Shown here: positions 1 through 64,000 of the stretch, in pieces | How positions within the stretch are numbered: the first letter of the stretch is position 1 | How the letters are laid out: every line of letters starts with the position of its first letter | NCBI GenBank assembly: GCA_002682825.1 | Contig: NOKP01000001.1 | Location: forward strand, 746,501-810,500 | Direction of reading: 5' to 3' | DNA length: 64,000 nucleotides | Origin: Neonectria sp. B-13 | Lineage: Eukaryota; Ascomycota; Sordariomycetes; Hypocreales; Nectriaceae | The notes under the pieces: model-generated | Told to the model about the DNA's origin: nothing | The model's database searches: none | The model's input: only the letters and a program-made list of their open reading frames with translations | Program-made: the position numbers and the translations under genes

Positions 1-296
1 GTACGGAGTACCCGACTTTTTCTTCAGCAAGACCCTGTCGTATTATGCAAATGAGGCATAATTTCTCCTCTCCCCACTGCCAAAGCCACTGTAAAAGCGG
101 TCACCTGACAAGGCATAAAGCTGTCAGCTTTGCAACCGTTTCCCGATTGAGGTTTATCTTCACGATAAGGTAATTAAGGGGTTCACGTTGGTCGCGCTAG
201 CATCTCTTCTTCTTAACGCCAACTTTTCCACTCGCGATCTGGCCTCATTCTTTGCTCATCGACAACTCCCGTACCTGGGCTGTCCTTCTGTCGCCA
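1..296. other. 5' flank of the Ca2+/H+ exchanger gene
   Basis: No gene seen. The stretch from about 180 to 296 is pyrimidine-rich and leads into the exchanger start codon at 297, so it probably holds its promoter and 5' UTR. No element can be named with confidence. Confidence 0.4.
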
Positions 297-2469
297 ATGA
301 ATCCCGTGACAAATAGCTTCCGTAACACTGAGGCGAACGATGGCTTCTCAGATTCTAGCGCAAGCAGCGATGAAGGGGACCAGCCCGATGAAGGGAGTTC
401 CACAGCCTTGTTTTCGTCCCTCGCCAGCGCTGGGGACGGCCCCAGATCTCACAGGCATGAGTCGAGGGGCCTGAGATCTAGTCTCCGAGGCAAGCCTTCC
501 ATCATGCCTGGACTATTCGACCCGGAGAACCCTGCTGACCGTCTGCCGTGAACTAGAAAACCTCCAGAAAGCGCTCCGCGTATCGCTGTTCATACCGGAA
601 CAGCTGCATCGCCGCATATGGCCGCGTGTGCATGATCTTGAAACACAGGCACTGGCAGCAAGTCTAGACCTGGGCGACAATGGCCACTTTTCTGGCCGCG
701 TGCCCACGAGCTTCACCGGTCACATTCGTGCCATGTTCCTTTCCGGATGGATCAACGCTCTCCTCATCTTCGTCCCAATAGGCATGGGAACCTACTTGAC
801 CAAAATGAACCCGCTCTTGACCTTCACATGCAATGCCATTGCCATCGTGCCACTGTCTGCCTTGTTGACGGACGCTACGGAACGCATTGCATCTGATGCC
901 GGTGACACTATCGGAGCCCTTTTGAACATTACCCTCGGCAACCTCGTCGAGTTGATCATCTTGTGAGTCGACGACCTTGCCTTTTTTTATATATTGCATA
1001 TGTGGCTGACCTCATTCAAGAATGTAAGTTTTAGCCTCAGTCACTTGGAGAACCATCAAGAGTAACTCGAGAAGTATCGCCCTAGTCAACAATCACATCC
1101 GCATCGTTCAAGCTTCCATTCTGGGCTCGATCCTTGTCAACCTGCTGTTGATTCTCGGCTCTGCTTTCTTGGCAAGCAACCTCGCCAACCATTCACCGGT
1201 TACCAATTCCGCAGAAGCACAGCTGCTGGCTGGCCTCCTCTTCGTGTCCGTTTTCGTCATCTTGATGCCGGTGAGCCCAACTTACTTTCGCTTCTAACTA
1301 TGCGTCGACTAAATCCGACAGACTGCTTTTGATTACACTTTCGATCCTAAAGGAAGCACAAGTGCGGCAACTCTCAGCATGAGCAGAGTCTCTGCCTTGA
1401 TAGTACTGCTGATTTACGTCCTGTATTTTGCTCACGAGATGAGATCAAGCTCAGAAAAGGAGAAGGCTTTGCCACTCCAGGTGCTGAGTGTCGATAACAA
1501 CCACATGACGGGCACCGAACCCTTCCCCCGCATGCGCAACCAGGATCCGATATTTCCCCCGCGGTCAATACGATTCGCTGATCAGGCAACTGAAACTACC
1601 GCGAGGAGTACAACTCGAGAAGTTAATGGCACAGCCGAAAGAGAAACGGAGTTCCACGACGACTTTGCCGAAGCGTCTCGCCGCAGAAGCGTAGATGTCA
1701 ACATGCGGCCCGGATCCTCACACCAGTACTTCCGCTCACGCAGGAATTCTCGATCTTACTCCCTCAGCTCAAGTCGCGGATTCCACAGCAGGGAGTCTTC
1801 TCTCGGCGGAGGTGCAGGCGGAGTTGCAGCATCCGGTCGCACAACCTTGCAAACGATAATCGACAGCCCCATTCTTCCGGACCAGCTGGCACGCGATCGT
1901 TCGCATCATGGCGAGGCAGGACAATCGGGTGAACGAATGGCCTCGATCAGTGTCCTCATCTTCACCTCAGTGGTCATGTCCATGTGTGCCGAGTTCCTCG
2001 TCAGCACTATCGACGACGTTACCCACGAAGGCGGCTTATCAGAATCCGTAATTGGACTGATTATTCTCCCTGTGGTTGGAAACATCGCTGAGTATGTCAC
2101 TGTGGTGACAGTAGCCGCCCGCAACAAACTGGATCTCGCCATTGCAGTAGCTGTCGGCTCCGCGATTCAGATCGCTCTCTGCGTCACGCCTTTGACTGTT
2201 CTTGCAGGATGGGCGTTGCAGCGCAAGTTGGAACTGACGTTCAACTTCTTCGAAACGACAACGTTGGTGGGAACAGTGCTTTTGGTCATTCTGCTGGTTC
2301 TTAACGAGGGGAGCACCAGCCCGAGAACCAGCGGTTTGAAGGGAGCGTTGATGTGCGCTTGTTATGGAATCATTGGGTGAGTGCTCCTATAACTGCTAAT
2401 GATTCTGCCGTACGCTAACAAGTCTAAAGCCTCGGCGCGTATCTCTCGCCGCCAACCAAGAGTGATTAA
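297..2469 (+). CDS. vacuolar Ca2+/H+ exchanger (CAX/VCX1 family)
   Basis: Cation/proton antiporter expected in the vacuolar membrane, where it moves cytosolic Ca2+ into the vacuole in exchange for protons. The proposed join is 297-480, 557-962, 1075-1270, 1322-2376, 2430-2469 (626 aa). The last three introns are firm (GTGAGT, GTGAGC, GTGAGT donors) and restore ELIIFIALVNN and the C-terminus. Both family alpha-repeats are visible: GNLVELII before the first firm intron, and GNIAEYVTVVTVAARNKLD later. Eleven or so hydrophobic segments fit the family. A Ser/Arg-rich hydrophilic loop of about 160 residues (roughly 302-465) splits the two halves. The first intron (481-556) is tentative: the 297 frame must shift by one before 559, and the only reasonable pair has a weak GTCTCC donor with a CTGAC branch at 534. 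A sequencing indel is the alternative. Confidence 0.88.
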
Positions 2470-3024
2470 CCCCGCTGAACCGGGCACGACGATCATGTGG
2501 GAAAGAAAACCTGCTTCACGGAAATCTCTCCAGCTCGGCAATTGGGGCTGGATGAGCCTTTGAGAGAATCTAGGTGGCTGGCCTCCCATTTCTTACAGGA
2601 AGGTTCTATGGGATCGTACAGCCTGTGACAAGAAATAAGGATAATGAAGCCAAGAGCCGCCTTTTCTGGATACATGACACCCGTTGACGGGTGTGTTATC
2701 CACTTCCCCGGCCTGCCAGTTTCGCTGTACTCTACACCTCACATGTTTTATAGAGAGCTAGAGGATAGACGTGCCTTTTGGCATATATTGCATATAAACC
2801 ACTTTTAATTTCTCCATCAACCATGAGTTTTCCCCGTCTATGTCCCATCACGCCTTGATATTGCCCCATAACTCAGTCAAAACGCAGTGGCTTAACTGAA
2901 CAAGCGTGTGCCTGCTGTAAGGAATCGAAACATGAGCTTCTTGCTCATCATCTGACCGATGACTCTCAACCGTTGATTTGTGAACCATGCGAACCGAGTT
3001 TCGATATTAGGGCTCCGCACCCGC
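2470..3024. other. convergent intergenic region, no gene seen
   Basis: 3' flank between the plus-strand exchanger and the minus-strand MFS gene. Short open frames here lack family signals or splice logic. Nothing else is recognised. Confidence 0.4.
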
Positions 3025-3084
3025 CCCGATCAATCCCTCTTGAGCCCGATCAATCCCTCTTGAGCCCGATCAATCCCTCTTGAG
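3025..3084. repeat. three perfect copies of a 20-bp tandem repeat across an MFS stop codon
   Basis: The unit CCCGATCAATCCCTCTTGAG occurs at 3025-3044, 3045-3064 and 3065-3084, followed by a partial degenerate copy. Read on the minus strand the unit encodes GLKRD, a stop, then the next copy. The copy nearest the gene supplies the last codons of the MFS transporter, and the other two repeat the same coding end in the 3' UTR. Confidence 0.95.
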
Positions 3085-4750
3085 CCCGATCATTCCAGTT
3101 CTTCTCATCCCAAGAGCACCAATGGCTGTGCATAGTATCATAAAACCAAACATGGTCCAGAAACTAGCTCTGTATCCCTTCATGAGTGCCGGGATCTCAT
3201 CCATACCCTTTTGCTCCATCGTGACGGTGGTTGATACGACTTGCATGATAGCAAGACCAAGCGCACTGCCGAACTGCGAGGCAGTATTGAACACAGCTCC
3301 CGCCAGTGCCTGCGTGTCCTCGGGAAACACGTCCGTAATGAGGATGAGTCCGACAGTGAAGAGTGCATCACAACTGATAGGCATGAGCAACTGAGCAACA
3401 AACGCGTTTCCCCAGTACGGCCAGGACGGCTGAATGACTGCCATGAGGAGGGGAGAGCCAGCGCAGAGCAAAGATGTCGTTGTGACAATCCAGATGGCGG
3501 GGACTTTATGCACAAAGAAACCCATAATTAGATTGACAAGTACGCCCATGATAGTACCAGGCAAGATGCGAATAGAAGCTTGGATCGCCGGAAGGTTCTG
3601 GACTTCTTGAAAACTGTAGAGGGTTAGAAGAAGTCACCGAGCTAATGTTGGGAACTTACAATAAGCTGCAAAAAAGCTCATTTGAGTTGATGACCGCAGA
3701 CGACAAAGCAATGGTAGCGCAGATGCCCGAGAAAGTCGCGTTTTTCCAGAGCGAGTTCGGAATCAAAGCTGGTCGACCCTTTTGAACACGGTGGTGCATC
3801 CATCCAATAAATAATATTAAAGCAACTGGGCTGAAGGTCAATATAATAATGCTGAGCGGCTCATTGATCCGTGTCACATCGGCACTCAAGACACTGAATA
3901 TGCTTGTCAGTTTATTCAAATAGTGATCATCAGCTCATGTGACTTACGCAAGGAGGTAGCACAAGAGGGTCATGAAAGCCGATGCGAGGAGAGCACCAAC
4001 CCAATCAACCTTCGTCTTGAAGTCTCGTAGGATGTCCTCAAATCGTCGTTCACGGCGGCTCCTGGGCAGAGCCCAAACACCAATAACCGCAAGTAACAAA
4101 GTCAAACCACCGGATAGGAACCACCCCGCTCTCCAACCGATGGTGTCCACAAAGATGCCGCCCAGGACAAGCCCAAGAGAAAACCCAAGTGGCTGGCTGA
4201 GCCCCAAGCATGAAAATGCCAAGTTGCGGCCTCGCCCTTGCGGCAAGACTTCTGTGATGATGGACACAGAAGAGGCGAGATGCAGTGCAAGGCCTACTCC
4301 CTGAAGGGCTCGCATGGCAACGAGCTCAGTTCCTTTCCGAGCTGCTCCGGAGCCGATCATGAGTGCGCCGCTGGCAAAACATCCTACCAAGTCAACCCAA
4401 CGGGGACCGAGAACATCGGCGACAGATCCAGCGATAAGCAAGGTAGATGCCGTCGCAAGCCCAGATACAGAAGCCGGCCAGAAGGCCAGCGAAGACGGGA
4501 GTTGGAGATCTTTCGTGATGGCAGGCAGTCCGACAATGACAAGACCATTGATCAAGCTCGAAGTGAACGTCACACCTGATAGCTGGATCGTCACGACGAC
4601 CTTCTGTAGGCGTGAAGTTCTAGTAGGAAACCGATCAAGCCCTTGAGGGTCAATAGAAGCATCGTTCAAGAGTGTAAGTGGTATGCTGCTCTCTGAAAGA
4701 AGTTCGTTCCCGCCTGGCGGTGCCAAGACGGTCTGGATAGTTGTCGTCAT
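3070..4750 (-). CDS. MFS transporter, DHA2 (14-TMS) drug efflux type
   Basis: Plasma-membrane efflux permease of the major facilitator superfamily. The join is complement(3070-3613, 3660-3893, 3948-4750), giving 526 aa. Both introns have GTAAGT donors (54 and 46 bases), and the joined frames read LLAVLSADVTRINEP and CSLFFQEVQNLPA without a break. An N-terminal cytosolic tail of about 50 residues precedes many hydrophobic segments. A motif-A-like stretch (GSVADVLGPRWVD) and a motif-C-like stretch (GFSLGLVLGG) suggest an antiporter of the DHA2 drug/H+ group rather than a sugar porter. The third exon carries the last helices. The stop lies inside a 20-bp tandem repeat. There is no adjacent biosynthetic gene, so the substrate is unknown. 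Confidence 0.9.
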
Positions 4751-7237
4751 CTGAGAAATGGGCCAACACGAACAGTGTTTATGCTGATAGACTCTCGAAT
4801 TAGTGAGGATTCAGAATGAGAGATTTTCAAATCCAAAGAGTCTAGAAGACATTTCGTGCGGGGAGTTCTTATGTGTCATTCTGGGTCCCGGGCTTTGGAG
4901 TCCGCCCGATGCTCGGAGGACAGGGTTGGTTAGGCGTCACGTCAGATGACGGTCAGAGTAAGCGCACCCCGAAAAAGCAAATAGTGAATCTTCGTACATA
5001 CGAATTGGTCTCGGAGGGATGTGGCTGGTTGAGAATAGACAGTGGAAACTGGGTTACCGTGGGTAGTTAATCGATTGTGTGCGGAGTGTGATGGGATGTT
5101 CAGCCGCAGAGCAGCAGTAGTAGCAGCAGCAGCAGCAATATAGTACAAACTATTCACAAGGCCTCAATCTAGCAATTGGATTGGGCGATGAGCTATAATG
5201 CACTTTTATTGTGTTGAAGTTGCGTGAGGACTCTCAACCAGACCCCGTTTGGTTTAAAAACTCGACGCGAGAGACCATGACAGGAAGGTGGTTAGACTCG
5301 GTCTGACTCACCAACTACTAACGCAGTCTCGGTTAAATTCCAGCTCACCCCTCGATCGCCTAGCCTCATATAAAACATGTAAGCCGATGCAGCTTAGCTT
5401 TTGTACTAATAAGTTTACCCTCAGTAGAGCACGCATCTTAAACTCGACAGTAGAGAAATTCGCTCCATTAACAGTCAATCTAATCGGTGAGTGACCCCAC
5501 AACCAGTCGGAGGCTTCTCACCCGGCCTCGGATTCCGAGGTCGTGCTAAGCCGTTGGTAACCAACTGGGGCCAAGCCGGGCATCGAGTTCCTAGTTCCTA
5601 GTTTCCTAGTTCCTATTACGTATGCTATCAATACCTGGATGGTGATACTGAGGGATTTCCTGAGTGTCCATGCGGTCAGAATGGTGCAAAGGAGCAATAG
5701 CTCGTGTGTCTGCCAAGACGGTGTCATTGGCCTTGCTCTCGCCTGAGTATTGCGAACATTAAGCGGTTAGGTAATTAGATCTCTCTCTAGACGATTCGGA
5801 TAGTCTATAATGTTGAACTTCACCGCGCGGCTTTGTGCATCATGGTGTTGAAACCTGATGCGTGCTATGCCGCCAATATTAACCGAAACCCGCGTGCGAT
5901 ATTTAGTGAAAGGCGAACTGCGGGATCCCGAGACTGCATCATTCTCAAGCAACTCAATCGAGGAATGAGAAAATGGCCAAAACCAAAACGCGGACTGCAA
6001 ACATTGCATCCTATTAGGCGCATTTGGCCAACGTGTCTAGCTAGTAGGAATGCGTGTCTATTGAAGGACTGACTAAAAATAGGGGCAGTGGCTAACAATG
6101 CTGACGCATATCTCGAGTAGGCATCATTGTCCATGGGTGGTAAGAGTCAAAAGCGTACACCGTTGTTTGTTCAGCCAAGTCTATAAAATTGATTGGGTAG
6201 GGTAGGACAGGGTTGGAAACTAATACTAAGCAGCTATGAGGCATCCTTTTGATATTTAGCTGAGCATGGCAATCATGGGAAGGAACTATGCACAATTCCC
6301 GGTGTGAGCCTGTGGTGCCTTTTAGTACTCGAGCAACACTCAACATTGCGATGGTTCGGATCCTCTCCTTTTGCATCGAGGTTTTCGATAGATTGCAGAC
6401 TCGAAGCTGACTGTCCCTGTGCTTCTCCATCACACTAACAGCCATTAGAAACTTGTGACATTAATATAAATGAAAGCGGTGCAGTTGGATTAAGAGCCAT
6501 GTGAATTAGGTTTGTGCTATGACTCTATGGATAGAAGTGTGCTGTGTTGAGATAATTGTTGGCCGGTACTTACCAGTCGGCAATGAGACGGTCAATGTGC
6601 ATATGACAAAAGCCAGCCTTCGATGTGTTATAGCGCTTAGTGACATTTAATTCTCTTAGAGAGCCACACTGGTAATTGGCATGTTCTAGAGAGAAACCGG
6701 ATTATTTGTCGCAGCGGCGCGTATAAACAGAACGTAGATGTTCAACGAGACAACCAATTGGCAATCTTGGAAAATCAGGCCTAAGCTAAAAAATTGTTGG
6801 CATTTTTACACAACTTCTTCCGCCCACATGCATGTACTCGGCTAGAGCAGTCATTTGAGTGATTGGCTTGCATCATGTTACACTATCGTCTCAAAAGCCT
6901 CACCGCCTGATTTGAGGGTTGAAAATACAACGCACAACCGTCATAATGCATTCGCCTCACACAATTACGACCTATCAACAACCTCCTTCGGTGGATTATT
7001 GGCTACAAGAACTTTGTGGCTTTGCCCTAAACTGCAGGTCTGCGCCTCGTGAGGCAGCCTCAAGTCTGCCTCGGCAGCGTATTTGAAGAAGGGAGGGCTC
7101 GGGTAATGTGCGAAAGGGGCTGGGTTTCTCAACAATATGAGCGCCTCTAGATACCGACCCAAGTACCGCCACTTTCATTCATCTGTATCCTCCGTTCACG
7201 ACTTTGCCCAGTTTTCCTGCTATTCACAAGACGAACC
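4751..7237. other. gene-poor intergenic region, 2.5 kb
   Basis: No convincing gene. Open frames are short, overlap on both strands and show no domain. There is an imperfect AGC/AGT trinucleotide run near 5110-5140, and a short repeated CCTAGTT patch near 5590-5615. The last about 150 bases before 7238 look like the promoter of the next gene. Confidence 0.4.
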
Positions 7238-10128
7238 ATGGCAGACGCTTCATTCGGTAAACTACAAGCCGCATTAGCAGCCGCCACCAACGAAGTGACA
7301 GTTGCCGCCGCAAACATCAACTTTGACTTTTGCCTGGTCAAATATGAAGCGCCTAAGGAATATCACGGACTTGGATCACTCCTCTCAGCCAGGCGGAAAC
7401 AAGATGCCGAGTCAGGCAACAGCCATGTCACCGCGAGAAGGCTGGCCGCCCTCTTTGAGGGCACGTGTCCACAAACACCAAGGTTGATAGCCGCCTATGG
7501 CGAGCGTGTTTCCGAGATATCCAAGGAGGCCACCAGTAACATCTCCAAGGGATTCTCGGAGTCAGTCTTTTCTGCATTTACTGGTGTCGATGCAACGTCT
7601 ATCTGGGCGGCAGCCACTTCGTCTCAGAGCTCCAAGGGTGGTGCAATCCATGTCCACCTCCTGGCCTGTCTTCTAGCCTCAATTTGGGACCCGCCAGAGG
7701 CGATATCTATCTGGACCCAACTAATAAGCGAGAGGAGAGGCAAGATTGCGGAAGCTCTTGAGAAGGGGGAATCCCTTCCGTTTGCAACGGCAGTCGCGGC
7801 AGCCCAACAGGATATATCCAGGTCCCAGCTTGCTGATTGGGATTCAAGTGCAAGGGCGTGGATCCAAACAGCGGGCGAAGTCAAAATCAAGAGCCAAACT
7901 CAACTGAAGCTCATTCTTAAGAATGTTGCATTGGATATCGATAAGAATTCAACCTTCTACTCGAGTGTGATGGAGACTTGGCGGACAGCTTTGGGCGTTA
8001 TGGAGAACCTAATTTCAGGCATTCCGCAAGAAGTCCAGCACGGAATAGCTTTATTGAGTTTCGCCGCCTGGAATATATATCCTGACATACATGTCTTTGG
8101 GCAAAGGAATGTCGAGGTCCGCATGAAAGATCAGTTGGTCTCCCCTGGCGGCATCCTCACCGTTGGCTGCTCACCCTCGGGCACGACCCCGTCCAGCGGA
8201 ATTTCTTGGTCACTTTCGCTTTCCCACCTCAGATATTACGGCCACGCGGTATCAAAAGTTGCAGTCCTGCATGAGGATCCCTCCAAACTATCCTGCTCCG
8301 AATTCCGGCAAGTTATTTTGGGCTGCGTCCTCCGCATTTGGAATATATCGGAGGAGGAGCAGACCACAGCCCTCAGATCGCTAGATGACTGCCTGGGAGA
8401 AATGTTAACGCAACCAGGAGAATGGCAACGTTTCAAAACGGCTTTTACGTTTCTTCGAAGGTGTCTGCAAGACTTTTGGATGGATGAGGCGGCAGGAATT
8501 CGACTCCTTAATCTCGGTCGCAAGCGTCCCAACTTTATCCCCTCACACCTCAACAAGGGATCATTGATCGAAAAGTCGAAGCCCTTCTTTGGGGTACTGA
8601 GCCCTAACAGATTCATAGAGGCTCTTGTCGGTACCGAGGAGCGATTGACCCACCTTCGGCGTAAATGTGGCCGACATCTACTGCAGAGAGCTTAGCATTG
8701 ATTCGCTATGACTACTTGAGTGAGAGACCCGGGAGGAAAGGAACGTTTGCGACGGCCTTTCCTCGACAGCAAAAGCATGGTATCGACAAAAATAATGAGT
8801 TCTATATTCATCAAAGATGGTTCCCGACTAAGAAGGCAGCAAAGGAGCACCGTCAGTCGCGCAAGCACATGGGTGGACGCGGACTTGAAGAAGTAGATGG
8901 ATATGGACAACATGGATTCAAAGATCAGATGCCCACCAGCTTCTCCAGGGTGGACAAGAACGGCAAGGTCGAACAGTACGCATTTCTTTTCGGCGACACA
9001 GAGCTTGCAAGCATCTTCATCCCTGCCCTCACCGTCCCACCGAGACTGGACGTGACGATTGAGGACCTAGTGTGGGCAGTCAAGCACAAGATGATACATA
9101 TGACGAAAGCTTTCAAGAATCTCGAGGACGAAGTACTCAACAGTCTCTTTCTAATCGGTAGGGCCATGTATACATTTGAAGCGATTCAGGGAAACGTAAT
9201 CCTTGACCGCGTGCTACATGGGACGATTCGGGACGCTCTCTGGACTCAAACTATGCGAGATCCCAACCACTTATTCGATGCCTTGCTTATTTCAGAGACT
9301 CACTTGAGTATTTCAGAGAAGATCTCAATTCTCTCTTACTTCGTAGCAGGATGCAACATTCATGCTAGTGAAATCCCTACGAATGTCTTGGGGATCTCGG
9401 CGGGTAGCTCCCTTTTTGTGGTCAGCAAGGCAAGCCATGCATAATCGTCGACTCGTTTTGCACTCAGCTAACCTCCCAATTCTTAGGTCATTCAAGACCC
9501 GTGGGACTCATTCCGCAGGCATTCCATTGTACGGGTTCTTGGCAACATTGGAAGGCCGGGTTCGGTTATCTTTTCCTCTGTAGCAAAACCTATGTTGCCG
9601 CCGCTGAATGCATCCCAATGGAGAGTCTCTAACCAGCTCCCATTCAATGGAAAGGCTGAAGATGCACTTGGAGTCATCTCGATGCATCTCTCATTTACAG
9701 ACTGGAAACAACCGATCACAGGCGTCGCCGACCAAGGCAACCGTGATGCTCAATATAGCAAGATGGAGTCGGTCATTTCAATTCGGGAGCAAGGCAAATG
9801 GGTTGGCGATGTGGATATCTCGCCCGCCTTGAATGACCCGAGGGTGTATAAACTGGCCACACAGGAACCGTGTGATCATCCTAAGGATCATCCCCCAGGG
9901 TTCCCAATGGTTTCTGTCGAGTGCTGGGATGATCTTCGGGACCTGCCTGCTGGAAAGGTGGTTGTGCGGGCACATGGCAACTGGCTTGCTAGACTGGCGG
10001 CTACCACCTATTTGGTTCAATGCGCCCAGGAAATCTCCAGTGGCATTGAACGAATCACAGTGTGCCCGCCTTCGGTCTGTTGGCTCTGCGTGGAGAAAGA
10101 ATTTCACAATAACGTGTTCATTTACTAG
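7238..10128 (+). CDS. large conserved fungal protein of unknown function, with an internal frame break
   Basis: An open frame of 485 codons starts at 7238 and stops at 8695. A second frame, open from 8665, continues the protein, then an intron at 9421-9486 (GTCAGC donor, TTAG acceptor) joins SSLFV to VIQDPWDSF and the frame runs to 10128. Together they would make about 960 aa. The N-terminus (MADASFGKLQAALAAATNEV) is of a type I recall as recurring in uncharacterised ascomycete proteins, but I know no function. No signal peptide or membrane segment is apparent. The two frames differ by one base and overlap at 8665-8695. A micro-intron of 26 or 35 bases starting at GTAAAT (8661) would restore the frame but is shorter than normal fungal introns. 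A one-base deletion, real or from sequencing, is as likely. Confidence 0.6.
9421..9486 (+). other. intron within the unknown gene at 7238
   Basis: GTCAGC donor and CCCAATTCTTAG acceptor, 66 bases with in-frame stops inside. Removing it joins two otherwise incompatible pieces of one open frame. Confidence 0.7.
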
Positions 10129-11437
10129 TACAGAGGTCGTCAACTATTTTTAACTACGTACATCGGACGAAGGCCGAACGCTAACTATTATCACTGAGAC
10201 TATCAATAATGCCGCTCAAGATTGCAATATTATGAGCAAGCCCACCTATTGACACAACTTTATTACTCGCATGTGCCATCGTGTATTACCAGGCGTGACC
10301 GTTACTATCTCTCAGGCGATGCCCTTATCTTAACAAAATACCACAAGCTTAGAAGGAGCTTGGTTCACTAAATCGGGGAACACCATCGTCACGTCGCCTC
10401 AGCACTTTTCCTTCTGCAAACAAGCCTTGTCCCCTTTAACACTCTGTAATTGCCATCTCGTCAATCATTAACTTCCGAGTCTCACCAGATGACTTAATTT
10501 CTCCCCACGACATAGTCAACTTTTCCTTGTGGTTCAAAATGTGGAAGTGGATTTCCGCAATCGCGTTCAAGCTGCCCACAATGTCGACTGACTTGGTAAG
10601 CAGGATTGGGCCCCGAGTCTCGAGCTTTAGATAGCATCCGACCTGCTTGTAATCAAGTCGACGTCCTCCTGGGATGCGAGCTCGAGTTAGAGATCGTTGT
10701 CGTTAAGACTACTTGTCATTAAAGCTACTCATGCTGCTGTCCGATACGAAACCTAGGCCCATTTACTTGAAAATGCGGCTGTTGTACTTGGCACTGCGAC
10801 AGGGCAAGCAGCGGTTGCTCTCCGTGTTTGGTCTGGCTCCGTTATCGATACGGATACGAGTGGCGTTGTTGTCGACGTTCGTAACTGGGAAGTGCATATC
10901 CCCTATATTAAGCATCATAAAGTTTCATAATGAAATAGCGAGGCTTATCATGTCGGGTGATGGTGTTGAAACCAGCCTGGTTGGTCGGAGAGGTCGGGGC
11001 TAGAGACTGTGGTAAGGAATCTGTTTTTATACTTCTTTTGTACTTATCTTAGGCTTAGTCTATCATCAGATAGCGCAGTAGATAGCATACTTAGGAAGGT
11101 AATACGAATGGTGCACGAGTGATGTTGAGCGGCTGGAAGAGGTAGAAATGCACACTCCTTGCGCACAGCGACCTGAGTCGGAAGTAGTAGCCTTTTCAGT
11201 AAAGAAGTACAGGAAATGGAGGTGTTTAGTTCGTACTTCATACTTCGTGTAGGGCCAGTGCCTATGAGAGTCGATACTCGTATCCCGCACTGTGTGTCTG
11301 GGTGGCGACACGGTGCAATTTCCCGTGCCCAGACAAAGAGGCCTCACCGATTGCCCCCTTTGATACAAGACTCCCAACAATAATCATTCTTCGGCAAAAA
11401 TGTTTACGAAAGCGTAATCATTTCATCCTTCAGTGAC
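10129..11437. other. intergenic region, 1.3 kb
   Basis: Apart from the minus-strand open pieces at 10436-10708 and 10767-10897, nothing is recognised. The 3' half presumably carries the promoter of the gene at 11438. Confidence 0.35.
10436..10708 (-). other. open reading frame of about 90 codons, possible terminal exon or gene relic
   Basis: The minus strand is open from about 10708 to a TAA at 10436-10438 with protein-like composition (for example TKSVDIVGSLNAIAEIHFH and MSWGEIKSSGETRKLMIDEM). There is no good start codon. A further minus-strand open piece starts with ATG at 10897 (MHFPVTNVDNNATRIRID) and ends near a GTAAAT donor at 10766. I could not find an acceptor that joins the two in frame. 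It may be a small spliced gene or a decayed one; I do not recognise the family. Confidence 0.25.
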
Positions 11438-13498
11438 ATGGAGAAACAACCAGAGTGGTCCGCCAGGCATCAGCCCTCGCCTCCATCGCCGCCGCCGCCG
11501 CCTTACAGCCCCTATGAGGACACCTCCAACATCTACATGTACGACAGCGCGTCATCCCCGGCTCCGCGGTCGCATCCACATCCACCACACCCGGAGTTGC
11601 AGCCGCAATCGCAGTCGCAGTCGCCTCCGGTACGGCGTCCGTTGCCCGTGCGATCGGCGACCAACTTCGCCGGCTCTCACCCCCGAGAACGCTCCAGAGA
11701 CGGCCCCGGCTACTTTGACAACGCTGGCAGCTTCCAGGTAAACTCTGTCGTAGACCAACCGAGGCCGGGATCTTCTCTCAGTCCCCAACCGTCCTCGGCA
11801 CGGCGTCCGCTCCGACCCGTCCGGTCGGCTACCAACCTCACAAGCGCCCATCCTCGGGAACGCTCCGGCTTTGTGGATGACACTGGTAACTTGCAGGTCG
11901 ACTTTGTCGTTGACCCGCTGCCCAGACAGGGATCGTCTCTAAGTCCCCAGCCAGCAAACGAGATCCGACGCGTCAAGAGCTCGTCCGCCCTGTCTGCTGT
12001 CATCGCCCAGGACCAGAAGCCCAAGGACCAGTCCAAATGGAAGGCCGCTCTCGGTGAAGCTCAGTTCTTTGCCGGTGGGCTCATCAGCCACCCTGCCGAG
12101 TCGAACAAGCACTTCACCATCATCCGCCACTCGCACGCCTTGGTCTGGTACCGTGGCCCGGCGACCTCGGTGCCCATCTCCATCCTCTCCGATGCCCCGC
12201 TGCCCCCCAATAGAACAGTATGGCTGCAGCAAAAGGGCTTCTCGGGGAACATGGGCATGTCGCTCAAGGCGCTAATGGGGACCACGGGAGGTTGGATTAA
12301 TGTCACCCCGGCCACCAAAGCTGCGCCGGAACACATCCCGGAAAACGAGGAACGCAGCATTCAGCGGGACCTCAAGCGGTTCTTCAAGAAGGTTTCAGGA
12401 AGGGCGCGGAAACACCTTCTGCGAGAGACGCACATCGTTCGCATTCCCGCGACGGCTACCGACGGATACTTCCGCCTCGTCCTTAGTGATGGCGACGAAG
12501 GCAAGAAGGCCCTCTGCGGAAGCCCTGTTTTCCGCATCGCGAGTACCTCGACAGATGTCAGTACCGTCCGTGGGTCGAGCCTCAGCACCTTGCCGTTGGA
12601 ATTTGGCGTGAAGGTTGCCACCACCATCGGCCAGCAGGTTGTGAAAAAGTACACGGGCGTGGCTGGAGCGGTGGCCCAGAGCGGCGCAAAGAGACTAATA
12701 CCTAAGGAGACCATCCGGAAAGCTGCGACCAAGGCATATCATAACTCTGGGATTGGCGAGAAAGTCAACGAGAGCTGGAAAAACGGAAAGACGGGGCGGT
12801 ACGACCCCATGATGGAAGGTGGAATGCTCGATGGACCGCCTACCGTCGTTGGTCCTGAGACCGGCCCTGAGGCCCCGTTTCCGCTCAAGTTTTCAGGAAA
12901 GGTGGTTCGCGGGACCGGTATCTCGGTTAGAGACCTCGGTATACCGACGGCGAATCTGGGTGACGTCCCAGACGAGGTTAAGATGCGCATGGCTGGAGTC
13001 TTTGTGGCTTGGGCGTGCATTCAGCCGAAGCCAGGGCTCGAGGATATTGCTGGCGATTGGTACGAAGCGCTCGTGACAATTGCGCCGTTCCGAAATGCGG
13101 TTCCAGGCGTTGTCCAAAGAAACAAGGTCGCCGTTCACATCATCAACGACTTCGAAGACGTCGCTTTCTTCGACGCCAGGCTAAAAGTCATCCTAATGGG
13201 ATACCTGCATTCATATACTCCGGACCATTCGGACGAAGACCTTGTCGAGGAACATGGGCAGGACATCATGATCACTCTGGCGACGTTGGGACGTCCAAAC
13301 TGGGAGCCGCATGAGGCGGTCACTAGCGTCAAGATCATGAAGAGCGAGAGGAGCTTCTCTGATCGACTTACTGAGGTGACTGGCAAGGTTCAGAACGGGG
13401 TGGATAGGTTCCCGGTGCATTGGGCCGGCGTGAGGTCCGAGTCGAGTGCCATGAGGGATCAAGTGTATGGAAATGGTGGCCTTTGGATTCCTCGTTGA
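11438..13498 (+). CDS. intronless protein with riboflavin-kinase-like C-terminal domain
   Basis: 686 aa. The C-terminal part (about 483-620) contains FSGKVVRGTGISVRDLGIPTANL, matching the flavokinase signature with the GIPTAN core that binds Mg-ATP in riboflavin kinases, followed by AGVFVAW and an EDLVEEHG helix. Fungal genomes carry such proteins, often named LipA and NB-ARC domain protein, alongside the true short riboflavin kinase. The N-terminus is Pro/Ser-rich and likely disordered, with two tandem copies of a block of about 52 residues (66-118 and 122-172) sharing RRPL, VRSATN, HPRERS and GSSLSPQP. The middle (about 200-440) has a compact conserved look (FFAGGLISHPAESNKHFTIIRH). A classical kinase would be about 160-200 aa, so this is a fusion, and whether it phosphorylates riboflavin is unknown. 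Confidence 0.75.
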   Translation: MEKQPEWSARHQPSPPSPPPPPYSPYEDTSNIYMYDSASSPAPRSHPHPPHPELQPQSQSQSPPVRRPLPVRSATNFAGSHPRERSRDGPGYFDNAGSFQVNSVVDQPRPGSSLSPQPSSARRPLRPVRSATNLTSAHPRERSGFVDDTGNLQVDFVVDPLPRQGSSLSPQPANEIRRVKSSSALSAVIAQDQKPKDQSKWKAALGEAQFFAGGLISHPAESNKHFTIIRHSHALVWYRGPATSVPISILSDAPLPPNRTVWLQQKGFSGNMGMSLKALMGTTGGWINVTPATKAAPEHIPENEERSIQRDLKRFFKKVSGRARKHLLRETHIVRIPATATDGYFRLVLSDGDEGKKALCGSPVFRIASTSTDVSTVRGSSLSTLPLEFGVKVATTIGQQVVKKYTGVAGAVAQSGAKRLIPKETIRKAATKAYHNSGIGEKVNESWKNGKTGRYDPMMEGGMLDGPPTVVGPETGPEAPFPLKFSGKVVRGTGISVRDLGIPTANLGDVPDEVKMRMAGVFVAWACIQPKPGLEDIAGDWYEALVTIAPFRNAVPGVVQRNKVAVHIINDFEDVAFFDARLKVILMGYLHSYTPDHSDEDLVEEHGQDIMITLATLGRPNWEPHEAVTSVKIMKSERSFSDRLTEVTGKVQNGVDRFPVHWAGVRSESSAMRDQVYGNGGLWIPR
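11633..11953 (+). repeat. internal tandem duplication in the N-terminus of the riboflavin-kinase-like gene
   Basis: The two coding blocks at about 11633-11791 and 11801-11953 encode related 51-53-residue segments. The shared anchors in order are RRPL, VRSATN, HPRERS, VVD and GSSLSPQP. Divergence between copies is moderate, so the duplication is not recent. Confidence 0.8.
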
Positions 13499-14078
13499 CG
13501 AGTTCCGCGAGAGATTTCGTCCCTTTTGCCAGACGATAGGTGTAGGCTTAAAAGTGTAATTTTAAGGAATAGTCCTAGTCTGGATAGTGTGGACTATAGC
13601 TATGAGTTGAACTATAATAGTCCAGATCCCCTTTGAGGCTTCGTGAAAGCGTGCTCAATACAATAATAGACCCTAATATTAAACTACTATCTACACTCAT
13701 TGTGATTACTGCATACCACACTTATTGATAAGGGATATGATCATACACGCCTTCCTACAGTCCATGCTCTTCGCCGCTGAACCCAGCTACATTCCTACTC
13801 ATTGTAGACTGCAGCTCCTTCTTGCAACGTCAAGGTATGCTGATATTTCACATTGGTAGCACCTAGAAGATAACTAGAGTGTATGGAAGTTGAAGAGTCT
13901 TGAATTCAACTTTATCAAGTAGAGTGTGCGGCAAGGCGAATATCACTGACGATGCGTCACCTTTATAGTGAAATTGCCTCTTGGGGTCTTCCAGTCATGA
14001 CTGTTAACCTGTCAGTAGCTGATGTATCGCATTCCCAGCTGATGCCAAAGGTAATGCGCACTATGCCGATGGAAAGTG
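13499..14078. other. intergenic, AT-rich, no gene seen
   Basis: 3' flank of the 11438 gene followed by AT-rich DNA up to the GH3 relic. Nothing else is recognised. Confidence 0.4.
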
Positions 14079-14601
14079 CTAGATTGTCTTATATACTGAA
14101 TGTGACATGATGTCCTTCCTAGTAAGTCTTAGATCAACCGGAAGAGTGTCACCATCCCTAATGCTTAGTAAATCGAAGGCCCAGGTAATCTCAACAGGGT
14201 TTACAGACTCCTCAGGCAACTTTAGATACAGCTGAGCTATCTTAGAGCCGCCGAAAGGCCCGTCATCAGTAGCGTTTAGGACCAAGTAAATCGCGACATG
14301 ATACAAGTAAAAGTCTCCACCAGGTGCACCGGCGACGTAGTTAAGCAGTTTCTTAATAGCTTCATGAAGCCCAGCAGGTGCGCGTATCTCCAAGCCAGTT
14401 TAGGTGAAGTTGGAATAGGAGTGTCCGTGACGAACCAGAAGCTTGGTTCGACACCATTGTTTCATAGCCGCGGTAGTCGACGAGAATGCCTTTCGTGTAA
14501 TTGATCTGAGGGTACGGCTGGAATTCAATGATCACGTCAGGTTGTACGTAGTCCGACACGCTTTTCGCGATTGTGTAAATGGGTCGGCCTGACGGATTCA
14601 T
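14079..14601 (-). pseudogene. decayed C-terminal fragment of a GH3 beta-glucosidase
   Basis: Two minus-strand frames give recognisable pieces of a family 3 beta-glucosidase C-terminus. The upstream one has GRPIYTIAKSVSDYVQPD and YPQINYTKGILVDYRGYE, corresponding to the region before the FGxGLSYTxF motif. The downstream one has GGSKIAQLYLKLPEESVNP and LRLTRKDIMSHSV, corresponding to the fibronectin-III-like tail (VAQLYLxxP ... LTRRDLSxWD). The hinge between them is garbled: pieces of the GHSYSNFT-type motif fall in a third frame. The catalytic domains are absent, because the 3' end of the Zn2Cys6 gene lies directly upstream. It is therefore a relic, not a working enzyme. Confidence 0.75.
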
Positions 14602-14628
14602 ATGACAGCTTCCACAGCGTGAGCAGAT

Positions 14629-16765
14629 CTAAGAAATATCGTCGTCCAATACCCAGTCTCCTCCCTCTTGCCATTCACGCTGCAACTTGGTAATATGAAA
14701 CGAGGTCGACCAGCCAATGTTCTTTTGAACGTCTCTAAACAACTTGATGACCATGCTTCTTTCGCCAAATGAGCGAAGAGTTTGTCCTGCCACGTAGAGA
14801 GGTTCCAAGGAGTGTAGCAGCACGGCATCCGGCGGGTTCGCAAGGCTGATGCTGCATATCTCTCTTGCATGACGAATTGATTCCTGCTGTGTGTATTCGT
14901 AGCATCTTAATCGAGATGTTATAGAGGATCGGATGGCAGTGGATTCTTGGGGACGGTTGAATAGCAGGAGGATGCGAGCCATGTGATAGCTCAGCATCGC
15001 GGCTGCGCAGAGGGGTATATCGTACCATACCTGCTCAAGGTGCGCGAAACAGTCGTCAGTGTCTCTTGAGGCATCTCCCTGTCGTGTAAGCGATGTGCGT
15101 GCACTTGGCGTAAATGAAGGCGGCAGGCGGGACAACCAGTCTTGCAGTCCTGTATCCAACACCCTCCACTTTTCGAGTAATTGTTCTTGGGTCACACCGA
15201 CCGGACATCTCTCCTTGGCCGGGCGTGCGTAGTCTTCTGGCACCAGGGCGTCACCTTTTGTCAAGTGGTTCATGATCTTACTCAAGAGCCAAATAATCTC
15301 GTTGGCTCTTTTGTCCTCTTCATTGTCGTTGGCGCTGCCCATGACGACGGGACCCGAGGGGCTTCCATATAGATCAGCGCTTGTTTCGTCGCTTGCCAAG
15401 CTCAAGCCTGCACTGTGCCATAGTTGGGTGTCGTCTAAGCTGAGTCGTGTCTGGGTTTCGCTAATGACTGTCTCCAGCGTCAGCAACACTCGAACGAATC
15501 CTTCAAGACACTCTGCATGGCATCTCACAGGCGCATAAAAAGTCTTGCCGCGCCAGAGACCAAAACACTGGCCTGCAGATGGTAGCCTGCTTCCCTGAAG
15601 ACGCGGCCGCTCGTGAGTTCCCAGAGGTGATGCAGAATAAAGGTAGGGCGCTCAGATGGGCTCTCCATGCCGTTCCAGGTTTGTCCATCAGCTCGTACGT
15701 GCTTAAAATAGCCACGGCCGTGAATATACATTCGCGCTCTCTGTCGGTGCTGGACGAATCGGGACCGATTGTTTCATTTCTGACGGCTGCTTGTAAATGG
15801 TTGATTGCGCGATGGTAATACTCAGTAGAGTGAAACATCCAGTTGATAATGCCGTCGTCCAATGTTGCCTGCCGATAATGTTGAGTATTCCCTTTTGCGG
15901 ATTGAATGCGATGTATATGCTTTGCGGATAAGGCGCATATAGCTGACTTGAGCAAAGGGCTGCTCATTGCCCTTATGGGAGCCACATTTGCGTAGTACGC
16001 CGCGGTATCGAAGAGGTCCATCCTGTCACTCCGGCGTTAATTGAATACATCAATAAGATGCAAAGTCCTACCTACCACTGGGAAGGTCCCTCCTTGAAGT
16101 GTCTCATCAAGTGTAGCGCAATGATGTGTTCGTCGGCACTAGATTGTGCATGTGGTTCCGTACTTGATTCCAGTGCTTCTTGATGCACTGGGCTTTGGTC
16201 AAACGAAGCTGGAAACGGAGTTGAAGAAGAAGCCGAAGTTTCACAGCTGCTTCCATCGGAGAAGCCATGGCTGTGGTCTTGGTCATGTAGTTCTGGTCTT
16301 TCATGGCTCACTCTTGGCCGTTTCGTCGGTGGCTCAATGGTCAAAGTTGACGCAGGCGTCTGAGGCTCGCAAGCTAGAGACGGAGGAACAAAACTGACTA
16401 CAGCAACAAACACCTTAGCCCTGAAACAACGGTGAAAGGGTCAAATAGTAACACACGGTTTCTGGGGACGTCGACCCAGACCTGATCGTCCTCGAAAGAC
16501 AAGACTTCGTTCTCCAGGCCGGTGATGCCATTGCCGGACTCTCCGCAGCCAGAGGGCCGGTTAACAATGCGAAAAATAAGCTCGTCTGGGAAGTCGCACA
16601 GCCGCGAGGATTTCTTGCACGGCCCGCAGACGGGCCTGACCTCGTCGCACTTGAGCTTCCGGAGCTTGCAGACGGAGCTGTCATCTCACCTCACTGGTCA
16701 GCAGGGCCCAGACGCTGAGTGGGGATGTGTCTACTTCGTACGTACCAGCCAAAATGCGAACGCAT
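14629..16765 (-). CDS. Zn2Cys6 transcription factor with fungal-specific (PF11951-like) domain
   Basis: Nuclear regulator, 631 aa, joined as complement(14629-15467, 15529-16022, 16076-16397, 16457-16677, 16746-16765). A tiny 20-base first exon (donor GTACGT, acceptor at 16678) completes the binuclear zinc cluster as CSVCKLRKLKC and then CGPCKKSSRLC: Cys 7, 10, 17, 24, 27, 34, spacing C-2-C-6-C-6-C-2-C-6-C. A linker follows with ENEVLSFEDDQVWVDVP, then a Ser/Pro-rich stretch with a basic KRPR. The long helical domain has ELMDKPGTAWRAHLSALPLF and FLCAFISETQTRL, typical of fungal transcription factor domain 2. The 61-base intron at 15468-15528 and the 59-base intron at 16398-16456 were set by frame. 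It is divergent from the oxidoreductase at 17410, its most likely neighbouring target. Confidence 0.88.
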
Positions 16766-17409
16766 CGTCAACTCGGGTAGGAAGCTGGATACGGTCTCTT
16801 CAAATTGTCGTGACGGCCGATTTCGGGCTTGCGACGATCGCGACGGAACAAGATAGACAATCTGCAAAGGGGAGGAAACCCAAGAGACAGAAGATCAGGC
16901 AGTTTGGCAGAGATGCTTTGTTGTCTAGCTTAGGAGTTTGGGTCAACGGTCCGTATTGAGTTGATTATCCGACTGCTCCTGGAGTGGACATGTGGGGGGG
17001 ATGGACATGGCGTCCAATGGCCTACTGTTAGTCCGCTGGGCAAACAGTAAGGCCAATCTACTCTTGGCTAGGTCATATCGCGCATAATAGGTGGTTACCC
17101 ACAACACCTACAAAGGTAATTTTCCCGAGAACCCTAACCCACCCAATTCAAACTCGGCGGACATGGGTGACGGAATTATTCCCACAGCTTGCTGCAGTAT
17201 TTGTCCAAGACACTGGCGGTGCTTTTCTGTCGACCACTTATTCATCATCCCGTTGCATTCAGAACAACCGCCTCAGGCAGTTACTACGTACGGCATTTCT
17301 ATCGACAACCATGCCCAACATTCGATTTCTAAGCAGTGAGCTCGCTGTCAACATGTTAGAAAACCACTTTCCTTCCCAACTACCTGGCACTTGACCTGTC
17401 CCTTTCATC
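16766..17409. other. divergent promoter region between Zn2Cys6 gene and MDR oxidoreductase
   Basis: About 640 bases separate the two start codons, which face away from each other. There is a run of seven Gs near 16995. I did not find a clear CGG-CCG inverted pair. It is probably a shared bidirectional promoter. Confidence 0.5.
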
Positions 17410-18735
17410 ATGCGCTTGTTCAAACTCGCACCCGTCGTCCTGCGTCCAACCGCACCTACCCTTAGTGGCCTCCGACCAAGACAGCAATTAAGCTTCAGCA
17501 GCATGGCGTCTCAGACGTGTAGGGCCCTGGTCGTCAGGGAAAAGGACGGCAAGAACACACTCGTCGCAGAGAACATCCCCGTGCCACAGCCGGGCCCTCG
17601 CCAGGCTCTGGTCAAGGTTGCCGTGGCTGCTCAGAATCCTACAGACGTCCTTTGCTTTGACGGCGGCGTCTTTGGGGATGGGAGCATAATGGGCTGCGAC
17701 TTTGCCGGAACGGTGACTGCCGTTGGGAGTGAGGTTACTAGGATCCAACAGGGCGACAAGATTGCCGGCCTCATCTGGGGAGGTAAGTGCTAGGCCCTTG
17801 GCGTGCATAGGACGACAAGACATGGCTAACGCGACAACCTGGTTGATAGGTCAAGTCAAAGGGCAGGGAGCTTACAGCGAATACACGATTGCCGATGAAA
17901 ACATCTGCTATAAAATCCCCGATGGTATGCCGCTCGAACAGGCTGCCACGGTACCGCTCGCTGCGGCGACGGCGTGGATGGCGTTGTTCAGTTCCAAGAG
18001 CCTACACATTGACCGAACAAGGGGCTCCTCTGTGCAGCTACTCGTTTGGGCTGGAAGCAGTACGTTTCCCTTGTATACTTTTGCCATTAGTCTCTTGCTC
18101 ACAATTTCATCAGCTAGCGTTGGCCTTTATGCGGTGCAGCTTGCAGCTCTATTCGGCTTCAGCGTTGCGACAGTCTGCAGTCCACGTCATTTCCCACTCC
18201 TTCGCTCCCTTGGCGCCAAACACGTCTTCGAATATAAAGATCCCGACGTCATCTCCAAGATTAAGCAGGTTCTACCTGATGTGGAGTACGTATTCGACAC
18301 TATTGGCAACGAGACGTCATCTGCCACTGCCTCCAAAGCAATTCGCACTTCTGGGGGCACTCTATGTACCGTCAGGCCATTTAGGGAGCATACCGAAAAT
18401 GTGACACCGCAGACCAAAGTGACATCTCTTCTCGTCTTTACCTCATTCTTGAAAGGTCAGCAGATGGGCCCCAACTTTCTACCTGTAAGCTTGGCCGGTT
18501 TCCTCTGTGGCCACCCATGCCATCGCCTTCCACTAACACATTTTAGGCCTCCAAAGAAGATCACGAGCTTGCCTCGGAGTTCTTTGAGAAGCTACCTGAG
18601 CTTCTGCGCCAAGGGAAAATCAGACCCAACAACCCGGAACTCATTGAAGGAGGGCTAGAGGGGATTGAAACAGGGTTTCAAGCTTTCAGAGACGGGAAGA
18701 TATCGGGCTACAAGGTTATTTATCGAATTTCTTAA
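17410..18735 (+). CDS. MDR-superfamily oxidoreductase (zinc-independent quinone/enoyl reductase type)
   Basis: NAD(P)H-dependent medium-chain reductase, 380 aa, join(17410-17782, 17850-18059, 18114-18484, 18547-18735). The GroES-like N-terminal half has NPTDVLCFDGGVFGDGSIMGCDFAGTV. The Rossmann half has WAGSTSVGLYAVQLAALFGF, close to the usual GGSxxxGxxAxQLA nucleotide loop. The tail reads GISGYKVIY-like (FRDGKISGYKVIYRIS), as in fungal ToxD/enoyl-reductase relatives. The structural zinc cysteine cluster of alcohol dehydrogenases is absent. The first 32 residues (MRLFKLAPVVLRPTAPTL onward) are Arg-rich without acidic residues and look like a mitochondrial presequence. The internal Met of MASQTCRALVV at about residue 32 would give the usual cytosolic length, so two isoforms are possible. 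Confidence 0.85.
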
Positions 18736-19856
18736 CCCAAGCGCGAGGCACTCGGTATTCCGACCGAGACACTGTGTCAGAGCCAAGGGGTAGGAAGCGT
18801 GAGAGAAGCAGGTAGTCAGAAGGGTAATCACTGTGGACTCGAAGGTAGGGGTGCTGTCGTAAGATTAATATCTAAAGTTCCTATAGCGTGTCAGAAACGC
18901 CTTAATTTAGAGGCTTCTCCAGCGCTTCGCACGTGTTTCGCTCTTTGTAAGGCGTTCCTTCGCTGACGTGACACATCATGACGGAGGAAACGATCAACTG
19001 ATAGCTGGCTGGTTGCTTATTAATTTGTGTCTTTGTGTCTCGGGAGGGTATGAAAACGGGCGCTAACAAGGGTTCGCGATTGCTTCATTTGCGAGCCGTG
19101 CGTATAAGTAGGGGCTCTGACTAGGTAGTTTTATCAGTCAAGAACACTCTTCTTTTACACTCTTTTCATAAGGGAGACGATACTTACAGCATCTGGCATT
19201 TATTTTAAGCCCGTCTCAAGTTGTATAGCATCGAGTAGACGCGTATCCAATGCCGCTCCCGGTAGGTAAACTCGGGAAACTTACTTGTCTCGGCCGACGG
19301 CAGACATGAACGGCATGTCTAGTGCTAGGAAAATTTCGTAACCTGCCCGTGACTGCTGATAGATGTACCTACTGCAAAAGGATTCCGAGAAAGGAAATCT
19401 CCACTCCCGTCGTTGGGTGGATGGTTGCTTGAACTTCATACATCTTCACACCGACAGTGGCAGCCGTGCAATCCCGACTCTAGAGCATCGTATCCCGCTA
19501 GCTTTGATTACCAACATGCATTATCCACAGGACGACAAGAAAAGGATCGTATCTCTCCGCTCTCGGAGTGCGCGATCCTCAGGAACCCTGTCCAAATCCC
19601 TACGTTATAACCCAACCTTGCTTCCTCAGTCCCTCCATCAGAATAGCCTGCACAAGCATGATTTCTTTCTTTCCCTCGACCACAGCCTAAAGAGACTGTT
19701 GGTTTCTGCCTCCTTGCAACAACGGAACGAAAGTCAAAAATAGCACATGTTCCTTGATCTTGGTTGTGCTACCGTCGTCGTCTCTACTGCAGGTCTACCG
19801 CATTCGCTGTCTTGTTGGCACTACAGCACTCGGAGCAGCTCTGCTCAAGCAGAACT
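18736..19856. other. intergenic, 1.1 kb
   Basis: 3' flank of the oxidoreductase and promoter of the sugar porter. Open frames near 19360-19740 have no recognisable family and lie in what should be the 5' region of the transporter. Nothing else is recognised. Confidence 0.4.
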
Positions 19857-21593
19857 ATGGAGAAATTTACCGGGCTATTCCAGGAACCCCCTCGCTATGT
19901 CGTGGCCAGCTTCCTGTGCTCGTTTGGCGGGTTTCTAATCGGTACTGACACTGGAATCATTGGCCCCGTCACTGTCATGGACAAATTCACCGAGCCCTTT
20001 GGCCATCCAAGCCCCGTTATCCATGGCCTGGTTGTGTCTTCGATCCTAGTTTCTGCGGCCGTTACTTCGTTCCTTGCAGGTCATGTCGCCGATGTCCTCG
20101 GTCGGCCCACTGGTATCGCCATCGGCGCCATGACCTTCGCGCTCGGTGCCGCAATCGAGGCAGCCGCTGTCAACCTGGGCATGTTTGTCGTCGGTCGCGT
20201 CGTGGCAGGCATGGGCGAGGGTCTTACAAACGGAATCATGGTAGTGTAAGTCCCAAAGGTTTCAACCGAGTGAGTCTACTCATGTTCCAAGTACTGACAT
20301 GCTGTCATACGCAGGTATATATGCGAAATCTCACCTGCGAGGCACCGTGGTCCCCTTACCACTGGGCCTCAGCTTCTGACTTGTTTTGGCCTGATGACAG
20401 GCTTCTTCACATGTTACGGAACTGCGCGTATAGAGTCTGACTTTTGTTGGCGCTTACCCTTTATACTCCTTGCTTCATATTCCGTCATCTTCTCGGTTGC
20501 TGTCTATGTGCTGCTGCCGGCGTCGCCGAGATGGTTACTAGAGCGTGGACACCCCACATCAGAAGTGGCAGCAGCTTGGGTGTCTCTAGGCATCCTTGCT
20601 GCTGACCAAGAAGACATGCCGGAGGAAAACTTCCAGGCGGAGGAGATCAAGACATCTTCCAATGTACGTATTACAGGTTCCCATTATTGATACATCATAC
20701 ATGCCTGGAAAATCCTGTCGGCTTTGTTTGCCCAGATCTTGGGTTGCCTCGAAGGCGAGACTACATAGTGTACCAGCACTGACTCTTGGCAGATGTCGGA
20801 TTTATTTCTACCCGAGGCACGACCACGTTTCTTCATGGCCGTCTTTCTCTTGGGCATGCAGCAGCTGTGCGGTATTGACGGCGTTCTTTACGTATGTGTC
20901 AAATTTCTGCTTTGGGCCGTCTTCACTCTTCAAGTTCAATCTAACGGCTCACAGTATGCTCCACTCCTTTTCAAGCAAGCCGGCTTGGGCTTAGAAGGAG
21001 ACACCTTTCTCGTCTCGGGTGTGTTGGCCATTGTGATCTTTGCCGTCAGCGTCCCGGGCACCATCTGGGCCGACGACTGGGGACGGCGTAGAAATACGAT
21101 ATTCGGCGGCCTTGGGATGGCTGGGGCCATGTTCATCATAGGTGGACTGTACGCTGCAGACGCTGTCCATGCAAATGGTGTCGGGCGCTGGATCGTTGTC
21201 GTCACCGTCTACTTCTTTACCGCCGTCTATTGCGTCTCGTGGGGCATCGTCCTCAAGATCTACGCTACCGAGATCCAGCCTCAACGAACCCGGGCCAGTG
21301 CTACCAGTATCGCCCATGGCGCCAATTGGCTGACAAACTTCCTCGTTGCCCTCATCACGCCTGCACTTCTTGCAAAAACGAGCTTTGGCGCCTACTTCCT
21401 CTTTGGCAGCTGCACTTTTCTGACGGCCGTCGTCTGTTGGTTTTGCATGCCTGAGACTCGAGGGCGGACACTATCTGAAATACAGGGAGCCTTCCATTCC
21501 AATCATTCCAGTAGGTTGAAGGAATCCGTAAGGTCTATCGGAAAAGGTTTCCGGGGGAAACCGACGGTTGCTGCAATGGAGGAAGCCAACTAA
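19857..21593 (+). CDS. MFS sugar porter
   Basis: Plasma-membrane sugar/H+ symporter type, 491 aa, join(19857-20245, 20315-20663, 20793-20891, 20955-21593). Signatures: FGGFLIGTDTGIIGPVTVM after the first helix, a motif-A-like loop (GHVADVLGRPTGI), YICEISPARHRGPL (the YxSExxPxxxRG element), PASPRWLLERG (the PESPRWL element at the end of helix 6), GMQQLCGIDGVLYYAPLLF (the QQxxGxNxxxYY element, with D in place of N), and PETRGRTLSEIQ after the last helix. The third intron is a multiple of three without stops, so a continuous frame also exists there, but GTATGT and TAACGGCTCACAG fit splicing. The second intron (129 bases) is long for the window and its exact acceptor is less sure. Substrate not predictable. 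Confidence 0.9.
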
Positions 21594-22453
21594 AATAGTT
21601 CTGGCAATTAAACCATGGCCATTCTAAAAGTTGGAAGACTATAGACTTGGGACTTACCCATATGTAAATACTCCCAGCAAGATATTTCTTCCCCTTTCCT
21701 TTCTCTCTAAGTTCAACATCTACTTCAAGTTCAATGAGGCCCCCTTGTCCGAGCTTATTATTGCAGGTTTGACAATCTTGATGACATCCCTGGCTACCTC
21801 AGTCTAGATAGGTACTTACCTATTCCCTTCCAATGTCTTAGCTGAGATATTATGGAACTCCGAATATGTTTCGGGCTGGTCGTTTGACTGTATGCCCATT
21901 TCCAATCGGCAGTTTTGGAATCGTGTCACGAAGCCTAGAACTGGTTAATGTAAAGATTAAGGTCGATACAATCCTCCACTTTCGGTAGTCGCATCTTCGG
22001 GAATCTTCCACCCTGGCGGAGCTAGGCAGATGAGTATTCAGATATAGCAAGTTCTGAAGTTACTACATTTGACATCGCCAGAGAGGGAGGGCAAAACGGG
22101 CGCTGGCTGCCGTTGTGGGCGGCATACAGGAGGTGTTAGTATTAGCCTGGGTAGTTCACCTAAAAGATACACAGCCGCTAGCCGAAATAAACAAATAGAG
22201 GGGAGGGATGCAGCCACTGACGCATCACCAGTGGTTGCAGAGCCTCTCGTTATAGCCCCCTTATTACACTACCTATCTTACAGGTAAAAATCTAATCCAT
22301 GTTGATTGAATTAACGCATATAACTGTGTTGTTTTTATTTATAATTAACTTGATTCATGTCAGCTAATTTCACAAAAGATATGAATAAATGCTTGAGCGA
22401 AACGCACGATAATTAGCTCAACTTCGAACATCGTTCCCCTCTCACTGAATGAG
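21594..22453. other. intergenic, AT-rich, no gene seen
   Basis: 3' flank of the sugar porter, then AT-rich DNA (especially 22290-22420) preceding the HET gene. Nothing recognised. Confidence 0.4.
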
Positions 22454-24601
22454 ATGGCGTGCCGGATCTGCAACAACGCCCGTAGAAAAAATGATCACGA
22501 TCAATCGGTCACTATCCTTGATATCGAACAGTCCGCAGTATCATGTAAATATTGCCAAATACTACTCTCAGTCACCAGAGCGGAGGGCTTGCAGTCCGAT
22601 GCTAAGGGAGTCATCTGGGGACAGAGCCAATTCTTTGGTCGTCAAATCGACGGAATTGAGTTTCATGCATATTCATCAACGGAGGACGGTCCGCGGATTG
22701 ATCTTGTAGTCCGTGATCTTGTTGGCGAGTTCTAATCTCTCTTGTATAGTGTACGATGATAAGCTAACGGTTAGACACAGAGGCTAGCGAAGAGGAGCTC
22801 GCCAGTATACTTGCCTCCGGGCTTACAAACACTGGATCAGATTTGGCTTCTGAGTGGGCTAAAACCCAGGTAGAGTTGTGTAAGAACTCACACAATGATT
22901 GCGAAACTCAAAAGCAGAGCATCCTTCCGGACAGAGTGCTGGCAATCGGCTATGTTGGATCTGGCAGTTCATCAAACAAAGATTGGCTAGAGTCTGATGT
23001 AAGGCTACACGAACCTCATGGCGAGCACTCAACGTATGCAGCACTGAGCCATCGTTGGGGTGACCGCCAGCCCCTCCGTCTCCTGTGCGACAACATGGTG
23101 GACTTTCGCCAGAACATACCGTTTTCCACTCTTCCGAAGACTTTTCGACACGCGATCATATTTGCCCGAAAGCTTGGAATCCCCTATATTTGGGTCGACT
23201 CTTTGGTACTACTGTTCTTCCCTTTTGAGAATTACACTAATCCAGTAACGCCTCCTGTAGTGTATAATTCAGGACAGCAAAGAGGATTGGCTTGAACAGT
23301 CGGGGAAAATGGCAGAGATATATGAATCCGCTTCCCTCACTCTGGCGGCCACCTCAGCGGAGAGCGGGGAGGCTGGCTGTTTCGTGGAGCCTACCCTGAC
23401 GCTGCTAGGATACGTAACTGATGGAGACAGTAAAGTACCCGCACAAGGTCACGAGAACCAGGTCTATCGTTTACTTCAAACCGCCACTAGCAGTCGTCCT
23501 GTGGTCTTCATCAGAGGGGTACCAGAACACACACTTCCTAAGCACTTCGCCGATCCCAAACTGCCTCTTCTACAGCGCGGATGGGTCTATCAGGAAAGAT
23601 TCTTGTCTCCGCGTATACTACACTTCGGTTCTATCGACATCATGTTCGAATGCAATTATAACATTGAATGTTACTGCAAGAACACATCCGGGTCGCAAGG
23701 GACTAGAAATCCTCGAGGCCAACCCGTCAAACCTCAGCACGCCCGCTGCCTTCTTCCAGGTGTCAGTGCTTTGACTTTGAGTAACAGGTGGCAAGACCTT
23801 GTGGAAGAATATACACGCTTAGATCTCACGTTCGCCTCAGATAGGCTTCCGGCTATCGCGGGCATTGCGAAGCAGTTTGGTCGTAGCATGGCAAATTCAA
23901 CTTACCTTTCCGGCATATGGGAGGATTTCATCGTCCAGGGGATGTCATGGTACGGGACAGGAATGCTCTCAAACGCACCGGGAGACCCAGCTTCTTTTCC
24001 ATCCTGGTCCTGGGTTCCTGTTCCGGGTCCTATCCGATATTGGCAAGCGGACAACAATCGGCCAACAGTTGAGAAGGTGACTTCCGAGTCTATTCGGGGA
24101 GATGCATTTATGACGCTCAGAAAAGTGAGTGTCACGTTGCATGGGTACTATATTGAAGCAAAACTTCGCGTCGTACAGTTTACCGTGGAGAGCCCAATAT
24201 ACACCATCATTCTACCCGGAGAGAGAGGCTATCATGATGTGTACTTAGACTACACACCAGATGCAGCGACATTAGCCAAGGAATGGAAAGCCATACGTCC
24301 GAAGTGGTCCCGCGATTGGATACCAGCATTTGATGGGGAAAGTCTCCCAGAGTCCGAAGACATGGATGAAACATCTTACCATAAGATGGAGTCTCTTCTA
24401 TCGGTTAAGCAGTTATCACAGAGCATAGGCGCATTTCATATGGGGAGATATATTGATGACGGAGGCGGCGGAGACGTGTTCATGTTGGTAAAGTGCGTGA
24501 ATCCGAAAGAGAACATTTACGAAAGAATTGGGATCGTAGCTTGGCATGGGCGTCTGACCCCAATCTTACGTGGAAGAAACCGAAGTATTACGATTATCTA
24601 A
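22454..24601 (+). CDS. HET-domain (heterokaryon incompatibility) protein
   Basis: About 676 aa, join(22454-22712, 22775-23205, 23261-24601). HET domains act in fungal allorecognition and programmed cell death. Motifs in order: YAALSHRWGD, LPKTFRHAIIFARKLGIPYIWVDSL, then after the intron CIIQDSKEDWLEQSGKMAEIY and ASLTLAATSAESGEAGCF; a later RGWVYQERFLSPRILHF is the third HET block. The N-terminus has two CxxC pairs (CRIC and CKYC), possibly metal binding. The second intron (GTACTA to TGTAG) is well supported by the motif. The first is only inferred by frame, with a poor GTGATC donor and two possible acceptors (22774 or 22780). Near the end an alternative frame reads LAWASDPNLTWKKPKYYDY, which may be the true C-terminus. 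Confidence 0.85.
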
Positions 24602-25669
24602 ATCAATGCTATAGTAACCACAGAACTTCCCTAAGAATCATCACCAGGCGTGATAAGAAGTCAGTACTGATGAGGTAAGTAATTACCTCCAGCTGTCTCG
24701 GCAATCGTGGCAATTTGTTTTAGTAAATGTTCATCCGCTTAGTATAACTTACACCAAACCTTGGTGTTACACATTTATCATGGGCTTGAATCGATGTCAC
24801 CAGTAGAGCCTATTTGCCTTCACTACCGGTCGCCAGTTTTGAAGTTTCATAAGATTGAAAGATCCCACGGGCCTGGGCTTATAAAAGGTCAAATACAAAC
24901 CCATGATTTCACAGCAGAGACCTGGCATGACTAAGTAATCCGGCTTTGCCAGCTTCAGATTAATATTTAGTCCGAGTTCCACACCATGAAGACTCTGTAT
25001 AGTGGCGACAACATTCCTTCTTGTCTTCTCCCTTTAATTCTAGGTGAGCATAATGGAGATGTCCTAAATTTTAATTAAACTTAGGCTGTCCTTTGATATA
25101 TCTAGAACTTCACATTCCTCTTATCTTCGTTGCAAACTAGTAGCGATTCAAAACCGAAATAGACGAACAACTGAATAAGAGACAGCCCTAGGTGCTCCTA
25201 GTGTAGCTGTGGCGGATTATAGAAACCGCTATCAATGAGATAGCCTCTCTGGTTGAAAAAGCACTTGCCAATACGCTTAATCAGCTAGCAACTAGGGAGC
25301 AATAGAAGATTTTAGTAATAAGTAGAAAACACCAGGGTTATTAAAACTCTCGAGTACCTCTGTCCGAAAAGTAGCTACACCATAGAATCAATTGAGTTAT
25401 TGAAGGTATCCTCAGCGATCAACGTCCCCTTTCGGGATGCCTCTTCTAGCACATAAATTGAGCGGCCTACTAGCTCATGTTATTTTTTAGGCTCGAGTAT
25501 CTACTAGTGTCACATTTCTTGCTCAGTCTTAGAGATGCAGGGCTAACTCAAGTTCTTCTTCTGCAAAAACACCCCCAGGTCCTGATACTAGCCCCAGAGT
25601 CAAGTTTAAATGCAAAAGCTCTACCTTAGCTGCCTAGACATACAATCGTTTTTCAATAGGCACATGCTC
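24602..25669. other. intergenic, AT-rich with possible decayed repeat
   Basis: No intact gene. From about 25040 to 25640 the DNA is rich in stops, CTAG and TTAG, and the plus strand has scattered protein-like scraps (for example ASLVEKALANTLNQLATREQ near 25240-25300), as in a mutated old transposable element. I cannot assign a family. Confidence 0.3.
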
Positions 25670-26880
25670 TTAAGAGGCCTCCTTGCGAGCGTACATCATA
25701 CTGTACAGTCTCAGGTCTTGCAAGGCATCCTCGGCCGTCGTCTTGATAGGCTTGGTGTTAACGATAGACTCGTACAATTCCTTTAACTCTGCCGTGTACG
25801 CGTCTTCGTATGATGACAGAATCTCCCTTTTCTGATTTTCACCAGCCTCATTGAGTTCATTCACCTCCACTGTGATTGGAAGGCCCTTGACGTATGGACT
25901 CGCGTACTGCAGTTGGTTAGCGCCGCATGATATTGTCACAGGGAACCCATACTTTGATTGTAACCCTCTTCTTGGCACCATGCACAGCCAGATGGGCATC
26001 AAACACAGGGACTTCGTCGATGCCACTCTCGTAAGTGACAGAAAAAGGAGCCCCATCTTTGTTTTTGTACGCAAAAAGTGCACTGTAGAAAGGCTCATTT
26101 GCCGTCACGCCAACAACTGCTTCCGGAAATCCCAAGGTCTCACGCATGAGTGAGATGTCGTGAGACCCAAGACTTCCCAAGAACCTGCACATTTGCTTTC
26201 TTTCATCTGTGATTTCCAAGCCTGGAAACGCTTCTCGGTAGAGAACGTCCAGGCGAGCATCTCGCTCTGCCTCGGCGATGGACGGAAAGTCCACGTTCTT
26301 GACAGGAAATGTGCCGCTCTCGTTGACGAACTTCGCATTAGGACCGCTGAAGTCGCGGACTCGGGCGTACAAAATGCGGGGAATAGATGCCACCTCACGC
26401 TTGAACGCTTGAACATAACTGGGAGCATAGCGGCGCATGTACCCAACGAAGATTCGAGGCGAAGATGAGACTGCTTTCTCGGCTGCGATGATACGCTCCG
26501 CTGACGCCACGGAGAGCGTTAATGGTTTCTCAACCATGACGAACTTGCCAGCCTTGACAGCTGAGATGACGACCGACTCGTGGCTATCATCAGAGGTGAG
26601 AACAAACACGACGTCTACAGACGAGTTGTTAATGACTTCATCGGCGTTCGCGGCGACGAGCCGGACGTTAAATTTGGCCGCGCAGTGAGCCGCATTCTGC
26701 TTTGATATGTCGAATATGGACTCCATCTGGTACCGTTCAGACATTAGGAGGAGGCATGGGCCGTGGCACACCTGGAAGACTTCCTGGAATGAAATTAGCC
26801 GTAGTAGCATGGACACAATCAATTCACAAGCTTACCCCGGCTCCGATAATGCCAACCCCAACACGGCGTGACAGTGCCAT
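25670..26880 (-). CDS. Gfo/Idh/MocA-family NAD(P)-dependent oxidoreductase
   Basis: 370 aa, complement(25670-25906, 25953-26783, 26836-26880). The first exon gives only 15 residues, MALSRRVGVGIIGAG, the start of the Rossmann glycine loop. A GTAAGC donor at 26835 and the acceptor at 26784 join it to EVFQVCHGPCL. The second exon holds the nucleotide-binding domain with DVVFVLTSDDSHESVV and the family EKP motif (GKFVMVEKPLTLS), then the C-terminal sheet domain with GSLGSHDISLMRETLGFP. The short 46-base intron at 25907-25952 joins VTIK to YASPYVKGLPI. Enzymes of this family oxidise or reduce sugars, inositols and related polyols. It lies next to a secreted glycosidase on the same strand, which hints at carbohydrate use, but the substrate is not predictable. 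Confidence 0.85.
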
Positions 26881-27832
26881 TTTGGTGCAAATGCGTTTGC
26901 ACAAAACTAGGAAAATTGCGCCCTAGAGCTATTGCTAATGAAGGAGCTGTCTGTACAGAGAATAGTGAGAGCCTAAATGTTCTCTCTTTCCGATGGGGGG
27001 TTTTCATGAATATGGAGAGATCAGCCATTTTGTTTCCCCGCAGTTCCACGTCAGCGGAAGCTAGCCACGTGAGGAGAGCTTCCGACTAATCCCCGAATCC
27101 CATTCCCTAGGTTTCACGCCGGTATTCCTCCCACAAGATCATGAGTTGGGATCGGAATGAAAGGTGAGAGAAGGCATTGACTGGTATTCTGAATGTAAGT
27201 TAAGGGCGTATGTCGCCTGAGCTTACTCAAAAACTTCAATACACCAAGTTCAAATTCTTTCTCCGCAGTCACTCGCTAAAATGACGGTGCAGCTGCTATG
27301 GCTCGGGCTTAAAAGAACAGACACCACTGGTGCTCTGGTATCGAATACCCGCGTCTTCCGCATTCCAATTTCTGCATAATCCATGAGTCTTCCCCGACCA
27401 TATATTAATCTACAGATTTCAAGCTGACCACGTCGACGATAGGGCAGTCGAATGTAAGATCAGAAATGGTGGAATGAGAAACTCCACAAGAATTGAATGG
27501 AGCGATACGTCAAGAATGTTGCAAAGATGAGAGATACTCGGGACTACACAGGAATAAAAGGCAAGACGTATTCGAGTCTAGCGAAATATTCATATTAGCT
27601 TCCACTCTTGGCGGCCTGCGTTTTGTCGCATTGCATCGGCTGCCATTAGATGTGATACGTTTGATCGCTGTCGTTGCATCCAGCACGGGAATCGGTAGCC
27701 AGGTATGGTTTGTACAAGGTAGCAAGGGTTGGGAGCATTTTATCGATCCAAAGTGAGGAACTTTGTGCCCAGCACCGGCTCGTCTTCATCGGCGTAAAAT
27801 AGACAAAGCAACCCATCTCGTCCCTACTGTCC
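26881..27832. other. intergenic, about 950 bases
   Basis: Promoter side of the MocA-type oxidoreductase and 3' flank of the glycosidase gene. Open frames on either strand at 27490-27760 have no recognisable family. Nothing else is recognised. Confidence 0.4.
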
Positions 27833-30305
27833 TCACAACGCTTTGCGAAGGCCCTCGTACTTAACTACCCATCCATCATTCTTAGGGAAGCCAGGGGTAT
27901 CTCCTGTAGAGCCTTCCCATCCCTTCGCCATGTATGCAACTAAGTCCTATGGTCAGCTCAAAGTTCCACCTTTGGTGGCTTAGATGACACTTACCCGCTA
28001 GAAGGAAACCGGCGTTCCCGGGTATAAAGGGGGGTGGCGTGCCTCCATCACCACCTCGGATAGCAAATCCTACAAGCTCTCATTAGTAACCGGTCCACTT
28101 CAAGTCATTCTAATATCTTGACCTTACCAGCATCATCAAATTTCCAGTAGTCGTAGGCAGTTAAGTGGTAGATGGCACGCTCAGGATTCCCAACTCTGGC
28201 TGAGTTAATGGCTAAGATAGGCCGTCCCCATCCACGGATATTTTTGTCGGACCATACTTCCCAGACTTTATCTGCAGTTAGACGACTAACCTCATTGTCG
28301 ACGGCTGGCGTGTCGGGTAGTATTCCCTGCAGCATGATGAGGCTCCTAGGGTCGCCGCTTAGTGCTGGGTCTTCCCACCATGAGGCGTTGACTCCATCAT
28401 ATACAGCATAGAGACCATCAATCTGAGGCGGGCTTGCGAGATTCTTTGCAACCGTGGTCCAGTGTCTGGGAACTGGGAGACCAAGTTTCTTCTTCCATTC
28501 ACGGGCCACGTCGAGCCCATAACGCCAGTAAGCAATTTCATAGGCGAGATTGAGGGTAAGCTCGGACTGTGTGTTCTCAGTGACGCCATAGGACCTATGA
28601 ATGAGTTAGACCAATGTTCAGCCTGCCATGGCTCGTTCTGGAGGACCACTAACGGAGGGCCAAGGTCATAGTTGCCAGAAGATTCATTGAGCCATGCATA
28701 AGATGCCATATAATCGGCGCTAGCTTCTAGGATAGGATCCCAGCGTTTCAGAGTTTCCCGGGTAGGTCGAGTCTTGTACGCCAGCATGGCCATGTACATT
28801 GGGTGAGGCTGTTGCCATAAGAGAAGGGCATTGACGAGCCCGGGCGAACTCCTGCCAGTAAGGGTTTCGGTCATTTTGGGCCAGCGGGCTCCTTCCCACC
28901 CCATTACTGCAGCTCTGTTGAAGGAAGTAGGCAGAAGCTTTTCATAAAGAGTAGGAAAGATATCGTGGAAATGTTTCTCGCGACCCCACGAGACCCAGTG
29001 AGCATTATGCCAGACAACCATTTCCATGTGAAATTTACCTAAGTAGTGTTAGGAGAACGATGATTTGTGGGAGTTGCGAGGGTGACTTTCCATACCACCC
29101 ATTGTTCATCAAACCTGATTCTTGAGGAGACTCGCCTTTGGCTGCACTGTTCACCCGCAAATGATATTGAGAGGTCACGATTCGTCGCTGTAGCTCTGTG
29201 GAGTTCGGGTTAGACGACTCGGTCAAATCAACAAAGCCGCCCTTCTTCCAGTATTCATTCCATCCGATTGAGCTTTTCTTTCTTATCTCAGATGGGAGAC
29301 TAGCAACTTGTTTCTCAGGAGAGAAGTGAGCAGTAAAGGAGACCAAGGAACCACGATTCGGAGAAAGGACATATCGATGAGCGGTAATTGCCGTGGAACC
29401 AATAGGCTCTAGTCTCTTCAGCTCAAGCGGCGTCTTATTTGGCCATCGCAAGTTTACATAATATTTCGTGCCTAGATCGTGATATATGTGCGCCGTGTTT
29501 TTCTTCGAGCCTGGGGATATCTTGGTAGTATGGTTGCTGGGGAAGTCATAAACACCGACGAAGACCTCGTACTTGTACTTGGTGGTGTGGATGGGAGGAT
29601 AAGGGAAGTCGAATTCGACCTCAAGCAAACCTGAGTCGATGAGTTTGGACTTGATTTCAAAAGTGACGGCATCTGAACTGAGGTCGCCCTGGGTCACGAC
29701 CTTGACTTTAGTGCCCTCGATCGTGAAAGTTGATGTGATGATCCCATTCCAAAGGTCGAGTTCCTGGTGTGTATTAGAGAGGTGATCTACAGACAACGTT
29801 TTGCCTTTGTATCGCAATCCAATGCGACCCAGGTTGATGCGGTTTGGATTTCCGATCAGCCACTGAGATATTTCTGGTAGGTCTGGATCTGGAATGTCGT
29901 AAGACACGTTGCGACCATGTGTTTCCCTGGGCACACCTGTATACGTGTCTATTGGCCTATTCAAAGTCAAAATCATATTTCATACAGTCTGTTTGAGCTA
30001 GCTTACCCTTCGTTTGGCAAGTTGTCATTGTGCCATGCCCAAACAGACAGGGTGTTGAAGGGAAGATATGACTGCATGCCAGTGGTGTCTACGCTAAAGG
30101 CGAAATTTCCGTTACCGACCTGGAGCGGCGTGGTCTTGTTGTCAATAACAGTCGTCCGGACAATGTTGTTCTCGTTTACGATGCGTTTCCTTGAGATTGT
30201 GATCAGACATTGTACTGGTAGCAGCTTGACGGGCACTGACCTGTCGATAGTACCAAAGGCCAAAGCCGGCAACAAGGCCCAATACATTCTTTTGAGAGCG
30301 GCCAT
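27833..30305 (-). CDS. secreted six-hairpin (alpha/alpha)6 glycoside hydrolase-like protein, frame break at one exon join
   Basis: Exons read as complement(27833-27939, 27995-28069, 28128-28594, 28654-29038, about 29087-29956, 30007-30305), roughly 730 aa. The N-terminus (MAALKRMYWALLPALAFG) looks like a signal peptide. Recognisable blocks include VGNGNFAFSVDTTGMQ, NNGWYGK followed by FHMEMVVWHNAHW, MGWEGARWPKMTETLTGRSS, WQQPHPMYMA, LGPPSYGVTENTQ, ADKVWEVW, and the end PGNAGFLLAVAYMAKGWEGS. These are the marks of a GH95/GH65-like six-hairpin family common in fungi and bacteria. Five of six exons join cleanly. At the junction between NNGWYGK and FHMEM (29039-29098) every GT donor tried (29098, 29095, 29086) with the only AG (29039) is one base out of frame, so the gene may be frameshifted or mis-sequenced there. 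Confidence 0.78.
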
Positions 30306-32383
30306 GATCTTGACTTGTCAAAGACATGAACGGAATCCGTTGCTTTTGTGACCCTGAAGTTTGAATGTTGGCGACCTATGACCTTTATCTAGGAGAATGG
30401 AACCACCTCCCCGCAGTTCGAGGTTACTGTAAATTCCGGGGTAAGTGGTGCCGAGCCTACGGACATCGGGCACTAACATCCCGAGCATAATCCTTACATC
30501 CCATGATCTTCTGAAGATCTCGCGTTTAGAAGTTGTACTGCATCAATCTACCTCGAAGGAATCAGGGGCGGCATCCCGGAATCTATATTTCCCGCCAATC
30601 CCCATGCTGCCCTCATTTCACTGGTCAAGCCTTCAGGTTTGTCAGCCACCGAGGCGAAATGAAGTCTTCCGAGAACCAGGGATAGTCGTCTAATGGTCAT
30701 GCGCCTCTTAATCGGCTAACTGGTTTTAGGCTGAGTTACGTCTGACTTGGGAAATAATCGGCCGCTCGTTTAGACCATGATCCCAAAGACCAGAACTGAG
30801 CCCGAAGCTTACGGCATACAGGATCGAGGAAGTTGATAGAATTTTACCGGTGAAGAGTAGAGATGACTAGATTACCGTACAGGGCAGGGAACATGTGACC
30901 GTCTGTCTGGGAAGCCTTCAATATAGCAATAACTTACAAAACCTTACTATCCTATGCCTTGCGGCTAGTTGTTTAAGTTGCAGTATGCTGCTGTTTCTCG
31001 AGAATGTTCAATGACAAGCCTTGCAAAGGCCGCTTGCTACATGCCAGCATAACGAGGATGAAAGGTTGTCCGCCGTGCTCGACTCGCCTGTTGCTTGCAA
31101 TACTAGGCGCGTCAAATGTGACGCGGTCTACGGACGGTATACTGGCATTGTCATATACGACAAGTATCCTGCGAGCCAACCGAACTAAAACGGGCAGATT
31201 TGTTCCAGCCATTCGCAGCTGCTTTGCGGTGTGACTGAAGTTGATGCTAAATGTGTTCTGTAAAGGCATGCTCAGTCTGAGACAAAACTACTTCTCGTGT
31301 CACATATAAGTCATAGTTGTACTACGCATTAGCGGAGTGCGCATTCCATTTTGCCGTAGCTAGCAATGCGACATCTCGCCGTTCCAAAACGGTCCGAGAC
31401 AATTCTGCTATCATAGTAGAGCATTCTTCCCCTGAGAGGACATCTGCTAATACCCGCCCGGTTACGGTGTAGCCCGCCAGAACAGTAGTGTTCAAGACGG
31501 CATTGAGGTAGGGTGGAATATGTGAGGCGGCCCGAGCGACTTGCGAGAGCCCTGTTGCCCACAGTCGAGATCAGGATATCGCACCTTTCATTTCTCAGCA
31601 CTTCTATGAACATTGACAGCTTCAGAATTGGGACCAATACTACGCTCAAATTAAGACCGTACTCAACACACGAGTGTCTCCTTTGCCTTTCCCCTTGTCT
31701 CTCTCTGCTGTGAAACCCGAAACCGTTGCATAATGATTTGAGACAGGAGGTGCTTAGTCTCCACGGCACGATTAACTGACAGGATAAACAGCTCAAGAAT
31801 TAAAGAGTAATCCTAAGGGCTGTATCTAAAGTTTAAGCCATCTAGGCTTTGTATAGACTTCTTTTCAATCACATACATTCGTCAGGGTTGGATGAGAGCG
31901 TTGGAGAGGCCTTCATCAAGGCGAGGGAGGAGCGTTGAAGTGGGTGGGGGGCCGTTGGGGAGAGGATCGGGCCAGAAAATCTCTTCGTCGAGGTTGGAAC
32001 TCGCTCAGTCAAACGACGAAGACTCCATTACTGCAGTTGACGAAGCGAAGTGGTAGATTTGGTTGTGATCATTCTAGGAAGAGTCGCGGCACTACGGACA
32101 CGTTAGTAAGTTGCATCATCAAGGAAGAAGTACGGCCTGACGTGAATGTGCACTTCCGGGCATGCTCAGATGAGAGACTTCATTGAGACCAAGAGCGCGG
32201 GTTCCATGCTTGTCAAGTTGTCGACATGCCCAGCTTTTAGGAGGGCTTTAGGATAAGCCCAGTTCGCCGCCCATCTCAAGAATCAGTAGCATACGGTTCC
32301 ACAATCACAGGGTCACGAAGATTTCTCTTTGCATTGAGGCACAATATTGTATCTCATTGAGGTATTTGTGATTAAACGCCGAC
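30306..32383. other. gene-poor intergenic region, 2.1 kb
   Basis: It follows the glycosidase start and precedes the 3' end of the TRI12-like transporter gene. Short open frames on both strands (31000-31800) show no domain or codon pattern I trust. Nothing else is recognised. Confidence 0.4.
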
Positions 32384-34306
32384 TTAGACATTTGCTTCAT
32401 CACGTGTCTTCTTAGGGACGGCCTTCTCATCAACCATCCGTCTCTCCACCTTATCAGTCAAATGCTTCTTCGCGTCCTTGGCGAACAAACATCCGATGAT
32501 GGCAATGGCTCCAAATCCTAGACTGGCAAGGTACACTGTCTTGAAAGCCTGCGCATACGCATTGGGCAAAGCGCCTGCCACTGCGGTCTGGACCTCAACA
32601 GGGAAGCTGGTCAGATTGCCCGCAGTAATGGCCGCAAGAAGCTCAGAAGTCTGATTCGAAGGAAGTCCTGCATTTTCAGCCGCGGGAATAACGTTATTAG
32701 GGATCGTGTCTGTGAGTCGGTTGCTCAGGATTGAGGTGTAGACTGCCACTGCGATGGAACCACCCGCGGAGCGAATGGACGCAAGCAGACCGGATGCCAG
32801 TCCAATATCCTGAGCTGCGCAGAACAACGGAGCCAAAGCGAGCGATGCAAGCTCGATGAATCCGACGCAAAAGGGGCCGAGAATGGTCAAAGCAATGCCA
32901 GTATTCTTGTCGGATGGAGTGAGTGACGCGAGCGAGGCGACGAAGCCAACCATGGCGAAGGTTGTGCCGATGAGCCAGTACCGCACGTTTCCACCCCACC
33001 TCACGATCAATCCGGCGACAATCTGTCCGAGTGCCGTCGACGACGCCACAGTGCAAGACAACCATCCGGCATAAGTGATGTCCTTCGTAAAGAGAGCCTG
33101 AACCTGCTGCGGCCAGAGAAGAACGGCACTGTAATAAAACACTAGGCCATCGTGTTAGTTATCACACACCAATTCAAGCACTTCAAAAATGGAAATGGAA
33201 ATGACTTACTGCTAGCAACGGTGGCGCAGCAGACCAAAGACATGAAGCCGCGGTTGCGGAAGAACTTGACGGGGATCGCCGGATACTTCAAGTTTGCAAA
33301 TGCCTCATAAACGAAGAGGGCAACCAAAAGGAGAGCACCGATGACGAGAGTCGAAATCGTTGCTGCCGATTTCCACGGGTACATCTTGCCTCCCCAGGAG
33401 ACACCCATCAAGAAGAGGGTAAGGCCAGCCGTCCAGAGGAAGATGCCTACGTAGTCAAGTTCCTTGAGCATCTGTCGCTTGGTCTTGCGCTCGTGGAGAA
33501 GATGGAAGGTCGGTGGGTGGTAGAAGAAAAAGAGAAAGATGATGGCCAAACCAACATCGATGATGTTGATATAATAGCACCAGCGCCAGCCGAGCGAAGG
33601 ATTCGAGACGAACTTGCGGGCTAGGAAGAATTAGCAGCTGCCAGATAGAACGGAGTTTCTCTAGATCATACCAATGATAGGACCAAAAGTAGCAATGGGG
33701 GCGTTTGTGAGGAAGACAAACGACAGCACCATGGGACGATACTTGTTCGGCACGAGTTCTCCAATAGCAACATTGAAGCTGAGCTGCACTGTTTCTCCGA
33801 GGCCGTAAACAGCGCTGCCGATGATGAGGGTATTGACATTCTGGGCAAACGCACAGACGATGATTCCAATGAGCGCAACCACGTTGCCGCCGATAAAGAA
33901 CCATCGACGTCCAAAGAGATCGGAAAGTCGGCCAAGGATCGTGTACGTGAAGGACAGGGCGAGAGTACGAGCGATGTTGACCCATGCAATGTAGTTGCTC
34001 GGGCCGATGTCCGCGTTGATATAGGTCAAGACATTGGTCGGTAGGATCAAGAAGAGGTAGGCGCTGATGGCTGAGAGACAGAAGCCCTAAACAATTCGTC
34101 AGTCAGAAGTTGATTAATGACGAGGGGGCAATACATACAGTAAGAGCTCCGATGAATTGAACGGAGTAGAAATACCCAGGTGGAAGGTCATCACCAAGAG
34201 CAGCAGAGTTGATGGACGAGGCATCGCTATCATTTCGTGCGCGCTCCTTCTCGTCGTCAATGACGTCGTGGTGCTCTGCAGCACTCTCGATTTTGTTGAC
34301 TTCCAT
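32384..34306 (-). CDS. TRI12-like MFS transporter (fungal efflux pump family)
   Basis: Membrane permease of 583 aa, complement(32384-33141, 33210-33620, 33672-34086, 34139-34306). It belongs by pattern to the fungal trichothecene-efflux-pump-like family (PF06609), whose members carry many unrelated substrates. After an acidic cytosolic tail come PPGYFYSVQFIGAL, the motif-A loop LGRLSDLFGRRWFFIGG, GLGETVQLSFNVAIGELVPNKYR, LGWRWCYYINI, and a long central loop LLHERKTKRQMLKELDYVG between the two halves. Fourteen hydrophobic segments are plausible. All four exons join in frame (SFIGALT-GFCL, GPIIA-RKFV, VASM-FYYSAV). It is the left-most member of the peroxisomal CoA cluster and the best candidate for moving that pathway's substrate. 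A cluster motif lies about 470 bases upstream of its start. The nearest upstream ATG gives MEVNKIES. Confidence 0.9.
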
Positions 34307-34774
34307 TGTCAAAGGGTGCAATGCACCAAGGGACTGACACCTGCAGGAACAAACAAGAGGAGTTCTGTGAAGGGCGAAGCGTGGCTTGATGCAAGTGAGC
34401 TGAGTGTGAAGCTCAAGTGTAACCCTTTACTGCAAGTCGGGGGATGATCGGCGCCTTATAGATGAGTGAAGTGTGAGATGAAGAGGTACGTCCAGGAGTG
34501 GTGACTTGGAACAGTTGAAAGTGGCACTATCACCATTCGAACCAGGTCATTCCTCACTAAAATTACCGGATGTTCTGGGCAGCGAGGTGTCAGCGCAAGC
34601 ACCAGCCAGCCTATCACCCAGCTGACAATGCTTCTTGTCCCATTACCCCAGACTACCCCGGAAAATGGCAGCCATGGTCCTGCGGGGAAAGCGGCGGTGC
34701 TGTGGGGGACAAGGGCTAGGGCCTAGATACAGATAGCTCAGCCAAGCTTGCGTATTCGTGGGTCCTAGCAGGCG

Positions 34775-34788
34775 ATGAATCATTAGGG
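34775..34788 (-). promoter_or_regulatory. cluster motif copy 1
   Basis: The plus strand reads ATGAATCATTAGGG, so the minus strand is CCCTAATGATTCAT. Extended to CCCTAATGATTCATCG it is identical over 16 bases to copy 3 at 41790. It lies about 470 bases upstream of the TRI12-like transporter start. Candidate transcription-factor site; the TGATTCA core resembles an AP-1/Gcn4-type half site. Confidence 0.55.
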
Positions 34789-35091
34789 AATATCAGCACC
34801 AGCCTAAAGGGAGTAGAGACCGGGGTCGTCACACTATTGTGTCAGTCTGTGTGTCCCTCTTCGTGGATACAAAAGTTAGGAATAATTATTTGTACTTCGA
34901 CTCAGGTATGAGAAACGGTATAGGCTAGGGGTTAGGACCTATCTAATCTCGTGTATCTGACGTGGAAATTGTGTTTGCTGAGGAGGCGTGCACTCATCAA
35001 TGGAAGTGAGTCATTGTTTGGAGAGATTTGGGTGGTTGAACTCGAAGTCCTGGCGTTTCGAGGATTGGTTCATCCAGGAGAAACCCCGATG

Positions 35092-35101
35092 AATGATTCA
35101 T
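35092..35101 (+). promoter_or_regulatory. cluster motif copy 2, partial
   Basis: AATGATTCAT, lacking the leading CT of the full motif, sits within the near-palindrome ATGAATGATTCATT. It is between the transporter promoter and the 3' end of the first hydratase gene. The weakest of the five copies. Confidence 0.35.
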
Positions 35102-35327
35102 TGGACTTGCTAAGTGCCAGACCTTGCTGTGATCGTAGATGGTCCGTCAGCGTACCCCTATCTGCTCCAAACATCTGTCTTGAGACAATGTGTGGGGAAA
35201 CAATAGCTACGATCGCAGAACGCGCGACACGGTAGGGAGAGTACTGCGGTCAGCTCCTGCATTGAGATTCCGTTCTATTAACTACAACCAGTTTGGGACA
35301 TCTAGCTTCCTAGCTCCTTGACAGACA

Positions 35328-36170
35328 TCACAGTCGACTCCCTTTCCATACTGGCTCCCTCTTCTCCGAAAACGCCTTTAGCCCTTCGACTATGTTTTCC
35401 CCCTTCTGTAGTTCGGCAAACTCCTTCTCCAGCGTACATTCAACAGCTCGTTCGACCGCTGCCGTCTCCCATCCTTGGCGAATACCAGCTCGTGTGCAGA
35501 TAATCGCATCTGGGCTGTTCTTTGCAATCATCTCCGCAAACTTGACCGCTTCCTGAACAACCTGCTCTTTGGGAACCACCTTGTTCACAATTCCCCATTG
35601 AAACATCTCCTGCGCTGAAACGTTCCGTCCTGTGAGAGCGAACTCGGATGCCCTCTGTAAGCCGATGGTCCGGATTAGTCGAGGCAGTGCTCCGCCAATG
35701 GCCGCGATTCCACGGCGAACCTCAGGGAGACCGAAGTATGCGTCGTCGGCTGCGACAACCAAGTCACAGTTGACGATAAACTCGCATCCACCGCCCATCG
35801 CCAGGCCGTTCACTGCCGCAATGATGGGCTTCTTCCCTAAGCGCCGACTGAGAGGCTTGAAGGCGGGAGCATTACCCATCCGTTTGCTGGGATCCGCGTC
35901 ATCAGACATTGAGTTGCTCCATTCTTTCAAATCGGCGCCAGCAGAAAAGGCTCTGCCAGTTCCAGTGATGATTGCTACTGAAAGTTTGGGCTCATCGTCA
36001 AACCATTTCCAGACCGAGTCCATTTCCCATTGAGCTGCTGTGGACATGGCATTGAGATCTTTTGGCCTGTCCATGCGCACCAGGACGACGCGAGGAGCGG
36101 GAAATGTGAGCCTCAGAAATGCTGGAGTCGGCGGCGGCGGCGTCGCTGTGGGGTATGAGTTTCCAGACAT
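35328..36170 (-). CDS. enoyl-CoA hydratase/isomerase, crotonase fold, peroxisomal (SRL end)
   Basis: Single-exon gene, 280 aa, start ATG at 36170 (the frame extends upstream only to a non-ATG codon). Crotonase motifs: the oxyanion-hole region AFSAGADLKEW, then NGLAMGGGCEFIVNCDLVVA and AYFGLPEVRRGIAAIGGALPRL. Glu130 and Glu150 are 20 residues apart, as are the two catalytic glutamates of classical crotonase (144 and 164), so hydratase activity is likely. The protein ends GSRL, an accepted PTS1 variant, predicting the peroxisome matrix. It shares an 800-base divergent promoter with the second hydratase at 36971, which carries a copy of the cluster motif. Confidence 0.92.
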   Translation of the reverse strand: MSGNSYPTATPPPPTPAFLRLTFPAPRVVLVRMDRPKDLNAMSTAAQWEMDSVWKWFDDEPKLSVAIITGTGRAFSAGADLKEWSNSMSDDADPSKRMGNAPAFKPLSRRLGKKPIIAAVNGLAMGGGCEFIVNCDLVVAADDAYFGLPEVRRGIAAIGGALPRLIRTIGLQRASEFALTGRNVSAQEMFQWGIVNKVVPKEQVVQEAVKFAEMIAKNSPDAIICTRAGIRQGWETAAVERAVECTLEKEFAELQKGENIVEGLKAFSEKREPVWKGSRL

Positions 36171-36970
36171 GTTCACTGTGTCTTGAGATGAAGAAGTTGA
36201 GGTGGCAGAATGGTTCGGTTGGCGAAAATGTATTGGTAGTTGGAGTGAGTGATTGCCAGTGCGATCAAGTTCCAGCGCAGTACGGATAATACCCAGATTA
36301 AAATGCTCCAGGAATGATAAACATGAAGTTTGAAATATGTGATTGACACAAAAAGGCCAGGCTAATAGCGCTTATTCTGTGTCGAGTAGGCAAGCGATTG
36401 CCGTAACTTCCCCGGCTGTTAGAACGGGGTCCTCTGAGTACCGCAGTCACTCATTTGTCTCGGGCTTCGTCTCCCTCGGCCTTCAACAACAGTCCTAGCA
36501 GCTACTCTCCTGTCTCGATCCAATCCGATGCCCCATATCGCTTGAAACTAGACACACCTGCTGACGCGGACGCCGAGGCTCCTCCTCACAGTCGATAGTC
36601 CGCAAAGTGCGGGGAAGCTGGACAAGCGGCAGACACTAATGATTCATTGCAAGGGCCATGTGAGTCCAAGAACAAGCACCGACATTCAGGGAGATGCGGA
36701 TGGCCGGCAAGCTGTCTCCGAGGAGCGCACTGAGAAGCTCTGCCATACTGCCAGCCCAAGGGCCAGGGTAGTTGTGATTGTATTGTTGTTACCCGGTATC
36801 TTTTTGCCCGCGAGCAACCGAGGTGATATCGCAAGAAACGAGCACCTCACTCTCCTCCGTCGGGCTTGTCAATGATGGTCTAAAATGTGATATTGAATAC
36901 TCATTCTCGCTCATCCGCTTGGCCAGTCAACCCTGCAGTCACTTCCCTCTCAATTCCACCCATCGCCAAC
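36171..36970. other. divergent promoter between the two enoyl-CoA hydratase genes
   Basis: The 800 bases between head-to-head genes contain the full cluster motif at 36636. No gene is visible; open frames at 36590-36875 lack any domain. Confidence 0.55.
36636..36647 (+). promoter_or_regulatory. cluster motif copy 3 of the set
   Basis: CTAATGATTCAT, within CACTAATGATTCATTG. It is about 335 bases upstream of the second hydratase start and 466 bases upstream of the first, between divergent genes. It shares CACTAATGATTCA with the copy at 45288. Confidence 0.6.
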
Positions 36971-37869
36971 ATGTCCACACCACGAACCAAGAACCCCGTC
37001 CCCTCGTGGATTGAGAACCCCTACCCGAATGTCGAACACAGCATCATTAGCTTTCCCCGCAAACACGTCCTCCAAGTCACAATCAACCGGCCGGAGTATC
37101 GCAATTGCCTGCCCGTAGAGGCAACGATTGAGCTCGGCGCGCTCTGGAAGTGGTACGATGCTGAACCTGAGCTGCGATGCGCCGTCTTCACTGGCGCCGG
37201 CGAGAAGGCATTCTGCGCGGGCATGGATCTGAAGCAGAGACTCGATATCATCAAGACCAACGATGTCGCCCACGATTATCCTGCCGGGGGATTCGGCGGT
37301 ATGACGAATAGAACGGGGAAGAAGCCCATTGTCATTGCCTGCAATGGACACGCGCATGGTAAGACAATCTGGCAATCTAGAAGGTACACCAAACTGACAT
37401 TACAGGCGGCGGCTTCGAAATCATCCTCAATGCCGATGTCATCTTCGCTTCGCCGAATGCCACGTTCCGACTCCCCGAGGTACTTCGTGGTGTCTCAGCC
37501 CTCGCGGGAGCCCTCCCCAGAGCGATGTTGCTCTTCGGAAACCACAGAACTATGGACCTTGTATTGACTGGTCGGATACTCTCAGTCGAAGAGGCACTGC
37601 AATGGGGTCTTGTCAAGGAGATTGTGCCCCAGGACAAGCTGCTGGAAAGAACATTGGACTATGCCTCTGAGATTGCCAGTCTAAGCCCAGACAGCGTCAT
37701 CATCTCCCGGCTGGGAGCGCGAGAGGTGTGGGAAACCGGCGTGAGCAGAGCTACGATGAGGGGACAGGAACTGTACGCGGAAGCGATGTTGCGGAGTAAA
37801 AACGCAACCGAGGGTTTGGCTGCGTATCGAGAGAAGCGGGATCCCAACTGGTTCCCGTCGCATATCTAG
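36971..37869 (+). CDS. second enoyl-CoA hydratase/isomerase, crotonase fold
   Basis: 283 aa, join(36971-37358, 37406-37869). The 47-base intron has donor GTAAGA and branch CTGACATTACAG, and restores NGHAHGGGFEIILNAD across the active site. Motifs: AFCAGMDLKQR for the oxyanion hole, then GGGFEI and ATFRLPEVLRGVSALAGALPRA. Glu134 and Glu154 occupy the two catalytic positions. It is about as similar to the first hydratase as two family members in a pathway would be, and it differs in having an intron, so it is not a recent copy. The end is PSHI; SHI fits only the loosest PTS1 rule, so location is uncertain. Divergently transcribed from the SRL-ending hydratase. Confidence 0.92.
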
Positions 37870-38140
37870 AAGTCGCGAATACTCATTTAATTCACCTTTA
37901 CCTTACGCATTTTCCTCCTGTATATCCTTAATTCAATTCACCCAATAAGGCAGGGTCTTGACTCACATAGCGTCGTGCACACTTCACACGGCATCCTCAC
38001 CGTCGTAGCGAGCTTTTAATGCGCGCCGTGATTGGGAATAGTCTTGCAAGTCGGCAAAGGTGTGGTATGTCGCGTCGCGTATTCCAGTGTCCATGAAGGA
38101 TGATCATAATAGATAAATCTAGCCATATATACACCGTTGA

Positions 38141-39214
38141 TTACAGCTTGCTACCGCTCTGCGCCAACTGGGCATAACCGTTGGACAATGCCACGCGCCC
38201 ATCTCCTTTGACAATCGTCTCAAACATAATATCATCAACACCATCCTTGGATCCGACCACCCACATCCTCGTCTCAAGTTCATCGCCAGGATACACCACG
38301 CTCTTGAATCGCGCACCAAACTTCTTAAACCGACTCGGGTCAGAACCTCCGAGCTCCTTCAGGACACCGTGGGCCGCAATGTTCCAGGTGCCCAGGCCGT
38401 GCAGGATGCATCCGTTAAAGCCGGCTCGCTTTCCGAAAGCCTCGTCCGCGTGCATGGGGTTGTAGTCACCACACAGCCGGTAAAGCAAAGCAACCTCCGG
38501 GGTCGTCTGGAACGTGTGCGTGGCGTCTGGAGCTCGGTTGGGCGGCTTGGGGGAAGGCTTGGAGGGACCGCGAGGACCATCATAGCCACCTTGGCCGATG
38601 CCGAAAGCCATAGAGTTCATTTTAGCGTAAACTGTTCCCGTTTTGACATCCACGAGTTCCTGTTCGGCCTCAAGAATCATGGCGCCACCTAATGTAAGAC
38701 ACGAGTCAGCGACGGTAGTCAATAGATTAGCGTTGGTCTTCACCCTTGTCATAAACACCAATGACTTTGTTCTGGATCTCGAGATCCAATCCCTCGGAGC
38801 TGGTGGGAATCGTCTTCAGGATCTCAATCCCTCTCTCTCCGTCCACTGATCTCTGGGCGTCGAACCGCGGTGTTCCAGGAACGTCGGAGGTGGTCATGCG
38901 TGAGATGAAGTCGAAGACATCCTGGTCTGTCTGCTTGAATGCCAGATTGATGGGGAATGTCGGAAAGGTGGCAAACTTGGGATGGAGCTCGTAGAGAAGA
39001 TGCCGCTCGTCGGCCTTGGTTCCAATGGCATTGGCCTGTAGATTTGGTTAATACTTGATGCCTTCAGGCAATGTGAAAGACTTACAAAGAGAAGCACATC
39101 CCTGCGGTTGTAGCTGCATTTTAGAGGTGGGTATTTGTGCCCAGCCGCCTTGCGAAAGTCGACATTGTCGTATCGCCCAGAGGCATTGAGTACAGGCTTA
39201 TCGCTCGAAGTCAT
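38141..39214 (-). CDS. MaoC-type (hot-dog) enoyl-CoA hydratase, peroxisomal (SKL end)
   Basis: 322 aa, complement(38141-38688, 38744-39035, 39086-39214), all joins in frame (LLF-ANAIGTK and YDKG-GAMIL). It resembles hydratase-2 domains of fungal peroxisomal multifunctional proteins, but as a stand-alone enzyme. An N-terminal hot-dog half (YNRRDVLLFANAIG) is followed by the catalytic half with YRLCGDYNPMHADEAFGKR and AGFNGCILHGLGTWN, which holds the Asp and His of the hydratase-2 signature and the downstream LHG loop. The C-terminus is SGSKL, a strong PTS1. Hydratase-2 enzymes hydrate trans-2-enoyl-CoA to the (R)-3-hydroxy product, whereas crotonases give the (S)-product, so the cluster carries both stereochemistries. 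Confidence 0.92.
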
Positions 39215-39624
39215 TTTATCCAGGCTTAATTGAAGAAGAAAAGTATGTTGTTGAGGTCTGAACTGAATGAAGCTGTTGTAGAAGATGAGCTGGACGCTTT
39301 ATTAGTGACTCCCGCTATGTCATTCCACCGCACCACGTAGCTTACCCCGCCGTTTGGATCCCAAGGCCTGGTATTTGCCGAGGCTCGTTCACCTACAGCC
39401 TCGGAGGCTCGGACGGCATCTCGATTCGGCCACCTCTCACCGACGTGATGTTGGGCTTGGAGAGTGCTTGGCACTTGTTTCGTGCAGTCTGGAGGCTGGA
39501 GATTGCCGTCTCAGGATTTATCACATCTCATTTTCGGAACGTGGTTTCTGGGAGGTATTGAAGCGTTTGAGAGATAGCTGGCTATTTGGAAATGGACTAT
39601 TTGACTAACACTGCCATCGCCCTG
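39215..39624. other. intergenic between MaoC gene start and AtuA-1 gene end
   Basis: 410 bases, promoter of the MaoC-type gene. No full cluster motif. The rough half-match ATTAGTGACTC is at 39301, sharing the CACTAAT flank of two full copies on the other strand. No gene seen. Confidence 0.4.
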
Positions 39625-41505
39625 TTACAGCGTCATCCGCGACGAGTTTGCCCGCTGCTCTGCATTCGCACGTCGCTGTTCTTCAACCTGCACCAATTCT
39701 ACCGGCAGTTCAACTACCCTGACCCTCAAAAACTCCGAGATGCTTTTCCCAAACCCATCCAGCACGCTGCTACTGCTTACTCCGTCCTGCAATATCCCCT
39801 TGATCACGAAGTGAACCGCGTTCAAGTGCGGGAACTCGCACCGCTCAACTGAGTAGCGAGGGTCCCAATCGTCAGCCAGGAGTTCAATCAGCTTCGGCAC
39901 AGTCAAGAAGGCCTGTGCAAAGGGAAATGCCATTGGGTCCCGGACCCAGAAGCCGACGTTGGCATTGCCGCCCTTGTCACCGCTGCGGGCAAAGAAGAGA
40001 TCACCAAGCGGGCGCTGGATCAGTCGTCCGGTCGTGGAAGACACATTCACCGGCTCGGAAGTTGCAACCGATTGAAACTCTGGGATCAGCGCTCGCATGT
40101 CTTTGAAGTTTGGTGCCGGGACAGCGTGCTGCGCTCCAGAGACAAAGTGAACCGTCAATCTGGGGAGTGCTTCCTGCTGGATCAGGGCGGGAAAGTAGGA
40201 TACAAACGGCTTCGGCTCCATCGTCCGCCAGTCCATTCCCAGGTGCAGACCACAGTATCCCTGCATCCCATTGTAAAAGATCGCCCTCCTAAACTGAGTA
40301 AACGCCTCCTTCTTCGGGCTTTGTGCAAAGAATCTGAACTGGACGGTGCAGTCTTTCTGGCTCCGCGGGTTGATGGGCGGGGACCCGTATTTCTCTATCG
40401 AGAATGTCGTAAAGTCGTCAAGGTTGATTTGCCCTAGGACTTGGTCCTTCATCAAATTGAACTTGAAGTCCACGTCGCCTCCCGCGGCATATGCTGAGAT
40501 CTCGGCCTGGAACCCGCCCAGAACACTGATTGCAACCTTTGCAGTGTCGGGAGGAGGGATTCCCACGATGCCTGACAGTCGAACTCGGTCTTTGCCCACT
40601 TGTTCAAGAGAGGCACCATCGATCCGTGCCACGACATCGGGATTAAGATATTTCGGCCCTTGGATCTCGTAGAGGAGCTGGCCTTTGCACGTATCCACCG
40701 TCACAGCCCCGTTGGACCCCTCAGGCTTGGTGATGATTGATGTCCCGTCTGCTGCAATCTCGGCAATCGGATACCCGACATGGTGCAGTTGAGCGATCTC
40801 TCGAGCACCACAGTAGTTGCCGCCTGTCACATAGGCACCGCATTCGGTGAGATGTCCGGCCATGAGACTGCCAGCGATTTGGTCGTAGTCGGTGTCTTTC
40901 CAGCCCCAGTACCAGGATGCGAGTGCCATGACGGGAGACGCGTCGCAGCACCGGCCGCAGATTACAATATCGGCGCCATTTTCGAGAGCTTTGATGATTC
41001 CTCTCTGTCCGGTGTACACGTTTGCCGCGAGTATTTGTCTCCCTCCCGCCTCAAACTTCCGGCCCGCTTGGTCGAGGTGCTGCGGGTTTCCGAATTTATT
41101 GTTCCGCATTTGCTCCGTGACATCGTCGCCTTCGACCCAAGCGACCTTCATGTGCCGGATTCCCAAGCTGCGAAAGTACGAATCGACCTTCTCGGCTAAG
41201 CCTTTGGGGTTGAGGGCACCCCCATCATGGACAACTTTGATGCCGTTGTTGGCGACGGCGCGGGCACCCTCTCCGTTTTTCCAGGCCAGTTGTTCGAGGA
41301 AGTTGGGTTCGTAGCCTAGATCGGGTCTCGTTTGCAGTTCAATCGCTTTCCAGGCAATGTTGAACTCGGCTAGGTAGTCGGCCGTAATGGCGTCCACGGC
41401 GCCGCTCGAGGCGAGGCGATACACTTGGTCAAGGCCATCGCCAATTGCACCGGACGCGTTGCCAATCCGAATAGGACGGCGGGTCTTTGTCTCATTCGCT
41501 GACAT
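39625..41505 (-). CDS. AtuA (DUF1446) family protein, paralogue 1
   Basis: Intronless, 626 aa, start ATG at 41505 giving MSANETKTRRPIRIGN. An N-terminal AtuA/DUF1446 domain (about 10-470) has RIGNASGAIGDGLDQVYRL, VNNG-type KVVHDGGALNPKGLAEKV, ADIVICGRCCDASPVMALASWYWGW and TGGNYCGA. A smaller C-terminal domain (about 510-610) has LFFARSGDKGGNANVGFWVRD and LNAVHFVIKG, the AtuA-like ferredoxin-fold tail. AtuA is named from the bacterial acyclic terpene utilisation operon, where its biochemical role is not settled. No peroxisomal tail (ends RMTL), so it is probably cytosolic. Head-to-head with the acyl-CoA ligase at 42056 across a 550-base promoter with a cluster motif in its middle. Confidence 0.92.
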   Translation of the reverse strand: MSANETKTRRPIRIGNASGAIGDGLDQVYRLASSGAVDAITADYLAEFNIAWKAIELQTRPDLGYEPNFLEQLAWKNGEGARAVANNGIKVVHDGGALNPKGLAEKVDSYFRSLGIRHMKVAWVEGDDVTEQMRNNKFGNPQHLDQAGRKFEAGGRQILAANVYTGQRGIIKALENGADIVICGRCCDASPVMALASWYWGWKDTDYDQIAGSLMAGHLTECGAYVTGGNYCGAREIAQLHHVGYPIAEIAADGTSIITKPEGSNGAVTVDTCKGQLLYEIQGPKYLNPDVVARIDGASLEQVGKDRVRLSGIVGIPPPDTAKVAISVLGGFQAEISAYAAGGDVDFKFNLMKDQVLGQINLDDFTTFSIEKYGSPPINPRSQKDCTVQFRFFAQSPKKEAFTQFRRAIFYNGMQGYCGLHLGMDWRTMEPKPFVSYFPALIQQEALPRLTVHFVSGAQHAVPAPNFKDMRALIPEFQSVATSEPVNVSSTTGRLIQRPLGDLFFARSGDKGGNANVGFWVRDPMAFPFAQAFLTVPKLIELLADDWDPRYSVERCEFPHLNAVHFVIKGILQDGVSSSSVLDGFGKSISEFLRVRVVELPVELVQVEEQRRANAEQRANSSRMTL

Positions 41506-42055
41506 CGTGAATGGGGAGGATAGCTTATCGGTGGTGAATACCGTCAATGACTCTGTCTAGAGAATGCCTGACTGGAAGCGTTCAACACGAATGTCCATGT
41601 TGCTTGCTTCATGTTCCGCGAACCGCCTTCAGCCATTTCCGTCCTCGGCAAACAATACCATTGACAAGTCGTTAGCACCGGCCGAGCAAGGCCATATCTC
41701 CTCACTCCTCAGTTCTCTCTCGACTCAACCCCACGCTCGTGCAGCTCGCTATCTCGGTTGAGGCAGCCTAAGATGCGGAGGTGGATTGGCCCTAATGATT
41801 CATCGTGGAGTTGTGGGTCTTCCCCAGACGGAACCGGCATCGACTAATGGAAGCGATCTATAGCGGCTTACTACGCATGGGTCTTGACCAGGGTGGCGGA
41901 AGACATCTCCCAGCTTACTCGGCAAATTGTGGTGAGGATTGCCATGGCTCCAAGAGGTGTCGGATCTATAGCATCATCGTCAAGCTTCAGTTCGAGCTTC
42001 ACCCCAGAACTTGCGCGTGTATGTATGCATTTCGATCACTCAACCAACATTCACC
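41506..42055. other. divergent promoter between AtuA-1 and acyl-CoA ligase
   Basis: 550 bases between head-to-head genes. The cluster motif at 41790 is almost central: about 287 bases from the AtuA-1 start and 264 from the ligase start. No gene in between. Confidence 0.6.
41790..41805 (+). promoter_or_regulatory. cluster motif copy 4 of the set
   Basis: CCCTAATGATTCATCG, identical over all 16 bases to the reverse complement of the copy at 34773-34788. It is placed centrally between two divergent start codons. Confidence 0.65.
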
Positions 42056-43735
42056 ATGACAATTTACAACCTTGATCGAGGGGTTGATATTCCCAAGGAC
42101 CAAAACCTCACCCAGCTCCTTCACTCCTCAGCCTACGATCTCCCTGAGTCACACGTTATCTCGGCCGACAGTCTCACCAATCGAAGCATCACGCTGGGTG
42201 AACTACGAGACCGCACAGGCCGGATCGCCAATGGGTTCAAGCGGAAGCTCAACCCACCAGATCAAGCAAGATGGGCCATTGTTCTCCCCAACAGCGTTGA
42301 GTTTCTGGAGCTCTTCCACTCCATCTTGTGGACCGGAGGCTCTGTCTGTCCAATCAACTATGCGCTAAAAGCAGCCGAAATCGGACATGGAATTGCTGTT
42401 TGTCGGCCTCAATTTGTCGTTGCATTTGGGAAGATCCTTCCTGCCATCAACGAGGCAGTTCAAGTCGCTGCTGCGGAGTTGAAGAAGGAGGGTGTGGAAT
42501 GGAACCCGCCAACCATCTTGACTGTCATCACCAAATCACCAAATCATCTCCATGTACCGGACGACTTCTTGGCTTCAGAGCGATTGGAAATCCCCCACTG
42601 GTATGATACTACAAAGCGGCTTGCATCCATCCATCTGTCGTCCGGAACGACAGGAAAACCCAAGGGAGTTGAACTCACGCACTTCAATTTCGTGGCAAAC
42701 GTGCATCAACTCATCTCACACGATTCATCTCAATTCCATCCTGGATCCAAGACGGTGGCATTCACGCCTTGGGCTCATATTGCCATGACGACCATGCCTA
42801 TGTTTCTAGGGCCCTACACCGGCATGTTCCACCACGCAATGCCCTCATACAATCTCGAGGCCTTTGCGAAGCTGGTGGGATCCAACCAAGCTACTTCTTT
42901 CCAAGGAGTGCCCTCTGTGGTTTTATCTCTGGCCAAGTCCGACGTGACAAAGCGATATGACTTCTCCCGCGCTGCAATCCTCAATGTCGGCGGGGCGCCG
43001 CTTAAAAAGGGCGACTTGGATACCCTCATGTCGCGGGCCCCCTGGAAGATGATACAGGCCTACGGCATGACGGAGGCAGCCGGCTACGTGGCTTATCAAC
43101 GCCTTGATGAGTCTCTCCCGGAGGGCTCGACTGGACAGCTGCTTCCAGGCGTTGAAGCTCGACTAGTCAAGGAAGGGACGGGAAATGATGCGCCTTTGGG
43201 TGGCCCCGGGGAGTTGTGGCTGCGAGGGCCGAATATTACGAGTGGGTACGCCTTCAACGACGAAGCCAACCGAAACGGTTTCCCTGAGGAGGGTTGGTAC
43301 AACACTGGCGATGTCTGCACGATTGACAGAGAGGGGCGTCTTGCAATCGTGGGGCGTACGAAAGAACTCATTAAATACAAGGGGTTTCAAGTATCTCCAG
43401 GGGAGCTTGAATCCTACATCAACTCTCACCCAGACGTAGCCGAAGGCGGAGTTGGAGCTTTATGGGACGAGAGTCAGTTGACCGAGGTGCCCACAGCCTG
43501 GGTGGTGCTCAAACCTCACCTCCTAGAGAAGAACGCGACTGAAAGGAAGACTTCTCTCAAGAATGTCCAACACTGGATAGATGAGCAGGTCAGTGGGTAC
43601 AAAAAGCTACGTGGTGGTGTCTGGGAAGTGAGTAAGCTGCCGAGGAACGCGACAGGGAAGATCCTCAGGAAAGAAATGGTAGAAATGAGGCAAGGACTTT
43701 GCTCTCTGGACAAGAGGTTTGCCTCAAAGCTGTAG
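42056..43735 (+). CDS. acyl-CoA ligase (AMP-forming, 4-coumarate-CoA-ligase-like), peroxisomal (SKL end)
   Basis: Intronless, 559 aa, start ATG at 42056 (MTIYNLDRGVDIP); upstream codons in frame are non-ATG. It activates a carboxylic acid to its CoA thioester via an acyl-adenylate. All adenylation motifs are seen: LSSGTTGKPKGVELTH (phosphate loop), MIQAYGMTEAAG, GELWLRGPNITSGY, GWYNTGDVCTIDREGRLAIVGRTKELIKYKGFQVSPGELE, and the catalytic-lysine motif PRNATGKILRKEM. The C-terminus FASKL is a canonical PTS1, so it acts in the peroxisome. The most likely entry step of the cluster pathway. Acid specificity cannot be read off by eye. Confidence 0.95.
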   Translation: MTIYNLDRGVDIPKDQNLTQLLHSSAYDLPESHVISADSLTNRSITLGELRDRTGRIANGFKRKLNPPDQARWAIVLPNSVEFLELFHSILWTGGSVCPINYALKAAEIGHGIAVCRPQFVVAFGKILPAINEAVQVAAAELKKEGVEWNPPTILTVITKSPNHLHVPDDFLASERLEIPHWYDTTKRLASIHLSSGTTGKPKGVELTHFNFVANVHQLISHDSSQFHPGSKTVAFTPWAHIAMTTMPMFLGPYTGMFHHAMPSYNLEAFAKLVGSNQATSFQGVPSVVLSLAKSDVTKRYDFSRAAILNVGGAPLKKGDLDTLMSRAPWKMIQAYGMTEAAGYVAYQRLDESLPEGSTGQLLPGVEARLVKEGTGNDAPLGGPGELWLRGPNITSGYAFNDEANRNGFPEEGWYNTGDVCTIDREGRLAIVGRTKELIKYKGFQVSPGELESYINSHPDVAEGGVGALWDESQLTEVPTAWVVLKPHLLEKNATERKTSLKNVQHWIDEQVSGYKKLRGGVWEVSKLPRNATGKILRKEMVEMRQGLCSLDKRFASKL

Positions 43736-44166
43736 AGCAGATTAGGGTGTGGATTAATGCGAGATGAGGATGAGGACGAGGACGTTGACTAGATATGTGA
43801 GGCGGCGTCCCAACCAGCTGCCGTCACGACGCTATAGGGTGGCACGACAAGTAACGACGTAGAAAGTACCGAAAACAACTACAATGCACATTAAATCTCT
43901 GAGTGGTGGGCATAACCTTACTTCCTTTCTACCTTATGAAATTCGTGACTACCACATTCCACTCTCCAGATACTGCCATTACCTTTCTCTCAGCGCTTGC
44001 ACGATGACCGGATAAAGTAATGCGAGCTGAGGGGTCAGCCACGCGAGGTGGTGGCCCACCAACCCATGAACCGCAAATACTATAACAGACCAGGCCGATG
44101 GCTAGCTTCGAGCCTATCTATTACACAAATTCTCTTTCTCCCTGTCTGGCATTGACTCATTTCAAA
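43736..44166. other. intergenic between acyl-CoA ligase and ABM-domain gene
   Basis: 430 bases, same-strand spacing. A GATGAG/GACGAG-rich patch lies near 43765-43790. No full cluster motif found. No gene seen. Confidence 0.45.
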
Positions 44167-44926
44167 ATGGCTGAGAGAATATTAGTTGTCGCCCGATTGT
44201 TCACGGTGGAAGGCCGTCGCATTGAGGTTTGTCATTGAGTCCAAGGCCCCGGCATGGAGCTGACGGTTCGTAAAGCTGCTGGATAGACTGCAAGCACTGG
44301 CAGATATTGCCTTGAAAAGCGAACCCGGGACGCTCAAGTATGCTGCCCTCATCCCCCGCGAAGATGACGGCAGGACGGTGTACGCAGTCGAGGAGTAAGT
44401 CAGTCAGAAATGCCTCTCGAACACATACGCTAAACATCTCAGGTACACCGATAAAGCATCTTTCGACGAACACATGTCAAGCGTTGGAGTGAAAGAGATA
44501 AATAAATGGTTTGAAGACGAGAAGGTCCTAGACCCGACCGACACACCCGATGTTCACATTTTGGAGTACCTCCCTGAGTTTCGCTTCACCCGAGCGGAAG
44601 TGCTCCAGCACCCAGATCCTCATGTCATCTTCGCGGAGCTTGACTACATTCCTGGCGAGGTGGAAACCTCTATTCCGTATTGGCGAGCTGTGGTGGAAAC
44701 AGGACGTGATGAGGAACCCGGTACGTTGGTGTACGGAATTCTGAAGGATACTAAAAAGGAGCATCGGCTGTGCTCAATTGAGGCATATGAAAGTCCCGAG
44801 TACTTGAAGGATGTCCATGTGCCGAGCAAGGCCATTCAGAACAGCATCAGCAACACAAAGCATTTGAGAACGGGGTTGAAGCACCACTTTCTGCAGAAGA
44901 AGGGCGGATGGCTGTACAGGGAGTAG
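44167..44926 (+). CDS. protein with two ABM-like (dimeric alpha+beta barrel) domains
   Basis: 220 aa, join(44167-44226, 44276-44394, 44443-44926), introns 49 and 48 bases. The first half, MAERILVVARLFTVEGRRIE then LLDRLQALADIALKSEPGTLKYAA and VEEYTDKASFDEHMSSV, has the ABM pattern: strand, helix, EPGxLxY, xxExYxDxxAxxxH. The second half repeats it with PDPHVIFAELDYIPG, EEPGTLVYGIL, IEAYESPEYLKDVHVPSKAI. ABM-fold proteins include small cofactor-free oxygenases and lyases of aromatic and polyketide compounds as well as dehalogenase-like and regulatory proteins. No catalytic residue can be assigned. It sits inside the CoA cluster, so it may act on the same compound. Confidence 0.8.
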
Positions 44927-45552
44927 CAGTTCAAGCAAATTTATTGTATCTAGATGGTCATAGAATTTAAAACATATGCACATAGAAAGATTTTCTCAAA
45001 ACTCTCAGATCAAATTATTTGCAATGCATGACGGGTTTCTTCAGACTGCTTCTCATCGAACACCCTCTTGATGCCCACACGCCAATATTTCTACGAGAGT
45101 GCGACACGATATCCTAAACTGTACCCCACATCACGAGCCGGATACCCCAAGCTCGGCAGTCTTCTTCATGATGACCCCGGGAAGACAAGCCAAGACCCAC
45201 CTGACAAGCCATCTTCATCTGGGGTGCAGGATGGTCAGGAGGATGGTCGAAAGAGGGGCACAGAGAGTTGGTGGGGTTAGCGGGTACTGAATCATTAGTG
45301 CCTTCTCTAGGAGGTGGCGAGAACCTGTGAGCATGTCAACTCCGTGATGCCTCGCTTTGTTTGGTCGCTGACAGTGAGGGGTTCTTGGAGAACGCGGTCT
45401 TTGCTGACGGAGAGGCCTAATCTCCGAGGCACAGGTGGGTGAAGTGATCCGGCTGTGGCATATATGTGTGCTAGGTCTCCCACGATGTTGCTTTGGGTAG
45501 ACTTCATTCTCAGACTCTCTGTACTAAGAAATTGGTTGCTGCTCTATTCATC
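44927..45552. other. intergenic upstream of AtuA-2, with a motif copy
   Basis: 625 bases, 3' flank of the ABM gene and promoter of AtuA-2. Contains the cluster motif at 45288-45298. Open frames at 45070-45290 have no domain. Confidence 0.5.
45288..45298 (-). promoter_or_regulatory. cluster motif copy 5 of the set
   Basis: The plus strand TGAATCATTAG is CTAATGATTCA on the minus strand, flanked as CACTAATGATTCAG. It is about 255 bases upstream of the AtuA-2 start, matching the 264-287-base distances at the AtuA-1/ligase promoter. Confidence 0.6.
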
Positions 45553-47645
45553 ATGGCCCCTTCAGCTATCTCCGATTCGGCTACAAATGGCACCAATGGG
45601 CAGCTGCGACTTGGAGTTCCCTCGTCAAGACCCATCCGGATCGCGGGGTGTTCCGGAGGTGAGTACTGAAACCATATTGACACCGGAATGAATGCTGATA
45701 TTTCTAGGTGTCTACGACCGAAAGCGAGCTATGGAAGACATGGCAAAGAACGAAGAAGTCGATGTCATCATCGGAGACTGGATGAGCGAGTGCAACATGA
45801 CCCTCAGAGGATCAGACAAGCGGGATAAACTTGCACAACGCAAGATGGCAACTGGATCCGACTTGGTCGCCAAGGGATACGAGCCATACTTCCTCGAAGA
45901 GGTTGACCCGGCCATCCCATGGCTTGCCAAGAAGGGCACCAAGCTCGCCGTCAACGCCGGTGCTTCAGATGTCCACGGTCTGGCAGAGGCCGTCAAGGCC
46001 TTGATAAAGAAACATGGCGTGGACCTCAAGGTCGGCGTCGTAGACGGTGACGATGTTACAGACGCCGTGCTAGATTTATACAAGAAAGGTACGCACTCTC
46101 ATCTTCACTCGCTTCCCGGAAGATCCTAACAGTAGAGTCCAGGCGAACCCTTCCTCAACCTCCCCGCCAACAAGGCCATCCAGGACTGGGGCTACGACCC
46201 CGTCTGCGCGCAGTGCTACCTCGGCGGCACCGGTATCGCCGAGTGCTTCCGCGGCGGTGCCGACATCGTGCTCTGCGGCCGTGTCGCTGACGCTTCACCC
46301 GCCGTCGGTGCGGCCATGTACTGGTACGGCTGGAACCGCGAGGAGCACGTCACGGAGCTGGCAGGCGCGCTGATGGTCGGGCACATTATCGAGTGCTCGA
46401 CGTATGCGACCGGCGGCTACTACTCAGGCTTCAAAGACCTGGGCGACAAGGACCTGGATATGGGATATCCCATTGCCTCGATTGAGGAGAATGGCGAGAG
46501 TGTCATTACCATGGAGAAGAACAAGGACGGCCTTGTCAACACGGCGACTATTGCCAGCCAGCTCCTCTATGAAATCCAGGGGCCTCTTTACTATAACTCG
46601 GATGTCACTGCTTCCATCGAAGACGTCAAGCTTGAGCAAGTTGGCAAGAACGCAGTCCGCGTCTCGGGAATCAAGGGACTTCCCGCGCCACCCACGACCA
46701 AAGGTAAGTCAAACTGCTACGCTCGTACAGAAAGACTGCGACTGACAACTTCAAACAGTTGGAATCACCGCAAAGGGCGGCTGGCAAGCCGAGTTCTACT
46801 TCTACCTGACGGGTATCGATATCCCCGAAAAGGCGGCCATGATCGAGCGCCAGACGAAGGCTCGCATGGGCAAATACCTCGAAAAGTTCACCTGTCTGAA
46901 GTTCATGATCGCCGGCGCCGTCCCTTCGAACCCTGAATCGCAGGAGGAGGGAACAGTCCTGATGCGCATCTTCGCCCAGACTCGCGACGATGAGCTCCTC
47001 GCGGGCAACAGCTTCGTCGACTCGGACCGCGGTTCGTTTGCGCGTTTCTGTATCGAGAACCTGCTACAGTCGTATCCCGGAGGCACCATGGCGCCTGATA
47101 TGCGAACCGCCGTGGGCCGACCGTTCTTCGAGTACTGGGTTGCTTTGATGCCGCAGTCCTTTGTCGAGGAGACTGCTCACCTGCCCGACGGCACCATCAT
47201 CAAGATCCCACCTCCAACCAAGACCCAGGAATATCCTCGTGAACAGCCTTCATATTCGGTCACGTCCAACCCCGTTGATCTCTCCTCATTCGGCCCAACC
47301 ACCCGCGGGCCTCTGGGCTGGATTGTTCTGGGCCGCTCCGGCGACAAGTCATCCAACGCGAACCTGGGTCTGTTTGTTCGCCACGACGACGAGTGGGACT
47401 GGCTACGAAGCATTCTTTCCACTGAAAAGCTGCGAGAGCTCCTTGGCAAGGATGATGCTGGTCGCCAGATTGACCGATGCGAAATGGCCAATATCCGAGC
47501 AGTGCACTTCTTGCTGAAGGACCACCTTGACCGGGGCTTTAACTCAACATCCAGCTTTGACAGTCTGGGTAAGAACTTGTGCGAGTACATCAGGAGTAGA
47601 CATGTGGATATTCCCAACCGGTTCCTTGAAAGAGGAAAGGTATAG
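45553..47645 (+). CDS. AtuA (DUF1446) family protein, paralogue 2
   Basis: 644 aa, join(45553-45658, 45708-46088, 46143-46703, 46759-47645), all introns 49-55 bases and in frame. It has the same two-domain plan as AtuA-1: RPIRIAGCSGGVYDRKRAM, DVIIGDWMSECNMTLRG, LAVNAGASDVHGLAEAV, ADIVLCGRVADASPAVGAAMYW, TGGYYSG, then the C-terminal tail with LGRSGDKSSNANLGLFVR and IRAVHFLLKDHL. It has three introns where paralogue 1 has none, and the sequences differ widely, so the two are ancient family branches, not a tandem duplicate. Ends RGKV with no peroxisomal signal. The right-most member of the cluster. Confidence 0.92.
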
Positions 47646-50018
47646 GGGTTAAGATAAGATGTTAAGTAGTATTATACAGATGAAGTCCACGATTACAGCA
47701 ATTTGTATTTTGAGAAGCATGCGCCGGTAGTTAGCATGATACATTCTATGATCTATATTATATGATGTATTGGAGAATTACTACATCACAACCTCATTAT
47801 CAGTTAATCACGGAGATATCCCTGCCTATTAAAGATCCTTACCGTATCAAGTGAAGCATGTCCTCTTCGAGGACGAGCTAGAGTGACTCGATGGCGAGTG
47901 CACCAATTTCTGCCCGCCTCAAGATACTCGCGTTTCTGTTAGCGCGATCTAGGCGAGTGCGCCCGGGAATTGGTCAAATGCCTTGGTGATATTGGCCCCC
48001 TTTCGGGTAAACTTCTCGATGGCTTTGCGGGAAGTCGATATACCACTGTATCGTTAGGGCGTCTGGGGTTCTAGGCTCGTGGAGTTTCGGGGTTGATGGT
48101 TCTATCGGCGGGTTCAACAGAGGGTGAGGTTGCTTCTGAAGGACTGTTGTTCACTGGGTAGTGGTCAGGGTGTAATGGGAGATACCGGGAGTTGGGCCGA
48201 TCAGTGTTTCTAGCAGCTGGACTAAATCATTCCCAGCGGGCGACGGCGCGGTAGTTCTCAAAAATAATTGCGTGGCTTCATGTCCAATTGACGAAAGATC
48301 ACCCGACGGATCAACCTTACCAAGGAAGATCCCGCCGCGAAACGTCTCTCTATATCTTTAGATATCCCAAGTATATATCTAAGGGTTCTTAAGTTCTTGC
48401 TATCTCAGCAAAGACCAAATAGTCAGAGATTATAAGTCTTAGATCTCAGTACATCTATAGCAGTAGCGATAACAGGTAGCGGGATGGGCGATCGACGAAC
48501 GAGCGCCAAAGAATCCACGAGAAGTCGAGACCAAAAGAGGCCACTCGCGATGACTACGGCCAGAGCGTACAATATGATCGAGCGCCGAAGGACGCACTGT
48601 TGAGTTTATGGAATGCTGTCTCGCTCTGTTCTAAGTTAAACACCATCAAGAATATAGTCATTGGTGGACTTACTCTTGTTTTGGAAGAACCTGACTGAAT
48701 TAAGAGGCCGTCACACGAGTCTTGGGTGCCCTGAAAGCTCTCCTCGTCGTTAGAATCCGAGAGTGGGACATATTAGGCTCACCGTGGATTCGAGATGCTT
48801 GTTAACGGTCTGTCTCGGTGACCATACTAAGGCCAATCCTGTCCCTAACCTAACCACTCATTAGACACGCTACGTCAACCGCAGGGCTGGTGTGAAGAAA
48901 ACGCTCCTCATTGTGTTCTTTCATTGATGTGCTGGGAGGCCCAGGGGCTTAGTTGCTGCCTAAGTTGCTTGGCTATTGAGGATTCCGGGCAAAACCTCAT
49001 CTGGGTTAACACTTTCATGAACTGGCGACTCAAGCGTGCTGGGTTTAATGACCCTTCGGTCATAGATTTCGACGAAATGCTAGAGGAGGAATGTCGCTTT
49101 GACCTTTGACACTCACGTTGTCCTTGGTATCTTCGTCGTGAACTGGGTCGTTTGAGGCACAGAGGAGTTCCGTAGTGGTATCTTCAGAGTTGCCGGGAGC
49201 ATCAATGGCGCAAAGTAACGTCGCCGGACCCGTCATTTCCGGCCTGACAATGAAGAATCCGCCAGCCCAGGCCATTCCCTTAACACTAACTACTAGCCTG
49301 CAGCAATCAGTCGACGGTCAAGACGATGCTGCGGCTATCGTCCATAGAAATGGCACAGTTGATGGCAGGGAGGATGTCACCATCCCCCTTGGAGATGTTA
49401 CCATCGCCACCCCGAGGAATTACGAAACTGACTACATAGCTACTGCTAAGATTATGCCAAACGTCTACTTGAACGCTAATTCGGGTGAGCCCATGCTCTG
49501 TACTGACTCGTTAGTCCTCATTACTCAACCTCCAGTCATAAGGTCTCAAGAATGAAGCTACACCCAGAATCTCTCGTGCAGAGTCGCAAAGGGCCCTTGT
49601 TCTCCAGTCCGCGACCATCTCACCCGTCGTCACTTGTTCGCGCTGAACGAAGCGTTCCTCGACCTTCTGGATAATTCACTTAAAGCGGATATCCAGATTA
49701 GAGGTTACGAGCCCAGCGTTTAACGCAACCACAGAGAGCCCTGGAGCTCGCCAGTTCAAACCTCTCGTTTAATCGTCAACGACCAGCCCGAAGGCTCCAA
49801 GAAGATGGCTACGAAGAGAGCCGAGAGCGTCCAGATGTAGGACCATCCATGGCTGAGATGCGAGAGGCTTACCCATACACAAGTCAAATTCACCACATGG
49901 CACCAGAGTAAAAGTGCGTACTGCATACGCATGAACGTAAGAGGGACTTGGACCATGATCAAACCACAGGGACAATCACTTGAAAATTATCAGCTTCATT
50001 ACTACATTTTTGTCCCCT
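47646..50018. other. gene-poor region, 2.4 kb, with one weak open frame
   Basis: 3' flank of AtuA-2 followed by DNA without recognised genes. A plus-strand frame with ATG at 49205 and stop at 49555 reads MAQSNVAGPVISGLTMK onward with no recognised domain. A minus-strand hydrophobic frame at 49756-49962 is noted among rejected items. The region around 48250-48500 is AT-rich. Confidence 0.35.
49205..49555 (+). CDS. small open frame of unknown nature
   Basis: 116 codons from the ATG at 49205. Composition is protein-like (DAAAIVHRNGTVDGREDV, GDVTIATPRNYETDYIA), with neither signal peptide nor membrane segment. I do not recognise a family and see no clear promoter. It could be a relic of a larger gene or chance. 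Confidence 0.2.
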   Translation: MAQSNVAGPVISGLTMKNPPAQAIPLTLTTSLQQSVDGQDDAAAIVHRNGTVDGREDVTIPLGDVTIATPRNYETDYIATAKIMPNVYLNANSGEPMLCTDSLVLITQPPVIRSQE

Positions 50019-51899
50019 CTAATTTCCTAGTAGGAGAGCCTCAAGCTCTTCTACCTCCTTCGGCACGGTCGTCAAGTTTTCGTTACCCGTGGAAGTGATG
50101 AGAATGTTATCCTCAATGCTGCAAAATGTTAGTCGCTGTCTGACCAGTCTGTGGAAAGGTAGGGCCACTCACCGAACACCACCGACATCCCAGTACTTTT
50201 CCAGTACGGCGGAGTCGATGAACTTGTTTTGTTCAGGGTCTTCCAGGTAAGGTGCGATAATGAAGTTGCAGAAGTAAATCTAGTCTTGTCAGTTTCTCAG
50301 GTCGGACAATATGCATCATTCGGATCACTCACTCCTGGCTCGACAGTAATCACACTTCCGCTTGGGAGCTTGCCACGGACTCGGAGATAGCGGAACATTT
50401 TGTCCTCGTCGCTATAGTTAGGGTTGCCGCCGGTGTCGTGAGTATCCATGCCCAGGTAGTGGCCCAGACCGTGAGGGAAGAAGGCGACGCTGGTGCGAGC
50501 CTTAAGGATCTCCTCCTTGTCGCCCTTCAGGATGCCAATGGAGAGCAAACCGTCGATGGCAATCTTATGGGCAAGTAGGTGCACATCGTCCCATAGAACG
50601 CCCTCCTTCAGCATGTCCGTGCAATCGTTTTGCATCTTGAGGACAATGTCGTAAATCTGTCGAGATTCCTTGCTGAACTTGCCAGACAGTGGGAAGGTTC
50701 TAGTCTACGCAGTGTCAGTTCGGTGTTCCCAAAGGCAGTAATGGAAGCGGGCACGCTCACAATATCAGACGCATAGTTGTCCCACTCGCCTCCCGCATCG
50801 AGCAAGAGGTTGAGCTTCCCATCCAGGGGCTCGTCATTCTTGACGTAATGTAGGGTCGCGGCCGCCCGTCCGCTGGCGAAGATGGGGCTATAGGCCATCT
50901 CCTTGGCACCGTTGGCGACACATTTCTGCAGGAAGATGGCCTCCAGCTCTCTCTCATTCTTGGCCTTTGTGGTGTTTTCGACAACAGCCCTGTGGGCGAT
51001 CTCTGAGACCTGGTTGGCCTTGCGAATCAGGGCAACCTCGAACTCGTCCTTGACCACGCGCGCAACTTCAATGGCGCCCTTCAGTACAGAGAAGTCCTTG
51101 GCTTCAAATTCGAGGAATGCGATGTTGTCGGAGACCTGGTTCGCAATCGCAAAGACGGTGGACTTGGTGCTGGCCTTTCCAAGGTTGGCCAGCGTAGAGT
51201 TGACTTCGGTGGTGAGTCTGACCTCGTCGACGTCGTATTGCTGCAGAGCTTCATCGATGCTGACGGGGAGACCAGACCAGATGACGCTATCGGGGTCGAT
51301 GGGAGGGATGAAGAGAATGGACTTGGAAGATTGGATGTCGTAGACGAAGTGGCAGTCGGCGAGGTTGCAGCCGGTGAGGTAGTAGAAGAATCGGCGCTGG
51401 CTATTGAGAGAAGATCATATGTCAGTCAGGCATCGAAGAGAGACGTGGTTCAGAACAGGGACGATGAGTGCCAGGCGTACCGGAAGGGCTCAGGCTCGTC
51501 GTTGTCCTCGAGGAGCTTGGTCATGCGACCCTCGAGGTAGAGCACGCCGGTGGCATTGGGGTCCTTTTCGCGGAGCAGGTCGGCGACGCGCTTGGCATGC
51601 GACTTGGCCGGGTATTTGCCCTTGAGGACGGCCTCGAAGTCTTCGGCGACCATGTTGGAGGCTCTCGAGGGGGGAGGCGGAGAGGATCGGGTGGTGGTGG
51701 CGGTGGTGAAGCGTCTGGACGATCGAGGTGAACGAGAGGACGGTTGGATGACGGAGGAGAGAGGTCGAACGGAGGGGAAGGAGGAAAGAGGTCGAGAAAC
51801 TGGTCGAGTTGTCGTCGATCTCGTTGGACAAAGAAGAGGCAGCCGACAAGTTGCAGGACGCAACCCCGCCATGCGCGTGAGCTTGATAAGAGAAGCCAT
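50019..51899 (-). CDS. PEPP: Xaa-Pro aminopeptidase/prolidase (M24B)
   Basis: Dinuclear-metal peptidase releasing N-terminal residues next to proline. Joined as complement(50019-50118, 50173-50279, 50333-50704, 50761-51400, 51481-51899), 545 aa. All five M24 metal ligands can be placed: [20 protein letters not shown] (spanning an intron), [26 protein letters not shown] and GGVRIEDN. The common cytosolic form starts [19 protein letters not shown], whose ATG is at 51653. Upstream in the same frame lie ATGs at 51899 ([18 protein letters not shown]) and 52004. The 82 residues from 51899 are Arg/Ser/Thr-rich with no acidic residue, as in a mitochondrial presequence. Two products, mitochondrial and cytosolic, are therefore possible. 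Confidence 0.92.
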
Positions 51900-52589
51900 G
51901 AGAGGGCGAGGACTGACGGACTGCGGGGCAGCTTGCAACGAAAGAGGAAGCTCCCTAGCAGGTAAGCTCCGGCTTCTGTTAGCAGTCGTCCACCACCGTT
52001 GCATCCGACCCTACAGGGGCCCACAGTGGCCGGTTGCCAGCGGCTTCCGTAGGCCTTCTGCTGCCGCGGCGATACGAGCTGTCAACTCCACCATCAACTG
52101 TTAACATGGGTATCCATGGAATCACGACATCCTCAACTCTGAGGTCTTTGAAAATCATGGAAAACATTCGATTAATGACAACAGAAGGAGATTCCGTGCA
52201 CCATCATCTATGTCCAGCTCTTCGGCGTCCGGTTCCGGCTCTGTGTCCATCCAGTGGTTTGTAAGTACAACAAGGTGGGGTAAGATGAGCTGATGGCTAA
52301 TACTAATCCTCCAAGTTTGTATCGTGCGTCAATCTTTCCTTCTGCCTCAAAAGAGACATGTTTATGTGCCTCAGTGTTAGCAAACGTGAGGGTCATTCCG
52401 TCGCGTACTCTAAAGCCGTAGACAGGTGAGATTGTGTATTGGTTGCTGCTTTGTAGCCTATTGCTTGTCTATATCACTTTGTCAAGTTCTTAGGTTATCA
52501 GAACAACATTCCTAAGCCGCTCAGATCCGCAACGTATTTACAAAATCTATGGTTCAAATATTGCGTCTAAATGCTTGACCCTGAATCCC
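51900..52589. other. intergenic: promoter of PEPP and 3' flank of alpha/beta hydrolase
   Basis: 690 bases. The in-frame ATG at 52004 extends the PEPP frame upstream. Otherwise no gene is visible. Confidence 0.4.
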
Positions 52590-53811
52590 TCATTCCGCAA
52601 GGAACTCCAAAATGGCGTTGTAAGTAAAGGTATGCGAGTATCCGTAGTTCAACCCGTGGCCTGCACCAGGAACAACGGTAGCATTGAACCGAGAGGCGTG
52701 AGGGAAAAAGGCCTCCGAGGCATGGAGAAGATCCGGTAGGCTCGCATTGACGATGTCGGTCGCGTAGCAGTCGCTTCCGCAGAAGGGGAGATCATGCTCT
52801 ATTTTCATCAGCATCATTCTCTACACTATCAAGCTGCAAACGTACCGCCGGTGATGATCAGCACTGGGCCTGTGAATGCGCTCTTCGACACGACAGGTGC
52901 CCCCACGGTGAGCAGTTCCGCCGGAGCAGCTGCCTGTCCCGTCTTGTACGCAAGCTCCAGCACCTTGGGGTCGAAGTCGCCCTCGGCGAAGAAGGCGATT
53001 TGCACGCCCGTCGTGGAAGCAGGCACAACATAGCCCGCCGGGTACTTGCTAGCCAGAGGCGAGTCCTTGACGGGGATGAAGTTGTTGCCGAGGAGGAACT
53101 GCGGGATGAAGGAGGGGACATGGGAGAATCCAGTCAGGACAATGGCGTCCGTCAGATCAGGGTATAAGTTTGCCAGTGCGTAGCTCAGGACGGAGCCAAA
53201 GGAGTGGCCGACGTGCACGACCCGGTCGAACTTGCAGCTCACGCCCTTGAGCTTCCCATGGGTCGCGAGGCTGGTCAGCTCGCGCAGGGCCTCGATTTCC
53301 AGGGAGGCTTGGATCTCGTTGATGGGGTGGCCCTTTGACGAGGCTCCAACGCCCAGTCGGTCCCATGTAAGAGTCGAGTAGCCGTGTTGATCAACCGCCT
53401 TCGCAACGTAGCTATAGTTGTAGTTGTTGTGAGGAAAGTCCCAGTACTTGCGGTCGAAGCCAACACCGTGGGTGATGATCTGGAGCTCATGCCCAGGCCC
53501 GTGGTCAGGTTCACAGTAGGTTGCCGCCAGGTGATAGTTGCCGGAAACCTTTTTGACCTGGAACCCGTTAGCAGTCACTTCCAAAATACTAAGCGAAACA
53601 AACAACTTACTCCTTTCTGGACGAGGCTGCCATAGTTCCGTCCTTGCTGGGCCATGTTCAGGAACAGGGACGTGACCTCAACCTGGGTCAAAGGTGCCTT
53701 AACGTCAAAGACTGCATTTTCCGCCGTCAACGAAACAGGCACTGTGATATCTTTGCACCTTCTCGCAGAGCAAATAGCGAGAAAGCTGAGAAAGGTTGTT
53801 AACTTCAACAT
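52590..53811 (-). CDS. secreted alpha/beta hydrolase
   Basis: 373 aa, complement(52590-52798, 52846-53557, 53611-53811). The start MLKLTTFLSFLAICSARR is a signal peptide, followed by Cys-containing mature sequence (CKDITVPV), so secretion is predicted. The core is an alpha/beta hydrolase: ITHGVGFDRKYWDF (oxyanion loop), HVGHSFGSVLSY with nucleophile Ser about 186, and VVPGAGHGLNYGYS with the catalytic His. The Asp is probably in the ITGEHDLPFCGSDCYATD region rebuilt by the 47-base intron. Lipase/esterase-like, but the GHSFG elbow and overall look fit the serine-hydrolase group used by fungi on small esters and mycotoxins as well as lipids. Substrate unknown. Confidence 0.88.
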
Positions 53812-55088
53812 CGTCGCGGCTTCGTGATGGGTGAATGAGTCGTCGGTGTTGTGAGTCTTCAAGCCTCAACACCAAGCGACGGACCCAGCATCTTATACTT
53901 GGAGCCGGTCTGCATTTGTAATGGAGAATTAAAATCGTCGTATTGTGTCTCACATCAGCCCTGCTTAGAGAGTCTCACTACTCTGGCGAGGAGTACACTT
54001 ACACCCTGTCTCCGACAATGCCGCTCAGGAGACATGGGAAAGAGGCGACTTCGCCAGTCTTGGAGATTCTTGGAAGATCACTACACTGCCATCATGTCTC
54101 AGATCAACTGGAGTGGGATCGGTGTGATAAACGACGCTACTGCCCGACACCGCAGATGCGGGATGTTAGCTGCACCTTGGTCACTGTCCAAGACTCCATT
54201 TGCTACACGGCATTTCCGAAGACTGGTCGAGGACTGAGACAAGAGGACATTCTCCGCAGGCCGACGTTATTTCTACGGCCAATGGAGAAATGGTAGCGCC
54301 CGCCTGCTTAGTCTAATTGAGATCTGCTCTCGGCAGAAACAGTTCCGCGTTTAGTTGGACGTGCCCGTCTGAAGATCCTCCCGCTTTGTGGCTTTCGGGA
54401 CTAATCCAGGCTGGGTCGTACACATCGTAATGGTTTTGAGCGTGTCCAATGAGATGAGGAATCTGGCTCGGTCCCTGGCTAATGCCGGGCTCGTCTATGC
54501 TGTCATGTTTTCTCGGAAGGTTCGGCGAGAAGTAGGAGCTCGTCATATTAAAAAATGACAATTAATTCGTGCGCGGGGTTCATCTGCAGACGCATAGAAT
54601 GGTTCGGTTTTCTTAGCTCTCTCTTGAAAGAGTTCTTCCAATTCCAAATCATGGCACTAACGTAGGATCGCGATGCTTGACAACTTCACCCGGAACGGGT
54701 CATCATCCCTTCCTGAAGACCTCGCCAGCCACCTCTAGACTCGTATGTGCTTCGGTCATGTTTTTTTGGAAGATTCGGCGGGAATTAGGAGCTCGTTCGT
54801 ATTGAAGCATGACAATTACTTCGTCCTGCAGGCATACTAGCCAGGGTGCATATGTTGATCACCCCTTACATCGTCTGCAGCTGCACTCAGATTGCTCTCT
54901 TAGCTTTCTCAAGAAAAGGAAGTCTCTTGATTCCAAATAATTATTCATTCCAAATAACCTTGATTCCAAACACTTATTGATTCAAGGTGACTCTTGATTC
55001 CCCATGATGCTACCGAGATGGTGGAACGGCATGACGATGCTTTACAAGTAACGAGCATGGCCACTTATTAGCCTTCTTCTCATCCACC
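53812..55088. other. intergenic, 1.3 kb, with a degenerate tandem duplication
   Basis: No convincing gene. A minus-strand frame near 54313-54561 (MTSSYFSPNLPRKHDSIDEP) overlaps the repeated DNA and has no family. The duplication is listed separately. Confidence 0.4.
54490..54995. repeat. imperfect tandem duplication plus ATTCCAAA-rich patch
   Basis: Segments at about 54490-54650 and 54740-54940 align: both contain TGTCATGTTT-like, TTCGGCG, TAGGAGCTCGT, ATGACAATTA and TCTTAGCT followed by ATTCCAAAT, in the same order. Between 54920 and 54990 the string TTGATTCCAAA and close variants recur four or five times. No coding capacity. Confidence 0.6.
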
Positions 55089-56092
55089 TCACAGCTCATC
55101 CGTCGCATCGAACTCCATCTGCAACTGCGTCGCCATCCCCGCCGCCACGAACCCTCCCATGGCCTGCGCCTGCACAACCGCCCGCTTCATCGTCGCCGCG
55201 TCTCCGGCCGCAAAGCACCCCTTGACGCTCGTCTCGTTGAACGGCTCGTCGACCTTGACGTCGCCCGCCGGCGTGCGCTCCAGCCCCAGCTCGTCGACAA
55301 ACGGCGCCTTCTGCACGACGGCCGGGTGGTTCGCAATGAAGCCCTCCGTCTTGGCCGTGCCGTCAGCGAAGTGGATCGTCACCGACGGCCCGCCGTCCTC
55401 GAGCTGGAACCGCGCGATCTTGCGGTCGTCGTAGTGGATCTTGCTGCTGTGTAGCTTGCCCTGCAGCGCCGCATACAGTTCTTCGTTGGCGTTGGTGTAA
55501 ACGGTGACGCTCTTGGATAGGCGCTTGGCCATCGGGCTGATGTGGAGGAGCATTTCGGGCGTGGTCAGGAAGCCGCCCGCAAGCACGCCCGCCGACTCGG
55601 CGCCGCGCTCCTCAAATCCGTGGCAGAAAAGGCAGTGGAATCTAAGTGGGAAGTCAGATTAGAACTCCGACGCACGGAAGTGGAAACTTACATGCCGCGT
55701 CCCCAGCACTCCTCGTAGCCCTCGGGTTGATCCTCCACAACATCTCTAACACCAGTTCCCAAGCCAAGCTTCCTACCCTGGTAAACCGTACCCGTGCTAT
55801 CAACAGCCTCAAAAACGCCAGTGTCAAGCTTTCGGACCGACTCGATCGTTGCAGTCTTGAACTCAATCGTCTCGTAGCGCTTCAAGAGGTCGGCCTTAGC
55901 CTTAGCACGGTAGTCGGCCGGATTGACATGGTCAAACCCGAGGACGTTATGCATGTGCGTTGCTCGCGCGTTGCGATACGACCCCGAGTCGAGTACAATC
56001 GCAGTGTATAGCTGGCGGGCGAGGCCGGTGGCCATGGCCAAGCCGGCAGGGCCGCCACCGATGATAAGCGCGTCGTAGAGCTTCGTGGACAT
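55089..56092 (-). CDS. FAD/NAD(P)-dependent thiol oxidoreductase, GliT/thioredoxin-reductase-like
   Basis: 317 aa, complement(55089-55641, 55692-56092); the 50-base intron restores GRGI-FHCLFCHGFEERG. N-terminal FAD loop DALIIGGGPAGLAMATGLARQ. The redox pair is CLFC (Cys about 137 and 140), set in HCLFCHGFE, the pattern of the GliT, HlmI and DepH group of disulfide-forming oxidases rather than of housekeeping thioredoxin reductase (CAxC). The FAD-closing motif is GCFAAGDAATM near the C-terminus. GliT-like enzymes oxidise dithiols of small molecules, but no other epipolythiodioxopiperazine gene is nearby, so it may be a stand-alone member of this common fungal family. Single conserved domain, no signal peptide. 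Confidence 0.9.
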
Positions 56093-56848
56093 TGCGTTTG
56101 AGATGAGAGTGAGAGATGGTGATTCTAAGTAGGAGTAGATGTATAAGACACAGATGAGCTGGTATTGAGGGTAGTTTTGAAGTAATGACGCTCCATGTGC
56201 AACATTGCCAGCTTATATACAACAGCCAGAGATGCTGAAAATGTCCGGCCGGAGACTTTGATCCACCTACCCGGATTCGGGGTGGGGCGCCGGAGACATT
56301 TGGTATTTGCGGTCTCACATCAGCTCCTATTCCTTCAAAGTAGACAGCTAAATTTACCCAGTTTGTTTAGCTTGTTTCATGATAGACTAGCCGTCGAAGG
56401 ATTCTCCGCATGTAGAAGACTATTCAATTGTAATACGTTGGGTTGCGAAGGCACAGGGACAGATCAGGTTTGAGGCGGATAATTATGCTCGTGTTGCTGA
56501 GGTATCCTAAACACGCTGGCTTGGCCAGCTAAGAAGTACAAGAATAACAACGCTCTATACAAGACTATGCAAGCAGGTCCGTCAATGGATGCTTCTGTAC
56601 ATGATGATACAGTAATGTGGTGGAGAGCCACTGCCGCCCGCGATGCTCAAGCAGCCGTAGCCGCGAGCTCCGTAGGCGGAGTTGGCCAAATCCACCATCC
56701 ATCCATCCACTTCCACCGTTTCACCCCGTCGCACTCGCGACTCCCAGGAAGGCTAGGTTATGTGAGGACCAGTCCGCGGCGGGGCTCTCCCGCCGATGCG
56801 ATGCTCAGGATCCCGACGGGGTACGGGGGGATCTCTGAGGCGGACCTG
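56093..56848. other. intergenic, 750 bases
   Basis: Promoter of the GliT-like gene, then 3' flank of the unknown gene at 56849. Small plus-strand frames near 56570-56860 have no domain. Confidence 0.4.
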
Positions 56849-57871
56849 CTACGAGTCGTCACCTAGCACGACCCAGGCGTCTGAGGCCGGGGTGGCTGCA
56901 CTGTCTCGGACCTCCCGCTGAGAGGGGAGGTCGTCGAGGTCGCTGTCGGAGAAATAATCGTAGTCAGAAAGGAGATCAGAAATCAAATCGGGCGGCTGTG
57001 ACGTTTCGACGTCGATGTCGGGCTGCGAGCCGTCGAGCTCGTAGATGACCCGCAAAGGCGCGAAGATGCGCGACGTTCCGGTCGACTGCAGCAGCGAGCC
57101 ATCGTCTGAGGGCTCGGTGGGCGTAGACGAGAGGAACTGAGCAATGGTCTGGTCGCCGCCCAGATCAGTGAAGGAGAGGTTTAGATGCAGATGCTGCTGC
57201 GGGTCTTCGTAGTCGCGTGCCTTACTCCTCCGCGCGCGCTTGGCCGGGCGGATAGAGTAGACGGGCTCCTGGTGCTGGATACTGTTGAGGTTGAAGGCCT
57301 CGCCGCGGTCCTGCTCGTCATCGTAGAGCAGGCCCATGCGGTAGAGCTCGGCAACCTCGGCATCGTCACTCACGGGGTGGCTACGTCGAAGGCGCGCATT
57401 GCGCTTGGCAGTGGCAGCATCGCGGAAGGCATCCTCCCGCTCGAGGGAAGGGGTCCTTGTGAGGCGAAAGCGATCGCTGGGCAACGAGACAGCGCTGTGG
57501 GCGAGGTCCCAGCCCTCGGACTCATCGCCGGACCATCGAGTGCGGGTCCGGGGAGTGCGGTGTCGCAGAGTTGTGACGTCCTTCAAGACCAGGTCTCTCT
57601 CAAGACGGAGTCGCCGCGTTACGGGGTTGGAGTCGCCGCAGCGAGTGCACTTTGATGGATCGGAGGCGCGGTTGGAGCAGACGAAGCCGAGGTCTTTGCA
57701 GACGTAGCGGCCGGAACCGTGGGCGTATCGCTTGGCGGCGGCGCGGATGATGTAGTTGCGCGAGCGATGGGCGTGGGGTCTGTCGATATTTTGACCCACG
57801 GGGAAGTGTCGATACTGGGAGATGGAAGTGGGAAGGTCGCCTGGAATGGCTGGAAGACTGTCGATATCCAT
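56849..57871 (-). CDS. unrecognised single-exon protein with Cys cluster
   Basis: 340 aa, first ATG at 57871 (MDIDSLPAIPGDLP); the frame extends upstream only through a non-ATG codon. Visible features: a basic N-terminal part with YVCKDLGFVCSNRASDPSKC and TRCGDSNPVTRR, giving four cysteines that could bind zinc; RPAKRARRSKAR, a bipartite-type nuclear localisation signal; and a very acidic C-terminus (DLLSDYDYFSDSDLDDLPS). A nuclear protein is inferred, and I do not recognise the family. The base composition is GC-rich, like the genes around it. Confidence 0.7.
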   Translation of the reverse strand: MDIDSLPAIPGDLPTSISQYRHFPVGQNIDRPHAHRSRNYIIRAAAKRYAHGSGRYVCKDLGFVCSNRASDPSKCTRCGDSNPVTRRLRLERDLVLKDVTTLRHRTPRTRTRWSGDESEGWDLAHSAVSLPSDRFRLTRTPSLEREDAFRDAATAKRNARLRRSHPVSDDAEVAELYRMGLLYDDEQDRGEAFNLNSIQHQEPVYSIRPAKRARRSKARDYEDPQQHLHLNLSFTDLGGDQTIAQFLSSTPTEPSDDGSLLQSTGTSRIFAPLRVIYELDGSQPDIDVETSQPPDLISDLLSDYDYFSDSDLDDLPSQREVRDSAATPASDAWVVLGDDS

Positions 57872-59890
57872 GATGAAGTGAGGGGGATGTTTTATCTTAA
57901 TAAATGGAATTGGGAGGGAAGACGAGATGGAAGTCGTCAATGGTGTGCCTTGTTGCCAAAGGGCGTCAGCGATGGCGCAACTGGGGTCTGGTGTAAGACG
58001 GGGCCCGGGGTGTCGAAAGGGTAACAACAGGTTGCGTGCTTTGACACTAGAAGGGCGCTGGGTCTGGTTCTGTGTCAGAAGTCAGAAGATGGGAGAGGCA
58101 TCTGGAACGGTCGTCGGGGAGGCAGGCATTATATCACGACAACGACGGTCCAGGTGATTGGACGAGATGCCGAGGGAGTCATCTGGGCCAAGATGGTGTC
58201 AACGCCTCAGCCTTTCCCTGGGTGGGTGCTAGTCCTAGACTCGCTTCATCTACTGTGCCTCTGTGCCTACCTTAGAATGGTACTATGTCAAAGAGTCAAC
58301 AGTACATGGCTGACGGGTTGGTTGCCCTGGCAAGAAGTGAGTCACGGTCACTTCCATGTCCCGGCCACAGCGAAAGCCGTTTCGGCAGAGGCGACTCAGA
58401 CAAAGCCTAGAGATGAAGTGGCGCAGCCTCCATGGCCGCTGCGATAACCAAACCCACCTCGCGGTTGGATCGTCCCGGCTTAGTCGGTTTCGATGATGGA
58501 GACATGAGACGGCGCTCACACGCTCGTTCCAAGGCCACGCGGAGCTCTGATACGGCGATAAGCCTGTTTGCGTGCCTGCGCATGATGCTTTGAGAATTCC
58601 GGGGGAGGCCTTCTCTGGGTCCAAAGGTCTTGCTTACACGGCCAGTCAAGGCGCAACAAGGACCCTGCAAGCCACCGGTTGCAGCAGGCTGCAGGCACAT
58701 CATCGGCCATGTGACGCCACGGCGATGCTCGCTGCCATTCATTGGCCGGAACGGTTGGGGGTTCGCTTCAGATTGTCGTCCACGCGCCGCCGACTTCCAT
58801 GACGATAAGGCGGAAGTGGGTGTCGTCATTTGCCAAGGTCCCACCTCGCTCCCAGGCCGGGCAGTTTTAGGGGACGTGACAGCCTGGGGAAATTGCCCTG
58901 TGCCCTGTAGCCTGGGCCCTGAGTGGCCTCCGACGTACTAAGGCGTACCTGGGCGCTTCGATTGTCAGCTCGACCTACTCAGCTCCGCCCCGGAGGAGTC
59001 ATCGCCGGGCAGTGCGGGAGTCACTTTGTTCGCTGGCGACGGGTCCTAGGCTTTTACAAGTCTTTGGCGTTTGGCCTTTGTTCTCTGTTCCCATATTTTA
59101 TGACCCCAGGCCGCCCAGGCTGGTGCCTCAGAGGACTGCTGTTGTCTCTCGTGGGGATGTGCCTTGTCCATGCGTCCCCATGATCCATCCAAGAAACATG
59201 GTGTGGCCCATCCTCCAAGGCCACCAAGGTTGCAGGCTCTAGATAGGACTTCCACATCTGGGGACTCCTCTTATCAAGCGCCCATTAACCTGTGACGTCT
59301 AGTCGCTGCCTTGCAGACCTGCCCGCTGGACGGTGCCGATCTCGATACTGATTCAGTGATACCGATATGATGCAGGCTGATACCGGCCTCGTGCCCCATC
59401 TGGACATCCCGATAAGCTCCGGAATGGTCTCGGCAACCCGGATAGCCAGTTCGCAAAGGGCCTCATTCTGGGTGGATGGAGCCTCGAGCTGGAGGCTGTT
59501 AGGCTACAACAAGTCATTCATGCAACCCCCAAGGAATCCTGTCCATCCATCTCGTCACACGCATCACACAGTTGCGTTCATGCTCACTTTCAGGGATGCA
59601 CGGTATCCAAACACAGCCAATGAACCAGCCACGCGGGGCCGTCCAATTGCTGTGCCGTGTTTCGATATCATCGGTCATCGATCATCGATCATCATAGTCA
59701 AGTCGTCATGTTCATGCCCATGCCAATGCCAGTAGGCCATTCGCGTTCCCTTTCCTTTCCTTCCCTTTCCTTCCAAGTCCAATCCAAAACACTAAGTTAT
59801 CCAGTCATCATTTCGGAGTCTCACTGGCTCTCCCCCACACCTAACTCCTCTCCTGCTCTTTGCATTCATCCTCCACTCTTCGAAGTCCCC
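57872..59890. other. long GC-rich intergenic region, 2 kb
   Basis: Many overlapping open frames on both strands without domains, as expected from GC-rich non-coding DNA. CT-rich tract TTTCC/CTTCC near 59745-59780. Repeated ATCGGTCATCGATCATCGATC-type string near 59670-59695. No gene called. Confidence 0.4.
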
Positions 59891-60889
59891 TCACTCTTCC
59901 AGCTTCACTTGCATCCCCTCCAGGTAAGTCTTGACATCCGTCACGGCAATCCCCCGCTGGAAATTCACCGTCTTCTCCTTGTCCCACGCCACGCCCCGGC
60001 CCTGCGCAAACGTATCCCTGTACTTGACCATGGTGTTGGGGTCCTCGTCCATCTGCCGTCGCAGCTCATCGGCGTCCCACAGCTCGCGCCGAAACTTGGT
60101 TTGGAAGTGCCCGTCCAGCAGGTCCGCCAGCGCCGCGTATGAGATGGTGTCCCCGGCCGTGTATGCCACCTGGCTCTGGATGCCCTGCGGATCCAACACC
60201 ACGTCCGCCGTCACCCGCCCAATGTCCTCCGGCGTCGTCAAAGTGATCCGGTTGTCCCAGCTGCCCAGCGCCCTTACCGTCCGCTCCGTGAAGTCGACGA
60301 CGCCAAAGTCCGCCAGGAATAGAAAGCTCATGAATAGGCCCGTCGACATAATCACCCAGTTCAGCTGCGAGTTCGCCCGCAGGCCTCGCCGCACCTCAAG
60401 CTGCTCGTCAAAGAGGTCCTGCGAGCTGCCCTCGCCAATCAAGTCGTAGTCCATGCCAAACTGCCAAGGAAAGTATCGTTTCACCTTGGCCTCCAGCACC
60501 ACCTCCAGCAGCTTCAGCTGAGTCCCCGGCGGGAGTCCCATGCCGTTGCACGACACGACGATGTCAAACTTGGCAAAGATGGCGGCCAACTCCGACACCG
60601 ACGCGCCCACGACGTCGGCTGCCTCGAAGTCGACGCCCAGGCCGCGGATGCGCTGCGTCAGCTTCTTTTTCTCCGGGGCGGCCGAGTCCAGCGTGGCCTG
60701 CCTCAGCAGAACAGAAATGCGCGTGTTATTGCGGCGAGGATGTCGCGCCAGGGCCTCTAGCATCCCGAGGCCCAGCTCGCCGGCGCCGAGAACGAGCACG
60801 TTGTCAGACATCTTCAGCGACGGGTTGTGCAATCGATCGAGGGCTTGCAGATTGGCAAAAGAGAGTTTGAGGGGCGGTTGATCTGACAT
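59891..60889 (-). CDS. NmrA/isoflavone-reductase-like NAD(P)-binding protein
   Basis: Intronless, 332 aa from the ATG at 60889, or about 306 aa from MSDNVLVLGAG at 60811, the likelier start by family length. Rossmann loop VLVLGAGELGLGMLEAL (GxGxxG) followed by TRISVLLRQATL. DIVVSCNGMG and KRYFPWQFGMDYD (in the position of the RFxPSEFG motif of isoflavone-reductase relatives), then SWDNRITLTTPEDIGRVTADVV, the NmrA-like TTxxDIGR element. Members are reductases of phenolics or NADP sensors in nitrogen control. No neighbour suggests which. Confidence 0.88.
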   Translation of the reverse strand: MSDQPPLKLSFANLQALDRLHNPSLKMSDNVLVLGAGELGLGMLEALARHPRRNNTRISVLLRQATLDSAAPEKKKLTQRIRGLGVDFEAADVVGASVSELAAIFAKFDIVVSCNGMGLPPGTQLKLLEVVLEAKVKRYFPWQFGMDYDLIGEGSSQDLFDEQLEVRRGLRANSQLNWVIMSTGLFMSFLFLADFGVVDFTERTVRALGSWDNRITLTTPEDIGRVTADVVLDPQGIQSQVAYTAGDTISYAALADLLDGHFQTKFRRELWDADELRRQMDEDPNTMVKYRDTFAQGRGVAWDKEKTVNFQRGIAVTDVKTYLEGMQVKLEE

Positions 60890-61396
60890 TTCTCGTCGAC
60901 GAACATCCGCAATATAGCCAAATAAGCCTGCCGCTTCCCCATGACCGTCTTACCACGGGAAGGGCTGGGTCGTTGTGGGGATGCTGCGTCGATCAGACGT
61001 GTTGGGGATCCGCTGATGTCACGGCGAGTGGCGCTCAACCGCAGGCCACCATTCACCGCATCTCGGCTGCGGCGATTACCCTGGACCCTTCTGGATTTGT
61101 CAATGTTGATGTAGGTTATAAGCATCTTATGTCCACAAACTCCGCGGTCGTATGGGTCTTGATGAGAAATCTCTGGATTAATTCCTCCGGTTTTTTAGTC
61201 GGATTTGTAATATTGCTTCGATCTTTAGGAACTATACGTTTTTGCTTAGGACCCACAGTGTCAAATTCAACCCCAACAACCGGCAATGCAAACACTAGAC
61301 ATGAAAACAGTCCCACATAATCATACCAACTTATCCAGCAAGTATCAAGACGAAAAACAATTATGTTGCATCAACGAGCTTTTCATCTCACCCACC
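60890..61396. other. intergenic between two same-strand genes
   Basis: Promoter of the NmrA-like gene and 3' flank of the protease. Nothing recognised beyond AT-rich DNA at 61130-61330. Confidence 0.4.
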
Positions 61397-62831
61397 TTAT
61401 TGTCCAGCTGGAGGAGCCAGCGTCACCTTGTTTGCAAAACCCACCGTCTTGGCTTGAACGTCAAACACGATAAACTGAGCTTTCAGCAGAATAGCCCCTA
61501 GGATAGCAAAACCAATGCCATCTGATGTCTGGAGTCCGCCATAGCACACACCTCCGCCCAGCGGACCGTAGTTCATGTAGAAGCCCGGCACCCTTCCGCG
61601 ATATGGCCCAAGGCCAAAGTAAAAGTCCGGTAGCTTCGACGAGCAGGGAAACACCATGACGCCCATGTCCGGGTCCAACACTGCACCCTTGACTCTGGCG
61701 TAGTAGTAGGTGACGATCTTCTGAGGGGCCAGGAGGAGCGTGGTTCCCGTGTCTACGATGGCCGGCCAGTTGAACTTCTGGTACGGGTTTTTGCCAACCG
61801 CGAAGCCGTTGAGCGTGACCTGCCAGAACGGGCTGTCGCTTTGGATGGGCTGGAAATAGATAGATCCCGTGTATTCGGCCTTGTTGATGAAGCCAAAGTT
61901 GTACGTTCCCGGCAACCCTTTCTTCAGGTTGGCCGTCATGATTGGCTGGGCGAGGGTGCTCTGGATGTTCTCAAGGTAAGTCTGCTGCTTAGTCGGACGG
62001 ATGCTGTTGATGCTGCTGAAAGCCATGCCCATGATACCGGACGAAAAGGTATCCTCGGCAAGGGCGGATGAGACGTCGACCGCGGACTGCACCGTTTGTA
62101 CCTTGACAGCCGTGCCGCCTATCTGCACCTTGTCCTGATAAACGATACCACTGGCGCTCGAGCCATCTCCATACTGCAAGCTCCAATTGAGGCCTTTGAG
62201 CAGTTTGCTAGTGGCTGATTTGCGTGGGAAATAGAGGATGTGACCGACCGCGTCAAGCTTGTAAGTGTCTACCGAGAAGGTCCATCTGCAACTGATTAGC
62301 TGGGTTCAATGAGGGAGGTCTGATATCCTCACAGATCAGCCGAACCTGTATCGAGGTTCAAGTACGTCAACTGGGGAGGGGTGCCGATTTGGACAGGCAC
62401 CACGTACTGGGAGTCGTAGTATGCTGTCGGATACGACGCGACGGAGCCGACCTTCTTATCTGTTGACTGTCAGAGATGGATACTCCAAGTTGAGACGTTA
62501 GGAAGCACTGACTTGACTTGACCTTGCTGTTCGGATTGATCTTGGCCTTCAAACCCTTGCTAACGAGTGGCGGCGGGGGCTTGTTATACTTGCCAAATGC
62601 CCGTACCATCTCCATCGGGACCCCTAGGCCGTGGTAATTGTCGTTCTGGATTTGTTTGAGGTCGAACTTCTTCCCAGGGGCATCGGACCGTGGGTAGTGA
62701 GACGGCGGGGCGTCATCCTCCCAGTATCCTTCCACAGGTTGGTGTGTAAACGGTTTATTGTGGCGACCCGAGAAGGCAGATGCACTGCTCCCGAGGTAAA
62801 CGACAGCAAATGAAAACACTGAAAACTTCAT
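61397..62831 (-). CDS. secreted pepsin-like aspartic protease (A1 family)
   Basis: 444 aa, complement(61397-62285, 62333-62459, 62513-62831). The start MKFSVFSFAVVYLGSSASAF is a signal peptide, followed by a propeptide of about 85 residues. The first active-site Asp lies in LNLDTGSADLW (Asp about 143), split by an intron just before the W. The second is in AIVDTGTTLLLAP (about 326). Also present: YGDGSSASGIVYQDKVQIGG (flap Tyr) and SGIMGMAFSSINSI, both diagnostic. Cysteines are few. The introns (47 and 53 bases) join in frame; the first was chosen as GTCAGT with CAACAG because other pairs break the frame. Extracellular or vacuolar protease. Confidence 0.92.
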
Positions 62832-63923
62832 ACTGAATGAATAACTTGCTGTGACCCGGGAAAGAAAGCGAAACAGCGAAGGGGCCGGCTCTAATTAACC
62901 ACGGGATACGAAGAATTGCCTCGACAATTAAGCATTTCTCGCGAGTCGTAGCCGGAGCTTGTTTTCAGAAACATGATGCTAGATTGAATCCGTCAAGCAG
63001 CAGAAACACGGAAATGAACGCATTCTCAGAATGGGATCTACAGATCTATGCGGAGGCGAGACTAACTGGAATGAAGCCATTAGGGAAGAGCTGAAAAGAC
63101 AGGAATGCTATATGAATCTACAGCTAGTGTCAGATAGTGCTCGATAGTGCAACGTAGTCACAGGAAGAATTAAGCGTTCGCATTCCTAGCAACGGGATCT
63201 AGCCCATGATTAGAGATGATATTGCCTCTTTGGACCAGACACCGCGGCACATGATGGAGACATGTCAATCCGGACTACTGGGAGCAGGCCGCACGGGGCA
63301 CTGAGTTTGTCCGCAGATGGTTTCGGACAGCGAGGCGCCCACGTTTTTGGTTGAACTCTTTGGCCCAATGTGGGAGTCTTGGTGTCGGCCCCAGAGTCTC
63401 CACGACGGAGCGATCCGTGTTATCTCGGCAGTTGAATCTCGCTTCATGGTCTAGTCTATCCGCTGCTTGAGGAGCCGCCCGGTTCCGCATTGTTTGGTGC
63501 ACGATGAGCCAAGTGTAATTAAGCTAAGAATGAGTGAGCATTTCCGCCCCACAAGGCCGGAGTCATTGCGACGGATTACTCAATGGTGGAAAATGAGTCG
63601 AAAAGCATCGTCGTGGAAGCCCCGCAAGTTGTGACTCTGTAAGTGCGTCAAGGGTGAGTGAGGGTATCAGTCAGCGTGGAGTACGTAATTAAGTCCATGA
63701 CTGCAGTGCACCGAGAATTGCCCCTCGTTCCGTGACTCACTAACACAAAATAAACCCCGCTAAAAGAGAAGTTCCTCGCACAACTTACAACTGGACCGCC
63801 GATAAGATAACCACCAAACCCCGCGACAACTCTCAAGGTGGGATAAAAAAATTCCAAACCACCACGGCCCTGAACGAGTCTCCAACCATACACACCACAA
63901 CTCCAACCTCGCACGCCGCAATC
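62832..63923. other. intergenic, about 1.1 kb
   Basis: Divergent promoter region between the protease and the gene at 63924. Small minus-strand frames at 63265-63500 and 63648-63956 lack domains. Nothing else is recognised. Confidence 0.4.
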
Positions 63924-64000
63924 ATGGATGCAGCCGGAGATGCCGCGGCTCCCCATCAGCCGCCCTACACTTACACCGCAAACCAGGGCTACGAACAGAC
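63924..64000 (+). CDS. N-terminal fragment of a gene running off the window
   Basis: An ATG at 63924 opens MDAAGDAAAPHQPPYTYT and stays open to the window edge. It is Ala/Pro/Tyr-rich and likely disordered. It follows a CA-rich 5' leader (ACCATACACACCACAACTCC) typical of fungal gene starts. Too short to assign a function. Confidence 0.5.
   Translation, partial: MDAAGDAAAPHQPPYTYTANQGYEQ

Follow-up and report, generated by a model that had tools for sequence, protein, structure and literature searches.

Beta-methyl branches block ordinary beta-oxidation, and to our knowledge the described microbial ways round this block (Atu and Liu) need a biotin carboxylase. In the Pseudomonas atu cluster, AtuA is found together with a crotonase (the AtuE role) and an acyl-CoA ligase (the AtuH role), as well as with a geranyl-CoA carboxylase (AtuC/F) and an acyl-CoA dehydrogenase (AtuD). 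We analysed a stretch of 64,000 nucleotides (the window) from the genome of Neonectria sp. B-13, a mould related to the apple-canker fungi, in which positions 32384-47645 hold eight genes, all with open spliced gene models. This cluster shares AtuA, crotonase and ligase with the Pseudomonas cluster but has neither its carboxylase nor its acyl-CoA dehydrogenase, and differs further in its two AtuAs, two crotonases, extra MaoC and ABM proteins and PTS1-like tags. Our leading reading, plausible yet held at somewhat less than an even chance, is that the cluster serves a conserved, co-regulated catabolism of a carboxylic acid with a beta branch (3-alkyl, probably of isoprenoid origin) without biotin-dependent carboxylation.

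Other systems resemble the cluster in part. The peroxisomal SidI-SidH-SidF fusarinine branch likewise joins an AMP-forming ligase to a SidH-type hydratase with PTS signals, excerpts of its description naming SidI and SidH as peroxisomal mevalonyl-CoA ligase and hydratase (PMC3709128); neither SidF nor an NRPS is found among our eight genes, and AtuA and MaoC are extra. Two 'AtuA-like lyase' genes stand with MaoC and crotonases in the gene table of the thn cluster of anaerobic naphthalene degraders, which is bacterial and, in the passages available (PMC12016498), also includes a CoA-transferase, dehydrogenases and thiolases. Within the same genome, a locus on contig C69 has an AtuA and a crotonase in common with the cluster but adds a biotin carboxylase, a carboxyltransferase and an acyl-CoA dehydrogenase, and its AtuA is 23-32% identical to AtuA1 and AtuA2. 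A second AtuA cluster (C1:693.6-702.3 kb) combines an AtuA2-type protein, a ligase and a TRI12 MFS transporter with an exact 14-base promoter motif also present in the window, although its ligase is just 27% and its MFS protein 31% identical to those of the window, and tblastn over the 20 kb read found no crotonase or MaoC relative. In line with the novelty supposed in the sequence-only reading, the literature passages retrieved contain no description of a pathway with exactly the present gene set.

Gene content and layout

All gene families named in the sequence-only reading (transporter, ligase, two crotonases, MaoC, double-ABM protein and two DUF1446 proteins) were confirmed by Pfam as TRI12 MFS, ECH_1 (twice), MFE-2_hydrat-2_N plus MaoC, AtuA plus AtuA_ferredoxin (twice), AMP-binding plus its C domain, and ABM (twice) (Table 1). 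Internal gaps between the gene models are 1,021 (the longest), 800, 271, 410, 550, 431 and 626 bp, in agreement with the proposed bound of about 1.05 kb. That the outer gaps exceed 2 kb is only likely: the closest ORFs of 180 aa or longer are 2.4 kb off on the left (ending at 29979, without a Pfam match) and about 3 kb off on the right (aminopeptidase P, 50611-51414, of which ORF 50297-50704 by eye looks like the next exon), but shorter candidate ORFs fall inside these gaps (156 aa at 29881-30351, 156 aa at 31329-31799 and 137 aa at 49142-49555). Pfam searches placed no dehydrogenase or thiolase among the eight genes, so products must be completed elsewhere, which counts against our leading reading.

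Table 1 Genes of the cluster and copies of the promoter motif, in window coordinates.
Feature	Position	Strand	Details
MFS transporter, TRI12 type	32384..34306	-	583 aa; exons 34306-34139, 34086-33672, 33620-33210, 33141-32384; Pfam TRI12 7.6e-80
Motif CTAATGATTCATCG	34773..34786	-	467 bp upstream of MFS start
Weaker motif copy	35090..35103	+	2 mismatches; upstream of MFS gene
Crotonase 1, SidH-like	35328..36170	-	280 aa; single exon; C-terminus SRL
Motif CTAATGATTCATTG	36636..36649	+	Divergent promoter, crotonase 1/crotonase 2
Crotonase 2, SidH-like	36971..37869	+	283 aa; exons 36971-37358, 37406-37869; C-terminus SHI
MaoC / MFE-2-type hydratase 2	38141..39214	-	322 aa (splice version adopted; three alternative splice choices possible); exons 39214-39086, 39035-38744, 38688-38141; C-terminus SKL
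AtuA1	39625..41505	-	626 aa; single exon; AtuA + AtuA_ferredoxin; C-terminus MTL
Motif CTAATGATTCATCG	41792..41805	+	Divergent promoter, AtuA1/ligase
AMP-forming acyl-CoA ligase, 4CL/luciferase-like	42056..43735	+	559 aa; C-terminus SKL
Double-ABM protein	44167..44926	+	220 aa; exons 44167-44226, 44276-44394, 44443-44926
Motif copy CTAATGATTCAGTA	45285..45298	-	Upstream of AtuA2; 11-base core exact, then 2 mismatches
AtuA2	45553..47645	+	644 aa; exons 45553-45658, 45708-46088, 46143-46703, 46759-47645

Conservation, targeting and promoter motif

In 10 named fungi, no more than five locus tags separate AtuA1 from a crotonase, and when contigs were matched by exact size, 34 of 120 listed AtuA1 relatives shared one with a crotonase relative (a count that used 119 of the 120 listed crotonase matches, one being without a contig, and the first 46 of 120 listed AtuA2 matches). 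In Neoarthrinium and Colletotrichum, AtuA1 gene models extend into a MaoC that is 74-78% identical to the present one; these joined models may be annotation fusions, and either way they point to adjacency. Such linkage in other ascomycetes, which covers the AtuAs, crotonases and MaoC, bears out the expected co-occurrence in other fungi and rules out chance gene order; with the word shared by the promoters, it indicates that the cluster is more than a chance assembly. Against our leading reading, the ligase fused to AtuA1 in Cudoniella is just 33% identical to the present ligase, and in Fusarium zealandicum the two AtuA genes are not linked.

The sequence-only reading had called the whole cluster peroxisomal, and this is supported for part of it, by the PTS1-like ends of at least three proteins. 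All members of the crotonase 1 group end in SRL/SKL (52/52), all those of the crotonase 2 group in S[HY][LI] (68/68), and MaoC and the ligase both end in SKL in this genome. These termini give good support to peroxisomal targeting of crotonase 1, of MaoC and of the ligase, and make it likely for crotonase 2. AtuA1 is likely to be peroxisomal in most orthologues (91 of 120 listed relatives end in x[KR][LIM]), while the MTL end makes the case weaker in the present lineage. AtuA2 relatives end in G[RK][IV] in 43 of 46 cases, which is not PTS1-like, and the label is not supported for AtuA2, the ABM protein or the MFS transporter. The termini of the two AtuA proteins count against our leading reading.

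Four of the six promoter gaps of the cluster contain the word CTAATGATTCA, which is new here, and in 1000 shuffles no 10- or 11-base word equalled this distribution. The motif is missing from the MaoC and ABM gaps, which counts against our leading reading. Its 14-base form, CTAATGAWTCATYG, has four exact copies in the 61-Mb assembly; three are in the window and served to define the form, and the fourth, which is independent, lies about 47 kb before the window, between the ligase and MFS genes of the second AtuA cluster. Genome-wide, the 11-base motif occurs at 24 places versus 9 for a reversed control (4 of the 24 in the window, some of the others being mirrored copies), and the 14-base form at one mismatch at 41 places versus 29. 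The 11-base motif is not specific across the genome, and the motif is selective only as the exact 14-base form.

AtuA proteins and the carboxylase

AtuA1 and AtuA2 each carry both Pfam domains (PF07287 and PF23544) above cut-offs, and the genome holds about ten AtuA-type genes. Across fungi and bacteria, R185, D188, H218, E221, C222, E280, K323, R507, D510 and K511 are each conserved in 50 or more of the 51 alignment rows (including own_C114_141, a wrong ORF excluded from the second tree), and AtuA2 has identical letters at these ten conserved polar positions. No solved structural relative of AtuA was found by sequence, which counts against our leading reading; 9qkx, with an E value of 0.00088 by single sequence and 0.35 by profile, was rejected. 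Among the paralogues, the five ORFs tested at each of C114:141 kb, C114:308 kb and C51 included no CoA enzyme next to AtuA, and at C37 a CoA-transferase III lies about 1 kb away.

Neither domain searches nor tblastn with the C69 subunits found a biotin carboxylase or carboxyltransferase domain in the window, in agreement with the absence of a biotin carboxylase stated in the sequence-only reading. The fungal cluster is not alone in having AtuA without a carboxylase: of 48 bacterial loci flanked by 6 kb or more on each side, 16 show none (bacterial counts refer to the 80 top-ranking loci from a single scan). Where a crotonase is directly adjacent to the bacterial AtuA, with the same flanks, a carboxylase subunit is in the locus in 15/15 cases, consistent with a hydratase acting before a lyase in that bacterial branch. 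Carboxylase linkage in bacteria tracks AtuA phylogeny, and in our trees (unrooted, with 12 of 80 AtuA rows omitted for a stop in the match frame) the fungal AtuA1/AtuA2 pair falls outside the carboxylase-linked bacterial clade, near carboxylase-free bacteria with weak support (83/62). The C69 AtuA is also outside that clade, on a long and unsure branch, which counts against our leading reading. The cluster is, as first described, a set of CoA-thioester genes around two AtuA (DUF1446) proteins without the Atu carboxylase, and it is conserved; its claimed departure from the known Atu pathway is qualified by the carboxylase-free bacterial loci and by the Atu-like C69 locus in the same fungus.

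Candidate pathway and alternative readings

In the pathway that we propose, the MFS protein would transport substrate or product and the SKL-tagged ligase would form the CoA thioester of the acid. The SidH-type crotonases and MaoC would interconvert 3-alkyl-2-enoyl-CoA and 3-hydroxy-3-alkyl-acyl-CoA, together making both C3 epimers reachable, and AtuA1, perhaps also AtuA2, would cleave the hydroxyacyl-CoA in a lyase or retro-aldol type of reaction without prior biotin-dependent carboxylation. Gene content, linkage of AtuA1 with the crotonases, MaoC and AtuA2 in other fungi, the common promoter motif, the PTS1-like ends, the lack of a carboxylase in the window, the conserved AtuA residues and the SidH likeness of the crotonases are observations, whereas we infer all the reactions, their order, the substrate, the ABM role and the direction of transport. 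The linkage, motif, PTS1-like ends and SidH likeness speak for this pathway, as do the bacterial crotonase-AtuA-carboxylase loci and the position of the fungal pair outside the carboxylase-linked clade.

Against solved structures, SidH is the best match for both crotonase 1 (280 bits, next 150) and crotonase 2 (227 bits, next 145). The SidH substrate is of the 3-hydroxy-3-methylacyl-CoA type. Crotonase likeness is a poor guide to substrate. Crotonase 1 itself is unlikely to be the siderophore enzyme SidH, because SidH-like genes of 46-50% identity occur at four further genome places (mirrored pairs counted once) and crotonase 1 orthologues are linked to AtuA1. A biosynthetic cluster, which would provide an acyl-CoA building block in the manner of SidI and SidH in fusarinine-type siderophore synthesis, with export by the TRI12-type pump, would suit the SidH-like crotonases, ligase and transporter and the peroxisomal location given for SidI/SidH in the excerpts cited above, but is very improbable: the eight genes include no acyltransferase, NRPS, PKS or oxygenase backbone gene by Pfam, the same SidH-like genes lie elsewhere, and there is no place for two AtuAs, which the available literature passages put in catabolic loci.

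Breakdown of an aromatic or alicyclic acid is unlikely. In this reading the ligase, whose nearest matches are an ancestral luciferase and 4-coumarate:CoA ligases, would activate a ring acid, the hydratases would hydrate ring or side-chain double bonds, the AtuAs would act as lyases on the ring or side chain, a role proposed in anaerobic naphthalene degradation (whose thn table, as excerpted, lists two AtuA-like lyase genes with MaoC and crotonases), and the ABM protein would oxidise a phenolic intermediate. Crotonase 1, however, scores far higher against SidH than against hydroxycinnamoyl-CoA hydratase/lyases (280 versus about 100 bits), and Pfam assigned none of the eight genes to a ring-cleaving oxygenase or P450. 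We regard as distinctly unlikely a modified beta-oxidation side branch in which AtuA, instead of being a lyase, would act on CoA thioesters as a hydrolase, isomerase or transferase. The literature passages on AtuA show no direct assay of the protein, and a CoA-transferase III ORF is beside AtuA in two of the four carboxylase-free bacterial loci with tested neighbours (Nocardia and Actinomycetospora), as at C37, but the bacterial crotonase-AtuA-carboxylase set suits a step after hydration. A usual Atu pathway with its genes at separate loci, the cluster making and finishing CoA esters and the carboxylase of C69 or another one of the genome supplying the carboxylated intermediate, would be in keeping with the enzymes encoded at C69. 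It is improbable given that C69 is already equipped with its own AtuA and crotonase, that the two C69 stretches read have no motif copy, that AtuA1/2 lie outside the carboxylase-linked clade, and that several cluster proteins look peroxisomal, unlike the fungal methylcrotonyl-type carboxylases, which are mitochondrial.

Extending our leading reading of carboxylation-free catabolism, we consider it conceivable, though doubtful, that AtuA has two branches, the known one acting after a biotin carboxylase and the other, including the fungal pair, cleaving beta-branched 3-hydroxyacyl-CoAs directly, so that fungal peroxisomes would have a hitherto undescribed, carboxylation-free route past the beta-methyl block of isoprenoid acids and one promoter element would also govern the second AtuA cluster. 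A conserved fungal cluster with hydratases and AtuA and without a carboxylase opens the putative reaction of AtuA to direct testing, in a tractable system that offers a small gene set and a defined promoter element. Because about ten AtuA-type genes are present here, and the family is reported, in the passages available, as enriched in Cladophialophora immunda (PMC5595782), assigning a function in this cluster would provide an annotation for many genes that at present carry the label DUF1446.

The eight-gene cluster and its shared promoter word

Splice-site models gave eight complete proteins in the cluster, and all eight belong to the families that the sequence-only reading had named; the gaps between the genes measure 271–1,021 bp, in keeping with its figure of under about 1.05 kb. 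Crotonase 1 and crotonase 2 share 40% identity. The closest relatives of both AtuA (DUF1446) proteins come from Neonectria punicea (AtuA1, 94%; AtuA2, 97%), and those of N. ditissima reach 90% and 95%, which points to a Neonectria-like host. AtuA trees place the two proteins in distinct, strongly supported fungal clades.

Cluster gene order with strands, and locations of other features (C, contigs of the Neonectria sp. B-13 assembly; L, stretches read)
Feature	Location	Context
Eight-gene cluster	window 32384-47645	TRI12-type MFS (-), crotonase 1 (-), crotonase 2 (+), MaoC (-), AtuA1 (-), ligase (+), ABM (+), AtuA2 (+)
HET-domain (heterokaryon incompatibility) open frame	window 23261-24598	left of cluster
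Exact CTAATGAWTCATYG site	C1:699938	between ligase and TRI12 MFS genes
AtuA2-type gene	C1:693.7 kb	beside these ligase and MFS genes
Looser word copy	C53:325108	between CoA-transferase and zinc-cluster regulator ORFs, ~16 kb from another AtuA
CoA-transferase III, zinc-cluster regulator, loose word copy	C53:323.8-329.9 kb (L039)	~11-16 kb from AtuA
AtuA with carboxylase genes	C69:24.5-35 kb (L042, L043)	
Further SidH-like gene	C69:39.6-40.5 kb	
Ligase relative (30%)	C40:439848-440927	~11 kb from AtuA paralogue at C40:452 kb; zinc-cluster regulator on its other side
ABM ORF	Nocardia nova (L050), 6474-7016	~3 kb from carboxylase-free AtuA

The word CTAATGATTCA is present in 4 of the 6 promoter-holding gaps of the cluster, being absent from those before MaoC and ABM. 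Words of 10 or 11 bases reached four regions in none of 1000 dinucleotide shuffles, and 9-base words did so in 2 of 1000. In the form CTAATGATTCATYG it has three copies in the entire assembly, every one in the cluster (reversed control, 0). The pattern CTAATGAWTCATYG, which admits either A or T at its dyad centre, was defined from three cluster sites, and the one additional exact site in the assembly, on C1, is an independent fourth.

AtuA loci elsewhere in the genome and in bacteria

After removal of palindromic copies, the above-cut-off AtuA matches in the assembly comprise ten genes matched over a long stretch and two short pieces (C20, C35). On C69, AtuA lies with a biotin carboxylase, a carboxyltransferase, a crotonase and an acyl-CoA dehydrogenase, a set that is Atu-like when compared with the acyclic terpene utilisation genes of bacteria. 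A CoA-transferase III ORF stands ~1 kb from AtuA on C37 and ~16 kb from it on C53, and in the L039 stretch of C53 one open frame combines HMG-CoA-lyase-like and crotonase domains. None of the ORFs tested near AtuA at C51, C114:141 kb and C114:308 kb was a CoA enzyme. Paired match coordinates on contigs C114, C20, C36, C56 and C70 sum to contig size + 1, and the pairs read from them are exact reverse complements. All five have the look of palindromes over their full length, a duplication in the assembly that would inflate its 60.9-Mb size and the copy counts. On C69 a stretch is mirrored as well.

Among the best 80 bacterial AtuA loci of one scan, 45 have a crotonase relative and 48 extend 6 kb or more on each side. 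Within these 48, a carboxylase subunit occurs in 32, a crotonase directly adjoins AtuA in 15 (15/15 also with carboxylase), and 16 have neither. Mapped on a quick, unrooted tree of 84 AtuAs, carboxylase linkage took 3 changes, where shuffles averaged 23 (0/500 as low), and 13 of the 16 tree rows from carboxylase-free loci of at least 18 kb fell in a single 18-member clade with support 92, 17 of whose members are actinobacteria. The carboxylase-linked clade excludes the fungal AtuA1/AtuA2 clade, whose nearness to the carboxylase-free clade is weakly supported (83/62). A CoA-transferase III ORF adjoins AtuA in 2 of the 4 carboxylase-free bacterial loci scanned for neighbours; one of these two, the Nocardia nova locus, additionally carries an ABM ORF, a domain found in the fungal cluster too.

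Enzyme resemblances, location and a candidate pathway

SidH (7oeq) is the clear best solved match for crotonase 1 (280 bits versus 150 for the next) and crotonase 2 (227 versus 145). In alignments with solved structures both keep the two catalytic-type glutamates, in GGG-x-E and PEV. For the MaoC protein the first match was a MaoC-like dehydratase (3kh8), followed by MFE-2 structures, and the ligase matched an ancestral luciferase and 4-coumarate:CoA ligases. A search of solved structures found no relative of AtuA by sequence; AtuA1 and AtuA2 have in common the polar residues that are conserved in 50 or more of the 51 rows of an alignment of fungal and bacterial AtuA sequences.

Crotonase 1 ends in SRL, and MaoC and the ligase in SKL. 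Among the matches listed, crotonase 1 relatives end in SRL or SKL (52/52), crotonase 2 relatives in SHL, SYL or SHI (68/68), AtuA1 relatives in x[KR][LIM] (91/120) or, more narrowly, [SAP][KR]L (46/120), and AtuA2 relatives in G[RK][IV] (43/46). PMC3709128 shows the end variants ARL, AKL and PKL to be functional. Given these ends, most of the pathway looks peroxisomal, as the sequence-only reading had proposed for the cluster, but AtuA2 is probably not, and AtuA1 of the Neonectria lineage ends in MTL.

Mevalonyl-CoA is a 3-hydroxy-3-methylacyl-CoA. SidH is the mevalonyl-CoA hydratase (PMC3709128), and AtuA is listed as a tentative or speculated lyase for 3-hydroxy-3-isohexenylglutaryl-CoA in PMC4847356 and PMC9973270. 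The placing of a SidH-type hydratase beside AtuA suits a substrate whose 3-hydroxy group is tertiary. Because the cluster has no carboxylase, the simplest scheme would run from the ligase through hydration, in which crotonase and MaoC would yield both epimers, to cleavage of the hydration product by AtuA into a ketone and acetyl-CoA; we infer this as possible, somewhat short of probable. No published pathway with exactly this gene set was found in the open full-text PMC literature around DUF1446/AtuA, geranyl-CoA carboxylase, Grosmannia limonene use and SidH; a description may exist in other literature, for instance on monoterpene use by bark-beetle fungi. The nearest mentions are of the DUF1446 gene AN10086, in a table of A. 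nidulans NapA expression (PMC5371717), of two DUF1446 proteins listed for Moniliophthora roreri (PMC3948071) and of an acyclic terpene utilisation family enriched in Cladophialophora immunda (PMC5595782).

Conservation in other fungi

Linkage in other fungi was judged from annotation traces (locus tags, shared contigs and fused gene models) covering AtuA1, AtuA2, the crotonases and MaoC. A crotonase orthologue lies within five locus tags of AtuA1 in ten fungi (Neonectria punicea, N. ditissima, N. magnoliae, Verticillium albo-atrum, Fusarium zealandicum, F. decemcellulare, Colletotrichum jinshuiense, Thyridium curvatum, Sarocladium strictum and Elasticomyces elasticus), and the tags of AtuA1 and AtuA2 differ by two in N. 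punicea, N. ditissima, V. albo-atrum and Neoarthrinium moseri. For these genes, the conservation in other ascomycetes that had been suggested as a check is seen, but in F. zealandicum AtuA2 (FZEAL_9455) is not linked to AtuA1 (FZEAL_1610). An AtuA2 model of N. moseri (P0142, JX266_010190; nine member sequences) bears a TauD-type domain (PF02668), a hint that one more gene lies in the neighbourhood in this species.

With a shared contig called, as a proxy only, by identical size of the longest contig per protein cluster, at least 37 of the 120 AtuA1 relatives among the matches listed have a contig in common with a relative of AtuA2, crotonase 1 or crotonase 2 (at least 34 with a crotonase relative and at least 8 with an AtuA2 relative). 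These counts are lower bounds because just 46/120 listed AtuA2 matches and 119/120 crotonase matches were taken in. Contig sharing extends to Patellaria and Lophium (Dothideomycetes), Exophiala (Eurotiomycetes) and Tricladium (Leotiomycetes). AtuA1 gene models continue into MaoC in Neoarthrinium and Colletotrichum, the MaoC part being 74–78% identical to that of the Neonectria cluster, and into a ligase in Cudoniella, just 33% identical to the cluster ligase; fusions of this kind could stem from faulty annotation, yet they still demonstrate that the genes are adjacent. We conclude that the cluster is very probably a real, conserved and co-regulated catabolic unit.
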